Shown piece by piece: positions 1 to 64,000 of a stretch of DNA of 64,000 bases (within the stretch, counting starts at the first letter, position 1; each line of letters starts with the position of its first letter). The DNA is from Sphaerotilus uruguayifluvii. GTDB lineage: Bacteria > Pseudomonadota > Gammaproteobacteria > Burkholderiales > Burkholderiaceae_C. Where the stretch lies: the NCBI RefSeq assembly GCF_013294065.1, contig NZ_JABSNM010000009.1, forward strand, positions 1 through 64,000, written 5' to 3'. A program made the translations under genes and the position numbers. The notes below the pieces were generated by a model that saw nothing but the letters and a program-made list of their open reading frames with translations, did not search any database and was not told where the DNA came from.

Positions 1-537
1 CGCGGGCGGTTCCTCCAGACCGTCAAAGGCGTTGCCGATCTCGGCGTGTGGGTCTTTCGCCAGCTTCTGCCGGGCCAGCTTGTCGGCGGCGTCGGCGCGC
101 ATCTTGTGCAGCCGCAGCGCGTCGGCGTGCCCTTTGGCGTCGGCGTCGAACTGCTCGGCGCTCCGGACCTCAAGGCGTTCGAGCGGGGCCAGCGCGGCAG
201 ACATCGCCGGGCTCTTCATCATCCCCGGCCGGCCGACCACCAGCGCCCACAGGTTCGGCGACTCCTGCCACTCGGTCCGCTCCTGCGGGCGGATCGCCAG
301 CCGGCGCGCCACCAGCGCGGCAGCCCCCACCAGCATCGGCACGCCCACGAAGTCCGGGGGGCATTGCATCCGCTCCGACACGTCGGCCACCCAGGGGCGC
401 AGCGCATCGGGCAGCGCAGCCAGCGGCAGGGGCTCCACCGGCAGCAAGTCGGGCGGCAGCGGCAGCGGTGCCGATCCATCGATCAGCTCATCGGCGGCGG
501 TGCTCATGTCGGTCATCAGTTCTTCGGCGCGGCTCAT
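1..537 (-). CDS. DUF3987 (YfjI-type) helicase/primase-like protein, truncated by window edge
   Basis: Only the first 179 codons are present; the gene runs off the left edge. A proline- and leucine-rich N-terminus (residues 1-45) leads into a region resembling the start of DUF3987, with GRPGMMKSP at residues 102-110 standing where the family has its P-loop-like segment. Family members are carried by prophages and islands next to Toprim primases and are thought to act in element replication. The ATG overlaps the stop of the upstream primase gene (ATGA, 534-537), and the sequence before it contains AGGAGG, so the two are translationally coupled. The function beyond the family link is inference. 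Confidence 0.75.
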   Translation of the reverse strand, partial: MSRAEELMTDMSTAADELIDGSAPLPLPPDLLPVEPLPLAALPDALRPWVADVSERMQCPPDFVGVPMLVGAAALVARRLAIRPQERTEWQESPNLWALVVGRPGMMKSPAMSAALAPLERLEVRSAEQFDADAKGHADALRLHKMRADAADKLARQKLAKDPHAEIGNAFDGLEEPPA

Positions 538-1553
538 CGGGCGCCCTCCTTGTGGTGTTCGGTGGCGGCCGTCTTGGCTGCTGTGTTGCGCTGCTGGACC
601 ACATCGCACCAGTCCATTCCAGGCTGCTGCGGGGTCTTGGTGAGGACGGCCAGGCCGGCGCGCTGCGCTCGGGCTCTGAGCTTGGCGGCGGCTTCGGCGC
701 CGGCCTCGTCGTGGTCGCTCCAGATGACCAGGCGGCGGGCTCCTGCCGGCCACTGCCAGGCAGCCAGGTTGCCGGCGCTGTACGCGGCGCAGACCGGCAT
801 CCGGCCACCGTAGTGGGCAGCCATCGCCGTTTCGATGCCTTCGGCCACGCCGATCACGCCCCGGTCGTCCGGCTCGCTCCACAGCGCGATGCCAGCGCCA
901 CCCAACGGGCCGCAGGTGCGCGACAGCTTCTTGACCGGGCCGGGCACATCGGCCTTCCGACCGTCTCGGCTGAGGTAGGTCCGGTGCAGCGCCAGCAGCT
1001 CGCCGGCCGGGCTGGTGATCGCGGCCAGCATCGCCGGGAAGCGGCCGACCTCCTTGCCGTCCTCGTTGAAGTACGGCAGCGCCGGCACGTACCGCAGCGC
1101 GGCCGGCAGTGGCCACAGCGCCACGCCCAGGCGGTTCTTCAGGTAGAGCGTGACCGGATCGCCGGGCACCAGCGGCCGGGCGCGTGACCACTGCAAGGCG
1201 ATGTCGGCAGCGTTCTTCGCCCAGGCGGCGCGCTGCTCGGCTTCTCGTTGGCGGCGCTGCTGCTCTGCCCAGGCCCGAGCGGCGGCGCGCTCTGCCGGGT
1301 CCATCGGGCGGCCCAACTCGCTCCAGGTCTGATGTTCGCCCGTGCGCCAGTCGCCGAAGACGGCGGCGCGGCCATCGGTGAACAGCCGGACCCACAGCGG
1401 CCGATTCCGGCCACCGAAGCGGATGAACTCGCCGGGCGTGATGTCGCGCTCGGGCGCAGCGCCGAACGTGGCGCGCAGGGTGTCGTGAAGGCTGGCGGCG
1501 GTCTGTTTCGGGCAATGCAGCGGCCAGACCGACCTCTTGGGACGGTTGTTCAT
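534..1553 (-). CDS. Phage-type DNA primase with Toprim domain
   Basis: This 339-residue protein has a charged N-terminal half and a C-terminal Toprim domain. The Toprim signature residues are Glu238 (in AEGIET) and the acidic cluster SDHDEAG at residues 279-285, which would bind the catalytic metals. Proteins of this kind prime replication of phages, satellites and plasmids. I see no N-terminal zinc-finger cysteine set, so template recognition may lie in the DUF3987 partner. The start is backed by AAGGAG 6 nt before the ATG. It sits between the AlpA-like gene and the DUF3987 gene and overlaps the latter by 4 nt. Confidence 0.82.
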   Translation of the reverse strand: MNNRPKRSVWPLHCPKQTAASLHDTLRATFGAAPERDITPGEFIRFGGRNRPLWVRLFTDGRAAVFGDWRTGEHQTWSELGRPMDPAERAAARAWAEQQRRQREAEQRAAWAKNAADIALQWSRARPLVPGDPVTLYLKNRLGVALWPLPAALRYVPALPYFNEDGKEVGRFPAMLAAITSPAGELLALHRTYLSRDGRKADVPGPVKKLSRTCGPLGGAGIALWSEPDDRGVIGVAEGIETAMAAHYGGRMPVCAAYSAGNLAAWQWPAGARRLVIWSDHDEAGAEAAAKLRARAQRAGLAVLTKTPQQPGMDWCDVVQQRNTAAKTAATEHHKEGAR

Positions 1554-1568
1554 GGGGCTCCTTGGGTG

Positions 1569-1637
1569 TTACCGGACGGGGCCGGCTGCTGCCTGTTGCG
1601 CCAGGGCGGCGCGGCGTTGCGTGTGGTGGCGGGTCAT
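1569..1637 (-). CDS. Possible 22-residue leader or micro-ORF before the primase gene
   Basis: An ATG-to-TAA frame encoding 22 mostly Arg, Ala and Gln residues lies between the excisionase and primase genes and ends 15 nt before the primase ATG. It has no strong Shine-Dalgarno sequence. A tiny basic peptide directly ahead of a well-initiated gene could be a translated leader, but frames this short arise by chance in high-GC DNA. I list it only because it falls in an otherwise empty 172-bp gap. Confidence 0.15.
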   Translation of the reverse strand: MTRHHTQRRAALAQQAAAGPVR

Positions 1638-1676
1638 GGGAAGATCACGTCCTGTTCTCGATCTGCGTTGAACACT

Positions 1677-1708
1677 GGCCCGGAACCGTTGCGAGCGGTT
1701 GCCGGGCC
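1677..1708. terminator. Strong GC-rich hairpin downstream of the excisionase gene
   Basis: Arms GGCCCGGAACCG and CGGTTGCCGGGCC pair with one bulged base around a 7-nt loop. On the plus strand the stem is followed by TTTCTCTTT, giving a terminator shape for rightward transcription. On the minus strand, the direction of the element's genes, there is no U-tract. It may block read-through into the alpA-like gene or act as a processing or attenuation hairpin between alpA and the primase gene. Confidence 0.4.
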
Positions 1709-1725
1709 TTTCTCTTTGGCGTCGA

Positions 1726-1917
1726 TCACTGTGCAGCGCCGGACTGAATCAGGCGCTCGATCGACGAACGGCGGATGCGGGCGGCGCGGCCGAACTTCAC
1801 CAGTTCGAGGGCGCCACGCTTCTGCAGCGTGTAGATGAAGCCACGCGAAACGCGCAGGGCGGCGCAGGCTTCGGGGATGGTCAGCAGGGTGTCGGCGGGT
1901 TGAGATTGGGTGTTCAT
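1726..1917 (-). CDS. AlpA/excisionase-like helix-turn-helix protein
   Basis: This 63-residue protein is almost entirely a MerR-like winged-helix excisionase domain. Residues 11-30 read as the first helices (LTIPEACAALRVSRGFIYTL), and the wing carries the basic stretch AARIRRSSIERLI that such proteins use to read the recognition helix and order the fold. Small proteins of this type act as excisionases or as activators of integrase genes (AlpA of P4-like elements). An AAGGAG ribosome-binding site precedes the ATG. It lies between the integrase module and the replication genes, as in many tRNA-targeted islands. Whether it binds attachment-site arms or a promoter cannot be told from sequence. Confidence 0.75.
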   Translation of the reverse strand: MNTQSQPADTLLTIPEACAALRVSRGFIYTLQKRGALELVKFGRAARIRRSSIERLIQSGAAQ

Positions 1918-1970
1918 CGGTGCGGCTCCTTGTCATTGGGTAACTTCTGGGCGAAGCCTAGGGCGCTTTG

Positions 1971-1999
1971 TTGGCAGACCGAATCCAATCCGCCAACTA
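1971..1999. promoter_or_regulatory. 6-bp inverted repeat in the gap before the excisionase gene
   Basis: GTTGGC and GCCAAC are separated by 17 bp in the 79-bp gap between the unknown protein's stop and the excisionase start. It touches the end of the upstream coding region. It could be a weak terminator stem or a binding site for the excisionase itself. No convincing -35/-10 pair was recognised, so the assignment is tentative. Confidence 0.2.
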
Positions 2000-2656
2000 C
2001 TTTTGCAGCGTCGCCAGGTGCTCGCGGATCGTCCGTTCTGCGCCCCGGCCGTACCCGAAGTCGGCGACGATGCGTGCAGCGGCGGCGGAGAACGACATTC
2101 GGCCGTTCACGGCCCGCAGCTCGTGCCATCTTGCCGCCCAGCGCTCGCGGTCCTCGTCCGTGTACTTTCGGCGGGCCTCGCCACCCTTGCGCAGCGCTGG
2201 CGCGGTCGTTTCGTCCGTGATGCGGTACACCTTCGCCAGTGCATCCAGGCGTCCAAGATGCAGGGCCGTGCTGATGATCTGGCTGGCCGGGTACCCTAGT
2301 TCTTCGTACCCGTCCAGGTGGTTGCACAGCTCCACGATGCGAGCGGCCAAGCCAAGCTCAGAGTCAGAGGGGTGGTCCAGTGAATTCCATACGTAGTCGC
2401 GCACAAGCGACCCGTACGGGGATCTCTCCAGCAACTCGGACACCGGGATGCCGGCTGCTTCGAGGATGCGAATCGAGCGGGCGCGCATCTCTTCGCGGGT
2501 GGCGTACATGGCGCGGTCCGGCTCCACCATGAGCCCATAGCCATCGACCGGGTGCTCAATCGCCCGCACCTTGGTGAAGCGCCTTCCGACCGTGACGCGG
2601 CGGGTTTTGTCGGTTTTGGCAGTGCCACGGGTAGCGGTTTTCGGCCGATCGCTCAC
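1997..2656 (-). CDS. Unknown 219-residue element protein
   Basis: I do not recognise a named family. The GTG start overlaps the integrase stop (GTGA), which argues for translational coupling. A longer frame is open upstream, but it would lie inside the integrase coding sequence. The first 30 residues are basic and rich in Thr and Lys. The middle (residues ~50-150) looks mainly helical. The last ~35 residues (SFSAAAARIVADFGYGRGAE, then TIREHLATL) resemble a helix-turn-helix of the kind used to bind DNA. A role in element regulation or integration control is possible from position alone. Confidence 0.65.
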   Translation of the reverse strand: MSDRPKTATRGTAKTDKTRRVTVGRRFTKVRAIEHPVDGYGLMVEPDRAMYATREEMRARSIRILEAAGIPVSELLERSPYGSLVRDYVWNSLDHPSDSELGLAARIVELCNHLDGYEELGYPASQIISTALHLGRLDALAKVYRITDETTAPALRKGGEARRKYTDEDRERWAARWHELRAVNGRMSFSAAAARIVADFGYGRGAERTIREHLATLQK

Positions 2657-3822
2657 AGTGCCAGCCCCGCAAGCGCATCGGCTGCGCGGTCGTTCTGCAA
2701 GTGGGCGTAGTGCTTGGCGATCATCGGCACCGATGTGCCGGCCAGCGCGGCGACGGTCGCCATGTCCAGCCCGGACACCACCAGGTCTGTGATCGTCGAG
2801 TGCCGCAGCGAGTAGGCGACGGCATCGGCCGGCAGACCTGCAGCGATCACGGCGGCCTTGACCGGGCCTTTCCATGCGTCCTTGTTCCATGCCTCGCCGT
2901 CTGCCCGCGCGAACAGCGGCGCGCCCGGCAGCTTGTCGCGGCTGCAGTCGGCCAGCAGTGCAGCAGCGCCGGCAGGAAGCTTGATGATCCGGCCGGCTCC
3001 GGCCTTGTCCGCGCGGATACGCAGCGTCCCCTGTTGGCGGTCGAAGTCGGCGACGGTCAGCGAGGCGAGGGCGCCAGGACGAAGCGGCAGGATCGCCAGG
3101 CCGCGCAGTAGCGGGCGGATCTCGTCGCTGGCGTTGGCGATCAGGTCGCGGCGCTGCTGCGGTGTCAGGTAGACCGTGCGGCGGCCATCTGCGCCGGCCG
3201 TGGCCTTCAGTGGCTCGTCCCAGGCGAACGACGATGCAACAGCGCCTTCGGCCAGAGCGTGATTCAGCGCGGCTCGAACGGCGGTCATGTCTCGGTTCAC
3301 GGCGCTGTCGCTGCGCGGTCGGGTGTCTCCCGCCTTGCTGGTGATCGGCGCGGCGTGCAGGCGGGCTCTCCAGGCGCGGACATGCTCGCGCTTGAGCTTC
3401 AGCAGCTCCACCGGCCCGAGTGGGTCAGCGTCGATCCATCGGCGGTATCGGGCGCGCAGGTCATCGGCCTGCTTGTCCCCCTTGGTGCTGGCGATGTGCT
3501 CGGCGTAGACGCGGCAGGCGTCGGCGACCGTCACCACGTCGAGCCGGCCGCCTCGCTCCAGATGCGTCATCCAGGCCAGGGCGGCGCGGCGCGCGGCGTC
3601 GAATCGCTCGGACGGCGGCAGGTTCTCGAACGTCCCTAGCGGCTCGTGGATCTGGCGGCCGGTGTCCTGCTCGCGGTACCGGGCAATCCAACTGCCAGGG
3701 CTGGTGCTGGTCATCTTCCTGAAGCCGAGGGCCTTGCCGGTCTCCAGGCGCTGAAAGTAGGGGTCGCGACGGGGCGAGAGGCGATCTCGTCCGGCGACTT
3801 TGTGAAGTTCGATCTTCGCCAT
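2653..3822 (-). CDS. Tyrosine-recombinase integrase
   Basis: A 389-residue phage-type integrase: an N-terminal arm-binding region with a SAM-like core-binding segment (residues ~95-200) and a C-terminal catalytic domain (~215-380). Catalytic residues visible are Arg248 (LPLRPGA), Lys273, Arg340 in the AYSLRH motif and the nucleophile Tyr372 (KHYAHL). The first His of the HxxR box is Tyr337, and the LGHS position reads AGTS, a pattern I know from other island integrases, so the enzyme may well be active. I chose the ATG at 3822 because the upstream extension uses GTG and adds only an odd 15-residue tail. The gene starts next to the tRNA-Val fragment, its probable target. Confidence 0.9.
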   Translation of the reverse strand: MAKIELHKVAGRDRLSPRRDPYFQRLETGKALGFRKMTSTSPGSWIARYREQDTGRQIHEPLGTFENLPPSERFDAARRAALAWMTHLERGGRLDVVTVADACRVYAEHIASTKGDKQADDLRARYRRWIDADPLGPVELLKLKREHVRAWRARLHAAPITSKAGDTRPRSDSAVNRDMTAVRAALNHALAEGAVASSFAWDEPLKATAGADGRRTVYLTPQQRRDLIANASDEIRPLLRGLAILPLRPGALASLTVADFDRQQGTLRIRADKAGAGRIIKLPAGAAALLADCSRDKLPGAPLFARADGEAWNKDAWKGPVKAAVIAAGLPADAVAYSLRHSTITDLVVSGLDMATVAALAGTSVPMIAKHYAHLQNDRAADALAGLAL

Positions 3823-3946
3823 GCTCTTCAGATCCGTGTGAAAGGAGTCTGAAAAACATTGGAGCACAAGGATGAACTCAGAAGGATGCTGGATACTGGC
3901 TACAGAGGGAGAGTTGGTCTATGTTTGTGCATGGATGACTACAGAT

Positions 3947-3997
3947 CCTGCCTTCACACGGCAGGGGTCGCAGGTTCGAACCCTGCACCGCCCACCA
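3947..3997 (+). tRNA. tRNA-Val(CAC) 3' fragment at the element boundary (attachment site)
   Basis: The sequence folds as the anticodon arm (stem CTGCC/GGCAG, loop TTCACAC, anticodon CAC), a short variable region, the T arm (GCAGG, loop TTCGAAC, CCTGC) and the 3' acceptor strand ACCGCCC-A-CCA with encoded CCA. The matching 5' acceptor strand (GGGCGGT) and the D arm are absent upstream, so this is not a complete tRNA. A tRNA cut near the anticodon arm is a classic tyrosine-integrase attachment site. The intact copy is expected at the other end of the element, outside the window. Anticodon reading is from the fragment only. Confidence 0.8.
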
Positions 3998-4002
3998 GAA
4001 CA

Positions 4003-4034
4003 AGCCCCGTAAGTCGTTGATTTACGGGGCTTTT
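4003..4034 (+). terminator. Rho-independent terminator of the former tRNA-Val gene
   Basis: AGCCCCGTAA pairs with TTTACGGGGCT around an 8-nt loop and is followed by a T-run, directly after the tRNA CCA end. It is a standard intrinsic terminator and probably belonged to the intact tRNA gene before integration. It also lies just beyond the 3' end of the convergent LysR gene. Confidence 0.85.
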
Positions 4035-4069
4035 TCCTGTTGGCCAAGAGCGTGCAGTCTCGCAGCTCG

Positions 4070-4927
4070 TCAGTCCAGCAGCTGCTCGAAGGCCGACAGA
4101 GCGGCGCTGCGCAGGGTGTCGCGGCGGCGCACCAGCAGCGTGTCGACCGTCAGGCTGGCGGGTTCGAACGGCTCGAGGCGCAGGTCGGTGGCGCCACGGT
4201 GCGCCTCGACCACGCTGCGCGGCAGTCCGGTGATGCCGACGCCCGCGGCGACGCAGCCGAGCATGCCGTCGAGCGTGCCGAACTCCAGCCGCTGCAGCGG
4301 GCCCCAGCCGCGCGTCGCGAACGCCGCCTCCAGCCGCTGCCGGTAGGTGCAGCCGGCGCGGAAGACGATCACGGTGAGCCGGCCGCGCGCCAGCAGTGCG
4401 TCGATGCCGGGGCTGTCTGCCGCCTGCACCAGCACCAGCTCCTCGCTGAACGCCGGGCGGGCGTCCAGCTCCGGGTGGTCGAGCGGTCCGGCGACGAAGG
4501 CGGCGTCGAGCTGGTGGCGCTGCACCTGCAGCAGCAGCTCGGCGCTGGTGCCGGTGCGCACCTCCAGCTGCACCTGGGGATGGGCGTCGTGGAAGCGCCG
4601 CAGCAGCGGCGGCAGGCGCACCGCGGCGGTCGTCTCCATCGTGCCCAGGCGCAGCGGGCCGTGCAGCGCGCCGTCATCGCGCAGCGCCGCGCGCGCCTCT
4701 TCCTCCAGCGCCTGGAAGCGCTGCGCATAGCCGAGCAGCCGCTCGCCGGCCGGCGTCGGCCGCACGCCGCGGCTGTGACGAACGAACAGCGCGACACCCA
4801 GATCGGCCTCCAGCTGCTTGATGCGCGCGGTGACGTTGGACTGCACGGTGTGCAGATCCTCCGCGGCGGCGCTGACCGAGCCGCGGCGCGCCACCGCGAC
4901 GAAGGTGTTCAGGGCGAGCGGGTCCAT
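4070..4927 (-). CDS. LysR-family transcriptional regulator
   Basis: This 285-residue protein has the standard LysR layout. A winged helix-turn-helix covers residues 1-60 (LNTFVAVARRGSVSAAAEDL, then NVTARIKQLEADLG), followed by a linker helix and a periplasmic-binding-protein-like effector domain at ~90-285. It is divergent from the nitronate monooxygenase gene with a 72-bp gap, so that gene is the likely target. The effector is unknown. The effector domain contains two cysteines of interest (GCTYRQRL near 195 and LGCVAAGVG near 227), the first in the segment that often lines the ligand pocket. Length and start are normal for the family. Confidence 0.88.
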   Translation of the reverse strand: MDPLALNTFVAVARRGSVSAAAEDLHTVQSNVTARIKQLEADLGVALFVRHSRGVRPTPAGERLLGYAQRFQALEEEARAALRDDGALHGPLRLGTMETTAAVRLPPLLRRFHDAHPQVQLEVRTGTSAELLLQVQRHQLDAAFVAGPLDHPELDARPAFSEELVLVQAADSPGIDALLARGRLTVIVFRAGCTYRQRLEAAFATRGWGPLQRLEFGTLDGMLGCVAAGVGITGLPRSVVEAHRGATDLRLEPFEPASLTVDTLLVRRRDTLRSAALSAFEQLLD

Positions 4928-4942
4928 GCGATGTCATCTCCT

Positions 4943-4982
4943 GTACAGATATCTATGATCGCAACAAATCATTGGTACAGAT
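4943..4982. promoter_or_regulatory. Candidate LysR operator between the regulator and nitronate monooxygenase genes
   Basis: Inside the 72-bp divergent gap lies a perfect dyad, ATGAT-N8-ATCAT (4955-4972). It is flanked by two direct copies of GTACAGAT (4943-4950 and 4975-4982). LysR regulators usually bind an interrupted dyad in exactly this position. The spacing differs from the textbook T-N11-A box, so which repeat is read is uncertain. Confidence 0.4.
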
Positions 4983-4999
4983 GGTAGAACGGCCGTAAC

Positions 5000-6070
5000 G
5001 TGATGACCATGGACACCTTGGACCGTTCGATGAACTCCTTTCTCGGCACGCGCTGGCCGCTGATCCAGGCGCCGATGGCTGGCGCGCAGGGCGCACGGCT
5101 GGCGCGGGCGGTCGGCGAGGCCGGCGCGATGGGGGCGCTGCCGGCGGCGATGCTCGATGCGGCGACGCTGGCGCGCGAGCTGCAGGTGCTGCAGGACGCC
5201 GGCCGGCCCTATCTCGTCAACTTCTTCGCCCATGTGCCGCCGACGGCGGAGGCCGCGGCAGCGGCCGAGCCGCGCTGGCGGGCCGCGCTGGCGCCGTATC
5301 ACGCCGAGCTGGGCCTCGATCCGGCCGCGGCGGTCGCGGCGCCGAGCCGCCAGCCCTTCGGCCCGCCGGCGGCCGAGGTGCTGGAGGCCTTCCGGCCCGC
5401 GCTGGTGAGCTTCCACTTCGGGCTGCCGGCGCCGGATCTGCTGGCGCGGGTCAAGCGGCTCGGTGCGCGCGTGCTGTCGTCGGCGACGACGCTGCGCGAG
5501 GCGCAGTGGCTGCAGGCCCATGGCGCCGACGCGGTGATCGCGCAGGGACTGGAGGCCGGCGGCCACCGCGGCCATTTCCTCGACACCGATCCGGCGCGGC
5601 AGAGCGGCACGCTGGCGCTGCTGCCGCAGCTCGTCGCGGCGCTGGACATCCCGGTGATCGCCGCCGGTGGCATCGCCGACGCGGCCGGCGTGCGCGCGGC
5701 GATGGCGCTCGGCGCGGCGGCGGTGCAGGTCGGCACGGCCTTCCTGTGCTGCGACGAGGCGAGCACCGGCGCGCTGCACCGCGCCCGCCTGCTGCGCGAT
5801 CCGGCCGAGCCGACCGCGCTGACGAACCTGTTCTCCGGCGGGCTGGCGCGCGGCCTGCCGAACCGGCTGATGCGCGACCTGGGGCCCGTCGCCGACGTGG
5901 CGCCGCCGTTTCCGCTGGCGTCGAACGCGCTGGCGCCGCTGCGTGCCCGCGCCGAGTCGCTCGGCCGCGACGACTTCACGCCGCTGTGGTCGGGCACGAA
6001 CCGCACCGGCTGCCGCGCCGCTCCGGCCGCCGAGATCGTGCAGGCGCTGGCGGCCGGGTTCGACGCATGA
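5000..6070 (+). CDS. Nitronate monooxygenase (2-nitropropane dioxygenase family)
   Basis: A 356-residue FMN-dependent TIM-barrel enzyme that would oxidise alkyl nitronates such as propionate 3-nitronate to the aldehyde or keto acid plus nitrite. Visible marks are the N-terminal PLIQAPMAG strand, the GLEAGGHRG loop with the candidate catalytic His189, the IAAGGIADAAGVRAAMALGA phosphate-binding segment and VQVGTAFL near the end of the barrel. Length fits class I members. It is divergent from a LysR gene and its stop overlaps the ATG of the MFS remnant, so they form one unit. Two ATGs occur in the first four codons; either could be used. Confidence 0.88.
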   Translation: MMTMDTLDRSMNSFLGTRWPLIQAPMAGAQGARLARAVGEAGAMGALPAAMLDAATLARELQVLQDAGRPYLVNFFAHVPPTAEAAAAAEPRWRAALAPYHAELGLDPAAAVAAPSRQPFGPPAAEVLEAFRPALVSFHFGLPAPDLLARVKRLGARVLSSATTLREAQWLQAHGADAVIAQGLEAGGHRGHFLDTDPARQSGTLALLPQLVAALDIPVIAAGGIADAAGVRAAMALGAAAVQVGTAFLCCDEASTGALHRARLLRDPAEPTALTNLFSGGLARGLPNRLMRDLGPVADVAPPFPLASNALAPLRARAESLGRDDFTPLWSGTNRTGCRAAPAAEIVQALAAGFDA

Positions 6071-6564
6071 GCACGGCGCCGACGGACCGCATGTCGCCGG
6101 CTGCCGATGCGGCGCGGCTGCGCGTGCTGGTCGCCGGGCTGTGCAGCCTGATGCTGACGATGGGCGTGGCGCGCTTCGCCTACACGCCGCTGATGCCGCT
6201 GATGCAGCGCGAGGCCGGGCTCGGCGTGGCCGAGGCGGGCGGGTTGGCGGCGGTCAACTACGCCGGCTACCTGTCCGGCGCGGTGCTGTTCGGCGCGACC
6301 TTCATCGGGCTGGTCAGCCTGGTGCTGACGATGGCCGGGCGCTTCCATCCGAACAGGCCGGCCCGGATGATGGGCCGCATGACGCTGACCTACGGCGTCG
6401 CGCAGATCATCGGGCCGGCCGTGACCGGATGGCTGGCCGCGCGCAGCGGCGGCAGCTACACTGGCGGGCTGCTGGGCGCGGCGGTCGTCATGGCGGTGGG
6501 GCTGGCGCTGCTGGTCGTCCTGCGCCAGCGCGGGCGTCAGCCCCGGCTGCCGCCGAGCCGCTGA
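6067..6564 (+). pseudogene. YbfB/YjiJ-family MFS transporter with an in-frame internal deletion
   Basis: The frame is open for 165 residues, but family members run to roughly 390-400. Residues ~20-75 match the N-terminal end (first two membrane segments, with GVARFAYTPLMPLM and NYAGYLSGA). Residues ~76-150 match the C-terminal end (GATFIGLVSLVL through IIGPAVTGWLA and a last membrane helix). The middle, about seven helices, is missing, with the joint near nt 6292. The reading frame is kept, so a small membrane protein could still be made, but it cannot form a 12-helix carrier. It overlaps the nitronate monooxygenase stop by 4 nt. Family identity is from memory of motifs; an alignment would settle the joint. 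Confidence 0.75.
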
Positions 6565-6869
6565 TCGGCGCGCACCACCTCGCGCGCCTGCACCTCGACG
6601 ACGTCCCCGGCCTCGGCGGCCATGCCGCCGCCGTTCCAGCGCGCGCCGAAGCCGCCGGTGCGGGCGCGTTCGCGTGCGGCCTGCTGGAAGCGGAAGATGT
6701 CGACCGCCACCGGCCGGCGTCCGCGCAGCAGGCTCCACAGCGTGAATGCCACCGCGGCGATGACGCCGGCCAGCAGCAGGCTCATGAAGAACACCGCGCC
6801 CGCCGCGACGAAGACGAAGCGCACGACGAAGCGGATCAGGCGGCCGAGGGGATCGGAAGGTTGGTTCAT
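6537..6869 (-). CDS. Small two-helix membrane protein, function unknown
   Basis: A 110-residue protein with one long hydrophobic region (residues ~12-48), probably two close membrane helices, and a basic, Arg-rich soluble tail. It lies downstream of pyrD on the same strand, 52 nt away. Its last 28 nt overlap the end of the MFS remnant on the other strand. I know no function; proteins of this shape are common as uncharacterised neighbours in Burkholderiales. The tail after residue ~60 is rich in Gly and Arg and may be disordered. Confidence 0.55.
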
Positions 6870-6921
6870 GCGGGCTTGGAGCGCGGCGGCGCGTTCCGGT
6901 TCCGTGAAAAGACGGGTGTGC

Positions 6922-7962
6922 TCAGCGCGCGCGCATCGCCCGGGCGCATTCGCCCGCCAGCGCCGGGCCGCGGTAGATGAGGCCGGTGTAGACCTGCACC
7001 AGGTCGGCGCCGGCGCGCAGCTTGGCCTGTGCGTCGGCGCCGCTCAGCACGCCGCCGACGCCGATGATCGGATAGCCCGCGCCCAGCTCGGCGCGCAGCT
7101 GCGCGATCACCCGGTTGCTGGCCTCGAACACCGGCCGGCCCGACAGGCCGCCGGTCTCCTCGGCATGCTTCAGGCCCTTGACCGCGTCGCGGCCGATGGT
7201 GGTGTTGGTGGCGATCACGCCGTCGATGCCGTTGTGCTTCAGCGTCGCGGCGATGACCTTGACCTGCGCCTCGTCCAGGTCGGGCGCGATCTTCACGAAC
7301 ATCGGCGCGTTGCGGCCGTGCTGGCGCGCGAGCTGCTGCTTGCGCGCCTGCAGCCGCGACAGCAGCGCGTCGAGCGCCTCGTCGCTCTGCAGCGCGCGCA
7401 GGTTCTTGGTGTTCGGGCTGGAGATGTTGACCGTCACGTAGTCGGCGTGCGGATAGACGCCGTCGAGCGCGATCAGGTAGTCGTCGACCGCGTTCTCGAT
7501 CGGCGTGGCCGCGTTCTTGCCGATGTTCAGGCCGAGGATGCCGCCGGTACGGCGGAAGCTGGTCGCACGCTTGACGTTGGCCAGGAAGCTGTCGAGGCCC
7601 TCGTTGTTGAAGCCGAGGCGGTTGATCAGCGCGTCGGCCTCGGGCAGGCGGAACATGCGCGGCTTGGGGTTGCCGGGCTGGCCCTTCGGGGTCACGGTGC
7701 CGACCTCGATGAAGCCGAAGCCCATCGCGCCCAGGCCGTCGATGCAGCGGCCGTTCTTGTCCAGACCGGCGGCCAGGCCGATGCGGTTGGGGAACTTCAG
7801 GCCGGCCACGGTGACCGGGTCGCTGACGCGCGCGTGCGACCACAGGCATTGCAGGGGCGTGTTCTGGAAGCGCGCGATCGCGTCGAGCGTCAGCTCGTGC
7901 GCGGCCTCCGGGTCGAGGCCGAAGAGGAAGGGGCGGGTGAGGGCGTAGGGGACGAGGGCCAT
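6922..7962 (-). CDS. pyrD: Dihydroorotate dehydrogenase (quinone), class 2
   Basis: A 346-residue membrane-associated flavoprotein that oxidises dihydroorotate to orotate with ubiquinone in pyrimidine synthesis. The N-terminal [20 protein letters not shown] segment is the class 2 membrane-binding helix pair. FMN-site marks are [10 protein letters not shown] and the catalytic-serine loop [10 protein letters not shown], followed by [12 protein letters not shown] and the C-terminal [13 protein letters not shown] set the start at the ATG at 7962; the frame is open further upstream but that reading has no family similarity and runs over rpiA on the other strand. It is divergent from rpiA with a 57-bp gap. 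Confidence 0.95.
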
Positions 7963-8019
7963 AATCGTGAATTGTCCCCGATCACAACCCCTCCCCGAAC
8001 TTCCCCGAAGATTCCTCCC

Positions 8020-8682
8020 ATGACCCAGGACGAACTCAAGACCCTCGTCGGCCAGGCGGCCGTGCAGTACGTGCCCGCGGGCGCCATCGTCGGTGTCGGC
8101 ACCGGCTCGACCGTCAACAAGTTCATCGACGCGCTGGCCACCATCAAGGACCAGATCCGCGGTGCGGTGTCGAGCTCGGTGGCGTCGACCGAGCGCCTGA
8201 AGGCGCTGGGCATCCCGGTGCTGGAGGCCTGCGAGGTCGAGTCGCTGCCGGTCTACATCGACGGCGCCGACGAGGTCGATCCCCGCGGCAACATGATCAA
8301 GGGCGGCGGCGCGGCGCTGACGCGCGAGAAGATCGTCGCCGACCTGGCCGAGCGCTTCGTCTGCATCGCCGACGAGAGCAAGCTGGTGGAGGTGATGGGC
8401 CGCTTCCCGCTGCCGGTCGAGGTGATCCCGATGGCGGCGGTCCAGGTGGCGCGCCGCCTGAAGGCGCAGTACGGCGGCGAGGCGACGCTGCGCGCCGGCT
8501 GCGTCACCGACAACGGCTGCCACATCCTGGACGTGCGCGGCCTGAAGATCACCGACCCGGCCGCGATGGAGGCCGACATCAGCCAGTGGCCGGGCGTGGT
8601 CACGGTGGGCATCTTCGCCCGCAACAAGGCCAGCGTCTGCCTGCTGGGCACGTCGGACGGCGTGCGCACGCTGACCTTCTGA
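8020..8682 (+). CDS. rpiA: Ribose-5-phosphate isomerase A
   Basis: A 220-residue enzyme, the usual RpiA length, that interconverts ribose 5-phosphate and ribulose 5-phosphate in the non-oxidative pentose phosphate pathway. Clear marks are the phosphate loop [13 protein letters not shown], the DGADEVD motif with its catalytic acids, and [12 protein letters not shown]. The ATG at 8020 gives the family N-terminus (MTQDELK). It is divergent from pyrD. Its stop is only 2 nt from the stop of the convergent response-regulator gene, so there is no room for a separate terminator between them. Confidence 0.96.
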
Positions 8683-8684
8683 CC

Positions 8685-9392
8685 TCAGCCCGGCGCCTCC
8701 AGCCGGTAGCCCAGGCCGCGCACCGTGTGGATCAGCGCCGGCGTGCAGCCCTCGTCGATCTTGGCGCGCAGCCGGCGGATGTAGACGTCGACGACATTCG
8801 TCAGCGGATCCTCGCTGGCGCCCCAGACATTGGCGAGGATGCGCTCGCGGCTGAACAGCCGCCCCGGCGCGCTCATCATCAGCTCCAGCAGCGCGAGCTC
8901 GCGCGCGGTCAGCGCCAGCGGCCGGCCGGCGCGGCTGGCCTGCATGCGCTCGCGGTCGAACACCAGGTCGGCCACCACCAGCCGGCTCGGCGTAGCCGGC
9001 GTCCAGTCGCGGCCGCGCCGCGCCAGCGATTCCAGCCGCGCCAGCAGCTCCTCGAAGTCGAAGGGCTTGGCCAGGTAGTCGTCGGCGCCGAGCCGCAGCC
9101 CGGCGACCCGGTCCTCGACCGAGCCGAGCGCCGACAGCATCAGGATCGGCAGCGCCGCGCCTTCCGCGCGCAGCGTCTGGCAGATCTCCAGCCCGCCGAT
9201 GCCCGGCAGCATCAGGTCCAGGATCAGCACCACCGGCGCGCCGCCGGCGGCCACCTCGCGCGCGGCCTGGCGGGCGGCCTCCAGGCCCTGAGGCCCGGTG
9301 CTGGCCAGCTCGACCCGGTGGCCCTCGGCGCGCAGGCCGCGGCCCAGGAAGTCGGCGATGCGCGGATCGTCCTCGATGATCAGGATGTTCAT
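8685..9392 (-). CDS. OmpR-family response regulator
   Basis: A 235-residue two-domain regulator. The receiver domain (residues 1-115) holds the acid pair EDD near the N-terminus, the phospho-acceptor Asp in LILDLMLPG (about residue 59) and the KPF lysine. The OmpR/PhoB winged helix covers ~135-232 ([35 protein letters not shown]). The histidine kinase gene overlaps it by 4 nt, so the two are one operon. The divergent gene at 11208, whose upstream region carries 11-bp repeats, is a likely target. The signal is unknown. Confidence 0.93.
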
Positions 9393-11038
9393 GTCGTCAG
9401 GGGTTCGGGGGCGAGCAGGTCCTGTGCCCGGATCCGCGGCAGCGTCAGCACCGCCCGGGTGCCGCGCTCGCTGCTGTGCAGCTGAAGCTGGCCGCCGTGC
9501 GCCCGCGCCAGCGAGCGTGCGATCGACAGGCCCAGACCGCTGCCGTCCGGGCTGTGGCGGCGCGCCTGCGCGCCGCGGAAATGGCGATCGAACACCAGCG
9601 GCAGCTCGTGCGCCGGAATGCCGATGCCCTGGTCGCCGACCGTCACGCGCAGGTCGGCCGGCTCGTCCTGGCCGTCCGGGCCCTGCGTCAGATCCTGCAC
9701 TGCCTCGACGGTGATGTCGACCTGGTCGCCGGCGCGCGAGTAGCGCGTCGCGTTGTCCAGCAGCACGCCCAGCAGCTGGCGCAGCCGCAGCGGATCGCCC
9801 GCGACCACATGGCGGCCGGTGCGCCGGGGCGACTCGCCGAGCCGCACGCCCTGGCGGGCCGCGAGCACGCCGGCCTGCGCCAGCGCCTCGGCGGCCAGCT
9901 CGTCCATGTCGACCGGCTCGCGCACCAGCGACAGCGAGTCGATGTCGCTGCGCGCCATCGCCAGCAGGTCGTCGATGACCGCGCCGAGCTGGCGCGCGGT
10001 GACGACGATGCGCGACAGCGTCTCCTTGTATTCGGCCGCCGGCTTGTCGATGCCGCGCAGCGTGATCTCGGCCTCGCCGCGGATCACGGTCGTGGGCGTG
10101 CGCAGCTCGTGGCTGATGTCGGCGAAGAGGCGGCGACGCTGCGCGTCGGCCTGGCGCAGCGAGGCCAGCGCGTCGGCCAGCTCGCGGGTGCGTGCATTGA
10201 CCTGCTCCTCGAGCCGCTGGCGCTGCGCCGATTCGCGCTCGCGGTGGCGCTCGAGCTCGGCGGCCAGCGCGTTGACGCTGTGCGCGACCTCGGCGAACTC
10301 GTCCTGTCCGTCCAGCGCGATGCGGTGGCCTAGCTGCCCGGCCTGCAGCGCCTGCGCGCCTTCGCTGAGCTGCCGCAGGGGGCGGTGCAGCGCCCGGCCG
10401 AAATGCAGCGCCGCCGCCATCGCGCTGGCCGACAGCACCGCGGCCGCACCGAGCCAGAGCCAGCGCACCCCCGTCAGCGTCGCGTCGGCGGCCGCGCGCT
10501 CGCGCTGCACCGCGGCGGTCTCGCGGGCGATGTTCTCGGCGATGAGCTTGCGCACGTCGTGGCCCTGGGGCATGTCGAAGACCCTCGACAGCTCGGTCCA
10601 GGCCTGTGCGGCGTCGGAGCCGGGCGGCAGCGCGCGGGCCTGGTCGGCCGCGCGGGCCAGCGCGCTGACGCTCTGCTCGAGCACCGCCAGCGTCTCGCGG
10701 CGGCGCAGGTTCTCCTCGCGGGCCTCGGCGCGGCCGTCGAGCTCGATCGCCTGCTGGGTCAGGCCCTTCAGGCGCTGCAGCGTGCCCTGCATCGCCGCGA
10801 GCAGCTCGGCGCGCGCGCCGCTGTCGGCGTGCGCGCCCTGCTGCGTCTGGGCGACCCAGGTGCGCAGGCGCTGCTTCTGCGCCGAGAGCTGGATGAAGCC
10901 GGTGGCGATGTCGCTGGCCACCCGTCCGCGCAGCACCTGGCGCTCGGTGACCGCCAGCGAGGCGGCGGCCAGCAGCGCGGCCAGCGCCATCACCAGCGCG
11001 AACAGGGCCAGGACCAGGGTGAGGCGGCGACGGAACAT
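9389..11038 (-). CDS. Sensor histidine kinase (HAMP, HisKA, HATPase)
   Basis: A 549-residue inner-membrane kinase. A first membrane helix (residues ~5-28), a largely helical periplasmic sensor region of ~150 residues and a second helix (~175-195) are followed by HAMP, a short coiled coil, the HisKA helix with the phospho-His in ISHELRTP (about residue 310), and an ATPase domain with the N box (LLDNATRYS), G1 (DQGIGIP) and G2 (GSGLGLSIA). It partners the response regulator. The helical sensor region has no recognisable ligand motif. Confidence 0.92.
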
Positions 11039-11076
11039 GGCCCGATTGTCTCCGTGCCGCCGCGGCGCGTGCCCCG

Positions 11077-11104
11077 GTTCATCCGGCGTTCATCTGGCTG
11101 TCAG
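11077..11104. promoter_or_regulatory. 11-bp direct repeats, candidate response-regulator binding site
   Basis: GTTCATCCGGC is followed at once by GTTCATCTGGC and then by a weaker third copy (TGTCAGTGCCG). OmpR/PhoB-type regulators bind head-to-tail repeats with one-helical-turn spacing, and the site lies in the gap between the kinase gene and the divergent secreted-protein gene. It is about 105 bp before the latter's ATG and 39 bp before the kinase ATG. Binding is inferred, not shown. Confidence 0.45.
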
Positions 11105-11207
11105 TGCCGCCTCATGCGCCGATCACCGCAGGTTCAAGGCGCGTCGCTCCAATCGGACCTGTGCCGACACCCCGCAACGAATCCCGCGAGACACGGAGTT
11201 TCCGACC

Positions 11208-11783
11208 ATGAAGAGCCGCATCCCCGCCCTGATCGCCACCCTGGCCGCCCTGACGCTGGGCCACGCGCCGCTGGCCGCCCGCGCCCAGACCGTCGTCGTC
11301 AACCATGCCATCACCGAGTCCGAGGTGCTGTCGGCGCAGAAGGCCTGGTGCCAGGCGCTGCTCGACATCGGCGCGGCGCATGCCAGCGGCGGCCAGCCCG
11401 CGGCACGGGCGCTGGCCGAGAAGGTGATCGATGCCGCCTACGGCTACCAGATGGGCGTGGTGCTGTTCAAGCCGACGCTGACGGTCAATCCGCAGACCTT
11501 CCGCACCACCCGCGACGGCGCGCTGTCCTATTTCGTCGGCGGCGACGCGACCTATCCGAAGGACAGCGGCTTCGCGCTGAAGGGCTGGACCGCCTGCGAG
11601 CCGGTCAATGCGGCGGTCTTCATCGCCGGCGACAGCGCCACCACCATGGGCAAGGTCCGCTTCACCGGCAAGGACGGCAAGGTCACGGCGGTCGACAAGA
11701 CCTGGCAGTTCGTCAAGGACGACGCCGGCCGGCTGCGCATCGTCGTGCACCACTCGTCGCTGGAATACGTCGCGGCGAACTGA
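11208..11783 (+). CDS. Secreted protein of unknown function (NTF2-like fold suspected)
   Basis: A 191-residue protein with a clear signal peptide (residues 1-26, cleavage after ARA) and a mature domain of about 165 residues. Conserved-looking features are the helical start (ITESEVLSAQKAWCQALLDI), VLFKPTLT, ALSYFVGGDATYPKDSGFAL and the final strand LRIVVHHSSLEY. These recall small secreted alpha+beta proteins of the NTF2/SnoaL type. I do not know the function. It is divergent from the two-component system, and the repeats before it suggest control by that system. A terminator shared with tmRNA follows. Confidence 0.7.
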   Translation: MKSRIPALIATLAALTLGHAPLAARAQTVVVNHAITESEVLSAQKAWCQALLDIGAAHASGGQPAARALAEKVIDAAYGYQMGVVLFKPTLTVNPQTFRTTRDGALSYFVGGDATYPKDSGFALKGWTACEPVNAAVFIAGDSATTMGKVRFTGKDGKVTAVDKTWQFVKDDAGRLRIVVHHSSLEYVAAN

Positions 11784-11824
11784 GCCGGGTTGAACTGAGC
11801 TTGGCTCTGGCACCAAAGGACAAA

Positions 11825-11849
11825 GGGCCCGGAGGTCGTCCGGGCCCTT
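11825..11849. terminator. Bidirectional intrinsic terminator between the secreted protein gene and ssrA
   Basis: GGGCCCGGA and TCCGGGCCC pair perfectly around a 5-nt loop. On the minus strand the stem is followed by a U-rich stretch (TTTGTCCTTTGG), fitting termination of ssrA, whose 3' end is 12 nt away. On the plus strand a shorter TTG follows, fitting the end of the secreted-protein transcript. Confidence 0.75.
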
Positions 11850-11860
11850 GTCGTCGCAGC

Positions 11861-12232
11861 TGGTGGAGCCGGGGGGAATTGAACCCCCGTCCGCAAGCCA
11901 TCCTCAGGCAGTTCTACATGCGTAGTTCTCTGATTTGAGTCTCGCGCGCCAGGCGGGCAGGAACACCCTCTTGGACACGCCAGTCACGAGATCTCGACCT
12001 GAACCGTGTGACCCGGCTCAGACCCAGCCAATGTGAATGACCTCTCAGCCCTTGACCTTGCGATCTCAGGCCCGGCCCATCGGCCAACCGTTGAGAGGCT
12101 CACCGGTGTTAAGCGGCGAGGGCGAAACGTTCGTCGTTCGCAGTTACTTTGTTTCCAGTGGATTTACGAGCGAACTGGTGCTCGGCATGCCCTGCTCCGA
12201 TTCCGCACCCACGTCGAAACCAGGTCGGCCCC
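11861..12232 (-). ncRNA. ssrA: Transfer-messenger RNA (tmRNA)
   Basis: A one-piece tmRNA of about 372 nt. The 5' end GGGGCCGACCTGGTTTCGAC and the 3' end, which carries a T arm (loop TTCAATT) and GGCTCCACCA with encoded CCA, pair as the tRNA-like acceptor. The tag reading frame (12109-12141, minus strand) encodes ANDERFALAA followed by TAA, typical of beta-proteobacteria. The RNA rescues stalled ribosomes with SmpB and marks the product for proteolysis. A TAAGAT sequence 10 nt before the 5' end (12243-12248) may be its -10 box, lying just past the end of gph. The exact 5' end is judged from pairing. Confidence 0.96.
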
Positions 12233-12251
12233 TGAACCCGTCATCTTAGCA

Positions 12252-12926
12252 TCATCCGCGGGTGTCGAGCTGCAGCAGCTCGAGCAGCCCGGCCGGCGTG
12301 TGCGCGAGGTGGTCGGCGCCCCAGGCCTCGATCGGCTCGCCGTCGCCCAGATAGCCCCAGGCGGCGGCGACCGTGCCCATGCCAGCGGCCTGTCCGGCCT
12401 GGATGTCGCGCAGGTCGTCGCCGACATAGAGGCAGTGCGCCGGGGCGACCGCCAGGCGGCGCGCGGCCTCCAGCAGCGGATCGGGGAAGGGCTTGGCGCG
12501 TGCGGTGGTGTCGCCGCAGACCAGCACCCGGCTGCGTCCGGCCAGGCCGGTGCCGGCCACGACCGGCTCGGCGAAGCGGCTGTGCTTGTTGGTGACGATG
12601 CCCCAGGGCAGGGCGGCGGCGTCGAGCGCGTCGAGCACCGGTGCCATCGCGTCGAACACCCGCGTCAGCCGGGTCAGGCGGGCGGCGTAGATCGCCAGGT
12701 ATTCGTCCTTCAGCACCTCGAAATCGGCGTCGTCGGGCGACAGGCCCAGCGCCACGCGCAGCATGCCGCGCGCACCGGTGCCGGTCATCGGCCGGAAGGT
12801 CTCGAGGGGCAGCGGCGGCAGGCCGCGGCGCTCGCGCAGGTCGTTGCCGGCGCCGCCGAGATCGAGTGCACTATCGATCAGGGTGCCGTCAAGATCGAAC
12901 AACACCGCATGGACAGACCGGCTCAC
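12252..12926 (-). CDS. gph: Phosphoglycolate phosphatase (HAD superfamily)
   Basis: A 224-residue HAD hydrolase that would remove 2-phosphoglycolate formed during DNA repair or oxygenase side reactions. Motif I is FDLDGTLID (nucleophile Asp near residue 12), motif II WGIVTNK, motif III the Lys in [10 protein letters not shown] and motif [14 protein letters not shown] helical cap lies between motifs I and II. The GTG start overlaps the ubiG stop (GTGA), a coupling I know from related genomes. The frame continues upstream inside ubiG, but the HAD domain begins right at the GTG. The next feature downstream is tmRNA. Confidence 0.9.
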
Positions 12927-13630
12927 TGCGTTTCCCTGCGGCAGGCGATCATGTAGTTGACGCTGGTGTCGGCGCTCAGCCAGTAGCGGCGCGTCAGCGG
13001 GTTGTACTCCAGGCCCCGGGTGTGCTGCAGGTCCAGGCCGCAGTGGCGGCACCAGCCGGCCAGCTCGCTCGGGCGGATGAACTTGGCGTACTCGTGCGTG
13101 CCGCGAGGCAGCAGGTTCAGGACGTACTCGGCGCCCAGGATCGCGAACAGGAAGGACTTCGGGTTGCGGTTCAGCGTCGACAGGAAGACCCAGCCGCCCG
13201 GACGCACCAGCTTCGCGCAGGCCGCGACGATCGAGCCCGGATCGGGCACATGCTCGATCATCTCCATGCAGGTCACGACATCGAAGCGGCCCGGCATCTC
13301 GTCGGCCAGCGCCTCGGCGGCGACCTCGCGGTACTGCACGTTCTGCAGGCCGGCCTCCATCGCGTGCAGCTGCGCGACCTTCAGCGAGCGTTCAGCCAGA
13401 TCGACCCCCAGCACCTGCGCGCCGCGCCGGGCCATCGCCTCGCTGAGGATGCCGCCGCCGCAGCCGACGTCGACGACCTGGCGGCCGTCGAGCGATCCGG
13501 CGCACTGCTCGATCCACTCGAGCCGCAGCGGATTGATCTGGTGGAGCGGACGGAACTCGCTCTCCGGGTCCCACCACTTGTGGGCCAGCTCGCTGAACTT
13601 GGCGAGCTCCTTGGGGTCGACGTTTTGCAT
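12923..13630 (-). CDS. ubiG: UbiG: ubiquinone O-methyltransferase
   Basis: A 235-residue SAM-dependent methyltransferase that carries out both O-methylations of ubiquinone synthesis. The SAM loop [18 protein letters not shown], followed by the acidic strand end GVDLAE, and [13 protein letters not shown] are the expected class I motifs; ARSE-like family text at the N-terminus ([19 protein letters not shown]) is diagnostic of UbiG. I use the ATG that gives MQNVDPKE, matching the family start, rather than the ATG-like start 12 codons upstream. It forms a pair with gph and is separated from the OmpA-like gene by a terminator. Confidence 0.95.
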
Positions 13631-13663
13631 GATCCGGCGATGGTAGCGAAATCGGACGGGCAA

Positions 13664-13690
13664 CAAAAAACCCCGCCGGGGCGGGGTTCC
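13664..13690 (-). terminator. Intrinsic terminator of the OmpA-like gene
   Basis: On the minus strand AACCCCGCC and GGCGGGGTT pair with a 2-nt-long C-rich loop region and are followed by TTTTTTG. It lies about 20 nt after the OmpA-like stop and just before ubiG, so it separates the two transcription units. Confidence 0.88.
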
Positions 13691-13710
13691 TTGAGCGAGC
13701 AGGGTGCTGC

Positions 13711-14382
13711 TTACTTGGTGCGGGTACCGACGACCTCGATTTCCACGCGACGGTTCTTCGCGCGGCCTTCGTTGGTCTTGTTGTCGGCGACCGGCTGCTT
13801 CTCGCCCTTGCCTTCGGTGTAGATGCGGTTCGGCTCGATGCCCTTGCCGACCAGATACTTCTTGACGGCTTCGGCTCGACGCAGCGACAGCTTCTGGTTG
13901 TAGGCATCGGAGCCACGGCTGTCGGTGTGGCCGACGGCGATGATGACTTCCAGATTGATGCCCTTGACCTTGCTGACCAGGTCGTCCAGCTTCGCGCCGG
14001 CGTCCTTCTTCAGGACAGCCTTGTCGAAGTCGAAGAACGCGTCGGCGGCGAAGGTGACCTTCTCGCTGACCGGAGCGACCGGGACCGGAGCGGGGGCCGG
14101 AGCCGGAGCCGGAGCGACCGGGACGACGGCCGGAGCCGGTGCCGGAGCGGGGGCCGGAGCCGGGGCCGGAGCCACCGGAGCCGGGACGCCGTCGCAGCCC
14201 TGGACGCCGGTCTGCGGGGTCCAGAAGGCGTCACGCCAGCACAGTTCGTTCGTGCCGTTCTTGATGACGGTGCCGTCGGCAGCGCGCCAGTTGTCGACGG
14301 CGCCGGAGGTCGAGCCACCGGTCGCACAGGCGGCGAGAGCGGCCGACGCGAACAGCAGTGCAACCTTGTTGAGTTTGTTCAT
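13711..14382 (-). CDS. OmpA-C domain lipoprotein (peptidoglycan-binding)
   Basis: A 223-residue envelope protein. The N-terminus has a lipoprotein signal with lipobox LAAC (Cys19). There is no beta-barrel; instead a short globular part (residues ~25-66, two Cys that could pair) leads to a Pro-Ala repeat linker (~67-107). The OmpA C-terminal domain follows (~108-218), with [10 protein letters not shown], the NxxLSxxRA-type helix ([16 protein letters not shown]) and [10 protein letters not shown] with the Arg that holds diaminopimelate. It would tether the outer membrane to peptidoglycan. It is divergent from gyrA across a 263-bp gap and has its own terminator. Codon use suggests high expression. 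Confidence 0.92.
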
Positions 14383-14645
14383 GGTTCTCCTCTCGAGAAA
14401 AGCCGCAGATCGGGCTGCAAGATGCAGAAAAAGCGGCGGCCCATGCTTGCCGATGAGAGCGCGGCACTAGGGACCGACAAATTCATTGTGCCATACGCGC
14501 TTTGCCGGCTTGTGCCACGGGAAGACGCCTCCGGACAGCGATGTTGCGCCATGACGACATTGCGCGGATCGTAGAATGGAGGGCTCGATGTCTCGTACAG
14601 CCCTGCGCTGACGAGCGCGTCCCCGCTGTGCAACGGTCCGACCGC

Positions 14646-17329
<2,684 letters not shown>

Positions 17330-17330
<1 letters not shown>

Positions 17331-17914
17331 TGACTTGCCTGTCCACCCTGCGTCGCCTGGCGCTGATTCCTGCCGCGACGCTGGCGCTGGCGGCGGCGCT
17401 GCCGGCGCAGGCCGCCGAGCCGAGCGCAGCCAAGAAGGAGCTGATCGCCAAGGTCATCTCGCTGCAGCAGGGCGGCATCGAGGGCATCGCCCGCAGCCTG
17501 GTCGAGCAGCCGGCCATGGCGCTGATGCAGCAGGCCGGCATGGTGCTGCAGACGCGCATCGCGCCGGAAAAGCGCGAGGCCGTCGCCAAGGACATCCAGG
17601 CCGACGTGCGCAAGTACGTCGACGAGGCCACGCCGGTCGTGCGCGACCGCGCGCAGAAGATGGCGCCGGGCGTGATGGGCTCGATGCTCGACGAGAAGTT
17701 CAGCGAGGACGAGCTCAAGCAGCTGGTCAGCTGGCTGGAGTCGCCGGTGGTGCGCCGCTACCAGCAGATGACGCCCGAGATCCAGAAGGTGCTGTCCGAG
17801 AAGCTGGTCACCGAGACCCGCACCGCCGTCGAGCCCAAGCTGCAGGCGCTCGACCGCAGCATCAGCACCCGCCTGGGCGTGCCGCAGCCGGCCTCGGCGC
17901 CGGCGAAGAAGTGA
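17330..17914 (+). CDS. DUF2059-domain exported protein
   Basis: A 194-residue protein with a signal peptide (residues 1-28, ending AQA-A) and a helical mature part. DUF2059 features are the C-terminal stretch FSEDELKQLVSWLESPVVRR, a length and position typical of the family, then a short Ala/Pro/Lys tail. The function is unknown; the protein would be periplasmic. Its ATG overlaps the gyrA stop by one base, and serC starts 27 bp downstream, so it is built into the gyrA-serC transcription unit. Confidence 0.85.
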
Positions 17915-17941
17915 CTCTCCCGAAGACCTGTTGATCCGACG

Positions 17942-19048
17942 ATGACGATGACTGCGCGCCCCTACAACTTCTCCGCCGGTCCCGCGGCGCTGCCCGAGGA
18001 GGTCCTGCAGCAGGCTGCGGCCGAGATGCTCGACTGGCACGGCTCGGGCATGAGCGTGATGGAGATGAGCCACCGCGGGCGCGAGTTCATCTCGATCGCC
18101 GAAGCCGCCGAGGCCGACCTGCGCGAGCTGCTGGCGGTGCCGGCGGACTTCCGCATCCTGTTCATGCAGGGCGGCGGCCTGGCCGAGAACGCGATCGTGC
18201 CGCTGAACCTGTCGCGGGGCGGCGCGGCCGACTTCGTCGTCACCGGCGCCTGGTCGCAGAAGTCGGCCAAGGAGGCGAAGCGCTACTGCGACGCCCAGGT
18301 CGCGGCCAGCAACGCCGAGGGCGGCCACCTGTCGATCCCCGCGGCGGCCGGCTGGGCGCTGCGCCCGGACGCGCGCTACGTGCACGTCTGCAGCAACGAG
18401 ACCATCCACGGCGTCGAGTTCCAGGCGCTGCCGGATCTGAAGGCCCTGGGCAGCACGGCCGAGCTGGTGATCGACTGCTCGTCGCACATCCTGTCGCGCG
18501 CGATCGACTGGTCGAAGGTGGGGCTGGCCTTTGCCGGCGCGCAGAAGAACATCGGCCCGGCCGGCGTCACCATCGTCATCGTGCGCGAGGACCTGCTCGG
18601 CCATGCGCTGGCGATCTGCCCGAGCGCCTTCGACTACAAGCTGGTGGCCGACAACGCCTCGATGTACAACACGCCGCCGACCTACGGCATCTACATCGCC
18701 GGCCTGGTGTTCCAGTGGGTGAAGCGCCAGGGCGGCGTGGCCGAGATGGAGCGCCGCGCGGTCGAGAAGGCCGGGCTGCTCTACGGCTATCTGGACGGCG
18801 AGGGCGCGGGCTTCTACGTCAACCGCATCGATCCGGCCTGCCGCTCGCGCATGAACGTGCCCTTCCAGCTGCGCGACGAGTCGCTCAACGCCGACTTCCT
18901 CAAGGGCGCGCAGGAGCGCGGCCTGCTGCAGCTCAAGGGCCACAAGAGCGTCGGCGGCATGCGTGCGTCGATCTACAACGCCATGCCGCTGGCCGGCGTG
19001 CAGGCGCTGGTGGACTACCTGCGCGCCTTCGCCGCCGCCCGCGGCTGA
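17942..19048 (+). CDS. serC: Phosphoserine aminotransferase
   Basis: A 368-residue PLP enzyme that makes 3-phosphoserine from 3-phosphohydroxypyruvate and glutamate, and also acts in pyridoxine synthesis. Family marks are the N-terminal [11 protein letters not shown], the phosphate-binding HRG loop (MSHRGREF), and the PLP lysine Lys202 in [10 protein letters not shown]. The C-terminal [17 protein letters not shown] motif is typical. Two start ATGs (MTM) occur; the first is used. It heads a run of amino-acid genes: pheA follows after 40 bp. Confidence 0.97.
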
Positions 19049-19088
19049 TCCGACTCCTCGACCACGACAAGACCGGGACCCTCCTGCC

Positions 19089-20204
19089 ATGACCACGCCC
19101 GACCACGACGCCGCGTCGCCCGCTCCGACGCTGCCGGAGCTGCGCGACCGCATCGACGCGCTCGACCGCGAGCTGATCGCGATGCTCAACCGCCGCGCCC
19201 GCCTGGCGCAGGAGGTCGGCGAGATCAAGAAGAAGGAGGGCTCGGTCGTCTTCCGCCCGGAGCGCGAGGCGCAGGTCATCGACGGCCTGAAGCAGTTCAA
19301 CCCGGGACCGCTGAAGAACGAGAGCGTCGCACCCATCTGGCGCGAGATCATGAGCGCCTGCCGCGCGCTGGAGACGCCCACCCGCGTGGCCTATCTCGGT
19401 CCGGCCGGCACCTTCAGCGAGGAGGCGGCGCTGGGCTTCTTCGGCTCGTCCATCGTGCGGGTGCCGTGCGCCAGCATCGACGAGGTCTTCCGCAACACCT
19501 CGGCCGGCGTGGCCGACTTCGGCGTGGTGCCGGTCGAGAACTCGACCGAGGGCATGGTGGCGCGCTCGCTCGACATCTTCCTGACCACGCCGCTGTTCAT
19601 CATCGGCGAGACCAGCCTCTTCGTGCGCCACAACCTGCTGCGCAAGGAGAACGCGCTCGACGGCATCGAGGCGGTCTGCGCGCACCCGCAGGCGCTGGCG
19701 CAGTGCCACGACTGGCTGTCGCTGCACCTGCCGCACGCCGAGCGCCGGCCGGTCTCCAGCAACGCCGAGGGCGCGCGCCTGGCCGCGCAGGACAGCCGCC
19801 TGGCCGGCATCGCCAGCGCGCGTGCGGCCAGCGAGTACGGCGTGCATGTGGTCGCTCCGGCGATCCAGAACGATCCGCACAACCGCACCCGCTTCGCGAT
19901 CGTCACCGACCCGCACCGCCATCCGGCCCCGCAGGCTTCCGGCCACGACTGCACCAGCCTGGTGGTGTCGGTGGTCAACCGGCCCGGCGCGATGTACGAC
20001 ATCCTGGCGCCGCTCAAGCGCCACGGCGTGTCGATGACCCGGCTGGAGTCGCGTCCGGCGCGCTCGGGCCAGTGGGAGTACTACTTCTTCATCGACCTGC
20101 AGGGCCATCCCGAGCAGCCGGCGGTGCAGACCGCGATGCACGAGCTGCGCGAGGCCTGCGCCTTCTTCAAGGTGCTCGGCGCCTACCCGATCGACGCCCA
20201 CTGA
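19089..20204 (+). CDS. pheA: Bifunctional chorismate mutase / prephenate dehydratase
   Basis: A 371-residue three-domain enzyme: an AroQ chorismate mutase helix bundle (residues ~15-100, LRDRIDALDRELIAMLNRRA), a prephenate dehydratase domain (~105-280, starting VAYLGPAGTFSEEAA and containing VPVENSTEG), and a C-terminal ACT domain (~285-370) with the ESRP motif that binds phenylalanine for feedback control. It converts chorismate to phenylpyruvate. It sits between serC and tyrA in a gene order conserved in Burkholderiales. Confidence 0.97.
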   Translation: MTTPDHDAASPAPTLPELRDRIDALDRELIAMLNRRARLAQEVGEIKKKEGSVVFRPEREAQVIDGLKQFNPGPLKNESVAPIWREIMSACRALETPTRVAYLGPAGTFSEEAALGFFGSSIVRVPCASIDEVFRNTSAGVADFGVVPVENSTEGMVARSLDIFLTTPLFIIGETSLFVRHNLLRKENALDGIEAVCAHPQALAQCHDWLSLHLPHAERRPVSSNAEGARLAAQDSRLAGIASARAASEYGVHVVAPAIQNDPHNRTRFAIVTDPHRHPAPQASGHDCTSLVVSVVNRPGAMYDILAPLKRHGVSMTRLESRPARSGQWEYYFFIDLQGHPEQPAVQTAMHELREACAFFKVLGAYPIDAH

Positions 20205-20233
20205 TCTCCCCTCTGCCGGCAGGTTCTCCAATC

Positions 20234-21115
20234 ATGTTCAATCAACTCGGGGTGATCGGCTGCGGCCTGATGGGCGGCAGCTTCGCGCTGGCCCTCAAGC
20301 GCGCCGGTCTGGTGCAGCGGGTGGTCGGCTACAGCAAGTCGCCCTCGACGGTGGAGCGCGCGCGCCGGCTGGGCGTCGTCGACATCGCGGCCGAATCGGC
20401 GCTGCTGGCGGTCTCGGGCTCGGACATCGTGCTGATCGCCGTGCCGGTGGCCGCCAGCGACGCGACCTTCAAGGCGATCCGCCACCTGGTCGAGCCCGGC
20501 ACGCTGTTCATGGATGTCGGCAGCACCAAGCGCGACGTGGTCGACGTGGCCCGGCGCGTGCTGCGCGAGCGCATCGGCAGCTTCGTGCCGGCGCACCCGA
20601 TCGCCGGCAAGGAGGTCGCCGGCGTCGAGCATGCCGACGCGCAGCTCTACCAGGGCAAGCAGGTCATCCTCACGCCGCTGGCGCAGACCGATCCGGTCAT
20701 GGTGCAGAAGGCCACCGACGTCTGGGCCGCGATCGGCTGCCAGGTGCTGCGCATGACGCCGGAGAACCACGACGCGGCCTTCGCCGCGGTCAGCCACCTG
20801 CCGCACCTGCTGGCCTTCGCCTATTTCAACGCGGTGATGTCGCAGCCGGCCGGCCGCGAGTTCCTGTCGCTGGCCGGTCCGGGCTTCCGCGACTTCACCC
20901 GCATCGCCGCGGGCGATCCGACGGTCTGGCGCGACATCCTGATGGCCAACCGCGAGGAGGTGCTCAAGCAGTCGCAGCGCCTGCGCCATGCGCTCGACGC
21001 CTTCGAGGTGGTGATGCGCTCGGGCAACCAGGAGGCGCTCGAGGACCTGATCCGCACCGCCTCCGAGGGCCGTTCGGGCTGGCAGATGAATGCCCGTCCG
21101 GCCACCGCCCGCTGA
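20234..21115 (+). CDS. tyrA: Prephenate/arogenate dehydrogenase
   Basis: A 293-residue NAD(P)-dependent enzyme of tyrosine synthesis. The Rossmann loop is [16 protein letters not shown] (residues 6-21). HPIAGKE and the Ser/His region [13 protein letters not shown] belong to the substrate site, and [18 protein letters not shown] is a family signature. There is no fused mutase or ACT domain, so feedback is likely weaker than in PheA. It begins 29 bp after pheA and is followed 22 bp later by the aroA-cmk fusion. Whether prephenate or arogenate is preferred cannot be read from sequence. Confidence 0.95.
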
Positions 21116-21137
21116 TTTCCGAAGAACAATCCTGCGC

Positions 21138-23162
21138 ATGTATTCGATCCCGTACCTCGACCTTCCGCCGCTCGGCCATGCCGCCGGCACCGTGCAGCTG
21201 CCCGGCTCCAAGAGCATCTCGAACCGGCTGCTGCTGCTGGCGGGCCTGAGCGAGGGCACGACGACGCTGGTCGACCTGCTCGACTCCGACGACACCCGCG
21301 TGATGCTGGCGGCGCTGCGCACGCTGGGCTGCGCCATCGTCCAGGACGGCCGCCTGACCCGCATCACCGGCTTCGCCGGCCGACCCCAGGTGGCCTCGGC
21401 CGAGCTCTTCCTGGGCAACGCCGGCACCGCGATGCGCCCGCTGACCGCCGCGCTGGCGGTGCTGGCCACGCAGCAGGGCGGGGCGGCCTACACGCTGGGC
21501 GGCGTCAAGCGCATGCACGAGCGCCCGATCGGCGACCTGGTCGACGCGCTGCGCGGCCTGGGCTGCACGGTCGACTGCCTGGGCACCGAGGGCTATCCGC
21601 CGCTGCGGGTGGCCGGCGGCACGCTGGACCTGGCCGCGCCCGTCAAGGTACGCGGCGACGTGTCGAGCCAGTTCCTGACCGCGCTGCTGCTGGCGCTGCC
21701 GCTGGCGGCGACCGATCGCGCCGTCACCATCGAGGTGGTCGGCGAGCTGATCTCCAAGCCCTACATCGAGATCACGCTGAACCTGCTGGCGCGCTTCGGC
21801 ATCGCGGTCGAGCGCCAGGGCTGGGAGCGCTTCGTCATTCCGGCCGGCAGCCGATATGTCACGCCGGGCGAGGTGCATGTCGAGGGCGACGCCTCGTCGG
21901 CGTCGTACTTCATCGCGCTGGGCGCGATCGCCGGCGTCGACGCGCCGGTGCGCATCGAGGGCGTGGGCGCGGCCTCCATCCAGGGCGACATCCGCTTCAA
22001 GGAGGCCGCCGAGGCGATGGGCGCGGTGGTGCACGCCGAGCCCAACGCGCTGGAGATCCGCCGCGGCGCCTGGCCGCTGAAGGCGATCGACCTCGACTGC
22101 AACCACATTCCCGACGCGGCGATGACGCTGGCGGTGATGGCGCTCTACGCCGACGGCCCCAGCACGCTGCGCAACATCGCGAGCTGGCGCGTGAAGGAGA
22201 CCGACCGCATCGCCGCGATGGCCTGCGAGCTGCGCAAGCTCGGCGCCACGGTCGAGGAGGGCGAGGACTTCCTGCGCGTCGAGCCGCTGGCGCGCTTCCA
22301 GCCCGCCTCGATCCACACCTACGACGACCACCGCATGGCGATGTGCCTGTCGCTGGCCGCCTTCAACCGGCTGAATCCGGCCGGCGACGGCGAGCACGCG
22401 GTGCCGGTGCGCATCCTCGACCCGAAGTGCGTCGCCAAGACCTTTCCCGACTATTTCGAGGCGCTGTTCTCGGTGGTCGAGGCCCGCGCGGCCGACATTC
22501 CGGTGATCACCATCGACGGCCCGACCGCCTCCGGCAAGGGCACGCTGTCGGCCAGCGTGGCCGCGCAGCTGGGCTGGCACACGCTGGACTCGGGCTCGCT
22601 GTACCGGGTGACCGCGCTGGCGGCGCGCCGCGCCGGCGTCTCGGCCGACGACGAGCAGGGCCTGGCCGCCACCGCACGGGCGATGCAGCTGCGTTTCGAG
22701 GGCGTGCGGGTGCTGCTCGCCGGCGAGGATGTCAGCGACGAGCTGCGCGACGAGGCGGTGGGCATGATGGCCTCGCGCATCTCGGCCTGGCCGGCGGTGC
22801 GTGCCGCGCTCTACGACCTGCAGTGCGGCTTCCGCCAGCTGCCCGGCCTGGTGGCCGACGGCCGCGACATGGGCACCGTCATCTTCCCCGACGCCGGCCT
22901 GAAGATCTTCCTGACGGCGACGGCGGCCGCGCGCGCCGAGCGCCGGCTCAACCAATTGATCGCAAAGGGAATTTCTGCTAGCCTCGACGATCTTCGGGCC
23001 GACCTGGAGGCACGCGACGAGCGGGACCGCACCCGCGCGACCGCGCCCTTGAGACCGGCCGAGGACGCGCTCCGGCTCGACAACTCCCAGCTCGGCATCG
23101 AGGCTTCGGTGCAGCAGGTGGTGGCCTGGTGGAACGCACGGCAGCCCTTCGACGCGCGCTGA
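21138..23162 (+). CDS. aroA: Fused EPSP synthase / cytidylate kinase (AroA-Cmk)
   Basis: One 674-residue frame carries two full enzymes. Residues ~1-450 are a class I 3-phosphoshikimate 1-carboxyvinyltransferase: [24 protein letters not shown], the Lys-Glu pair in RVKETDR, and DDHRMAM. Residues ~457-674 are cytidylate kinase with the P-loop [12 protein letters not shown], a DSGSLYR motif, [13 protein letters not shown] and an Arg-rich lid (ARDERDRTR). No stop codon or frameshift separates them, and the linker is about ten residues. In many bacteria aroA and cmk are adjacent separate genes; the fusion is known from some relatives. It makes EPSP for aromatic amino acids and phosphorylates CMP/dCMP. 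The start ATG (MYSIPYLD) fits the family. Confidence 0.95.
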
Positions 23163-23311
23163 GCGCCGCCGGATCGACCGCCACCTGAAAGCCTGGCCCG
23201 GCGTCCCACGCCTGGTGCGCGATGCACCTCCGGGGCGCCGGATCATCAACTCAACCCCGCCACGGAAGTGGCACCCGCCGCCGGCGCACCCGCCGGTGCA
23301 GAAAGTCCCCA

Positions 23312-25021
23312 ATGTCCCAAGCAGCTATGGCCGACCTCGGCATGGAATCCTTTGCCGCGATGTTCGAGGAGTCGCTCCAGCGCGCCAACATGCGCGCCGG
23401 TGAAGTGATCTCCGCCGAAGTCGTGCGCGTCGAGCACAACTTTGTCGTCGTCAACGCCGGCCTGAAGTCGGAAGCGTACGTCCCGCTGGACGAGTTCAAG
23501 AACGACCAGGGCGAGATCGAGGTCCAGGTCGGCGACTTCGTGTCGGTCGCGATCGACGCCATCGAGAACGGCTACGGCGACACCATCCTGTCGCGCGACA
23601 AGGCCAAGCGTCTGGCCTCGTGGCTGTCGCTGGAGAACGCCCTCGAGTCCGGCGACTTCGTCACCGGCACCGTCTCGGGCAAGGTCAAGGGCGGCCTGAC
23701 CGTGCTGGTCAACGGCATCCGCGCCTTCCTGCCGGGCTCCCTGCTGGACACCCGTCCGGTCAAGGACATGAGCCCGTTCGAGGGCAAGACCATGGAGTTC
23801 AAGGTCATCAAGCTCGACCGCAAGCGCAACAACGTCGTGCTGTCGCGCCGTGCCGTGGTCGAAGCCTCGATGGGCGAAGAGCGCGCCAAGCTGCTCGAGA
23901 CGCTGCGTGAAGGCGCGATCGTCAACGGCGTGGTCAAGAACATCACCGAGTACGGCGCGTTCGTCGACCTCGGCGGCATCGACGGCCTGCTGCACATCAC
24001 CGACATGGCCTGGCGCCGTGTCCGTCACCCGAGCGAAGTGGTGACGGTGGGTCAGGAGCTGACCGCCAAGGTCCTGAAGTTCGACGCCGAGAAGAACCGC
24101 GTCTCGCTGGGCCTGAAGCAGATGGGCGACGATCCGTGGCTGGGCGTCTCGCGCCGCTACCCGTCGGGCACCCGCCTGTTCGGCAAGGTCACGAACATCG
24201 CCGACTACGGCGCGTTCGTCGAGATCGAGCCGGGCATCGAAGGCCTGGTGCACGTCTCGGAAATGGACTGGACCAACAAGAACGTCGCTCCGTCCAAGGT
24301 CGTCTCGCTGGGCGACGAGGTCGAGGTCATGGTCCTGGAGATCGACGAGGACAAGCGTCGCATCTCGCTGGGCATGAAGCAGTGCCGCGCCAACCCGTGG
24401 GACGAGTTCGCGCAGAACTTCAAGCGCGGCGACAAGGTCAAGGGCCCGGTCAAGTCGATCACCGACTTCGGCGTGTTCGTCGGCCTGGCCGCGGGCATCG
24501 ACGGCCTGGTGCACCTGTCCGACCTGTCGTGGAACGAGCCGGGCGAAGCCGCGGTCCGCAACTACAAGAAGGGCCAGGAAGTCGAAGCCATCGTCCTGGG
24601 CATCGATGTCGAGCGCGAGCGCATCTCGCTGGGCATCAAGCAGCTCGACGCCGACCCGTTCACCGCCTACACCTCGGTCAACGACCGTGGCATGACGGTC
24701 GCCGGCAAGGTCAAGTCGGTTGACGCCCGCGGCGCCGAGATCCAGCTGAACGACGACGTCACCGGCTACCTGCGTGCTTCGGAAATCGCCCGCGAGCGCG
24801 TGGAAGATGCCCGCAACGTGCTGAAGGAAGGCGACGAGGTCACCGCGCTGATCATCAACATCGATCGCAAGACCCGCTCGATCCAGCTGTCGATCAAGGC
24901 CAAGGACAACGCCGAGCAGCAGGAAGCCCTGCAGCGCCTGTCGGCCGACTCCAGCCGCGAGAACGCCGGCACCACCAGCCTGGGCGCCCTGCTGAAGGCC
25001 AAGCTGGACCAGGGCCACTGA
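23312..25021 (+). CDS. rpsA: 30S ribosomal protein S1
   Basis: A 569-residue protein with six S1 (OB-fold) repeats. The first two (~30-190) bind the ribosome and the last four bind mRNA; repeats are visible as [42 protein letters not shown]-type blocks. It unfolds and docks mRNA leaders on the 30S subunit. The ATG giving [10 protein letters not shown] is taken; a second in-frame ATG lies six codons on. There is no strong Shine-Dalgarno sequence, as is usual for rpsA, which often regulates its own translation. Codon choice is biased, as in highly expressed genes. The 149-bp gap upstream may hold its own promoter. Confidence 0.97.
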
Positions 25022-25059
25022 TCGCTGCCCGCTGACGAACGCCACGGACTCCTCGCTGC

Positions 25060-25365
25060 ATGACCCGCTCCGACCTCGTGACGCTGCTGGCCGACCGCTT
25101 CGGCCAGCTGACCCATCGTGATGCCGAGTTCGCCGTCAAGACGATGCTCGACGCGATGACCGAGGCCCTGGGGCGGGGCCACCGCATCGAGATCCGTGGC
25201 TTCGGCAGCTTCGCGATCAACCGCCGGCCGCCGCGCATGGGGCGCAATCCCCGTTCCGGCGAGCCGGTCGGCATTCCCGAGAAGCTCGTGCCGCATTTCA
25301 AGCCGGGCAAGGCCCTGCGCGAGGCGGTCGACCGCATCGACGACGGTGGCAGCTCCGCCGCCTGA
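25060..25365 (+). CDS. ihfB: Integration host factor beta subunit
   Basis: A 101-residue HU/IHF-family protein, slightly longer than average because of a Gly/Ser/Ala tail. [14 protein letters not shown], the beta-arm region [22 protein letters not shown], and the conserved Pro-containing tip are typical of the beta chain. With IHF-alpha (encoded elsewhere) it bends DNA by about 160-180 degrees. It follows rpsA by 38 bp, the same order as in E. coli, and leads to lapA. Confidence 0.94.
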
Positions 25366-25480
25366 GATCGCGTTTTCCCTCCTCTTCCTGCCGCGTCCTG
25401 CGGCGGCTCCTCGCACCTGCACGCCGGCATGGCCGTGCCCGCGATCGGCAAGGCGCCGATCGAACTAGAATCCCGGTGCG

Positions 25481-25819
25481 ATGCGATTCCTTTCCTGGCT
25501 TTTCCGGGCCGCGATCTTCTTCGTGCTGTTCGCGTTCGCGCTGAACAACCAGCACGAGGCCCAGATCAAGTGGTTCCTTGGCTTCGAGTTCCGGGCACCG
25601 ATGGTGCTGATGGTGCTCGTGGTCTTTGCCGCCGGTGCGCTGTTCGGCGTGCTGGCGATGACGCCGAACTGGTGGCGCCAGCGCCGCCGTGCGCGTGCGC
25701 GCATCGAGCCGCAGGCTCCGGTCGCCTCGGCGGCGGCCCCCGCCGGCCCGCCCGGACCGCAGACCGTGCCGGTCCTGCCCGACGTTCCCCTCGGACTGCC
25801 TCCCCGCGATGGACTTTGA
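25481..25819 (+). CDS. lapA: LapA (DUF1049) membrane protein
   Basis: A 112-residue inner-membrane protein with two helices (residues ~1-20 and ~40-62) and a basic then Pro/Ala-rich cytoplasmic tail. The NNQHEAQIKWFLGFEFRAPM loop between the helices matches the LapA family. It works with LapB in controlling lipopolysaccharide amount through LpxC turnover (known for E. coli). Its end overlaps the lapB start by 11 nt, so the two are co-translated. Confidence 0.88.
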   Translation: MRFLSWLFRAAIFFVLFAFALNNQHEAQIKWFLGFEFRAPMVLMVLVVFAAGALFGVLAMTPNWWRQRRRARARIEPQAPVASAAAPAGPPGPQTVPVLPDVPLGLPPRDGL

Positions 25820-26960
25820 CCTGCGCTGGCTGCTGCTGGCGCTGCCGCTGGCCTTCGGGCTCGGATGGCTCGCCTCGCGCCTGGACATGCGCCAGTGGAG
25901 GCGCGACATCGAGTCGTCGCCGCGCGCCTATTTCAAGGGCCTGAACCTGCTGCTCAACGAGCAGCAGGACAAGGCGATCGATGCCTTCATCGAGGCGGTC
26001 CAGCACGATCCCGGCAGCTCCGACCTCCATTTCGCGCTGGGCAACCTGTTCCGGCGCCGGGGCGAGTACGAGCGCGCGGTGCGGGTGCACCAGCATCTGC
26101 TGGCCCGGGCCGACCTGCCGACCGCCGAGCGCGATCGTGCCCAGTACGCGCTGGCGCAGGATTTCCTGAAGGCCGGTCTCTTCGACCGCGCCGAGGCCGC
26201 CTACCAGGCGCTCGAAGGCACGCCCTTCGCGACCGACGCCCGCATGGCGCTGCTGACGCTGCACGAGCGCTCGCGCGACTGGAAGTCCGCGATCGAGGTC
26301 GCGCGCCAGCTCGAGGCGGTCGCGGCCGGCTCCTTCGGACCGCGCATCGCCCACTACTGGTGCGAGCTCGCGCTCGAGGCGGACGCGCGCGGCCAGCCTG
26401 CCGACGCCGACAGCGCGCTCGACAAGGCGCGCCAGGCCTCGCCGCAGGCGGCCCGCCCGCTGGTGCAGGCCGGTCAGCGCGCCGCGCGCGCCGGGCGGCA
26501 CGACGCGGCGCTGCAGGCCTGGCTGCCGCTGGCGACGCTGTCGCCGGGTGCGCTCTCGGTGATCGCCTCGGACTTCGCGGCCAGCGCGACCGCCTGCGGT
26601 CGCGGCGACGAGGCGCGCACGGTGCTGCAGGACCTGCATCGCCAGTCGCCGACCTCGGACCTGCTGGCGGCGCTGCTGCGCCTGGATGGCGATCCGGCGT
26701 CGCGGCGCCGGCTGCTGCTCGAGCATCTGCGCATCCAGCCCGGCATCGGTCCGGCGCTGGGGCTGCTGCGCGAGCCGGGCGGCGAGGCGCTGTCGCCCGA
26801 CGAGATGCAGGCGGTGCAGTCCAGCCTGGCGCAGTCGCTCAAGCCGCTGCAGCGCTACCGCTGCGCCGCCTGCGGCTTCGAGGCGCAGCAGCATTTCTGG
26901 CAATGTCCCGGCTGCCAGGGCTGGGAGACCTTCCCGCCGCGCCGCCTCGAGGACCACTGA
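25809..26960 (+). CDS. lapB: LapB: TPR/rubredoxin LPS assembly protein
   Basis: A 383-residue protein with one N-terminal membrane helix (residues ~3-21), cytoplasmic TPR units (~40-340) and a C-terminal rubredoxin-like zinc site: CAAC, then CPGC, about residues 355-373. In E. coli LapB (YciM) presents LpxC to FtsH and so sets LPS synthesis. The sequence RAYFKGLNLLLNEQQDKAID opens the TPR region as in the family. The ATG overlaps lapA. Tandem hairpins follow at 26996. Confidence 0.94.
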   Translation: MDFDLRWLLLALPLAFGLGWLASRLDMRQWRRDIESSPRAYFKGLNLLLNEQQDKAIDAFIEAVQHDPGSSDLHFALGNLFRRRGEYERAVRVHQHLLARADLPTAERDRAQYALAQDFLKAGLFDRAEAAYQALEGTPFATDARMALLTLHERSRDWKSAIEVARQLEAVAAGSFGPRIAHYWCELALEADARGQPADADSALDKARQASPQAARPLVQAGQRAARAGRHDAALQAWLPLATLSPGALSVIASDFAASATACGRGDEARTVLQDLHRQSPTSDLLAALLRLDGDPASRRRLLLEHLRIQPGIGPALGLLREPGGEALSPDEMQAVQSSLAQSLKPLQRYRCAACGFEAQQHFWQCPGCQGWETFPPRRLEDH

Positions 26961-26995
26961 GCAGGCACCTCGGGCGGTCTGCCGCGCGCCGCCTT

Positions 26996-27024
26996 GTCCC
27001 CCCGACGGGGGACCCCCTCGTGGG
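26996..27024 (+). terminator. Tandem hairpins after lapB
   Basis: GTCCCCC pairs with GGGGGAC across 4 nt, and next to it CCCC pairs with GGGG across TCGT. They begin 36 nt after the lapB stop. There is no T-tract, so this may be a pause or RNA-stabilising element rather than a true intrinsic terminator. The rest of the 221-bp gap to the ComEA-like gene shows nothing I can assign. Confidence 0.35.
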
Positions 27025-27181
27025 GATGGGCAGGCCCGGGGGCCGGATCTATCGTGATCTCGCGCCGGGGACCTGGGCCGCACCGATCGCGGACCCGCCA
27101 CGGCGGTGTCGCGGCCAGCCACCCGGCCGGTCGCTCCGTCATCCGCGAACGCGGCCTGCCACGGCCGCACAGGGGAAGATC

Positions 27182-27511
27182 ATGGTGCTGATCCGCAATC
27201 TGCTGGCCGGCCTCGCGCTGGCGCTGGCCTCGGCCACCTGCTGCCTGGCCGCCACCGACATCAACAAGGCCTCGCAGGCCGAGCTCGAGTCGATCAAGGG
27301 CATCGGCCCGGCGATGTCGGCGCGCATTCTCGACGAGCGCAAGAAGTCGCCCTTCCGCGACTGGGCCGACGTGATGGAGCGGGTCAAGGGCATCAAGCAG
27401 GCCACCGCGACCAAGTACTCGACCGGCGGGCTGACCGTCAACGGTGCGACCTTCGCCGCTCCCGCCGCGGCCACCGCCACCGCGGCCCTCACGTCGGCGA
27501 AGAAGCCCTGA
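27182..27511 (+). CDS. ComEA-like helix-hairpin-helix protein, exported
   Basis: A 109-residue protein: a signal peptide or signal anchor (residues 1-24), then a ComEA-type HhH domain (~25-75) with DINKASQAELESIKGIGPAM and VKGIKQATATKY, and an Ala-rich tail. ComEA-type proteins bind incoming DNA in the periplasm during natural transformation, but single HhH proteins of this size have other roles as well. The last 23 nt overlap the end of the convergent patatin gene. No other competence gene is nearby. Confidence 0.82.
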   Translation: MVLIRNLLAGLALALASATCCLAATDINKASQAELESIKGIGPAMSARILDERKKSPFRDWADVMERVKGIKQATATKYSTGGLTVNGATFAAPAAATATAALTSAKKP

Positions 27512-28826
27512 GGTCCTGCGGCGTGCGCGGCGGGTCGAGCGCTCTCCCGGTGACCTCGGCCGCAAGGGCGCCGGCCAGTCGCGCGACGCTGGCGGTCCGC
27601 GGACGGCGCTCCTGCGCGTCCCAGCCGAAGAAGGCGATCACGTCGGCACGCCGGGCCTGCGCATCGGCCTCGCCGAGCGCGATCAGCTCGCGGGTGTAGC
27701 CCGACTCGAACAGCAGGTAGCTGGCCAGCGCCGCGCCGCGGGCCGACGTGCCCCGGCCGCTGACGCCGACGCCGCGCAGCAGGCTGCGCACCGTCAGCGG
27801 CAGGCTGTCGAGATGGCGCCCGGCGATCTCGTCCAGGCGCTGGCTCGGCGCGATCACCAGCGCCTCGATCGGCCGCAGCGCCGTCTGCGCCAGCGCCTGC
27901 GGCGGAAGCAGGGCCAGCGTCGCGTTGATGCGCTGCAGCCGCTCGACATCGACCGCCAGCGCGTCGAGGAAGATGTTCGACAGCGCATGGCCGGCGATCT
28001 GCGCGATCGTGGGATAGCCGCTGATCTCCAGATGGGCGCCGGCCGGCTCGTGCATGCGCCCGGCACCGACGATCAGGATGCGCTCGGCGCCGAGATGGAC
28101 CGCCGGCGAGATCGGCGCGGCCTGGCGCATCGAGCCGTCGCCGAACCAGCCGGTGCGCTCGCCGAAGGGCAGCTCGACCGCCGGGAAGACGAAGGGAATC
28201 GCCGCCGAGGCCAGCAGATGCCGCACCCCGAGCCGGGCCGGCACCGCGATGCGCTGCGAGCGGTTCCATGGAGCGATGTCCTCGCGGCTCTCGTAGAAGG
28301 TGACATGCTCGCCGCTGGTGTAGCTCGACGCGGTCACCGCGATCGCGTCCAGATGGCCTTCGGCCATCAGGCGCTGCAGCCGGTCGAAGCGCACCATGCG
28401 CAGCAGCAGCGACTCCAGCGGGCTGTTGTCCAGCAGCGAGCGCGGGCGCAGCCGCCGCCAGCGGTGCAGCAGCCAGCCGAAGGACATCATCGTCAGCCAC
28501 GGCGCGCCGGTGCGCAGCACGCCCAGCGAGTCGGTGCGGTAGACCTGCTCGGAGCGGAACTGCGACCAGACATCGGCGATCTCGCGCACCGCGGCATCGT
28601 GGCGGTCGGCCTGGCAGGCCAGGGCGGTCGCGTTGATCGCGCCGGCCGAGGTGCCGGCAATGATCTGGTAGGGGCTGCAGGTCGGTGCGCCGACCTCGCG
28701 TGCGATGTCGGCGATCGCGCGCAGGACGCCGACCTGATAGGCGGCGCGCGCGCCACCGCCGGTCAGCAGCAGCCCGGTGCGGCGCCGGGCGGGCGCCGTC
28801 GATCCGGGCAGTCGGGCAGTGTCCAT
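27489..28826 (-). CDS. Patatin-like phospholipase
   Basis: A 445-residue hydrolase with the patatin Ser-Asp dyad. The oxyanion loop is GGGARAAYQVGVL (residues ~23-35), the nucleophile Ser is in GTSAG (~58-62), and the catalytic Asp is in FGDGSMRQ (~233). No signal peptide is seen, so it is cytosolic or translocated by other means. The C-terminal ~150 residues lie outside the patatin fold and look helical. Such proteins act as lipid acyl hydrolases in membrane remodelling. It is convergent with the ComEA-like gene, overlapping it by 23 nt. Confidence 0.9.
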   Translation of the reverse strand: MDTARLPGSTAPARRRTGLLLTGGGARAAYQVGVLRAIADIAREVGAPTCSPYQIIAGTSAGAINATALACQADRHDAAVREIADVWSQFRSEQVYRTDSLGVLRTGAPWLTMMSFGWLLHRWRRLRPRSLLDNSPLESLLLRMVRFDRLQRLMAEGHLDAIAVTASSYTSGEHVTFYESREDIAPWNRSQRIAVPARLGVRHLLASAAIPFVFPAVELPFGERTGWFGDGSMRQAAPISPAVHLGAERILIVGAGRMHEPAGAHLEISGYPTIAQIAGHALSNIFLDALAVDVERLQRINATLALLPPQALAQTALRPIEALVIAPSQRLDEIAGRHLDSLPLTVRSLLRGVGVSGRGTSARGAALASYLLFESGYTRELIALGEADAQARRADVIAFFGWDAQERRPRTASVARLAGALAAEVTGRALDPPRTPQDLRASSPT

Positions 28827-28884
28827 CGCGTCAGTCTACGGCGCAGGCTGCGCCATGACGCCGGAAAACCGGGGCGTACGCCCT

Positions 28885-29115
28885 TCAGTCCCGGTGCTGA
28901 CGGATCAGCCGGCGCTGCAGCAGCGCGATCGCGGCCAGGCTGGCGGCCAGCAGCGCGATCGGGTTCGAATCGTTGTCCGCCAGGCGACCCGCCTGGGCCG
29001 AGGCGGCCGCTTCGGGGCTGCGGGGCCGCGGATCGGTTTCCTGGGAGACGGGCTGCGCGGAGGCGCCGGCAGCGGCCAGCAGCAATCCGAAGGCCAGCGA
29101 GAACGAGGGCTTCAT
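28885..29115 (-). CDS. Small exported or membrane protein, unknown
   Basis: A 76-residue protein with a signal peptide (residues 1-20, ending ASA-Q), a short polar Pro/Glu/Ala middle, then a C-terminal hydrophobic helix (NPIALLAASLAAIALL) followed by the basic tail RRLIRQHRD. The order of signal, spacer, helix and arginine cluster resembles C-terminal sorting tails, but the PEP motif is missing and I do not claim that. It lies between the patatin gene and the lone ureD on the same strand. Confidence 0.55.
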   Translation of the reverse strand: MKPSFSLAFGLLLAAAGASAQPVSQETDPRPRSPEAAASAQAGRLADNDSNPIALLAASLAAIALLQRRLIRQHRD

Positions 29116-29264
29116 GATCGATTTTCCCTGCGGCGTGAATCGTTGTATGACAAGACAGAACGATGAAATCGTCAGTCTTCGAAGCCGATTCTATGCGCCG
29201 GCATCAACAGGGATCCGTGTAAACCCTTAAATATTGGTGTCCAGCTGTGAGGTCCGGAGGCTCA

Positions 29265-30095
29265 TCAGGTGCGCCAGATGCGCGGCGGACAGGGCTCGAG
29301 CTGCCAGGCCTGCCGGCGCCAGGCCGCACGCACCGCCACCAGCAGCTGCATCGCCGGCTCGACCCGCTCGGCCAGCACCCGCAGCACGATCAGTCGGCCG
29401 TCCAGCGCGCTGACGCCGGCCTGCATCGCCAGCGGCGATGCGTCGATCACCTCCCGGGCCAGCTCGACCAGACGGGAGGCGCGGTCGCGGCCCAGGGCGC
29501 TGCCGCCGCTGAACCACATCGTGCCCAGCACCCGCCGGCCGGCCCAGCCGAGCGGACCGTCGAGCAGCGTGCGGTCGTCCGCCTCGATGCGGGCCCGCTC
29601 CAGCCAGAGGTCGGGCAGTTCCAGGTGCTGCTCGTAGCGGCCGCGCTCCCAGGGCTCGCCGGCGGCCGGCAGGCCCAGCGCCAGCAGGTCCCAGCCGATC
29701 ATCTCGGCGCCCGGTGCCAGCTCGAAGCGCATGCGGTTGACCGCGATGCAGTCGCGGTAGGCGATCGTCTCGAGCGGCAGCCACTCGAGGCGTGCGCCCT
29801 CGGCCACGCGAGCCTGCACCTGCTGCAGCGCCGCGGCGCCGGCGCTGCGATAGAAGCGGGTCGCGCCCGGCGTCGTGACCAGCGCGTGGGTGCCGGCCTC
29901 CAGCGTCGCGTCGATCTCCAGCGTGTCGCCGCCGACGATGCCGCCGGGGGGGTGGACCAGCACATGGTGGCAGATCGCGCCGCCTTCCGGGTACAGGCGC
30001 TGCAGCACGCGCAGCGGACCCTCGTGGCGGTCGAGCGCGATCGTTCGGTCGCCGTCGCGGGTGTAGCGCAGGTTCAGTCGGCCGGGCCAGCTCAT
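29265..30095 (-). CDS. ureD: Urease accessory protein UreD
   Basis: A 276-residue protein of normal UreD length. Family marks are the N-terminal RLNLRYTRDGDRT, LQRLYPEGGAICHHVLVHPPGGIVGGD, and ATRFYRSAGAAALQQ. UreD binds apo-urease and, with UreF and UreG, helps load nickel. Unusually, no ureA, ureB, ureC, ureE, ureF or ureG is near: the next gene in its direction is the small exported protein, and upstream is an oxygenase. It is intact, so either the urease genes are elsewhere or it is a leftover. Confidence 0.92.
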   Translation of the reverse strand: MSWPGRLNLRYTRDGDRTIALDRHEGPLRVLQRLYPEGGAICHHVLVHPPGGIVGGDTLEIDATLEAGTHALVTTPGATRFYRSAGAAALQQVQARVAEGARLEWLPLETIAYRDCIAVNRMRFELAPGAEMIGWDLLALGLPAAGEPWERGRYEQHLELPDLWLERARIEADDRTLLDGPLGWAGRRVLGTMWFSGGSALGRDRASRLVELAREVIDASPLAMQAGVSALDGRLIVLRVLAERVEPAMQLLVAVRAAWRRQAWQLEPCPPRIWRT

Positions 30096-30183
30096 GGGGC
30101 AGTCAGGAACGTCGAAAGGGCGGGAGTGTAGCGGGCCGTCTCATGCCCGTGCCTGTCCCTGGGGCCGGCCGGCGGGACTCGGT

Positions 30184-31155
30184 TCAGGCCGCGGCCGGCA
30201 GCGTCGTGCGGCGATACATGTCGATGATGTGGTCGCCCGCGGTGATCGGCGGATAGCGCGGCGGATCGCCGGCGTCATGGCAGCCGGGCAGGGCGGCCAC
30301 CTGGGCGTGGTAGTCGATGTCGTGGAACCAGGCGATCGAGAAGCGCTCGCGCCCGCTGTGGCGGTTGACGACGCGGTGCAGCGAGGAGCGGTATCGGTCG
30401 TTGGTCCAGCGCTGCATCAGGTCGCCGAGGTTGACCACCAGCGTGCCGGGCATCGGCGGCACGTCGATCCATTCGCCCTCGCGCTGGACCTGCAGGCCGC
30501 CGGACTCGTCCTGGGCCAGCAGCGTCAGGCCGCCCCAGTCGGTGTGCGCGCCCGAGCCGATCTGGCCGTCGAGCCGGCTGGCCGACTGCGGCGGATAGTG
30601 CAGCAGCCGCAGCACCGGCATCGGATTGCGCTGGAAGGGATCGAAATGCGCGCGCGGCAGCTTCAGCGCCAGCGCGATCAGGCCCATCAGGTGGCGGCCG
30701 AGGCGGGTCATCGTCGCCTGGTAGGCCTCGACGGTGGCCTGGAAGCCGGGCACCAGCGCCTCGTCGGGCCACTGGTTCGGGCCGTGGTTGGGCGTGCCGG
30801 CGCGCACCAGCGCGTCCCAGGGGCCGCGGTCGACGCCGAGGTAGAAGCTCTCCTTCAGGTCCGCGGGGCGGCCGGATTCCAGCGCCTGCCAGCCCACCGG
30901 GTCGTAGCCCCGGCACAGCCCGCCCGACAGCTCGACATGCCAGCGTCGCTTGACCTCCTCGGGCAGCGCGAACAGCCGGCGCGACAGCATGAAGAGATGG
31001 TGGCTGAGCGCCAGCGGCACGCCGTGGCCGGTGACATGGAAGAAGCCGTCGCGCCGGCAGGCCGCGTCGATGCGGGCGGCGATGGCGTGCAGGGCCTGGG
31101 GGTCGTGACCGAAGCTGGGGGCCAGATCGATCACCGGCAGCGGGCTGTCCGGCAT
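30184..31155 (-). CDS. Isopenicillin-N-synthase-like Fe(II) oxygenase
   Basis: A 323-residue member of the plant/fungal-type 2-oxoglutarate oxygenase superfamily. The N-terminal DIOX_N region (PVIDLAPSFG, then GFFHVTGHGVPLA) is followed by the metal site: His-x-Asp in GAHTDWGGLTLL and the distal His in SSLHRVVN. The Arg-x-Ser of ERFSIAWF would hold 2-oxoglutarate. The substrate is unknown. It lies at the end of a cluster with a nucleoside deaminase and an ABC importer, which suggests oxidation of an imported purine- or pyrimidine-like base (inference). An uninterrupted 106-bp gap with a hairpin separates it from the deaminase gene. Confidence 0.9.
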   Translation of the reverse strand: MPDSPLPVIDLAPSFGHDPQALHAIAARIDAACRRDGFFHVTGHGVPLALSHHLFMLSRRLFALPEEVKRRWHVELSGGLCRGYDPVGWQALESGRPADLKESFYLGVDRGPWDALVRAGTPNHGPNQWPDEALVPGFQATVEAYQATMTRLGRHLMGLIALALKLPRAHFDPFQRNPMPVLRLLHYPPQSASRLDGQIGSGAHTDWGGLTLLAQDESGGLQVQREGEWIDVPPMPGTLVVNLGDLMQRWTNDRYRSSLHRVVNRHSGRERFSIAWFHDIDYHAQVAALPGCHDAGDPPRYPPITAGDHIIDMYRRTTLPAAA

Positions 31156-31227
31156 GGAAAACGCTCCTGGAGGCGAAAGACGAGAAATCCGTCACGCAGA
31201 ATCGCACGAGCCATGCCAGCCGGTCAT

Positions 31228-31251
31228 GCCCGCGATGCACCGATCGCGGGC
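31228..31251. terminator. Perfect 9-bp hairpin between deaminase and oxygenase genes
   Basis: GCCCGCGAT and ATCGCGGGC enclose a 6-nt loop, 11 nt after the deaminase stop on the minus strand. No T-tract follows, so it may lower rather than end expression of the downstream oxygenase gene. Confidence 0.35.
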
Positions 31252-31261
31252 GGCGAGCTGT

Positions 31262-31774
31262 TCAGCGGCCGAGCCAGAAGCGGGCGTGCACCGCGGCCAG
31301 ATCGTCCTCGATCGCGGGAATCGGGCCCCAGACGCGGATCGGCTTCTGGCCGCGCGAGAAGACCTCGCGGCAGGGCACGTCCAGCGTCGGGTTCTCCGGG
31401 TGGCGGCCGGTGGTGGCGCGCAGCCGCGACTCGCTCATGCCGTAGACCAGCCGGCCGATGCCGGCCCAGTACTGGGTTCCCGAGCACATGCAGCAGGGCT
31501 CGACGGTGGTGTAGAGCGTGCTGTTCCACAGCAGCTCGGCGTCGAACTTGGCCGCGGCCTGGCGCGCGAGCACCGCCTCGGCGTGGTTGACGCTGTCGAC
31601 GTTGCCCTGGATCAGCAGCACCGTCTCGTGGTCCGGGCCGACCAGCAGCGCGCCGAAGGGGTGATGGCCCTGCTCCATCGCGGCGCGTGCGATGTCGCTG
31701 GCCTGGCGCAGGTGCAGCAGCATCTGCTCCATCGTCGGGTCGGGCGAGGTGAAGGCATGCATGGCACTGATCAT
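31262..31774 (-). CDS. Nucleoside/base deaminase (CDA fold)
   Basis: A 170-residue zinc deaminase. The His-Ala-Glu motif (NHAEAVLAR, Glu as proton shuttle) and PCCMCSGTQYW, giving the two zinc cysteines, identify the cytidine deaminase superfamily. The arrangement after the second motif (IGRLVYGMSESRLRA) recalls the guanine deaminase/tRNA-specific subgroup. Length fits guanine deaminase of the Bacillus type. It sits 17 nt after the ABC permease gene and is likely co-transcribed with the importer, so the importer probably brings its substrate. Confidence 0.87.
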   Translation of the reverse strand: MISAMHAFTSPDPTMEQMLLHLRQASDIARAAMEQGHHPFGALLVGPDHETVLLIQGNVDSVNHAEAVLARQAAAKFDAELLWNSTLYTTVEPCCMCSGTQYWAGIGRLVYGMSESRLRATTGRHPENPTLDVPCREVFSRGQKPIRVWGPIPAIEDDLAAVHARFWLGR

Positions 31775-31790
31775 GCGCCTTTTTCCCGTT

Positions 31791-32558
31791 TCAGTGCGCG
31801 TTCGATCCGCGATGGGCCCAGCCGGTCGTGCGCTTCTCCACCACCGAGAACAGCTCGTACATCACCATCGCCATCGCGCCGACGACGACCAGCCCGGCGA
31901 ACGCCAGCCCCATCTGCATCGAGCTGCCGGCCGAGATCAGCAGGTAGCCGATGCCCTCGTTGGCCGCGGTCATCTCCGACACCGTGGTGCCGACGAAGGC
32001 CAGCGTGATCGCCACCTTCAGCGAGCCGTAGAAGTAGGGCAGCGAGCGCGGCAGCCCGACCTTGACCAGCACGTCCCAGCGCCGCGCGCCCAGCACCCGC
32101 AGCACGTCCTCCAGCTCGGGCTCGAGCGTGGCCAGGCCGGTGGCGATGTTGACCATGATCGGGAAGAAGCTGATCAGGAAGGCCGTCAGGATGGCCGGAC
32201 CGATGCCGATGCCGAACCACACCACCAGGATCGGCACGAAGGCGGCCTTGGGCAGCGCGTTGAAGGCGGTCATCAGCGGATAGACCGCCGCATAGGCCGC
32301 GCGCGAGCTGCCGATCAGGAAGCCCAGCAGCACGCCCACCACGATCGACAGGCCGAAGCCGGCCATCGTCACCCAGAAGGTGCGCCAGGCATGGCCGGCG
32401 ATGGTGGCGGCATGTTCCTTCAGCGCGGCGGCGATCGAGGCCGGGCTGGGAAAGATGAACTCCGAGATGCCGAAGCCCGAGCACAGCACCTGCCACAGCA
32501 GCAGCACCAGGACCAGCAGGATCCAGGGCGACCAGCGTTCCATCTGTCGGGCGTTCAT
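31791..32558 (-). CDS. ABC transporter permease (SsuC/TauC type)
   Basis: A 255-residue membrane protein with about six helices and the EAA loop region ATLEPELEDVLRVLGARRWD, which docks to the ATPase. It belongs to the family that transports sulfonates, taurine, nitrate or pyrimidine-like precursors. The start ATG overlaps the ATPase stop by 4 nt (ATGA). With the ATPase and binding protein it forms a complete importer. The substrate is unknown; neighbours suggest a purine- or pyrimidine-like base. Confidence 0.9.
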   Translation of the reverse strand: MNARQMERWSPWILLVLVLLLWQVLCSGFGISEFIFPSPASIAAALKEHAATIAGHAWRTFWVTMAGFGLSIVVGVLLGFLIGSSRAAYAAVYPLMTAFNALPKAAFVPILVVWFGIGIGPAILTAFLISFFPIMVNIATGLATLEPELEDVLRVLGARRWDVLVKVGLPRSLPYFYGSLKVAITLAFVGTTVSEMTAANEGIGYLLISAGSSMQMGLAFAGLVVVGAMAMVMYELFSVVEKRTTGWAHRGSNAH

Positions 32559-33397
32559 TGGGCGATCTCCGTGCCGGTCAGGCCGGCGACCGGCTTGCGC
32601 ATCGCGCCGATGTGGCCGCGCAGCTCGTGCACGATGGCGGTGAACTCGGGCGTGTAGGTGATCTCCAGGTCGCGCGGGCGCGGCAGGTCGATCTCGCGCC
32701 TGACGACGAAGCGGCCCGGGCTCCTGCTCATCACGTAGACCGTGTCGGCCAGGAACACGCTTTCGCGCAGGTCGTGCGTGACCAGGATGACGTTGAACTT
32801 CTGCGCGGCCTGCAGGTCGCGCAGCGCGCACCACAGCTCCTCGCGGGTGAAGGCGTCGAGCGCGCCGAAGGGCTCGTCGAGCAGCAGCATCTTCGGCTCG
32901 TGGATCAGCGCGCGGCAGATGCTGGCGCGCTGCTGCATGCCGCCCGAGAGCTGCCACGGGAACTTGTCCTCATAGCCGGCCAGGCCGACGCTGGCCAGCA
33001 GCCGGCGTGCCTTCTCGCGGTACTCGGCCCGCTTCTGCTTGAAGCTCGAGCGGTAGGGCTCGACGATCTCCAGCGGCAGCAGCACGTTGTCGATCGTGGT
33101 GCGCCAGGGCAGCAGGCTCGGCGCCTGGAAGGCCATGCCGGTGATCTTCAGCGGCCCGGTGACCTCCTGGCCGCCGATGATGACGGTGCCGCGGCTCGGG
33201 CGCTTCAGGCCGGTGGCCAGCTTCATGAAGGTGGACTTGCCGCAGCCCGAGGGGCCGACGATGGCGATGAACTCGCCCTCGCCGACCTGCAGGTTGATGT
33301 CCTCGACGGCGAACTGCTGCTGGGCCAGCAGCTCGTCGTTGTAGGCCAGCCAGACCTCGTGGAAATCGACGAAGGGCCGGTCGTGGGGCGTGCTCAT
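32555..33397 (-). CDS. ABC transporter ATP-binding protein
   Basis: A 280-residue ATPase with all motifs intact: Walker A GPSGCGKST (about residues 49-57), the Q loop, signature LSGGMQQR, Walker B MLLLDEPFGALD and the switch His in VILVTHDLRES. It energises the neighbouring permease. The gene lies 18 nt after the binding-protein gene and overlaps the permease gene by 4 nt, so the three are one operon. Confidence 0.94.
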   Translation of the reverse strand: MSTPHDRPFVDFHEVWLAYNDELLAQQQFAVEDINLQVGEGEFIAIVGPSGCGKSTFMKLATGLKRPSRGTVIIGGQEVTGPLKITGMAFQAPSLLPWRTTIDNVLLPLEIVEPYRSSFKQKRAEYREKARRLLASVGLAGYEDKFPWQLSGGMQQRASICRALIHEPKMLLLDEPFGALDAFTREELWCALRDLQAAQKFNVILVTHDLRESVFLADTVYVMSRSPGRFVVRREIDLPRPRDLEITYTPEFTAIVHELRGHIGAMRKPVAGLTGTEIAQ

Positions 33398-33415
33398 CGC
33401 GTCAGGCTCCGTGCA

Positions 33416-34465
33416 TCACTTCTTCGCCGCGGCGAAGACGTTGCGCTCGGCCGCAGCCGGCAGGAAGCCGCCGTTCCAGACCGCGTCCGGGTTGATGCGC
33501 TCCTTGGTGGCGAAGGCGTCGGCCACCTGGCTGGCCATCAGGCTCAGGCGCGGGCCGCTGACCGCGCCGAAGCCCTCGGCCCGGGCGTCCGGCGTCAGCA
33601 CCGAGGCGTCGAGCGCGAGCTTGAGCCGGCGCAGCTCGAGCTCGCCGTTGATGATGCCGTCGCGCGCCTTGACCGTCTCGATGCCGGCCTTCGGATCGGC
33701 GATGACGTCCTTCACGCCCTTGGTGAAGGCGCGCAGGAAGGCCTTCACCGCCTCCGGGTTCTTCTTCAGGAAGCCCTCGCCGACGATGATCGCGTTGCCG
33801 TAGAGCTTCACGCCGTGCGCGGGGTAGGGCAGCACGACCACGTCCTCGGCCTTGACGCCGCGCGCCTCCAGGTTCAGCAGCGAGGTGAAGGAGAAGCCGG
33901 TGATCGCGTCGATGTCGCCGCGCACCAGCATGGTCTCGCGCAGCGTCGGGTCCATGCCGGTCCAGGTCACGCCGCCGATGGCGTTGGCCTTGGCGAAGAT
34001 CGGCCAGGCCTTGCGGCCGGCGTCGAAGACCGGCGCGCCGAGCTTCTTGCCGTTCAGGTCGGCCGGCGCCTTGATGCCCGACTTCTTCAGCGCCAGCACC
34101 GCCGCCGGCGTGTTGTTGTAGACCATCATCACCGCGACCGGCTTGTTCGGCGCGGTGGGGTTGTTGGCGTGGAACTCCATCAGCGCGGCCAGGTCGGCGA
34201 AGCCCATGTCGTAGGTGCCCGAGGCCACGCGGGTGACGGTGCCGCCCGAACCGTTGCCGGCGTCGACCGTGACGTCGAGCTTCTCGGCCTTGAAGTAGCC
34301 CTTGGCCGCGGGCTGCAGGAACAGCGCGGCCGGTCCCTCGAAGCGCCAGTCGAGCTGGAACTTGACCGGGGTTTCCTGGCTGTGCGCCGGGCTGGCGAGC
34401 AGGCCCAGCGTCGAGGCGGCGGCAAGCACCATCACGGTGCGTCGGATCGGCGAGAGAACGGACAT
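33416..34465 (-). CDS. ABC transporter substrate-binding protein (NMT1/THI5-like)
   Basis: A 349-residue periplasmic protein: signal peptide (residues 1-28, ending AHS-Q), then a two-lobe NMT1/THI5-like fold (VKFQLDWRFEGPAALF, GYFKAEKLDVTVDAG, SGTYDMGFADLAAL). Related proteins bind pyrimidine, sulfonate or aromatic ligands. The start at 34465 gives a normal signal peptide; the frame also extends 23 codons upstream across the CTGTATACAG site, which would be odd. It opens the importer operon, and the operator lies 17-26 bp before its ATG. Confidence 0.9.
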   Translation of the reverse strand: MSVLSPIRRTVMVLAAASTLGLLASPAHSQETPVKFQLDWRFEGPAALFLQPAAKGYFKAEKLDVTVDAGNGSGGTVTRVASGTYDMGFADLAALMEFHANNPTAPNKPVAVMMVYNNTPAAVLALKKSGIKAPADLNGKKLGAPVFDAGRKAWPIFAKANAIGGVTWTGMDPTLRETMLVRGDIDAITGFSFTSLLNLEARGVKAEDVVVLPYPAHGVKLYGNAIIVGEGFLKKNPEAVKAFLRAFTKGVKDVIADPKAGIETVKARDGIINGELELRRLKLALDASVLTPDARAEGFGAVSGPRLSLMASQVADAFATKERINPDAVWNGGFLPAAAERNVFAAAKK

Positions 34466-34481
34466 CGTCGTGGGCTCCAAG

Positions 34482-34491
34482 CTGTATACAG
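34482..34491. promoter_or_regulatory. GntR operator copy 1, before the importer operon
   Basis: Perfect palindrome CTGTATACAG in the 94-bp gap between the GntR stop and the binding-protein start. FCD-type GntR regulators (FadR, VanR groups) bind short palindromes with a GTATAC-like core. A second identical copy lies before the GntR gene. Position so close to the ATG suggests repression. Confidence 0.65.
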
Positions 34492-34559
34492 TTTGCGGAG
34501 AACCGGGCTTGCAATATCCGTGCGCGCCTCGCAAGCCGAAGGACCGGGGCGGTCCGGGA

Positions 34560-35312
34560 TCAGGGCCCGGCGGCCGGGGCCAGCGCCGCGGCCAGGTCGG
34601 CGACGCGCGGATGCAGGCGCAGATTGCTCTCGACCTCGGAGATGTGCGCCTCCATCAGCCGCACCGCCTCGTCGCCGTCGCCGCGCGCCAGCGCGTCGAC
34701 GATCTGCACATGGCCTTCCTGCGAATGCTCGGCCGAGTGCGAGGACTGGTACATCAGCGAGATCAGCGAGGAGCGCGAGAGCAGGTCGACCAGCAGCTGC
34801 GCGAGCACCTCGTTGCCGAGCTGGCGCGCCAGGATGATGTGGAAGTCCGCCAGCAGCCGGGTGCGCCCGGGCACGTCGGTGCGCTGCACCGCCGAGGCTT
34901 CCGCGCGCAGATGTGCGCGCAGTTCCTCGACCTGTTCCGCGGTGATGCCGCGCGCGAGCTGGCGCACCATCGCCGTCTCGAGCATCTGGCGCACCGCGAA
35001 GACCTGGCGGGCCTCCTCGACGCTCGGCCGGGCGACGAAGGCGCCGCGCGCGGGCTCCAGCGTGATCAGCCGGTCGCGGCTGAGCTGCATCAGCGCCTGG
35101 CGCACGATGGTGCGCGAGACCTTGAAGATGTCGGCGATTGGCTGCTCGGCGAGCTTGGTGCCCGGCATCAGGCGGCGCTCGACGATCGCCGCGGTGATCG
35201 CCTCGGCGATGCGCCGGGTCATCGTGGCGCCGGGATCGGCGCCGTCGCCTTCGGCGGGCGCGGCGGCATCGGCCTGCAGGGCCTTGGGCATCAGGGAGCT
35301 GGCACGACTCAT
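34560..35312 (-). CDS. GntR-family regulator with FCD domain
   Basis: A 250-residue regulator. The winged helix (~30-95) includes ERRLMPGTKLAEQPIADIFKVS and VRQALMQLSRDRLITLEPARGAFVA. The FCD effector domain (~105-230) carries metal-site candidates: an Asp/His pair (LLADFHIILA) and later His residues (SSHSAEHSQEGHVQIVDAL). It likely represses the importer operon and itself, because CTGTATACAG lies before each. I chose the ATG giving MSRASSL; a longer frame runs through the operator and is unlikely. Confidence 0.88.
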   Translation of the reverse strand: MSRASSLMPKALQADAAAPAEGDGADPGATMTRRIAEAITAAIVERRLMPGTKLAEQPIADIFKVSRTIVRQALMQLSRDRLITLEPARGAFVARPSVEEARQVFAVRQMLETAMVRQLARGITAEQVEELRAHLRAEASAVQRTDVPGRTRLLADFHIILARQLGNEVLAQLLVDLLSRSSLISLMYQSSHSAEHSQEGHVQIVDALARGDGDEAVRLMEAHISEVESNLRLHPRVADLAAALAPAAGP

Positions 35313-35446
35313 GAACGACTCATGATGAAAAAATCGGTTCCGAAGGACGCACCGGAACGGTCCGGTGACACACGCAATACGGAGGCCAGTCTGTCGCAGC
35401 ACTTCACGACCCGGGAGTCCGGGGATCCCGGAAACCGTGCATCCGA

Positions 35447-35456
35447 CTGTATACAG
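35447..35456. promoter_or_regulatory. GntR operator copy 2, before the regulator gene
   Basis: A second perfect CTGTATACAG, 135 bp before the GntR start and 78 bp before the divergent Na/Pi cotransporter gene. Both copies are followed by TT. It fits autoregulation, with possible effect on the cotransporter. The remaining part of this 221-bp gap shows no other site I can support. Confidence 0.6.
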
Positions 35457-35533
35457 TTGGTGCATGTGCACGCCATCGGCGCATTCCCGGGGAGCGCGGG
35501 CGGTGCGGCCGGGCTGGCTCCGAAGGGGGGATC

Positions 35534-37213
35534 ATGCTGCATCTGCTGAACCTGTTCGCCGCGATCGCGCTGCTGATCTGGGCCACCCAGCTGGTGCGCA
35601 CCGGCGTGCTGCGCCTGTTCGGCGAGAGCCTGCGCCGGATGCTGGCCGCCAGCATGGGCGCCTGGCCCAAGGCGATGCTCTCCGGGATGGTGGTGACCTG
35701 CATCGTGCAGTCCAGCACCGCGACCTCGCTGATCGTGTCGTCCTTCGTCGGCAAGGGGCTGGTGGCGACCGCGCCGGCGCTGGTGGTGATGCTCGGCGCC
35801 GACATCGGCACCAGCGTGATGGCGCTGGTCTACTCCTTCGACCTGTCGTGGCTGTCGCCGCTGCTGATCTTCGCCGGCGTGGTCGCGCACCTCTCGCGCG
35901 AGAAGAGCAGCACCGGCCAGCTCGGCCAGATCGGCATCGGCCTGGGGCTGATCACGCTGGCGCTGCAGCTCATCGTCGAGAGCACCCGACCGCTGGTGGA
36001 GGCGCCGCTGGTGCGCACGCTGCTGGTGTCCATCCCCAACGACCTGGGCATCGAGCTGGCGGTGGGCGCGGCACTGGCGATCCTGTCGTATTCCAGCCTG
36101 GCGGTGGTGCTGCTGGTGGCGACGCTGGCCGACCAGGGGCTGGTGCCGGTGCCGACCGCGCTCGGGCTGGTGCTGGGCGCCAATCTGGGCCGGGCGCTGG
36201 TGGCGGTGCTGTCGGTGCTGCGCTCGGACGTGGCGACGCGGCGGCTGCCGATGGGCACGCTGGTGTTCAAGGTCGTCGCCTGCGCGCTGGCCGCGCCCTT
36301 CATGGCGACCTTCCATGTCTGGCTGCAGGAGGGCGTGCCGCAGGTGCTGCAGCAGATCGTCGTCTTCAACCTGATGTTCAACGCGGCGCAGGCGCTGCTG
36401 TTCGTGCCGGTGGTCAAGCCGCTGGCGCAGGCGCTGGAGCGCTGGATGTCGCCGCCGCCGCAGGTCGACGAGCGCACGCCGCGCCACCTCGACCGGCTGG
36501 CGCTGGGCACGCCCTCGCTGGCGCTGAGCTGCGCCGCCCGCGAGGCGCTGCGCCAGGCCGACGCGGTCGAGACGATGCTGCGCGGCATCGTGCCGGTCAT
36601 CCGCGGCAACGACCTCGGCGAGGCCGAGCGGCTGCGCGACATGGACGACGTGGTCGATGCGCTCTACACCGCGGTCAAGCTCTACCTGACCCAGATCTCG
36701 CGCCAGCCGCTGTCCGAGCGCGAGAGCCAGCGCTGGACCGAGATCGTCTCGTTCACGATCAACATGGAGCAGATCGGCGACATCATCGAGCGGGTGCTGC
36801 AGGACGTGGAGGACAAGAAGATCCGCAAGCAGCGCCGCTTCTCCGAGGCCGGCATGGCCGAGATCATCCATCTGCACGAACGGCTGATGGCCAACCTGCG
36901 CCTGGGCATGAGCGTGTTCCTCGACGGCCACCCGAGGGACGCGCAGAAGCTGCTGGAGGAGAAGGCGCGCTTTCGCGAGCTCGAGCATGCCTACGCGGCG
37001 CGCCATCTCGACCGCCTCAAGGACAACACGCCCGACAGCATCGAGACCAGCTCGCTGCACCTGGACCTGATCAGCGACCTGAAGCGCATCAACTCGCACA
37101 TCTGCTCGATCGCCTATCCGATCCTGGAGCCGGCCGGCGCGCTGGCGCAGACCCGGCTGCGCCCCTCGCGCATGGCCGGGCTCGACGAGATCCGCGGCGA
37201 TCTGCGCGGCTGA
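35534..37213 (+). CDS. Na/Pi-cotransporter family protein with PhoU-like tail
   Basis: A 559-residue inner-membrane protein. Two repeated Na/Pi cotransporter domains hold the QSSTATS motif (near residue 59) and the partner region at ~175-205 (LSYSSLAVVLLVATL). A cytoplasmic helical PhoU-like domain fills residues ~320-555. This matches NptA/YjbB-type phosphate carriers, which may export or import phosphate. It is divergent from GntR, so it could share that regulator, but no functional link is evident. Confidence 0.9.
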   Translation: MLHLLNLFAAIALLIWATQLVRTGVLRLFGESLRRMLAASMGAWPKAMLSGMVVTCIVQSSTATSLIVSSFVGKGLVATAPALVVMLGADIGTSVMALVYSFDLSWLSPLLIFAGVVAHLSREKSSTGQLGQIGIGLGLITLALQLIVESTRPLVEAPLVRTLLVSIPNDLGIELAVGAALAILSYSSLAVVLLVATLADQGLVPVPTALGLVLGANLGRALVAVLSVLRSDVATRRLPMGTLVFKVVACALAAPFMATFHVWLQEGVPQVLQQIVVFNLMFNAAQALLFVPVVKPLAQALERWMSPPPQVDERTPRHLDRLALGTPSLALSCAAREALRQADAVETMLRGIVPVIRGNDLGEAERLRDMDDVVDALYTAVKLYLTQISRQPLSERESQRWTEIVSFTINMEQIGDIIERVLQDVEDKKIRKQRRFSEAGMAEIIHLHERLMANLRLGMSVFLDGHPRDAQKLLEEKARFRELEHAYAARHLDRLKDNTPDSIETSSLHLDLISDLKRINSHICSIAYPILEPAGALAQTRLRPSRMAGLDEIRGDLRG

Positions 37214-37286
37214 GGCCCCCGCGGCCGCGGGGCGGGCGGCCGCTCCGACTTGATCGCGCTCACTGCAGCGCCCCGTTCCGGGTGAA

Positions 37287-37310
37287 AGAATAAGGGTTTG
37301 TACTTATTCT
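37287..37310. promoter_or_regulatory. 8-bp inverted repeat before the CoA-transferase gene
   Basis: AGAATAAG and CTTATTCT are separated by 8 bp in an AT-rich patch that stands out from the GC-rich surroundings. It ends 11 bp before the preferred GTG start, so it is placed like an operator or a hairpin over the ribosome-binding region. No regulator gene adjoins it. Confidence 0.4.
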
Positions 37311-37321
37311 CTGCAGCACCC

Positions 37322-38854
37322 GTGACCGCTTCCTTCTCTCCTGACTCCGACCGCATCCTGCACGCGCCGCTGCGCAGCCGCATCATGAGTGCCGACGAGG
37401 CGGCCGCGCTGATCCCGTCGGGCGCGCATGTCGGCATGAGCGGCTTCACCGGCGCCGGCTATCCGAAGCTGGTGCCCGCGGCGCTGGCGCGGCGCATCGA
37501 GTCCGCGCATGCGTCGGGCGATCCGTTCCGCATCAGCGTCTGGACCGGCGCCTCGACCGCGCCGGAGCTCGACGGCGCGCTGGCCAAGGTCGATGGCATC
37601 GAGATGCGTCTGCCCTACCAGTCCGACCCGGAATGCCGCCGCCGCATCAACGCCGGGCAGATGGAATACATCGACATCCACCTGTCGCATGTCGCGCAGG
37701 CGGTCTGGTCGGGCTTCTTCGGTCCGCTGGACGTGGCCGTGGTCGAGGTGGCGGGCGTGCTGGAGGACGGCCGGCTGGTGCCCTCGTCCTCGATCGGCAA
37801 CAACAAGACCTGGATCGACCGGGCCGACCGGGTGATCCTGGAGGTCAATGCCTGGCAGAACCCGGCGCTGCACGGCATGCACGACATCTACTACGGCACG
37901 CAGCTGCCGCCGCGGCGCGTGCCGATCCCGCTGGTGCGCGCCGACGACCGCATCGGCGAGAGCTGCTTCCGCTGCGATCCGGACAAGATCATCGCCGTGG
38001 TGCCGACGCGCCATCCGGACCGCAATTCCGCCTTCTCCGCGCCGGACGAGAACTCGCGCCGCATCGCCGGCCACATCCTGGAGTTCCTCGAGCACGAGGT
38101 GAAGAAGGGCCGGCTGCCGCGCGAGCTGCTGCCGCTGCAGTCGGGCGTGGGCAACATCGCCAACGCGGTGCTCGAGGGCCTGAACGAGGGGCCGTTCGAG
38201 AACATGACCGCCTTCACCGAGGTGCTGCAGGACGGCATGCTGGCGATGCTGAAGTCGGGCAAGCTGCGCTGCGCCTCGGCGACCGCGTTCTCGCTCAGCC
38301 CGGACGCGCAGGCCGAGCTCAACGCCGACCTGGCCCGCTACCGCGACCGCATCATCCTGCGCCCGCAGGAGATCAGCAATCACCCCGAGCTGATCCGCCG
38401 CCTGGGCGTGATCGCGATGAACGGCATGATCGAGGCCGACCTGTACGGCAACGTCAACTCGACCCACCTGATGGGCAGCCAGATCATGAACGGCATCGGC
38501 GGCTCGGGCGACTTCGCGCGCAACGCCTACATCTCGATCTTCATGACGCCGTCGCTGGCCAAGGACGGCGCGATCTCGTGCATCGTGCCGATGGTCTCGC
38601 ATGTCGACCACACCGAGCACGACGTGCAGGTGCTGGTGACCGAGCAGGGCCTGGCCGACCTGCGCGGCCTGTCGCCGAAGCAGCGCGCGCGCCTGGTCAT
38701 CGACCGCTGCGCCCACCCTGACTTCCGCCCGATGCTGCACGACTACGTCGAGCGCGCGCTGCACTCGGGCGCCGGCCGGCAGACGCCGCACCTGCTCGGC
38801 GAGGCGCTGTCGTGGCACCAGCGCTATCTGGCGACCGGCACGATGCGGCCCTGA
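37322..38854 (+). CDS. Acetate/succinate CoA-transferase (acetyl-CoA hydrolase family)
   Basis: A 510-residue class I CoA-transferase related to succinyl-CoA:acetate CoA-transferase. Seen: the N-terminal GAHVGMSGFTGAGYPKLVP, the likely catalytic Glu in TAFTEVLQDGML, the CoA-loop GNVNSTHLMGSQIMNGIGGSGDF and the end VTEQGLADLRGLSPKQRA. It would move CoA between acetate and succinyl-CoA or a similar pair. A TTG start eight codons upstream lies inside the inverted repeat; I prefer the GTG at 37322, since the family core begins soon after. Repeats with hairpins follow the stop and may act as terminator. Confidence 0.88.
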   Translation: MTASFSPDSDRILHAPLRSRIMSADEAAALIPSGAHVGMSGFTGAGYPKLVPAALARRIESAHASGDPFRISVWTGASTAPELDGALAKVDGIEMRLPYQSDPECRRRINAGQMEYIDIHLSHVAQAVWSGFFGPLDVAVVEVAGVLEDGRLVPSSSIGNNKTWIDRADRVILEVNAWQNPALHGMHDIYYGTQLPPRRVPIPLVRADDRIGESCFRCDPDKIIAVVPTRHPDRNSAFSAPDENSRRIAGHILEFLEHEVKKGRLPRELLPLQSGVGNIANAVLEGLNEGPFENMTAFTEVLQDGMLAMLKSGKLRCASATAFSLSPDAQAELNADLARYRDRIILRPQEISNHPELIRRLGVIAMNGMIEADLYGNVNSTHLMGSQIMNGIGGSGDFARNAYISIFMTPSLAKDGAISCIVPMVSHVDHTEHDVQVLVTEQGLADLRGLSPKQRARLVIDRCAHPDFRPMLHDYVERALHSGAGRQTPHLLGEALSWHQRYLATGTMRP

Positions 38855-38856
38855 TG

Positions 38857-38945
38857 CCCCCACCCGTCACGCCCGCGAAGGCGGGCGCCCACGCGGAGCG
38901 ACGGTGATGGTCGCCGCGTGGGCCCTCGCGTCCGCGAGGGTGAAG
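38857..38945. repeat. REP-like repeat, copy 1 with inverted partner
   Basis: Bases 38857-38907 are a 51-bp sequence with the internal hairpin GCCCGCGAAGGCGGGC. An imperfect inverted copy follows (about 38911-38945, CGCGTGGGCCCTCGCGTCCG and on), so the pair makes a BIME-like dimer. An identical direct copy lies at 40108-40158. Such dispersed GC hairpin repeats are common between genes in high-GC bacteria. It starts 3 nt after the CoA-transferase stop and may end its transcript. The rest of the gap to 39100 shows nothing else. Confidence 0.8.
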
Positions 38946-39100
38946 CCGGCTTCTGCAACTGCTCCCGCCTACGATGGATTTCCGGCATGGGCCAGAAACT
39001 GGTGCGCACCGGCAATCGGCCGGCGTTGGCGGGACATCTGCACTGGAGACACCCTGTTTTTTCACGGATATTCATTTCCGGTTGATTGCAGGGAGCTGTC

Positions 39101-39652
39101 GTGTCGTTCATGTCGTTTGCCCGTTGCGGGCCACCAGTCTTGGTGCTGGGTCTGTGCACCCTGGTATCGGGTGTCCAGGCGCAGTTCAAGTGCACAAGTG
39201 CCTCGGGCTCGGTCTCTTTCCAGCAGACACCCTGCAGCGGAAATGACCGGCGCGCGGAGCGGCTGGACATCCGGCCTGCGGCGGGATCCGCCGCATCCGG
39301 TGCAGCGCCTGCGCTGCCCGCCTCGGCCACTTCGGCCGCGAAGGACAACGTGGACATGCGCATGGCCCGACAGATGGAGCGCGAGCGTCTGATCCGAGAC
39401 AAGGAGTTCGAGATCGCCCAGCTCGGCGAGCTGATGGTTCGGCGCAGTGGCTTGATGGAGCAGGAGCTGGCTGCGTTGAGAGCCAAGAAGATGCAGGCCA
39501 ACAACAATCTGGCCGGTGCAACCTGGGAGCAGAGCATTTCGACGGAAATGTCGGTGGTGGTCGAGAAGTACAAGGCCCAGAAGGAGTCCGACGGCGAGCG
39601 TCTGAAGGCGATGAACGCGGAGCTCCGACGGCTCAAGGAGATGGCCCGATGA
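39101..39652 (+). CDS. Exported DUF4124-like protein
   Basis: A 183-residue protein with a signal peptide (about residues 1-27, ending VQA-Q), a DUF4124-like start with two cysteines (QFKCTSASGSVSFQQTPCSG), a short Ala/Ser linker and a long charged helical tail (~90-183) that may form a coiled coil. The GTG at 39101 has GGGAG at a good distance; an ATG three codons later is possible. It overlaps the next gene by 4 nt. Function unknown; likely periplasmic. The pair is flanked by 51-bp repeats. Confidence 0.7.
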   Translation: MSFMSFARCGPPVLVLGLCTLVSGVQAQFKCTSASGSVSFQQTPCSGNDRRAERLDIRPAAGSAASGAAPALPASATSAAKDNVDMRMARQMERERLIRDKEFEIAQLGELMVRRSGLMEQELAALRAKKMQANNNLAGATWEQSISTEMSVVVEKYKAQKESDGERLKAMNAELRRLKEMAR

Positions 39653-40095
39653 AAAGCATGCTTGCGGGACTGCTGGCGCTGACTGGGCTGATCGGCGCCG
39701 CCGACGCCTCGTGCTACCTCGTCTATGACGGACAGGACAAGGTGATCTATCAGGCCAGCATTCCACCGGTGGACATGTCCCTGCCCGTGTCGGACCAGAT
39801 CCGCGCCCGGTTTCCGGACGGTCATCTGGTGTTCACGACCGAGGGCGCATCGTGTTCCTCGGCAGACATCGCCGTGCAGCCGGCCTTCGGCAGGCCGGTC
39901 GAACCCCAGTTTCCTGAATCCGAAGTCCGGCCTCTCGTGTCCGAATCCAGTCCGGAGACGCGATACGGGGGCATGCCTTTGCTGCAGGGTCGTGGCCGCG
40001 ATGCGGCAGGGACGGATGTTGCCGTGAGGTCCTATTGGCGCCGTGACGGAACCGCCGTGTCGGCCCATACCCGCGCGGCGCCCCGACGGCGCTGA
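39649..40095 (+). CDS. Exported protein, unknown function
   Basis: A 148-residue protein with a signal peptide (residues 1-20, ending ADA-S) and a domain that begins CYLVYDGQDKVIYQASIPPVD. It includes a Cys (EGASCSS) that could pair with the first. The middle (PVDMSLPVSDQIRARFPDGH) looks like a small conserved domain I have seen in other Burkholderiales proteins, without a known role. The C-terminal ~60 residues look disordered and basic. It is coupled to the DUF4124-like gene (ATGA overlap), and the second repeat copy starts 13 nt after its stop. Confidence 0.6.
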   Translation: MKSMLAGLLALTGLIGAADASCYLVYDGQDKVIYQASIPPVDMSLPVSDQIRARFPDGHLVFTTEGASCSSADIAVQPAFGRPVEPQFPESEVRPLVSESSPETRYGGMPLLQGRGRDAAGTDVAVRSYWRRDGTAVSAHTRAAPRRR

Positions 40096-40107
40096 AGCGC
40101 GCACGCC

Positions 40108-40158
40108 CCCCCACCCGTCACGCCCGCGAAGGCGGGCGCCCACGCGGAGCGACGGTGA
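40108..40158. repeat. REP-like repeat, copy 2
   Basis: Identical over 51 bp and in the same orientation to 38857-38907, including the GCCCGCGAAGGCGGGC hairpin. Together the copies bracket the two exported-protein genes. It lies in the 96-bp gap between convergent genes, where it can serve as a shared transcription barrier. Confidence 0.8.
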
Positions 40159-40191
40159 CGGGGTGGGCGCGGTGACGAAGGGCGACGGGCG

Positions 40192-41673
40192 TCAGCCTCG
40201 TGTCCCGGATCGCTCCGCCAGCGTCCGCGCCAGCCGGTCATGCCGCTCCACCAGCGGCCCCAGGTCCAGCGTCGTGAGCTGGCCTTCACGCACCAGCACC
40301 TGGCCGCCGACGATGTTCCACGCCGCCTGCGGGCTGGCGCACAGCAGCAGCGCGGCCAGCGGGTCGTGCACCGCGCCGCCGGCCATCGCCAGCGAATCCA
40401 GCCGCCACAGCACCAGGTCGGCCGCCATGCCGGGCGCGAGGTGGCCGGTGTCGTCGCGGCCGAGCACCTGGGCGCCGCCCCGCGTGGCGATCGCCAGCGC
40501 GTCGCGGGCCGTCATCTCGGCGGGGCCGAGGTCGCAGCCGTAGCGGGTCACGCCGTCGGTGCCGGTCTCGGGCGGCTGCATCGCGCGGCCGACGCGCGCC
40601 AGCAGCAGCGCCTGGCGCGCCTCGTTGAGCAGGTGGCCGGCGTCGTTGCTGGCGCTGCCGTCCACGCCCAGGCCGACCGGCACGCCCGCGTCCAGCATGC
40701 GCCGCACCGGCGCGATGCCTGAGGCCAGCCGCATGTTGCTGCACGGGCAGTGCGCCACGCCGGTGCCGGTGGCGGCGAAGCGGGCAATGCCGTGCGCGTC
40801 CAGCCGCACGCAGTGCGCGTGCCACACGTCCGGCCCGAGCCAGCCGACGCTCTCGGCGTATTCGGTGGGGGTCATGCCGAACTTCGCCCGGCTGTAGGCC
40901 AGGTCGTGGTCGTTCTCGGCCAGATGGGTGTGCAGCCGCGTGCCCAGGCTGCGTGCCAGATCGGCCGAGTCGCGCATCAGCTCGCGGCTGACCGAGAAGG
41001 GGGAGCAGGGCGCGGCCACCACGCGCAGCCGGCTGTAGCGCCCGGCGTCGTGGTAGGTCTCGATCAGGCGCTGCGTGTCCTTCAGGATGGCCGCCTCGTC
41101 CTCGACCAGGTGGTCGGGCGGCAGGCCGCCGGCCGACTCGCCCACGCTCATGCTGCCGCGTGCGGCGTGGAAGCGCATGCCGACCTCGGCGGCGGCCTCG
41201 ATCTGGTCGTCGAGCCGCACGCCGTCGGGGAAGATGTAATGGTGGTCCGAGGTGGTGGTGCAGCCCGACAGCAGCAGCTCGGCCATCGCCACCTGGGTCG
41301 AGACCTTCACCATCTCCGGCGTCAGCCCGGCCCAGATCGGGTAGAGCGTCTTCAGCCAGCCGAAGAGCTCGGCGTCCTGCGCCGCCGGGATGACGCGCGT
41401 GAGCGTCTGGTACATGTGGTGGTGCGTGTTGATCAGCCCCGGCGTGACGACGTGGCCGCGCGCGTCGACGCATTCGCCGCGGGCGCGCACCTCGTCCATC
41501 ACCTCGGGCGGCACCTCGCCGGCCGGCCAGATCGCCTCGATCGCCTCGCCGCGGATCAGCACGCTGGCGCCGCGCAGCTCGCGCCGGTCGGCGTCGAAGG
41601 TGGCGATCAGCTCGGCCTGATGGATCAGCAGCGGCGGGGGCGGCAGGGCGGGGAAGGAGGGGGCGGCGCTCAT
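40192..41673 (-). CDS. 8-oxoguanine deaminase-type amidohydrolase
   Basis: A 493-residue zinc amidohydrolase of the TRZ/ATZ group. Metal and catalytic residues seen are NTHHHMYQTL (HxH pair), HTHLAEN (His and Glu), WHAHCV and the late Asp in GLGVDGSASND. NMRLASGIAPV is typical of the 8-oxoguanine/hydroxydechloroatrazine subgroup. It would deaminate 8-oxoguanine or a related purine to urate-like products. It is divergent from the PLP decarboxylase operon. With the nucleoside deaminase and importer nearby, it supports a purine-handling theme, though they are separate transcription units. Start is the ATG at 41673. Confidence 0.85.
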   Translation of the reverse strand: MSAAPSFPALPPPPLLIHQAELIATFDADRRELRGASVLIRGEAIEAIWPAGEVPPEVMDEVRARGECVDARGHVVTPGLINTHHHMYQTLTRVIPAAQDAELFGWLKTLYPIWAGLTPEMVKVSTQVAMAELLLSGCTTTSDHHYIFPDGVRLDDQIEAAAEVGMRFHAARGSMSVGESAGGLPPDHLVEDEAAILKDTQRLIETYHDAGRYSRLRVVAAPCSPFSVSRELMRDSADLARSLGTRLHTHLAENDHDLAYSRAKFGMTPTEYAESVGWLGPDVWHAHCVRLDAHGIARFAATGTGVAHCPCSNMRLASGIAPVRRMLDAGVPVGLGVDGSASNDAGHLLNEARQALLLARVGRAMQPPETGTDGVTRYGCDLGPAEMTARDALAIATRGGAQVLGRDDTGHLAPGMAADLVLWRLDSLAMAGGAVHDPLAALLLCASPQAAWNIVGGQVLVREGQLTTLDLGPLVERHDRLARTLAERSGTRG

Positions 41674-41784
41674 GGCGGCATTGTCGAGCAAGCACCGTTC
41701 CCGCCGCGGGCCCGGAACTCGCCCGGCTTTCCCTCGTTCATCCCGCTAATGTTCTCCCGATCCCGCAAATAACCTCGTGTCACG

Positions 41785-43338
41785 ATGAGTGACACCGCCG
41801 CCTGTTCGCCGACTTCGCTGGACCCTGCCGATCCGGCCGCCTGGGAAGACTTTCGCGCCCAGGCCCACCGCATGCTCGACGACATGATCGGCCACCTGCG
41901 CACGCTGCGCGAGCAGCCGGTCTGGCGGCCGATCCCCGAGGCGCTGCGCGCGGGCTGGCGCGAGCCCCTGCCGGCGCAGCCGGTGCCGGTGGCCGAGCTG
42001 CACCGGCGCTTCCTGGCCGAGGTGCTGCCGCATGCGGTCGGCAACGCGCATCCGCGCTTCATGGGCTGGGTGCAGGGCGCCGGCACGCCCGAGGGCCTGC
42101 TGGCCGAGATGCTCGCCGCCGGCCTGAACGCCAACGTGGGCGGGCGCGACCAGATGCCGCTGGAGGTCGAGCGCCAGGTGGTGCACTGGATGCGCGAGCT
42201 GTTCGACTTTCCCGACACCGCCTCCGGCCTGCTGGTGACCGGCTCCTCGACCGCCAACCTGATCGGCGTGCTGGTGGCGCGCACCCGCGCGCTGGGCGTC
42301 GACTCGCGCCGCGACGGGCTGGGCGCGGACGGCCTGAGGCTGGTGGCCTACACCAGCGCGGCCGCGCACGGCTGCGTCGCGCAGGCGATGGCGATCGCCG
42401 GGCTGGGCCACCAGGCGCTGCGCCGGGTGCCGGTGGACGCCGATCACCGCATCGACGTCGCCGCGCTGCGCCGCATGCTGGCGGCGGACCGCGCTGCCGG
42501 CCTGCAGCCCTTCCTGGTGGTGGGCACCGCCGGCACGGTCGATGTCGGCGCGATCGACGATCTGGACGCGCTGGCCACGCTGTGCGCGACCGAGCAGCTC
42601 TGGTTCCATGTCGACGGCGCCTTCGGCGCGCTGGCGCGGCTGTCGCCGGCGCTGGCGCCGCGCCTGGCCGGCATCGAGCGGGCCGACTCGCTGGCGCTGG
42701 ACTTCCACAAGTGGGGCCAGGTGCCCTACGACGCCGGCTTCGTGCTGGTGCGCGATCAGGCCGCGCAGCTGGCGGCCTTCGCCTCGCCGGCGGCCTATCT
42801 GGCGCGCCACCCGCGCGGGCTGGCGGCGGGCTCGCCCTGGCCCTGCGATCTCGGCCCCGACCTCTCGCGGGGCTTCCGGGCGCTGAAGGTCTGGTTCACC
42901 GTCATGGCCCACGGCCGCGAGCGCCTGGGCGCGGCGATCGAGGCCAGCTGCCGCCTGGCGCGTCGGCTGGCCGAGCGGGTCGATGCCGACGCGCGGCTGC
43001 AGCGGCTCGCGCCGGTGGCGCTGAACATCGTCTGCCTGCGCTATGTCGGCGCGGCGCCGGACCTGGCCGACGGCCAGCCGCTCGACGAGGCCACGCTCGA
43101 CGCGCTCAACGCCGAGCTGGTCGCCGACCTGCACGAGAGCGGCGTGGCCGCGCCGTCCACCACCACGATCGGCGGGCGCACCGCGGTGCGCGTCGCGCTG
43201 GTCAACCACCGCACCGTCGAGGCCGACCTCGACCTGCTGCTCGAGGCCCTGCATCACTTCGGACGACTGCGCCTGCGGCAGGCGTGCGCCGGCGGTGCGG
43301 CGGGCCTGCCGATCCTTTCCGACGAAAGCTCCCGATGA
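41785..43338 (+). CDS. Group II PLP-dependent decarboxylase
   Basis: A 517-residue fold-type-I enzyme of the aromatic-amino-acid/glutamate/diaminobutyrate decarboxylase group. Seen: HPRFMGWVQGAG (residues 89-100), TGSSTANL (152-159) for PLP phosphate, His195 that stacks on the ring, Asp277 (HVDGAF) and the Schiff-base Lys309 in LDFHKWGQ. The normal reaction would be removal of CO2 from an L-amino acid to give an amine. The substrate cannot be read. The gene is first in a three-gene operon: its stop overlaps the next ATG. There is no clear Shine-Dalgarno sequence before the ATG. Confidence 0.88.
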   Translation: MSDTAACSPTSLDPADPAAWEDFRAQAHRMLDDMIGHLRTLREQPVWRPIPEALRAGWREPLPAQPVPVAELHRRFLAEVLPHAVGNAHPRFMGWVQGAGTPEGLLAEMLAAGLNANVGGRDQMPLEVERQVVHWMRELFDFPDTASGLLVTGSSTANLIGVLVARTRALGVDSRRDGLGADGLRLVAYTSAAAHGCVAQAMAIAGLGHQALRRVPVDADHRIDVAALRRMLAADRAAGLQPFLVVGTAGTVDVGAIDDLDALATLCATEQLWFHVDGAFGALARLSPALAPRLAGIERADSLALDFHKWGQVPYDAGFVLVRDQAAQLAAFASPAAYLARHPRGLAAGSPWPCDLGPDLSRGFRALKVWFTVMAHGRERLGAAIEASCRLARRLAERVDADARLQRLAPVALNIVCLRYVGAAPDLADGQPLDEATLDALNAELVADLHESGVAAPSTTTIGGRTAVRVALVNHRTVEADLDLLLEALHHFGRLRLRQACAGGAAGLPILSDESSR

Positions 43339-44564
43339 CCGTGACCGCTTCCCCGATCGCCCCCCGCAAGCCGCTGCTGGGCCTGGCGACGCTGATGACC
43401 CAGGCCTTTCGCGGCACCGACCTGCGCCCGCTGGCGCAGTCCTTCATCGAGCGCGCCGGCGCCGACGAGCACGACGCCGAGGCACTGATGGACCTGTCCA
43501 CCGCGCTGTTCCTGCAGGGCCTGCGCGAGGTCGGCCTGGCGACGCAGGCGCAGGCGCTGCAGGTCAGCCGCCTGTACCGGCTCGAGGCGCCGTGCCCGCC
43601 GGCCGAGGGCCGGCCGCTGCGGCTGCTGGCGCTGATGATGCCCGGCGACCTGATGACGAATGCGCCGCTGCCCTTCCTGTGCGAGGGCAGCGACGTCGAG
43701 CTGACGATGCTCTACCTGGTGCCGGGCGAGCCGCTGCCCGAGACGCTGCCGGCGCATGACGTGCTGTGGACGGCGGTGTCGGAGTCGGCCGCCAGCCGCA
43801 CGCTGCTGTCGCGCCTCGACGCGCAGATGGCGCGCTGGGGCGTGCAGCCGGTCAACCGGCCCGCCGCCATCCTGCGTACCTCGCGCGACGAGGCCTGGCA
43901 GATGCTGCACGGCCTGCCGGGCCTGGCGATGCCGGCCACCGCGCTGCACGAGCGCGGCGTGCTGCAGGAGCTGGCCGAGGGCCTGCGGCCGCTGGGCACG
44001 CTGCTGCCCGACGCCGCCTGGCCGCTGATCATCCGCCCGCTCGACTCGCACGCCGGCCACGACCTGGAGAAGGTCGACACGCCGGCGGCGCTGGCGGCCT
44101 ACCTCGAGGCGACCGCCGGCGAGGTCTTCTACCTGTCGAGCTTCGTCGACTACCGCGGCGCCGACGGCCAGTTCCGCAAGTACCGCGTCGTGCTGGTCGA
44201 CGGCCAGGCCTTCGCCGGCCACCTGGGCGTGTCCTCGCACTGGATGGTGCACTACCTCAATGCCGGCATGACCGACAGCGAGGACAAGCGCCGCCAGGAG
44301 GCCGAGTTCATGACCGGCTTCGACGCCGGCTTCGGCGCGCGCCATGCCGAGGCGCTGGGCCGGATCGGCGCGGGCTTCGGTCTGGACTATCTGGTGATCG
44401 ACTGCGCCGAGACGAGCGACGGCCGGCTGCTGGTCTTCGAGGTCGATCCGGGCGCGGTCGTGCACTCGATGGATCCGGAGGAGATGTTCCCGTACAAGCA
44501 CCCGGCGATGCGTCGCGTGCGGCAGGCCTTCCGGGGCCTGCTGGCGCGGCGGGCCGCGCGATGA
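43335..44564 (+). CDS. ATP-grasp-like protein
   Basis: A 409-residue protein. Residues ~1-85 are helical and resemble a TPR-like cap. Residues ~95-200 look like a Rossmann-type pre-ATP domain (LRLLALMMPGDLM, DVLWTAVSES). From ~205 an ATP-grasp fold is suggested by LIIRPLDSHAGHDLEKV (231-247), the hydrophobic EVFYLSSFVDY hinge and the metal acids Asp356, Glu369 and Asp371 (LVFEVDPG). Such enzymes join a carboxylate to an amine through an acyl phosphate. I do not know this member's product. It overlaps both neighbours by 4 nt; a decarboxylase-made amine would be a sensible acceptor (inference). Confidence 0.75.
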   Translation: MTVTASPIAPRKPLLGLATLMTQAFRGTDLRPLAQSFIERAGADEHDAEALMDLSTALFLQGLREVGLATQAQALQVSRLYRLEAPCPPAEGRPLRLLALMMPGDLMTNAPLPFLCEGSDVELTMLYLVPGEPLPETLPAHDVLWTAVSESAASRTLLSRLDAQMARWGVQPVNRPAAILRTSRDEAWQMLHGLPGLAMPATALHERGVLQELAEGLRPLGTLLPDAAWPLIIRPLDSHAGHDLEKVDTPAALAAYLEATAGEVFYLSSFVDYRGADGQFRKYRVVLVDGQAFAGHLGVSSHWMVHYLNAGMTDSEDKRRQEAEFMTGFDAGFGARHAEALGRIGAGFGLDYLVIDCAETSDGRLLVFEVDPGAVVHSMDPEEMFPYKHPAMRRVRQAFRGLLARRAAR

Positions 44565-46186
44565 CGGCGGCGACCGAGCGCCGCGTCTCGTCCATCGTCC
44601 TGCGCACGCTGCTGTCCGCGTCCTCCCCCCCCGCCATGGCCACCGCCTCCACGCTGATCGACGATCCCGAGCTGGCCGACGCGACCGCCTACTGGCTGAC
44701 GCAGGGCGGGGACACGCGGCTGCAGCTCGACGTGCAGGGCACGAATCTCTACGGCTGCCCGCCCCGGCCCGATCCGGGACTGATCGCGCTGGGCTCGTCG
44801 ACCGCGTCGGTGGTGTCGGCGCGCGGCTTCGAGGCGGCCTCGCGGCTGATGCTGCGCCTGGGCGCCGATCCGGGCTGCTGGCCCGGCGAGGTCGACCGGG
44901 TGCGCGCCGAGCTGCTGGCGCTGACCGGCGCCGACCAGGTCACCGGCACGCAGGTGGTGCTGGCGGCTTCCGGCACCGACCTGCATCTGATCGCGACCCA
45001 GATCCTCAGCCCGGCCGACGGCGAGCCGGGCGCGGCCCGGCCGCTGCAGGCCTTGATGGCCGATCCGTCCGAGACCGGCAGCGGCGTGCCCAAGGCGCTG
45101 GCGGCCCGCCACTTCAACACCGTCACCGCGCAGGGCGCCCAGGTCGCGCCCGGCCTGTCCCTGCCCGGGCTCGAGATGGCGCCGGCGCGCACCGTGGCGC
45201 TGCGCGAGCCCGACGGCCGGCCGCGCCCGGTCGAGGCGATCGACGCGGAGTTCGCCGCCGAGGCCGAGCGCATCGTGCGCGCCGGCGGGCGTTGCCTGCT
45301 GGTGATGGTCGACGTGTCGAAGACCGGCCTGGTCGCGCCGTCGCCGGCCTGCGCGCTGCGCCTGCGCCACCGCTGGGGCGAGCAGGTCGAGGTGCTGGTC
45401 GATGCCTGCCAGTTCCGGCTGGCGCCGGAATCGGTGGCGGCCTTCCTGCGCCAGGATTTCCTGGTGGCGCTGACCGGCTCGAAGTTCGTCGGCGGACCGG
45501 CCTTCAGCGGCGCGCTGCTGCTGCCGCCGGCGGCGGCCGCGCGGGTGCGCCGCCGGCCGCTGCACCGGCTGCGCTCCTACAGCGCGCGCGGCGACTGGCC
45601 GCGTTCCTGGCCGGGCGCGCGCGAGCTGCCGGGCAGCCCGAACCCGGGCCTGCTGCTGCGCTGGGAGGCGGCGCTGGCCGAGCTGCGCCGGCTGCGCGAG
45701 GTGCCGGCGGCGGCGGTGCAGGACTTCCTGCGCGAATGGGGCGCCGCGGCCTCGGCGCGGCTGACCGACGATCCGGTCTTCGAGCCGCTGCCGGTCACGC
45801 CGCTGGCGCAGTCGCGCGACTGGCGCGTCGCCAGCGCCGGGCCGGCCTGCTGGGACCGGCTGCCGACGATCCTTCCCTTCCTGCCGCGCCGGCGCGAGGG
45901 CCGCACCTGGCGGCCCCTGCGCCCGGAGGAGACGGCCTGGCTGCACCGCCAGATGCGCGAGGCGCAGGCCGGCGACGGCGTGCCGCTGCTGGCGCAGCTG
46001 CGCTTCCAGATCGGCCAGCCGGTGGTCTGCGGCGTGCGCGATGGCCAGGCGCTGACGGCGCTGCGCCTGTGCGTGGGCGCACGCGACATCTCGGCGGCGA
46101 CCTCCGGCGCCCGCGGCCCGGCCGAGGCGCTGACGCAGGCGCGGCTGGCGCTGGACAAGCTCGCCTGGCTGATCGGCCGGATCTGA
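44561..46186 (+). CDS. Divergent fold-type-I PLP-dependent protein
   Basis: A 541-residue protein I cannot place in a named family. It shows the fold-type-I pattern in order: AASGTD (residues 135-140) as PLP-phosphate loop, Asp281 in VDACQFR, where Gln284 takes the position that is often His or Arg, and Lys308 in LTGSKFVGGP as the likely Schiff-base lysine. The ~200 residues after this contain SARGDWPRSWPG and many Trp/Arg/Pro residues, unlike usual aminotransferase tails. The ATG overlaps the ATP-grasp stop. Its place in the operon suggests a step on the same small molecule; lyase, aminotransferase and desulfurase chemistry are all possible. Confidence 0.7.
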   Translation: MTAATERRVSSIVLRTLLSASSPPAMATASTLIDDPELADATAYWLTQGGDTRLQLDVQGTNLYGCPPRPDPGLIALGSSTASVVSARGFEAASRLMLRLGADPGCWPGEVDRVRAELLALTGADQVTGTQVVLAASGTDLHLIATQILSPADGEPGAARPLQALMADPSETGSGVPKALAARHFNTVTAQGAQVAPGLSLPGLEMAPARTVALREPDGRPRPVEAIDAEFAAEAERIVRAGGRCLLVMVDVSKTGLVAPSPACALRLRHRWGEQVEVLVDACQFRLAPESVAAFLRQDFLVALTGSKFVGGPAFSGALLLPPAAAARVRRRPLHRLRSYSARGDWPRSWPGARELPGSPNPGLLLRWEAALAELRRLREVPAAAVQDFLREWGAAASARLTDDPVFEPLPVTPLAQSRDWRVASAGPACWDRLPTILPFLPRRREGRTWRPLRPEETAWLHRQMREAQAGDGVPLLAQLRFQIGQPVVCGVRDGQALTALRLCVGARDISAATSGARGPAEALTQARLALDKLAWLIGRI

Positions 46187-46298
46187 TCCGCCGGCCGCCG
46201 ATCCGGCCGCGGGCACGGCCGGTTTGGCGCGTCATTTCCGCCCTTCGTGCCGGCGGGACGCTGCCTAGCATCGCGACGAGAGCCTTCCTGGAACGCCC

Positions 46299-48872
46299 AT
46301 GTCCGACCTGTCCCAGTTTCCGCCGAATCCTGCCGCCGGCGCTGCCGAGGTGCAGCGCACGCTGGCGCCCGCGCCGCGTGGCCGCCGCAGCGCGGCCGCT
46401 CCCTTCGCGTGGCCGATGCCGCCCTTCGCGTCCTACCCGCCGGCCGAGCCGCAGCGCGAGCCGCTGGCCGTCGAGATCGAGGGGCGCAGCGGCAACCTGA
46501 TGAGCGGCCAGCTGGTCGCGCTGGAGCCGGCCGCCGGCATCGCGCGGGTGCAGGTGCCGCCGGACCGGGTGTCGCTGCCGATGCGCTTCGACCAGATCCG
46601 GCGCATCACGCTGCAGGCGCCGATCCTGCCGCTGTCGCGCCGCGAGGGCCTGCCGGCGCCGGCCGAGCCGCTGAGCGAGGCGCAGGCGCAGGTGCTCGAG
46701 CACCATCCGGCCCAGCCCTTCACCGTGCACCTGGCCGGGGGCGAGAGCTTCGGCGGCGTCACCGTCGGCCATGTCGAGAACGAGGTCGGGCTGTTCCTGT
46801 TCATGCCGCTGGACGACCGCGGCGCGGTGCAGTGCAGCCTGCTGCCCCGCGGGGCCTACGAGCGCGCGGCCCTGGGCGAGCGGCTGGGCGCCCTGCTGGT
46901 CGAGGAGGCCGCGGTCACGCCGGCGCAGGTCGAGCAGGCGATGCAGATCCAGAAGCGCTCGCGCGGGCAGAAGCTCGGCGAGATCCTGGTGGCGCGCCAG
47001 ATCGTCACGCCCGACCAGCTGCTGGCCGCGCTCGACAAGCAGGCGCGCATGCCGATGGTGCGCCTGGGCGAGGCGCTGGTGGCGCTGGGCTATCTGCGCG
47101 AGGAGCAGCTCCACGAGGTGCTCGGCCAGCAGGTCAGCGAGCGGGTGCAGCCGCTCGGCGAGGTGCTGCTCGAGCGCGACTGGGTCACGCCGCAGCAGCT
47201 GCGGGTGGCGATGGCGCGCAAGATGGGCTATCCGGTCGTCAACCTGACGAATTTCCATCCGCAGAACGAGGCGCTGGCGCGGCTGCCGCTGGAGACGGCG
47301 CGGCTGCTGGAGGTGCTGCCGCTGGTACACCGCGCCGGCCGGCTGGTGGTGGCGATGCAGGACGTGTCGCGCCAGGCGGTGCTCGAGCAGCTCGCCGAGC
47401 TCAGCGGCTGCGCGATCGCGCCGGCGCTGACCGGCGCGGGCGACCTGAAGGCGGCGATCGAGCGCGCCTACGCCGACCTGCCGGTGCCGGTCGATCCGGA
47501 GGCCGCCGGCGTGCCGTCCGCCGCACCGGCGGCCTCCGCGGCCAGCGCCGGCGCCGCCGGTCCGGCCGCGCCCGAGGCGGCCGCCGGGCCGGCCCGCGAG
47601 GGCGAGGGCGGTGCGCGCGCCGGCCGCGACCATCCGGTGCAGCAGCTGCTGGTCACGCTGGTGGCCGACGCGATGGGCAAGGGCGCCAGCGCCATCCACA
47701 TCGAGAACCACCCGAGCGAGGACAAGCTGTGGGTGCGGCTGCGCCGCGACGGCCGCATGGAGCCGCACACCGAGCTGCCCGGGCGCTGGCGCACCGGGCT
47801 GGTGGCGCGCATCAAGTCGCTGGCCGAGCTCGACGTGGCCGACAACCGCCGGCCGCAGTCGGGCCGGCTGGCCTTCGCGCGGCTGATGCCGCAGCACCGC
47901 ATCGAGCTGCGCGTCACCACGCTGCCGACGCATGGCGGCATGGAGGACATCGTGCTGGGCCTGCCGACGCGGCTCAAGGCGCTGAAGTTCGAGGGCCTGG
48001 GCCTGGGCGCATCCGAGCAGGAGCGGCTCGCGGCGCTGCTGGAGCGGCCCGGCGGCGGGCTGATCCTCGGTGTCGGTCCGGCACGTTCGGGGCGCACCAC
48101 CACGCTGCTGGCCGAGCTGAACCGGCTGAACCAGCCCGAGCGCAAGATCGTCGCGCTGGGCGAGCGCCTGGAGGCGACGCTGCCGGGCGTGCGCCAGATC
48201 GAGGTCGACGCCCGCGCCGGCCGGCCGATGGCCGCGGCGCTGCAGGCGGTGCTGCAGGCCGATGCCGACGTGATCGCCATCGACGGCCTGCGCGACGTCG
48301 ACACCGCGCAGCTCGCGCTCGAGGCGGCGGCCGCCGGCCGGCTGGTGCTGGCCACCACCACCGGGCGCAACACCGCCGAGGCGGTGCAGCGCCTGATCGA
48401 CCTGGGCGTGGACCGCTGGCTGCTGGGCGACACGCTGCAGGCGGTGCATGCGCAGCGCCTGATGCGCCGGCTGTGCAGCACCTGCCGGATGAGCCGTTCC
48501 GCGCGCGAGCCCGAGATCGCCGAATGGATCGAGGGCCATTTCCACGGCGGCCATGTCGAGGCGGCCGAAGAGGCGCGCGAGCAGCTGCGCGCCGACTGGC
48601 TGGCCCGCCATGGCCGCGACGGCAAGCTGCGTCGCTACCAGAGCGCCGGCTGCGAGCGCTGCCGCGGCACCGGGCTGCGCGGGCGCGCGGCCGCGCACGA
48701 GCTGATGTTCGTCAGCCGCGAGCTGCGCCGGATGATCCGCGCCGGTGCGCCGGCCTGGAACCTGCAGCGCCTGGCGCTGCAGGAAGGGCTGCGCACGCTG
48801 CGCCAGGATGCGGTCGAGAAGATGCTGGCCGGGCTGGTCAGCCTCGACGAGGTGCGCGGCGTCTGCGACTGA
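46299..48872 (+). CDS. GspE/MshEN-like protein with degenerate ATPase site
   Basis: An 857-residue protein. The N-terminal region (to ~185) is unique; residues ~190-330 hold tandem MshEN/T2SS-E N-domain units (LGEILVARQIVTPDQLLAAL, LGEALVALGYLREEQL, LGEVLLERDWVTPQQL), a fold that can bind cyclic di-GMP. An Ala/Gly-rich linker follows (~405-440), then a PilT/GspE-type ATPase domain (~445-857). Key residues are lost: the P-loop reads GPARSGRTTT with Arg599 in place of Lys, Walker B has Gly663 where Glu is expected, and the His box reads TTTGRN. The tetracysteine zinc site (CSTC, CERC) is kept. It is probably a regulator or scaffold, not a motor. Confidence 0.88.
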   Translation: MSDLSQFPPNPAAGAAEVQRTLAPAPRGRRSAAAPFAWPMPPFASYPPAEPQREPLAVEIEGRSGNLMSGQLVALEPAAGIARVQVPPDRVSLPMRFDQIRRITLQAPILPLSRREGLPAPAEPLSEAQAQVLEHHPAQPFTVHLAGGESFGGVTVGHVENEVGLFLFMPLDDRGAVQCSLLPRGAYERAALGERLGALLVEEAAVTPAQVEQAMQIQKRSRGQKLGEILVARQIVTPDQLLAALDKQARMPMVRLGEALVALGYLREEQLHEVLGQQVSERVQPLGEVLLERDWVTPQQLRVAMARKMGYPVVNLTNFHPQNEALARLPLETARLLEVLPLVHRAGRLVVAMQDVSRQAVLEQLAELSGCAIAPALTGAGDLKAAIERAYADLPVPVDPEAAGVPSAAPAASAASAGAAGPAAPEAAAGPAREGEGGARAGRDHPVQQLLVTLVADAMGKGASAIHIENHPSEDKLWVRLRRDGRMEPHTELPGRWRTGLVARIKSLAELDVADNRRPQSGRLAFARLMPQHRIELRVTTLPTHGGMEDIVLGLPTRLKALKFEGLGLGASEQERLAALLERPGGGLILGVGPARSGRTTTLLAELNRLNQPERKIVALGERLEATLPGVRQIEVDARAGRPMAAALQAVLQADADVIAIDGLRDVDTAQLALEAAAAGRLVLATTTGRNTAEAVQRLIDLGVDRWLLGDTLQAVHAQRLMRRLCSTCRMSRSAREPEIAEWIEGHFHGGHVEAAEEAREQLRADWLARHGRDGKLRRYQSAGCERCRGTGLRGRAAAHELMFVSRELRRMIRAGAPAWNLQRLALQEGLRTLRQDAVEKMLAGLVSLDEVRGVCD

Positions 48873-48896
48873 GCGTGCGCCGGCGGCGCGCGGGCG

Positions 48897-50876
48897 TCAG
48901 CGCCCGCGCAGGAACAGCGCGTCGAGCTCGCGCATCGTGACCTGGCGCCAGGTCGGCCGGCCGTGGTTGCACAGGTCGGCGCGCTCGGTGCGCTCCATGT
49001 CGCGCAGCAGCGCGTTCATTTCCTCGACGGTCAGCCGGCGGCTGGCGCGCACCGCGCCGTGGCAGGCCATCGTCGCCAGCAGCTCGTCGCGGGCGCGCTG
49101 CACCAGCGTGCTGGCCTCGTGCTCGGCCAGGTCGGCCAGCACCGAGCGCGCCAGAGCAGCGGCGTCCGCCCCCTGCAGCGCCGCGGGCACCGCCCGCACC
49201 GCCAGCACGCCCGGCGACAGCGGCGCGACATCCAGGCCCAGCTGCTGCAGCGTGTCGGCGTGCGTCTCCGCGGCCGCGACCTCGGCCGGCGTGGCCGCGA
49301 AGGTGGCCGGAATCAGCAGAGGCTGCGAGGCCAGCGCCTGCGCCTCGCCATCGCCGTGCGTCTCGGCCACCGCACGCTTGAGCCGCTCGTAGACGATGCG
49401 CTCGTGCGCGGCGTGCATGTCGACGACGATCAGGCCATGGCGGTTCTCGGCCAGCACGTAGACGCCGCCGAGCTGCGCCAGCGCGCGCCCCAGCGGCCAG
49501 TCGCCATCGGCGGGTTCCGGCGCGGGAGCCGGCGCCGGCGCGGCCCCCCGGGTCGGCACGGGGCACGACACCGGCGTCGCGGCGGTCTCCGCATCCTCGG
49601 CCTGAGCGAGTGCGGGGACGGGTGCGGGCACGGGGGCGGGCGTGGGCGCCGATGCGGCCTGACGCCACGGCGCCGGCAGCTCGCGGGCATGCAGCCGCGC
49701 GGCCTGCTCGAGCAGCAGCCGCCCCTGCACCGGCGCCGGGGCACGCCAGGCGGGTGCAGGGCGGGGCGTCGGTGCGGGCGCCGGCTCGGACGTCGCCATC
49801 GGGGCCGGCGGCGGCGTCTCTGCGGCCGTGTCGGGCGCGTCCGGCGCCGGGCGGGTGCGCGAGGGCGCCAGCGCCGCCTCGACCGCGCGGCGCACCGCCT
49901 GGTGCACCTCGCGCGAATCGCGGAAGCGCACCTCGGTCTTGGTCGGATGCACGTTCACGTCCACCCGCTCCGGCGCGATCTCCATGAAGAGCACATAGCT
50001 GGGCTGGCGGCTGCCGTGCAGCACGTCCTCGTAGGCGGCGCGCACGCCGTGCGCCAGCAGCCGGTCGCGCACATGGCGGCCGTTGACGTAGACGTACTGC
50101 AGGTCGGCGCGCGCGCGGGCGGTTTCCGGCAGGCCGGCGCGGCCGCGCACCGACAGCGGCCCGAGCTGCAGCGCCACCTCGCGGCTGTCGCGTGCGAAGG
50201 CCTCGCCGAGCACGTCGCGCAGGCGCTGCTGCGCGTCGCCCGGGCGCCACTGCTCGACCAGCCGGCCCTCGTGCCAGACCTCGAAGCCGACCTCGGGCCG
50301 CGCCAGCGCGTGGCGGCGCACCGCCTCCAGGCAATGCGCCAGCTCGGTGGCGTCGGACTTCAGGAACTTGCGCCGCGCCGGCGTCGAGAAGAAGAGCTCG
50401 CGCACCTCCACCGTCGTGCCGACGGCCCGTGCGGCGGGCTGCAGCTCGCCGGTGCGGCCGTCGATGCGCTGCGCGTGTGCGGCGTCCATCGTGCGGCTGG
50501 TGATCGACAGCTCGGCGATCGAGCCGATCGCCGCCAGCGCCTCGCCGCGGAAGCCCATCGTCATCACCTGCTCGAGATCGTGCAGCGAGCCGATCTTGCT
50601 GGTGGCGTGCCGGCGCAGCGCCAGCGGCAGCTCGGCCGCGGCGATGCCCTGGCCGTCGTCCTCGATGACGATCGAGCGCACGCCGCCGGCGATCAGCCGC
50701 ACCGCGATGCGCGTGGCGCCGGCGTCCAGCGCGTTGTCGACCAGCTCGCGCACCACCGAGGCCGGGCGCTCGACCACCTCGCCGGCGGCGATCTGGCTGA
50801 TCAGCTCGTCGGGCAGCTCGCGGATCGGGCGGCGGGAGGGCGGGGCCAGCGGGGCGGTCGTCGGGGGCAGGGTCAT
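48897..50876 (-). CDS. mutL: DNA mismatch repair protein MutL
   Basis: A 659-residue protein: GHKL ATPase (residues ~15-220) with ELVDNALDAGATRI, EDDGQGI and TMGFRGEALA, a transducer domain (~220-345), a Pro/Ala linker (~345-470) and a dimerisation/endonuclease domain. The latter carries DMHAAHERIVYERLK, the nicking motif DQHAxxExxxxE with Met for Gln, plus ACHGAVRA and CNHGRP, all of which form the metal site. This fits bacteria without MutH. It is convergent with the GspE-like gene, with only 24 nt between stops. Confidence 0.96.
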   Translation of the reverse strand: MTLPPTTAPLAPPSRRPIRELPDELISQIAAGEVVERPASVVRELVDNALDAGATRIAVRLIAGGVRSIVIEDDGQGIAAAELPLALRRHATSKIGSLHDLEQVMTMGFRGEALAAIGSIAELSITSRTMDAAHAQRIDGRTGELQPAARAVGTTVEVRELFFSTPARRKFLKSDATELAHCLEAVRRHALARPEVGFEVWHEGRLVEQWRPGDAQQRLRDVLGEAFARDSREVALQLGPLSVRGRAGLPETARARADLQYVYVNGRHVRDRLLAHGVRAAYEDVLHGSRQPSYVLFMEIAPERVDVNVHPTKTEVRFRDSREVHQAVRRAVEAALAPSRTRPAPDAPDTAAETPPPAPMATSEPAPAPTPRPAPAWRAPAPVQGRLLLEQAARLHARELPAPWRQAASAPTPAPVPAPVPALAQAEDAETAATPVSCPVPTRGAAPAPAPAPEPADGDWPLGRALAQLGGVYVLAENRHGLIVVDMHAAHERIVYERLKRAVAETHGDGEAQALASQPLLIPATFAATPAEVAAAETHADTLQQLGLDVAPLSPGVLAVRAVPAALQGADAAALARSVLADLAEHEASTLVQRARDELLATMACHGAVRASRRLTVEEMNALLRDMERTERADLCNHGRPTWRQVTMRELDALFLRGR

Positions 50877-50901
50877 GCCCCGGATTGTAGGAAGGCGCGG
50901 T

Positions 50902-52023
50902 TCAGCCCAGGTACCGCCCGGATTCGCTGATCTGCACCAGCTCGACGTAGCGCGAGCCGCCGCCTTCGTGGCGGCTGAAGTCGATGCGCATGCTGGCGAG
51001 CTGCATCTGCAGCAGCCGCAGCGAGTTCGTCAGGTGGGTGCGCGTCAGCAGGCCGTTGCAGCGGCGCAGCGCCTCGATCATCACCTGCGCGTCGATCCAG
51101 CCGGCCAGGCTGGCATAGCCGAGCGTGACGCCGGCGGCCTGCGCGCGGCTGCGGTAGTCCTCCATCAGCCGGCCGTGCTCCTTCCAGGGGCTGGGCACCG
51201 GCTGGGTGATGACCAGGCCGCGCGCCGGCGCGCCGATCTGCCGCGGCAGGTCCTCGTCGCCGACGACCGACAGGCCGAAGAAGGGCGGCTGGCGGCGCAG
51301 GCTGGCGGCCGCGGCCATCATCGCCGCGGCCTGCGCGCCGCCGGTGAACAGCACGATCGCCTGCGGCGCCGGCGCCATGGCCAGCAGCTTGCGCGAGGCC
51401 TCCTGCGCGGTGGCGGCATCGCTGGTCAGCGCGGCCGAGCCGGCCAGCTGCAGGCCCTGGCGCGCCAGCGCGTCGGCGACCAGCTTCAGGCCTTCCTGGC
51501 CGAAGGGCGTGGCCAGATGCGCGATGGCCACGCGCTGCAGGCCCAGGCTGGCGAGATGGCGCGCCAGCGCCGCGGCCTCCTGCGCATGGCTGGCGCGCAC
51601 GAAGAAGCCGGCGTCGCCGCAGCGCGCCCGCACCGAGTCGGCCACCCGCGGGCCGCCGAGCGCCGGCAGGCCCGAGTCCTGCAGCAGCGGGCCGATCTCG
51701 TCCGGGCCCAGGCTGCCGAAGCCGCCGAACAGCGCCAGCGCCTGCGGGTCGGCCGCCAGGCGGCGCAGGTTGGCGCGGGCGCGCGCCGGGTCGCCCGCGT
51801 CGTCGAGCCGCACCCAGCGCAGCGGCCGGCCGTCGATGCCGCCGCGCTCGTCGAGCGCGGAGAAGGCCAGCGTCGCGCCGGCGCCATAGGACCGGCCCGA
51901 CGCCGCCAGCGGCCCGCTCAGGGCCGCGGACTGGCCGATCACCAGCGGGGCGCCTGCGGCCCGCACCGGCCGGCGCGCCAGGGCCAGCGCGGCGCCGGCC
52001 AGGACAAGACTTCTGCGTTGCAT
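50902..52023 (-). CDS. Periplasmic ligand-binding protein (LivJ/Leu-Ile-Val type)
   Basis: A 373-residue exported protein with a short signal peptide containing twin Arg at residues 3-4 (MQRRSLVLAGAALALA) and a type I periplasmic binding fold (APLVIGQSAALSGPLAASGR, GGIDGRPLRWVRLDDAGDP). Partner permease or ATPase genes are absent, so it may serve as a sensor or a scavenging partner of a transporter elsewhere. It is divergent from the DedA gene. Its stop is 25 nt from the mutL start, so it could be cotranscribed with mutL. Confidence 0.85.
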   Translation of the reverse strand: MQRRSLVLAGAALALARRPVRAAGAPLVIGQSAALSGPLAASGRSYGAGATLAFSALDERGGIDGRPLRWVRLDDAGDPARARANLRRLAADPQALALFGGFGSLGPDEIGPLLQDSGLPALGGPRVADSVRARCGDAGFFVRASHAQEAAALARHLASLGLQRVAIAHLATPFGQEGLKLVADALARQGLQLAGSAALTSDAATAQEASRKLLAMAPAPQAIVLFTGGAQAAAMMAAAASLRRQPPFFGLSVVGDEDLPRQIGAPARGLVITQPVPSPWKEHGRLMEDYRSRAQAAGVTLGYASLAGWIDAQVMIEALRRCNGLLTRTHLTNSLRLLQMQLASMRIDFSRHEGGGSRYVELVQISESGRYLG

Positions 52024-52182
52024 CGTGAATTCGTCTCTTGTTTTCGGTATTCGTGTGTCAACCCCCTGAACGGAGGGGTGGAGTGTGCCCAGCGCAATAT
52101 GTCCTGTCCGTTGCGGAAATGGAGAGGACCTCATCGGCGTGACGTAATGCGCACAACCGTGCCGGTGCTAATCTCGCCGGCC

Positions 52183-52845
52183 ATGGACATCCTTCCCTTC
52201 CTGATCGATTTCATCCTGCATGTCGACAAGCACCTGGCCGACTTCGTCGCCAGCTACGGCACCTGGGTGTACGCGTTGCTGTTCCTGATCATCTTCGTGG
52301 AGACCGGCGTCGTCGTGATGCCCTTCCTGCCCGGGGACTCGCTGCTGTTCGTCGTCGGTGCGATGTGCGGCGTCGGGCTGATGGACTACGGCCTGTCGGT
52401 GGCGCTGCTGCTGGCCGCGGCGGTGCTGGGCAACCAGAGCAACTACACCATCGGCCGCCTGCTCGGCCCGAAGGTCTTCCAGTGGGAGGACTCGCGCTGG
52501 TTCAACAAGCGCGCCTTCAACCAGGCGCACGAGTTCTACGAGCGCCACGGCGGCGTGACCATCGTCATCGCGCGCTTCATGCCCTTCGTGCGCACCTTCG
52601 CGCCCTTCGTCGCCGGCGTGGCGCGCATGACGCGCAGCAAGTTCACCTTCTACGACGTGACCGGCGGCTCGCTGTGGGTCGGCGGCATCGTGACCGCCGG
52701 CTACTTCTTCGGCAACGTGCCCTGGGTCAAGCACAACCTCGAGAAGATCATCTGGGCGATGATCGTCATCCCGGGCCTGCTGGTGATGTTCGGCGCGTGG
52801 AAGTCGCGCCGCGCCGAGGCGGCCGCGGCCGCCTCGCGGGCCTGA
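52183..52845 (+). CDS. DedA-family membrane protein
   Basis: A 220-residue inner-membrane protein with the DedA/VTT fold. Marks are FVETGVVVMPFLPGDSLLF, the Gly-rich LGNQSNYTIGRLLG, and FERHGG-type text (FYERHGGVTIVIARFMPFVRTFAPFVAG) with the conserved Arg residues of the family. DedA proteins flip polyprenyl phosphates or phospholipids and affect membrane potential and antimicrobial tolerance (family knowledge). The gap before it (159 bp) holds the divergent promoter region with the binding-protein gene. Confidence 0.93.
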   Translation: MDILPFLIDFILHVDKHLADFVASYGTWVYALLFLIIFVETGVVVMPFLPGDSLLFVVGAMCGVGLMDYGLSVALLLAAAVLGNQSNYTIGRLLGPKVFQWEDSRWFNKRAFNQAHEFYERHGGVTIVIARFMPFVRTFAPFVAGVARMTRSKFTFYDVTGGSLWVGGIVTAGYFFGNVPWVKHNLEKIIWAMIVIPGLLVMFGAWKSRRAEAAAAASRA

Positions 52846-52874
52846 GCTCCTGAGCGCAGGCGTCCGCGCCGGCC

Positions 52875-54323
52875 TCAGGGCCGGCGGATCCCGGCCGCCG
52901 GCGGCGGAAATTCCAGCGGCGACTGCGGGCCGCGCATCGGCACGCGCGTCTCCAGCGCGGCGGGCTGGTAGCTCGCCGCGAAGCGGCAGCCCTGCGCCGG
53001 ATTCCAGGCGGCCGGCAGCGCGCGGCAGCGCTGCTCGAGCGCGGTGCCGTCCGGCCGGGCGCCGCCGCCGGCCCAGTCCAGCAGCGCGTCGACCGCGCTG
53101 ACATAGGCCGCATCCGACAGGTACTCGTGCTCGCCGTCGCGGGTGTAGGCCTGCGCGAGCCGCTCGGCCGCGCCGGCCTCCGTCACCGTGTCGCGGAAGC
53201 GGCTCTCCATCTCGACGAAGGCGACCGGGTCGTCGATGCCGTGCAGCGCCAGCGTCGGCAGCAGCAGCCGGCCGCTGGGGTCGCCGTCGCGGCCCAGCTC
53301 GGCGCGGGCGGCCAGATCGGCGCGCAGCCGCGGCACGCGCCGGTTCAGCGCCTCGTCGTCGTCGCTGCCGCTGTAGCGCACGCCCTCGTTGGTGAAGGGA
53401 TTGCGCGCACCGAGCCTGCGCACCGTCAGCTCGCGGAAATGCCAGGTCGCCCACTGCAGGTGGCCGATCAGCGCGCTCTCGGGCAGGCGCAGCACGCGGG
53501 TGAGCGTGTCCAGGCGCTTCTGCTGCTCGGCGCTGCGCTCGGCGCGCGGGCGCTGCACGCCGGTGCAGTCGTCGACCCGCTGCGCGACATCGAGCCGGGT
53601 CAGCGTCGACTCCGGCGGCATGCCCATCCACAGCGGATAGACCGGCTCGTCCGGGCGTGGATGGTTGTTGCAGACCGCCTGGTAGACCGCGCGCAGGTCG
53701 ACGCGCACGTCGTAGGCGCGGGTGGCGCCGGCCAGCACGCCGCTGCTGAGCAGCACGCCGTCGTAGGGCTGCGGGCCCGGCGCGGTCTGGCCGGGGCGGA
53801 TGTCGGGCGTGATGTAGCGCTCGGCCATGCGCGCGGCCACCGACGCGCCCCAGCTCTGGCCGTGCAGCACGGTGCGCCGCGGCGTGCCCAGCGCCTCGAC
53901 CGCGATGCGGCGCAGCCGGTCGACATCCTCGCCGGCGGCCAGCACCTCGAAGCCGCCCTGGCGGTAGCTGGTGCCGGCCCAGGCGTGGCCGGCCTGCAGC
54001 ATGACCTTCCAGCGCTGCAGGTCGCCGGTGACGCGGGCCAGCGTCGGTTCGCCCAGCGACGGGCCGCCGTGCGCATGCACCACCAGCACGCCGCTCCAGT
54101 CCTTCGGCACCGCGATCCAGTACCAGGCGCCGAGGTGGTCGCGTCCCGACAGGCAGCGCACGCCCTCGGGCAGGCCGGAGGGGCAGGGGCGCTCGGCGGG
54201 CGGGGCGGGCAGCTCGGGCCGCGCGGCGCTGGCGGCCTGCGGGCCGCACAGCAGCGCGGCGGCGGCCGCGGCCGCGAGGGCCGCCCGCGCCGGACGGAAG
54301 GGGGTCGGTGCCAGATCGTTCAT
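52875..54323 (-). CDS. Secreted alpha/beta hydrolase
   Basis: A 482-residue protein with a signal peptide (about residues 1-33) and an alpha/beta hydrolase fold. The oxyanion segment is HAHGGPSLG (83-91), the nucleophile elbow GQSWG has Ser157, a likely Asp is in HGIDDPVAF (~387), and a His in DGEHEYLS (~420). Several Cys (46, 57 and later pairs) could form disulfides outside the cytoplasm. The substrate is unknown. It stands alone between the convergent DedA gene and the amidase gene on the same strand. Confidence 0.8.
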   Translation of the reverse strand: MNDLAPTPFRPARAALAAAAAAALLCGPQAASAARPELPAPPAERPCPSGLPEGVRCLSGRDHLGAWYWIAVPKDWSGVLVVHAHGGPSLGEPTLARVTGDLQRWKVMLQAGHAWAGTSYRQGGFEVLAAGEDVDRLRRIAVEALGTPRRTVLHGQSWGASVAARMAERYITPDIRPGQTAPGPQPYDGVLLSSGVLAGATRAYDVRVDLRAVYQAVCNNHPRPDEPVYPLWMGMPPESTLTRLDVAQRVDDCTGVQRPRAERSAEQQKRLDTLTRVLRLPESALIGHLQWATWHFRELTVRRLGARNPFTNEGVRYSGSDDDEALNRRVPRLRADLAARAELGRDGDPSGRLLLPTLALHGIDDPVAFVEMESRFRDTVTEAGAAERLAQAYTRDGEHEYLSDAAYVSAVDALLDWAGGGARPDGTALEQRCRALPAAWNPAQGCRFAASYQPAALETRVPMRGPQSPLEFPPPAAGIRRP

Positions 54324-54384
54324 GGGCGGCAAGGTTACTGCACGCCGCCCTCGTCCTGCCACCACCGCGTCAGGGCGGGCGCGG

Positions 54385-55833
54385 TCAGAGCAGGCGGTCG
54401 CGCGCCAGCGGCGGGTTGCGCGCGAAATAGCGCGAGATGCCGGTGTAGAGCGCCTGCACCAGACGGGCCTGGTAGGCGTCGTCGCGCAGCTGGCTTTCCT
54501 CCTCCGGATTGGAGATGAAGGCGGTCTCGACCAGGATCGACGGGATGTCGGGCGCCTTCAGCACCGCGAAGCCGGCCTGCTCGACGTCGGCCTTGTGCAG
54601 CCGGCCGACCTGGCCGATGTGGCCGAGCACCTCGCGGCCCAGGCGCAGGCTGTCCTTGATCTGCGCGGTCGTGCTCATGTCGAGCAGCGTGCGCATCACA
54701 TGCGCGTCCTTGCCGGCGACGTTGACGCCGCCGATCGCGTCGGAGGCGTTCTCGCGCTGGGCCATCCAGCGCGCGGCGGCGCTGGTCGCGCCGGAGTCCG
54801 ACAGCGCGAAGACCGAGGCGCCGCGCGCCTGCGGCGTGATGAAGGCGTCGGCGTGGATCGAGATGAACAGGTCGGCCTGCACCCGGCGGGCCTTGCGCAC
54901 CCGCTCGTGCAGCGGCACGAAGTAGTCGTCGTCGCGCGTCAGCATCGCGCGCATGCCGGGGCGGGCGTTGATGCGCTCCTTGAGCTGGCGGCCGATGCTC
55001 AGCACGACGTCCTTCTCGCGCAGGCCGGACGGGCCGATCGCGCCCGGGTCCTCGCCGCCGTGTCCCGGATCGATCGCGATGACGACCAGCCGGTTGAGCG
55101 CGCCGCTGCGCAGGATCGACGGTGCGGGCGACGGGGCCGCGGCCACGCGCGGCGGTGCGGCCGGCGCGGGCGACGCCGGACCCGGGCCGGGCGCCGGCGG
55201 CGAGGCCGGTGCGGTGGCCAGGCCCGGTCCGGGTCCGGGGGCCGGCCCCGGCCGGTCGACCCGGCCGATGAACTCGCCCAGCGCGTCGTCCAGGTCGGAG
55301 GCGGCCTGCTGCGCGGCCTCGGCGGTGCTGCTGCCGGCCGGCGCGGCCGGCGCCCCCGCGGTGTCGCGGGCCAGCGCGACCAGCGGATCGGGCGCCTTGA
55401 CCGGATACAGGTCGAAGACCAGCCGGTGCCGGTACGGCGCGATCGGCGCCAGCGTGAAGACCTGCGGCGTGACCGCGCGCTTCAGGTCGAAGACCATGCG
55501 CACCCGGCGCGGCTGGTTCTGGCCCAGGCGCACGCCGCCGATCTGCGGATCGTTGCTGGCGATCTTGGCGACCAGCTCGCGCAGCTGCGGGCTGAGCTCC
55601 AGGCCGTCGATGTCGATGACCAGCCGCGACGGGCCGTCGGTGACGAAGTGCTGGGCCTCCAGCGCCACGTCGGATTCCAGCGTCACCCGGGTGTAGTCGG
55701 CGGCCGGCCAGACCCGCACCGCCACCAGCGTCGCGCCGAAGGCGAGGTCGCCGGCGCCGAGCGTCAGCACCAGCGCACCGGCCTGGCGCAGCCAGCCGCG
55801 CCGTTCGGGACAGGGGGAAAGCGGGGTGGTCAT
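54385..55833 (-). CDS. amiC: N-acetylmuramoyl-L-alanine amidase (AmiC type)
   Basis: A 482-residue periplasmic amidase that splits cell-wall peptides from glycan at division. The twin-Arg-type leader (RRGWLRQAGALVLTLG), an AMIN domain (~35-145) that targets the septum, a Pro/Ala/Gly linker (~175-255) and an Amidase_3 domain (~262-475) are visible. Zinc and catalytic residues are His in AIDPGHGGEDPG, the Glu in GLREKDVVL, the His in ISIHADAF, and the Glu in ILVETAFISN. The autoinhibitory helix is present between (RENASDAIGGV). It begins 30 nt after tsaE, as in many relatives. Confidence 0.92.
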   Translation of the reverse strand: MTTPLSPCPERRGWLRQAGALVLTLGAGDLAFGATLVAVRVWPAADYTRVTLESDVALEAQHFVTDGPSRLVIDIDGLELSPQLRELVAKIASNDPQIGGVRLGQNQPRRVRMVFDLKRAVTPQVFTLAPIAPYRHRLVFDLYPVKAPDPLVALARDTAGAPAAPAGSSTAEAAQQAASDLDDALGEFIGRVDRPGPAPGPGPGLATAPASPPAPGPGPASPAPAAPPRVAAAPSPAPSILRSGALNRLVVIAIDPGHGGEDPGAIGPSGLREKDVVLSIGRQLKERINARPGMRAMLTRDDDYFVPLHERVRKARRVQADLFISIHADAFITPQARGASVFALSDSGATSAAARWMAQRENASDAIGGVNVAGKDAHVMRTLLDMSTTAQIKDSLRLGREVLGHIGQVGRLHKADVEQAGFAVLKAPDIPSILVETAFISNPEEESQLRDDAYQARLVQALYTGISRYFARNPPLARDRLL

Positions 55834-55862
55834 GATGCGGGTCCTCCTCGCGGGAATGAAGG

Positions 55863-56363
55863 TCAGTGTCGGTGATCCTGCAGCGACCGCAGCGGCTGCA
55901 GCAGCTCGCGGCCCCGGGCGGTGCCGGCCTGCCAGGTCACGCGGCGCAGGCCGTCGGCCTGCAGGTCCAGCACCAGCGCCAGGTCGGGCTGCGGCAGCAG
56001 GCCCTCGGCCTTGTCCGGCCATTCGACCAGCTTCAGCCCGGGGCTGGCGAACAGGTCCCGGAAGCCGGCATCTTCCCATTCCCGCGGGTCGCCGAAGCGG
56101 TAGAAATCGAAGTGCCAGATGCCCAGATCCGGGCAATCCGGCAATTCGTGCGGTTCGACGATCGCGTAGCTGGGGCTCCTGATGCGCCCCTGCACGCCCA
56201 GCGCGCGCAGCAGGTGGCGCACGAAGGTGGTCTTGCCGACGCCGAGCGTGCCGTGCAGCGTGATGCAGGCGTCACGGATCGGCGGCGTGCCGGCCAGCGC
56301 TTGCGCGGCCCGTTCGCAGTCGGCCTCGTCGGCCCAGGTCTGGTGGCAGGTTTCTAGAATCAC
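55863..56363 (-). CDS. tsaE: TsaE: tRNA t6A-modification ATPase
   Basis: A 166-residue P-loop protein with Walker A GTLGVGKTT (about residues 38-46) and the family text SPSYAIVEPHE, HFDFYRFGDPREWEDAG and VEWPDKAEG. With TsaB and TsaD it supports threonylcarbamoyl-adenosine formation at position 37 of ANN-decoding tRNAs. The only reasonable start is the GTG at 56363 (VILETCHQ). It is 3 nt from the ATG of the divergent queG gene, so both leaders and their promoters lie inside the other gene. amiC follows directly. Confidence 0.92.
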   Translation of the reverse strand: MILETCHQTWADEADCERAAQALAGTPPIRDACITLHGTLGVGKTTFVRHLLRALGVQGRIRSPSYAIVEPHELPDCPDLGIWHFDFYRFGDPREWEDAGFRDLFASPGLKLVEWPDKAEGLLPQPDLALVLDLQADGLRRVTWQAGTARGRELLQPLRSLQDHRH

Positions 56364-56366
56364 CGG

Positions 56367-57485
56367 ATGAAGGATGACGAACGGATCGCCCGGGACGGGC
56401 GGACACCCGCAGGCGCGCCGGACCCCGATCGGCTGGTGGTGCGGGTGCGCGAATGGGCTCGTGAACTGGGATTTTCCCAGATCGGCATCGCCGATGTACA
56501 TCTGGCTACAGCCGAACCGGGTCTTCTGGCCTGGCTGGAGGCGGGCTTCCACGGCTCGATGCAGTACATGGCCGCGCATGGCCTGCGCCGTGCGCGGCCC
56601 GCCGAGCTGGTGCCGGGCACGGTGCGGGTGATCAGCGTGGCCATGCCCTACCTGCCGCAGGGCACGGCGCCGGGCTGGCGCGACGACGAGCGCGCCCGGC
56701 AGCACCAGCCCGGCGAGGCGGTGATCTCGGTCTATGCGCGCGGGCGGGACTATCACAAGGTGGTGCGCGCGCGGCTGCAGCACCTGGCCGACCGGCTCGC
56801 CGCCGAGATCGGCCCCTTCGGCCATCGGGTCTTCTGCGATTCGGCGCCGGTGCTCGAAGTCGAGCTGGCGGGGCGCGCCGGCCTGGGCTGGCGTGGCAAG
56901 CACACGCTGCTGCTCGACCGCTCGGCCGGCTCGATGTTCTTTCTCGGCGAGCTTTTCGTCGACCTGGCGCTGCCGGTGGATGCGCCCGCCGAGCCGCACT
57001 GCGGGCGCTGCAGCGCCTGCATCGACGCCTGCCCGACCGCGGCGATCGTCGCGCCCTACCGGCTGGATGCGCGGCGCTGCATCAGCTATCTCACGATCGA
57101 GCACGACGGCCCGATCCCCGTCGAGCTGCGCGCGGCGATGGGCAACCGCATCTACGGCTGCGACGACTGCCAGCTCGCCTGCCCGTGGAACAAGTACGCG
57201 CGCACCAGCACGCTGGCCGACTTCGAGGTGCGCCCCGGCATGAGCGGCGCCACGCTGCTGCAGCTCTGGGCCTGGGACGAGGCGGGCTTCCTGCGCCGCA
57301 CCGAGGGCAGCCCGATCCGGCGCATCGGCCACGCGCGCTGGCGGCGCAATCTGGCCGTGGCGATCGGCAACGCCTGGCGCGAGACGGGCGACGCGGTGCT
57401 GGCCGAGGCGCTGCGTGCGGCCCGCGACGGCGCGGACGCGCTGCTGGCCGAGCACATCGACTGGGCGCTTGCGCAGCGGGCTTGA
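56367..57485 (+). CDS. queG: Epoxyqueuosine reductase QueG
   Basis: A 372-residue cobalamin- and iron-sulfur-dependent enzyme that makes queuosine from epoxyqueuosine in tRNA. Two [4Fe-4S] motifs are visible: CGRCSACIDACP (about residues 211-222) and CDDCQLACPWN (about 264-274). The DUF1730 part with KVVRARLQHLADRL and the C-terminal HEAT-like repeat (AIGNAWRETGDAVL) fit the family. It is divergent from tsaE with a 3-nt gap. Both genes modify tRNA, so shared control is plausible. Confidence 0.95.
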   Translation: MKDDERIARDGRTPAGAPDPDRLVVRVREWARELGFSQIGIADVHLATAEPGLLAWLEAGFHGSMQYMAAHGLRRARPAELVPGTVRVISVAMPYLPQGTAPGWRDDERARQHQPGEAVISVYARGRDYHKVVRARLQHLADRLAAEIGPFGHRVFCDSAPVLEVELAGRAGLGWRGKHTLLLDRSAGSMFFLGELFVDLALPVDAPAEPHCGRCSACIDACPTAAIVAPYRLDARRCISYLTIEHDGPIPVELRAAMGNRIYGCDDCQLACPWNKYARTSTLADFEVRPGMSGATLLQLWAWDEAGFLRRTEGSPIRRIGHARWRRNLAVAIGNAWRETGDAVLAEALRAARDGADALLAEHIDWALAQRA

Positions 57486-57497
57486 AGGGCGGCGGGC

Positions 57498-58409
57498 TCA
57501 GCCGCCGTGCAGCACCCGGAAGGCCGCCAGCGCCACCGGCAGGCCGATCATGCCCAGCAGCGTCGAGGCGGTGACCAGACCGGCGACATAGGGCCCGTCG
57601 CCGCCCATGCGCGCGGCCAGCACGAAACAGCTCGACGCAGTGGGCATCGCGGCGAACAGCAGCAGCACCTGGGCCTGGCCGGTCGGCAGCCCGAGCAGCA
57701 GGCCCAGCCCCAGCCCGGCGGCCGGCAGCAGCGCGTGGCGGATCGTCAGCAGCGCCGTCGCCAGCCCCGGCGCCTTGCGCAGCCCGCCGAACTGCAGCCC
57801 TGCGCCCACCGCCATCAGCCCCAGAGGCAAGGCCGCGGCGCCGATGCGCGTGAGCGTCGTGGCCACCGGCACGGGCAGCTGCAGCCCGGCCAGATTGCCG
57901 AGCAGCCCGGCGACGGTGGCCAGGATCAGCGGATTGCGGATCAGCTCGGCGCCGATGCGGTGGCCGCCATGGCGCGCCAGGCTCCAGACCGCACCGATGT
58001 TGCACAGCGGCACGCACAGCGCGATCAGCAGCGCCACCCAGGCCAGCGCCGGCGCGCCGCCGATCCGCTCGGCCATCGCCAGCGCGACATAGGAGTTGAA
58101 GCGGAAGGCCACCTGCGCGCCGCTGGCCTGCAGCTTCGGATCGATCCCCGGCAGCCAGCGCAGCGCGGTCGCCAGCGCGATGCCGGCCAGCACGGTCAGC
58201 ACGCCGCCGGCCGCCAGCCCCATCGTCGCCGCCGGCGCCAGCGGGCTGCGCACGATGGACACGAACAGCAGCACCGGGAACAGCAGCCAGTAGACCAGAC
58301 GCTCGACGCTCTCCCAGACCGGGCGGTCCAGCGCGGTGCGGTGGCAGATCGTCCAGCCGGCCACGATCAGCAGGAAGTCCGGGAGCAGCAGCAGGGCGGT
58401 GTCGAGCAT
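57498..58409 (-). CDS. AEC-family (auxin efflux carrier) transporter
   Basis: A 303-residue inner-membrane protein with about ten hydrophobic segments and a family-typical centre (NPLILATVAGLLGNL, then LPLGLMAVGAGLQFGG). AEC proteins move organic acids such as malonate or malate. The ATG at 58409 is preferred over the TTG three codons before. It is convergent with queG (12 nt between stops) and divergent from the Bug-type binding protein. Confidence 0.88.
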   Translation of the reverse strand: MLDTALLLLPDFLLIVAGWTICHRTALDRPVWESVERLVYWLLFPVLLFVSIVRSPLAPAATMGLAAGGVLTVLAGIALATALRWLPGIDPKLQASGAQVAFRFNSYVALAMAERIGGAPALAWVALLIALCVPLCNIGAVWSLARHGGHRIGAELIRNPLILATVAGLLGNLAGLQLPVPVATTLTRIGAAALPLGLMAVGAGLQFGGLRKAPGLATALLTIRHALLPAAGLGLGLLLGLPTGQAQVLLLFAAMPTASSCFVLAARMGGDGPYVAGLVTASTLLGMIGLPVALAAFRVLHGG

Positions 58410-58523
58410 GGTCGGCAAGGCTATCCGGAGGATGGGGGGTTTCCACTACGCGGCATCCACAATCAGGTGGCCTAGCATGCCCCGGGCACCGCCCGATCCA
58501 TCCGACCCCAGGAGCCTCCCCGA

Positions 58524-59501
58524 ATGAAACGACGTCTGGCCCTCGCGATCCCGACGCTGGCGCTGAGCGCCGCCGTGCCGCTGCCGACCCTGGCCCAGTC
58601 CGCCTATCCGGCCCGTCCGGTCCGGGTGATCGTGCCGTTTGCGCCCGGTGGCACGACCGACATCATCGCGCGCATCATTTCCGACCGGACCGGCGCCGCG
58701 CTGGGCCAGCCGATGGTGGTCGAGAACAAGGCCGGCGGCGGCGGCATCGTCGGCGCGGGCGAGCTGACCAAGGCCGCGCCCGACGGGCATGTGCTGGGCA
58801 TCGCCACCGTCTCGACGGTCGCCTCCAACCCGGCGATCAACCCGCGCACGCCCTACAACCCGCTGACCGACTTCACGCCGATCATCAACATCGCCGCCAC
58901 GCCGAACGTCATCGCGGTGCATCCGAGCTTTCCGGCGCGCGACCACAAGACCTTTCTCGAGGTGCTGAAGAGGAGTCCGGGGCGCTACAGCTACTCCAGC
59001 TCCGGCACCGGCGGCATCGGCCACCTGCAGATGGAGCTCTACAAGAACCTCGCCGGCGTCTTCGTCACGCACATCCCGTACCGCGGGGCGGGGCCCGCGC
59101 TCAACGACACGGTCGCCGGTCAGGTGCCGATCATCTTCGACAACCTGCCCTCGGCGCTGCCCTTCATCCGCGAGGGCCGGCTGATCCCGATCGTCGTGGC
59201 CGCGCCGCAGCGCCTGGCGGTGCTGCCGGGGGTGCCCACCTTCAGGGAGGTCGGCCTCGAGCCGGTCAACCGCATGGCCTTCTACGGCCTGGTCGGGCCG
59301 AAGGGGCTGCCGAAGGAGGTGGTCGAGAAGGTCTCGGCCGCGGTGCGTCACACGCTCGACGATCCCGCGGTCCGCAAGCGCATCGATGACACCGGCTCGC
59401 TGATCGTGGCCAACACGCCCGAGCAGTTCGCCGCGCAGATCCGCGCCGAGTTCGACGTCTACCGCCAGGTCGTCGACAAGCAGAAGCTCACGCTGGACTG
59501 A
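58524..59501 (+). CDS. Bug-family tripartite tricarboxylate substrate-binding protein (TctC)
   Basis: A 325-residue periplasmic protein: signal peptide to about residue 25 (ending TLAQ-S), then the Bug fold with YPARPVRVIVPFAPGGTTDI at the N-terminus, the ENKAGGGGIVGA loop and YSYSSSGTGGIGHLQMEL. Most Bug genes in Burkholderiales are orphans, as here, without tctAB. They bind carboxylates, amino acids or nicotinate-like ligands. A bidirectional terminator follows. Confidence 0.93.
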   Translation: MKRRLALAIPTLALSAAVPLPTLAQSAYPARPVRVIVPFAPGGTTDIIARIISDRTGAALGQPMVVENKAGGGGIVGAGELTKAAPDGHVLGIATVSTVASNPAINPRTPYNPLTDFTPIINIAATPNVIAVHPSFPARDHKTFLEVLKRSPGRYSYSSSGTGGIGHLQMELYKNLAGVFVTHIPYRGAGPALNDTVAGQVPIIFDNLPSALPFIREGRLIPIVVAAPQRLAVLPGVPTFREVGLEPVNRMAFYGLVGPKGLPKEVVEKVSAAVRHTLDDPAVRKRIDDTGSLIVANTPEQFAAQIRAEFDVYRQVVDKQKLTLD

Positions 59502-59537
59502 CGCCCGCGGCGACGCCGACCGCCGCGCAAAGAAAAA

Positions 59538-59564
59538 AGGCCGGTCTTGCGACCGGCCTTTCTT
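59538..59564. terminator. Bidirectional intrinsic terminator, Bug gene / porin
   Basis: AAAGGCCGGTC pairs with GACCGGCCTTT around TTGC. A-rich sequence lies on one side and T-rich on the other, so it can stop both convergent genes; it lies 37 nt after the Bug stop and 23 nt after the porin stop. Confidence 0.93.
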
Positions 59565-59586
59565 GGCTGTCAGGATCGACGGGCGA

Positions 59587-60519
59587 TCAGAACAGGTGAC
59601 GCACGCCGACGGCGTACGAGGTCAGGTCGGTGCCCGAGGTCGCCTTGTAGTCCAGGCGGGTCACGTAGCCGTAGACCTTGGTGCGCTTGCTCAGGTTGTA
59701 GTTGTAGGCCAGGGTCGCTTGCTTGGCTTGCGTGTTGGCGACACCGCCCAGCTTGCCCGAGTAGCCGACGTTGGCGTGGAATTCCGACGCGCCCAGGGCG
59801 TACATGCCGGCCAGGCGGAAGGTGTTCTGCGACTGGTCGGCAGCGTTGGTGAAGCGGGCAGCGTAGCCGCCGAAGGTGAAGGCACCCAGGCCGTACGCAG
59901 CGCGAGCCGAGAAGGCCTTCGCACCGTTGGCCTTGCTGTAGCCGGCACCCAGCTTCAGCGCGCCCAGCTCGTAGTTGGCAGCCAGGTCGACCGGACGCTT
60001 GGTCTGGCCGGTGGCGCGCTCGGCGGTGGCGGCTTCCAGGGTCAGGCCCTTGACGAACTCGGGGGTGCGGTAGGCGACCTTGTTCTGCTTGAAGGTGCTG
60101 CTGTAGTCGTACAGCGCATCAGCCGACGAGCCGGTGTCGTGGTTGTGCATGCTGACGAAGTCAGCGGTGGCCAGCTCCGACTCGGCGTCGAAGTTGCCGA
60201 TGCGGACCATGCCCAGCTTGTCCGAGCTCAGGTTCACTTCCGACTGACGGCCCCAGAAGGTCGAGGTCGAGGCGGTGCCGGTGGTCGGGTCGAAGCTGCT
60301 CTCGACGACGAAGCCGGCCTTCAGGCCGCCGCCCAGATCTTCCGAACCCTTCAGGCCCAGGTACGACGAGTTGTTCTCCAGCGTGTTGTTCTTGACGCCG
60401 AGGGCCTTCTGGTGCTCGGCCGTCACGTTCAGGCGGCCATACAGCGTGACCGAGCTTTGGGCGAGAGCAGCGCCGGAAGCCAGGGTGGCCAGCACGGCGA
60501 GTGCGATGGAGCGCTTCAT
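59587..60519 (-). CDS. General porin (Gram-negative, Omp32 type)
   Basis: A 310-residue outer-membrane protein: signal peptide (residues 1-20, ending ALA-Q), SSVTLYGRLNVT at the first strand, the constriction-loop area around SFDPTTGTASTSTFWGRQS and a final strand ending in Phe (SYAVGVRHLF), which is the BAM recognition signal. It forms 16-strand trimers in relatives. Codon use differs from the neighbours (many Ala GCC/GCA, Lys AAG), as expected for high expression. The upstream 230 bp are the likely control region and hold a palindrome. Confidence 0.94.
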   Translation of the reverse strand: MKRSIALAVLATLASGAALAQSSVTLYGRLNVTAEHQKALGVKNNTLENNSSYLGLKGSEDLGGGLKAGFVVESSFDPTTGTASTSTFWGRQSEVNLSSDKLGMVRIGNFDAESELATADFVSMHNHDTGSSADALYDYSSTFKQNKVAYRTPEFVKGLTLEAATAERATGQTKRPVDLAANYELGALKLGAGYSKANGAKAFSARAAYGLGAFTFGGYAARFTNAADQSQNTFRLAGMYALGASEFHANVGYSGKLGGVANTQAKQATLAYNYNLSKRTKVYGYVTRLDYKATSGTDLTSYAVGVRHLF

Positions 60520-60651
60520 GAGTTTCGTCCTAGAGAAGTGAGTGAGTTTCAGGATCCACGGCTTGCTCGAAGGCGCCGATTGCAGGCCATTCTAGGATCG
60601 AAGATTCGGGAAATTGCGCATGACCAGAGCTTGACGCCACGGAAGATGGTC

Positions 60652-60671
60652 TGTTTCGTTGTGATGAAACA
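60652..60671. promoter_or_regulatory. 20-bp palindrome upstream of the porin gene
   Basis: TGTTTC-N8-GAAACA, perfect arms, about 133-152 bp before the porin ATG. The site is AT-richer than its surroundings and could bind a regulator of the porin or of the ABC permease operon's end. No cognate regulator is known to me. Confidence 0.3.
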
Positions 60672-60749
60672 ACATGGCACGAGGGCTGTGCAGGCGCTGC
60701 ATCAGGCCTGGGCGTGATGCACCACACGGATCACCGTCGTCTGCCCGCG

Positions 60750-61502
60750 TCAGCGTCCGCGCAGATGGGCCGGCGCCTCCAGACGGCGCGCCAGCGTCGT
60801 CAGTATCAGCGTCAGGATCAGGTAGATCGCCGAAATCGCCAGGTAGGGTTCCCAGTAGCGCGAATAGGCGCCCGCCACGGTGCGCGCGGCCAGCGCGAGC
60901 TCGGCCAGGCCGATCGCCGACACCAGCGAGGAATCCTTGATCAGCGTGACGCCCTCGTTGACCAGCGCCGGCACCATGCGCCGGAAGGCCTGCGGCAGGA
61001 TCACGAAGCGCATGCTCTGCGCGTGGGTGAAGCCCAGCGAGTAGGCGGCCTGCGTCTGGCCGAGGTGGATGCTCTGGATGCCGGCGCGGAAGATCTCCGA
61101 GATGTAGGCGCCGGCATTCAGGCTCAGCGCCACGCAGCCGGAGAAGAAGGCGCCATGCTCCTGGCGGAAGGTGCGTGCGGCCTCGCCGGACATCAGCCAG
61201 CCGCCGTCCGGATGGATCAGCGCCGGCATCAGCGCGAAATGCACCAGCAGGATCTGCACGAACAGCGGCGTGCCGCGGAAGAAGGTGACGTAGGCGGTGG
61301 TGAGCGCGCGCAGCAGCTTCATCAGCGCGGCACTGGCCGTCGAGCGCGGCGGCGGCGCGCTGGCCGAGCTGCTCACCAGCCCGAAGGCCACGCCCAGCAG
61401 CAGGCCGGCCGCGATGGCCACCAGCGTCAGCTTGATGGTGGTCAGCACGCCAGCGGCGAACAGCGGGCCGTAGCCGGCCAGGATGTCCCAGCGAAGATCC
61501 AT
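60750..61502 (-). CDS. Polar amino-acid ABC transporter permease (HisMQ type)
   Basis: A 250-residue inner-membrane protein with about five helices. FFRGTPLFVQI, NAGAYISEIFRAGIQSI and the EAA loop QTQAAYSLGFTHAQSMRFVILPQA are typical of His/Gln/Glu permeases. An insertion at ~45-65 (Ser/Ala/Pro-rich) and at ~105-125 lengthens cytosolic or periplasmic loops. Its likely binding protein ends at the right edge of the window on the same strand, beyond the GGDEF-EAL gene. No ATPase gene is visible. Confidence 0.9.
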   Translation of the reverse strand: MDLRWDILAGYGPLFAAGVLTTIKLTLVAIAAGLLLGVAFGLVSSSASAPPPRSTASAALMKLLRALTTAYVTFFRGTPLFVQILLVHFALMPALIHPDGGWLMSGEAARTFRQEHGAFFSGCVALSLNAGAYISEIFRAGIQSIHLGQTQAAYSLGFTHAQSMRFVILPQAFRRMVPALVNEGVTLIKDSSLVSAIGLAELALAARTVAGAYSRYWEPYLAISAIYLILTLILTTLARRLEAPAHLRGR

Positions 61503-61767
61503 GATCGAAGGAGGGGAAAAAGGAGGGGGGGTTGCGGAAAGGGCGGAGTGTGCCCGTGACATGGTTCGCGAGTCTACGCGCCGGGTCCGCCCGCCGGGCC
61601 CGGGAGGCACCCTTGCCGCAGACCGGCCCGCCAGCACGCGTCCTGTTGAAATGCATCACGGGAACTGGTCTGTTCCTCTGCCGGATGAGCCGTCCCGGGG
61701 TTCTACTCGGGGGAGCGGGAGCCGGATTTTCCGGTTCTGTTCAAGGCATCTCGAGGCAGTCGGCATC

Positions 61768-63984
61768 ATGGACGGTCAGGGACACGGCAAAGCGCAAGAG
61801 CAAAAGCAAGAGCCGGCGCATGGATCAGGGCGCGGGCAGGGCCGCGGCACGGACGCGGGCCGTTCGGTCTGGGAAGAGGGCGCGGACTTCGCGCGCATCC
61901 TCTTCCGCGGCCTGCCCGACCTGGCCTGGCTGAAGGATCCGCAGGGGCGCTACCTGTGCTGCAACCGCAGCTTCGAGCGGGTCGTCGGCCGGTGCGAGGC
62001 CGATCTGCGCGGGCTGACCGACCTGGACATGTTCTCGGCCGAGGACGCGGCCTTCTTCCGCAGCAACGACCTGGGCGCGATCGAGGTCGACGGCCTGCAT
62101 GTCAACGAGGAATGGCTGACCTTCCGCGACACCGGCGAGCGCCGGCGCTACGAGGTGCTGAAGACGCCGTTGCGCGGAGACGACGGCGCCTTGATCGGCG
62201 TGCTCGGTGCGGCCCGCGACATCACTCGCCAGCACCGCCAGGACGAGGCGCTGAGGCTGGCCGCGCGCATCTTCGAGTCGGCCGGCGAGTCGATCCTGGT
62301 GACCGACGCCAGCGGCGCCATCGTCGCGTCCAACGCCGCCTTCAGCCGCATTTCCGGCTACCCGGCCGCGGAGGTGATCGGCCGCAATCCGCGCCTGCTG
62401 CGCTCGGGGCGCCAGGGCGCGGCCTTCTACGAGCGCATGTGGCGCCAGCTCGCGCTGCACGACCGCTTCCAGGGCGAGTTCTGGAACCGCGCTCGCGACG
62501 GGCGGCTGTACCCGCTGCTGCAGACGATCACGGTGCTGCGCGACGAGCATGGCCGCATCACCCACTACATCGGGGTCGGCGCCGACCTGTCGCAGCTGCA
62601 CGAGGCCGAGCAGCGCTCGCACCACCTGCGCCAGCACGACACCCTGACCGATCTGCCCAACCGGCAGCTCATCGCCGCGCGGCTGCACGAGTGGATCGAG
62701 GCCCGGCGTGGCGGCGATCGCGCCGCGGCGGTGTCGCTGCTGGTCATCGGGCTGGACGGCTTCAAGTCGATCAACGACACGATGGGCCATGCCGCGGGCG
62801 ACCGGGTGCTGGTCGAGATGGCCGAGCGGCTGCGGGTGCTGGCGGGCGCGCACAGCTTCGTCGGCCGGCTCGGCGGCGACGAGTTCGTGGTGATGCAGGC
62901 CGATGCCGGCCTCGAGCGGGTGCAGGCCGAGGCCCGGGCCTGGCTGGCGGCGCTGGCCGAGCCGATCGCGCTGCAGGGCCATGCGCTGACGGTCACCGTC
63001 TCGATCGGCATCGCGCATTTTCCCGAGGACGGCGAGGGGGCCGACGCGCTGCTGCGCCATGCCGAGAGCGCGCTGCGCGGCGCCAAGGGCGAAGGGCGCA
63101 ACACGCTGCGCCGCTACGACCCGCAGCTGCACCAGGCCTCGCTGGAGCGGCTGCTGCTGCTGTCGTCGCTGCGCCGGGCGGTGCCGGCCGGCGAGCTGCA
63201 TGCCTGGTACCAGCCCAAGCTCGATCTGCACAGCCGCGAGCTGGTCGGCGCCGAGGCGCTGGTGCGCTGGCTGCATCCGGAGCTGGGCTGGGTGTCGCCG
63301 GCGCAGTTCATCCCGGTGGCCGAGCAGACCGACCTGATCGTGGCGATCGGCGAGCGCATGCTCGACACCGTCGCGGCGCAGGTCGCGCGCTGGCATGCGC
63401 AGGGGCGCGGCTGGCTGCCGGTGGCGGTGAACCTGGGCGCGCGCCATTTCGCCGACGCGGGCCTGCCGGCGCGGCTGCAGGCGCTGCGCGATCGCCACGG
63501 CCTGCCCGCGGGCGTGCTGGAGCTGGAGATCACCGAGTCGATGCTGATGACCGCCGGCGGCGCGCCTGAGCAGCGTCTGGGCGAGCTCAGGCGCGCCGGC
63601 GTGAAGCTGTCGATCGACGACTTCGGCACCGGCTACTCGAGCCTGTCCTACCTGAAGCGGCTGCCGGTCGACGCGCTGAAGATCGACCGCAGCTTCGTCG
63701 CGGCGATCGAGAGCGACCGTCGCGACCTGAGCATCGCCACGACCATCATCGCGCTGGCGCGCGGCCTGGGCCTGACGGTGGTCGCCGAGGGTGTCGAGAC
63801 CGAGGGCCAGCGCGAGCTGCTCGAGCAGGAAGGCTGCGCCCAGGGCCAGGGCTGGCTGTTCGCGCACGCGATGCCGCCGGCCGAGTTCGAGGCCTGGTGG
63901 CAGGTCTGGGCCCCGTCGCCGGGGCCGCAGGATCACTTCGACGCGGCGGCGGCGGCCGGCGCGGCACCGAACCAGCTGGCGTAG
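61768..63984 (+). CDS. PAS-PAS-GGDEF-EAL cyclic di-GMP enzyme
   Basis: A 738-residue cytosolic signalling protein. Two PAS domains (~45-165 and ~170-295) sense an unknown cue. A diguanylate cyclase domain (~300-465) has the intact GGDEF (RLGGDEFVV), without an RxxD inhibition site five residues before. A phosphodiesterase domain (~475-725) has EAL (GAEALVRW), the metal-site Asp-Asp (SIDDFGTGYSSLSYLKRLP) and the later ETE. Both enzymatic halves look active. No membrane helix is seen. I chose the ATG at 61768 (MDGQGHG); the frame is open 95 codons further upstream but lacks domain similarity. Its last 52 nt overlap the end of the antisense amino-acid-binding-protein gene. Confidence 0.9.
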   Translation: MDGQGHGKAQEQKQEPAHGSGRGQGRGTDAGRSVWEEGADFARILFRGLPDLAWLKDPQGRYLCCNRSFERVVGRCEADLRGLTDLDMFSAEDAAFFRSNDLGAIEVDGLHVNEEWLTFRDTGERRRYEVLKTPLRGDDGALIGVLGAARDITRQHRQDEALRLAARIFESAGESILVTDASGAIVASNAAFSRISGYPAAEVIGRNPRLLRSGRQGAAFYERMWRQLALHDRFQGEFWNRARDGRLYPLLQTITVLRDEHGRITHYIGVGADLSQLHEAEQRSHHLRQHDTLTDLPNRQLIAARLHEWIEARRGGDRAAAVSLLVIGLDGFKSINDTMGHAAGDRVLVEMAERLRVLAGAHSFVGRLGGDEFVVMQADAGLERVQAEARAWLAALAEPIALQGHALTVTVSIGIAHFPEDGEGADALLRHAESALRGAKGEGRNTLRRYDPQLHQASLERLLLLSSLRRAVPAGELHAWYQPKLDLHSRELVGAEALVRWLHPELGWVSPAQFIPVAEQTDLIVAIGERMLDTVAAQVARWHAQGRGWLPVAVNLGARHFADAGLPARLQALRDRHGLPAGVLELEITESMLMTAGGAPEQRLGELRRAGVKLSIDDFGTGYSSLSYLKRLPVDALKIDRSFVAAIESDRRDLSIATTIIALARGLGLTVVAEGVETEGQRELLEQEGCAQGQGWLFAHAMPPAEFEAWWQVWAPSPGPQDHFDAAAAAGAAPNQLA

Positions 63985-64000
63985 ATCTTGTCGTAGGTGC
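63933..64000 (-). CDS. Amino-acid ABC substrate-binding protein, C-terminal end only
   Basis: The minus strand, read from the right edge in one frame, gives the C-terminal residues TYDKIYASWFG, then an Ala-rich tail ending SK and a TGA stop (63933-63935). The pattern of a final YDKIYxxWFG helix is typical of solute-binding family 3 proteins that bind His, Glu or Gln. It fits as partner of the permease at 60750-61502. Only 21 residues are visible, so the ligand and start are unknown. The end overlaps the GGDEF-EAL gene by 52 nt on the opposite strand. Confidence 0.7.
   Translation of the reverse strand, partial: TYDKIYASWFGAAPAAAAASK

Follow-up and report, generated by a model that had tools for sequence, protein, structure and literature searches.

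The three genes considered here raise the question of what a PLP-dependent decarboxylase, an ATP-grasp-like protein and a second PLP protein of unnamed family would build together, and where their product would be used. The genes lie in the window, by which is meant the whole stretch of DNA that was analysed, 64,000 nt of Sphaerotilus uruguayifluvii (GCF_013294065.1, contig NZ_JABSNM010000009.1, positions 1-64,000).

Layout and protein families of the operon

A sequence-only reading of the window had described three same-strand genes joined by 4-nt ATGA overlaps, and the translations bear this out (Table 1). The residues that it had singled out, Lys309 in A, Asp356, Glu369 and Asp371 in B, and Lys308 in C, stand at the positions given and do not vary among the aligned relatives of each protein. 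The three family assignments also hold, that of A by Pfam and those of B and C by predicted folds. The operon is flanked by genes for an 8-oxoguanine deaminase and a MshE/PilB-like ATPase, the latter coming after the operon in Sphaerotilus. The annotated families of these two immediate neighbours are consistent with the remark that no peptide precursor or transporter gene is adjacent, a statement that concerns annotated genes and leaves small unannotated peptides aside.

Table 1. Positions of the three genes and of their overlaps in the window.
Feature	Positions	Strand	Basis
Gene A, predicted group II PLP-dependent decarboxylase, 517 aa	41785..43338	+	Pfam PF00282; presumed PLP Lys309 in FHKW, Asp277, His195
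Gene B, putative RimK/LysX-type ATP-grasp ligase, 409 aa	43335..44564	+	Predicted fold; relatives match rimK_fam
Gene C, putative fold-type-I class V-like PLP protein, family unnamed, 541 aa	44561..46186	+	Predicted fold
ATGA overlap, A stop / B start	43335..43338	+	Sequence
ATGA overlap, B stop / C start	44561..44564	+	Sequence

Judged by its sequence, A belongs to the group II PLP decarboxylases. It matched PF00282 at 4.7e-58 with 197.2 bits (cut-off 27), and its best solved relative is the tryptophan decarboxylase of R. gnavus (4obu, 6.5e-59). K309, D277 and H195, which we take to be the PLP lysine, its accompanying aspartate and the stacking histidine, are invariant in 50/50 aligned rows. 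Within NCBIfam, A scored under all the cut-offs shown, including those for DABA decarboxylase (178 bits, cut-off 900), PanP (130.3, cut-off 606.1) and MfnA (69.6, cut-off 299.4).

The B protein of the window had no Pfam match when searched alone, and 33 of its 54 relatives matched rimK_fam (E up to 0.01, best 6.4e-8). Against TIGR00768, the RimK alpha-L-glutamate ligase model, it scored 16 bits, the cut-off being 143.4. An AlphaFold2 model built from 52 rows (pLDDT 94.4) was aligned with RimK 5zct by VIA-align over 266 residues (Z 19.9, rmsd 3.8). The nine top structures were all RimK, LysX or ArgX (Z 19.3-19.9), and the remaining ones, two further LysX entries included, had Z of 17.2 or less. 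The candidate metal-site acids D356, E369 and D371 are invariant in 54/54 rows. Outside the matched region, residues 17-77 of the model form four N-terminal helices. The TPR_12 model was matched by 7 of the 52 aligned rows, probably including two long TPR-bearing forms, so that for the B of the window we infer a TPR-like domain from its relatives. In its modelled structure, B thus has the fold of a RimK/LysX-type ATP-grasp ligase, preceded by a small, TPR-like helical domain at the N-terminus.

Neither Pfam (PF00266, Aminotran_5, included) nor NCBIfam gave a match for the C protein of the window, and a single member of 70 matched Aminotran_5 (E 0.0085, limit 0.05). A PDB sequence search with C profiles returned no meaningful relative, so fold comparison was used instead. 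The AlphaFold2 model (60 rows, pLDDT 90.3) was closest to class V enzymes: PhnW 9kka gave Z 24.8 and rmsd 3.2 over 348 aligned residues, and PhnW, AGXT and NifS as a set gave Z of about 24 over some 350 residues at 3.2-3.9 A, with a Foldseek TM of about 0.5. The candidate PLP residue Lys308 (in TGSKF) and Asp281 (in VDACQ) are invariant in 70/70 rows, and both are retained in eight rhizobial relatives. The model suggests a fold-type-I PLP enzyme of class V, for which aminotransferase is the most likely chemistry.

Recurrence of the cassette across genomes

The neighbourhood check proposed for the operon was run on genome contigs, where 161 C-encoding stretches were found and the best 80 of these were kept as named loci. 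Rare co-occurrence of the families, which would have counted against the earlier reading, was not seen: all three occur together in 67 of the best 80 loci, in the order A-B-C in 65 of them and A-C-B' in two. B is present in 78 of these 80 loci and missing in two, while A is missing in 13 (L035, L041, L057, L062, L084, L085 and L094 among them), five of which start less than 70 bases from a sequence end. Members of the Methylococcales and alphaproteobacteria, as well as a Fibrobacteria MAG, are among the hosts of these best-80 named loci. Genes in the retrieved loci were called by a codon-score script, and their starts and gaps are approximate. The alignments A3 to A5 were made without fused, truncated or more than 90% identical members and without a few others omitted by choice, and A6 and A7 were restricted to rows from the locus search.

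A sample of 399 genomes from the order (the order sample) held C in 48, with all three genes at 44 of the 48 C-positive loci. Of two genomes with no A beside C, G183 encodes A on another contig and a search of G165 found none. Of 369 genomes searched across the class, two encode C, that of the window included, which indicates that C is rare outside the order.

Fusions connect every pair of the three proteins. A and B share a single reading frame in four loci (L032, L056, L065, L098), B and C in two (L038, L072), and A and C in L083 and in Scleromatobacter humisilvae (L025/L068), an isolate, where the fused protein has 1002 aa. Apart from that of Scleromatobacter, these frames come from metagenome assemblies, so that a lost stop codon is possible for them. 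Together with their shared occurrence, this makes A, B and C one conserved module, more than a chance grouping. Relatives of B also have other partners. For instance, in three genomes that lack C their partner is a class V aminotransferase of SerC type, encoded in addition to the normal SerC; one such pair adjoins cheB and a fliQ-like gene, the latter just under its cut-off.

The earlier reading had recognised no pathway. In line with this, no described pathway with these three families was found among the papers listed, and no description of the A-B-C cassette was found among the open-access papers listed on ATP-grasp proteins or PLP decarboxylases with flagella, on the operon, on its hosts or on the rhizobial plasmid.

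Flagellar genes near the cassette

Flagellar genes flank 28 of the 62 named loci that have at least 8 kb of flank (among the best 80 of 161), and 31 of the best 80 when all flank lengths are taken. Five of the 28 have a FlaG match alone, some of these weak (E down to 5e-6), and setting them aside leaves 23/62. The corresponding counts in the order sample are 13/39 at the same minimum flank length and 14/48 overall. As controls, spaced 17.5-kb windows were taken from five C-positive genomes, covering three contigs in full and two others up to 1.4 and 0.9 million bases; 2 of 40 contain flagellar genes. Fisher tests against this control gave p 4.9e-6 for 28/62, p 1.2e-4 for 23/62 and p 0.0013 for 13/39, for locus sets that overlap partly and that include relatives. 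Without three loci picked after flagellin had been seen nearby, the order sample gave 10/36 (p 0.007). No flagellar gene flanks the other 34 of 62 named long-flank loci (best 80 of 161) or the other 26 of 39 in the order sample.

The neighbours confirmed by Pfam comprise flagellin, FliD, FliS, FlaG, FlgA/D/G/H/I/J, FliF, FliG, FliK, MotA and YcgR, and the sites themselves vary, including fliC/fliD/fliS, flaG, flgA with motAB, flgJ and flgI, and fliFGH. Sulfuricella sp. T08 and Methylobacter tundripaludum are examples of isolates with such a location. On a quick, midpoint-rooted tree of C, with site labels assigned by hand and with short-flank loci lacking a flagellar match set aside, flagellar adjacency requires at least 12 changes. 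The presence of the cassette beside flagellar genes in many bacteria suggests an amide modification connected with swimming.

The association extends to whole genomes. The flagellin domain PF00669, which was found in 273 of the 399 genomes of the order sample and which also matches FlgL-like proteins, occurs in 47 of 48 C-positive and 226 of 351 C-negative genomes (p 8e-8). By genus, the counts are 19/19 with C and 100/140 without (p 0.003); kinship above the genus is uncontrolled in both comparisons. The C-positive exception is G343, in which A and B adjoin C and neither a PF00669 match nor FlgI was found.

The linkage and co-occurrence that would be expected of a flagellin modification system are thus seen for the cassette, but not for the window's own locus, whose flanks contain no flagellar match. 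In this genome the operon is on contig C9, flagellin on C11, and a second PF00669 match, apparently FlgL-like, on C23. A gene with TPR and glycosyltransferase 41 domains directly follows fliC and fliD there. Promoters were also considered. Sigma-28-like sites, scored against a sigma-28 consensus, were not enriched upstream of A, with a score of at least 9 in 15 of 68 regions and in 90 of 386 other upstream regions; the only perfect match was in L050, against 9 of 12 for the window. A site related to the sigma-28 consensus is quoted in PMC3765264.

Possible roles and comparison with known systems

We tentatively favour, at somewhat less than even odds, the reading that the three enzymes act in a single amide-forming pathway for the flagellum, in which an amine would be coupled to a flagellar acceptor, perhaps flagellin. 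It builds on the co-occurrence of the genes, their order, the fused frames of all pairs, the predicted folds, the conserved residues and the flagellar linkage. Beyond this, we propose which reaction C catalyses, in which order the steps run and what the substrates and acceptor are. C, as a class V-type PLP enzyme and most likely an aminotransferase, would make or tailor an amino acid, which A would decarboxylate to a primary amine in a step that is perhaps optional. RimK and LysX activate carboxylates as acyl phosphates; B would likewise use ATP to activate a carboxylate as an acyl phosphate and then form an amide bond to the amine, its small TPR-like domain docking the acceptor. The most likely acceptors would be flagellin, other proteins of the filament or of export, and groups bound for such a protein. 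A scheme running from a class V enzyme through an optional A to amide formation by B fits the SerC-type/B pairs, the loci without A, the genome without C (L018), and the presence of B in 78 of the best 80 of 161 loci. A more specific version, in which the RimK-like ligase joins the amine from the PLP pair directly to flagellin carboxylates or termini and the cassette has spread across classes by horizontal transfer, seems unlikely in that full form.

The proposal of the earlier reading, a small metabolite with an amine or amide, is partly supported. The enzymes would suit a pathway with an amide as its end product. The link to flagellar gene clusters, which lay outside that reading, makes flagellar modification at least as likely as a free metabolite. 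The enzyme parts would suit a free amine or amide (a signal, metallophore or protectant) with no special flagellar tie, and flagellar genes are lacking beside the majority of long-flank loci counted above and beside the window's own operon. In addition, C relatives occur in 33 rhizobial plasmid records. On Sinorhizobium medicae and Rhizobium leguminosarum plasmids C homologues overlap an NRPS or AMP-binding gene by 4 nt, one of them with an NRPS gene and another with an AMP-binding gene whose NRPS region is interrupted by an insertion element. Neither A nor B was found in these stretches. C therefore also occurs outside flagellar surroundings. A plasmid of Rhizobium tumorigenes carries an operon in the order B-C-A. 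Against a free metabolite stand the enrichment of flagellar genes at differing sites, the flagellin of 47 of the 48 genomes with C, and the lack of a transporter as an immediate neighbour of the window's operon; we consider a free product somewhat improbable, although a serious candidate.

Another possibility, to which we give little weight, is that a sugar, such as a nonulosonic acid, receives an amide decoration through the operon and is later placed on flagellin by separate glycosyltransferases. The Shewanella sfm flagellin modification operon includes an ATP-grasp gene (PMC3765264), another lies near flagellar glycosylation genes of Clostridium difficile (PMC5207246), and the TPR and glycosyltransferase 41 gene after fliC and fliD in the window's genome would suit such a route. 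Against it, no sugar-nucleotide family was seen among the recurrent neighbours, many of which are unannotated, and ATP-grasp_4 is not among the Pfam matches shown for B or its relatives.

Flagellar clusters could also be mere landing sites, with the association produced by hitch-hiking and shared ancestry. Related loci do share neighbours, kinship above the genus is uncontrolled, and the quick tree places the Methylococcales C sequences among those of betaproteobacteria. The number of adjacency changes, the several different flagellar sites and the genome-level association with flagellin make this explanation improbable.

The methanofuran set consists of the decarboxylase MfnA, the ATP-grasp enzyme MfnD and the aminotransferase MfnC. 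A methanofuran-like C1 cofactor pathway, which shares these three enzyme kinds in one pathway, and which the methane-oxidiser names of some hosts and a folD fused in frame to A in L018 (a genome without C) might recall, is rejected as a general role and is highly improbable, since the marker Fae is absent from most hosts (found in just 3 of the 48 genomes with C, that of the window included) and A falls well below the MfnA cut-off.

The interest of the cassette lies in the fact that two of the three proteins (B and C of the window) have no Pfam family, yet it recurs, fusions of all its pairs occur, and in the sampled genomes it goes together with flagella. Flagellin modification is a field dominated by glycosylation, and if flagellin is modified by the cassette, amide chemistry would be added to it. 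The same result would give a function to hypothetical proteins of such bacteria as Gallionella, Sideroxydans, Sulfuricella and Methylobacter.

Among known enzymes, the class V aminotransferases and desulfurases (PhnW, AGXT, NifS/SufS, SerC) share with C the predicted fold and a Lys and an Asp where expected, and SerC-type paralogues adjoin B relatives in the genomes without C; C differs from the class V structures listed in having 9-18% identity to them. The RimK, LysX and ArgX ligases, which provided the nine best structures, resemble B in fold, whereas B has the extra N-terminal helices and scores far below the curated cut-offs. The sfm operon of Shewanella is the closest analogue of the cassette among the systems compared. 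The last gene of sfmABCDE in Shewanella oneidensis has an ATP-grasp domain, and its loss alters the mass of flagellin and lessens spreading through soft agar (PMC3765264). The operon differs from the cassette in several respects: its genes for a TPP-type enzyme, a reductase and a methyltransferase have no counterpart in A, B and C, the words decarboxylase, pyridoxal and aminotransferase are absent from the main text of PMC3765264, and the ligase is of the ATP-grasp_4 family, which B did not match in Pfam. What the two have in common is a small flagellum-linked operon that contains an ATP-grasp gene.

Flagellin locus of the same genome

At the flagellin locus on another contig of the window's genome, a gene encoding TPR and glycosyltransferase family 41 domains lies between fliD and fliS, both assigned by eye. 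This arrangement suggests O-linked glycosylation of flagellin in this genome.

Features in the window's genome and at loci with the cassette or its relatives
Sequence	Position	Feature
L187 (contig C11)	9219-14269	Flagellin locus
Window	46299-48872	MshE/PilB-like secretion ATPase
L018	6045-8399	folD-A fusion, then B
L021	3565-5909	B relative, second SerC paralogue
L022	8422-10721	B relative, second SerC paralogue
L023	3477-5567	B relative, second SerC paralogue
L189 (Sinorhizobium medicae pSMED03)	1-16817	C homologue, NRPS gene
L059 (Janthinobacterium MAG)	9996-14054	AMP-binding protein after the cassette

Neighbors and variants of the cassette

The secretion ATPase, immediately 3' of the A-B-C operon, carries a c-di-GMP-binding-type motif domain, and the same neighbor is conserved at loci L017, L028, L029, L030, and L031. 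In L018, folD and the decarboxylase A form one in-frame fusion; no copy of C, the class V-like PLP protein, was found in that genome. Relatives of the ATP-grasp ligase B are paired in three genomes with a second SerC paralogue, best matched by PRK12462 in every case (3/3) and exceeding its cut-off in L021 only, while a normal SerC is encoded elsewhere in each genome.

Neighboring NRPS and AMP-binding genes

On pSMED03, the last 4 nt of a large NRPS gene overlap the C homologue, and genes for a SagB-type dehydrogenase and a phosphopantetheinyl transferase are located further along the stretch. In the Janthinobacterium MAG, the cassette is followed on the same strand by an AMP-binding protein (1352 aa), which also has a hexapeptide-repeat match.
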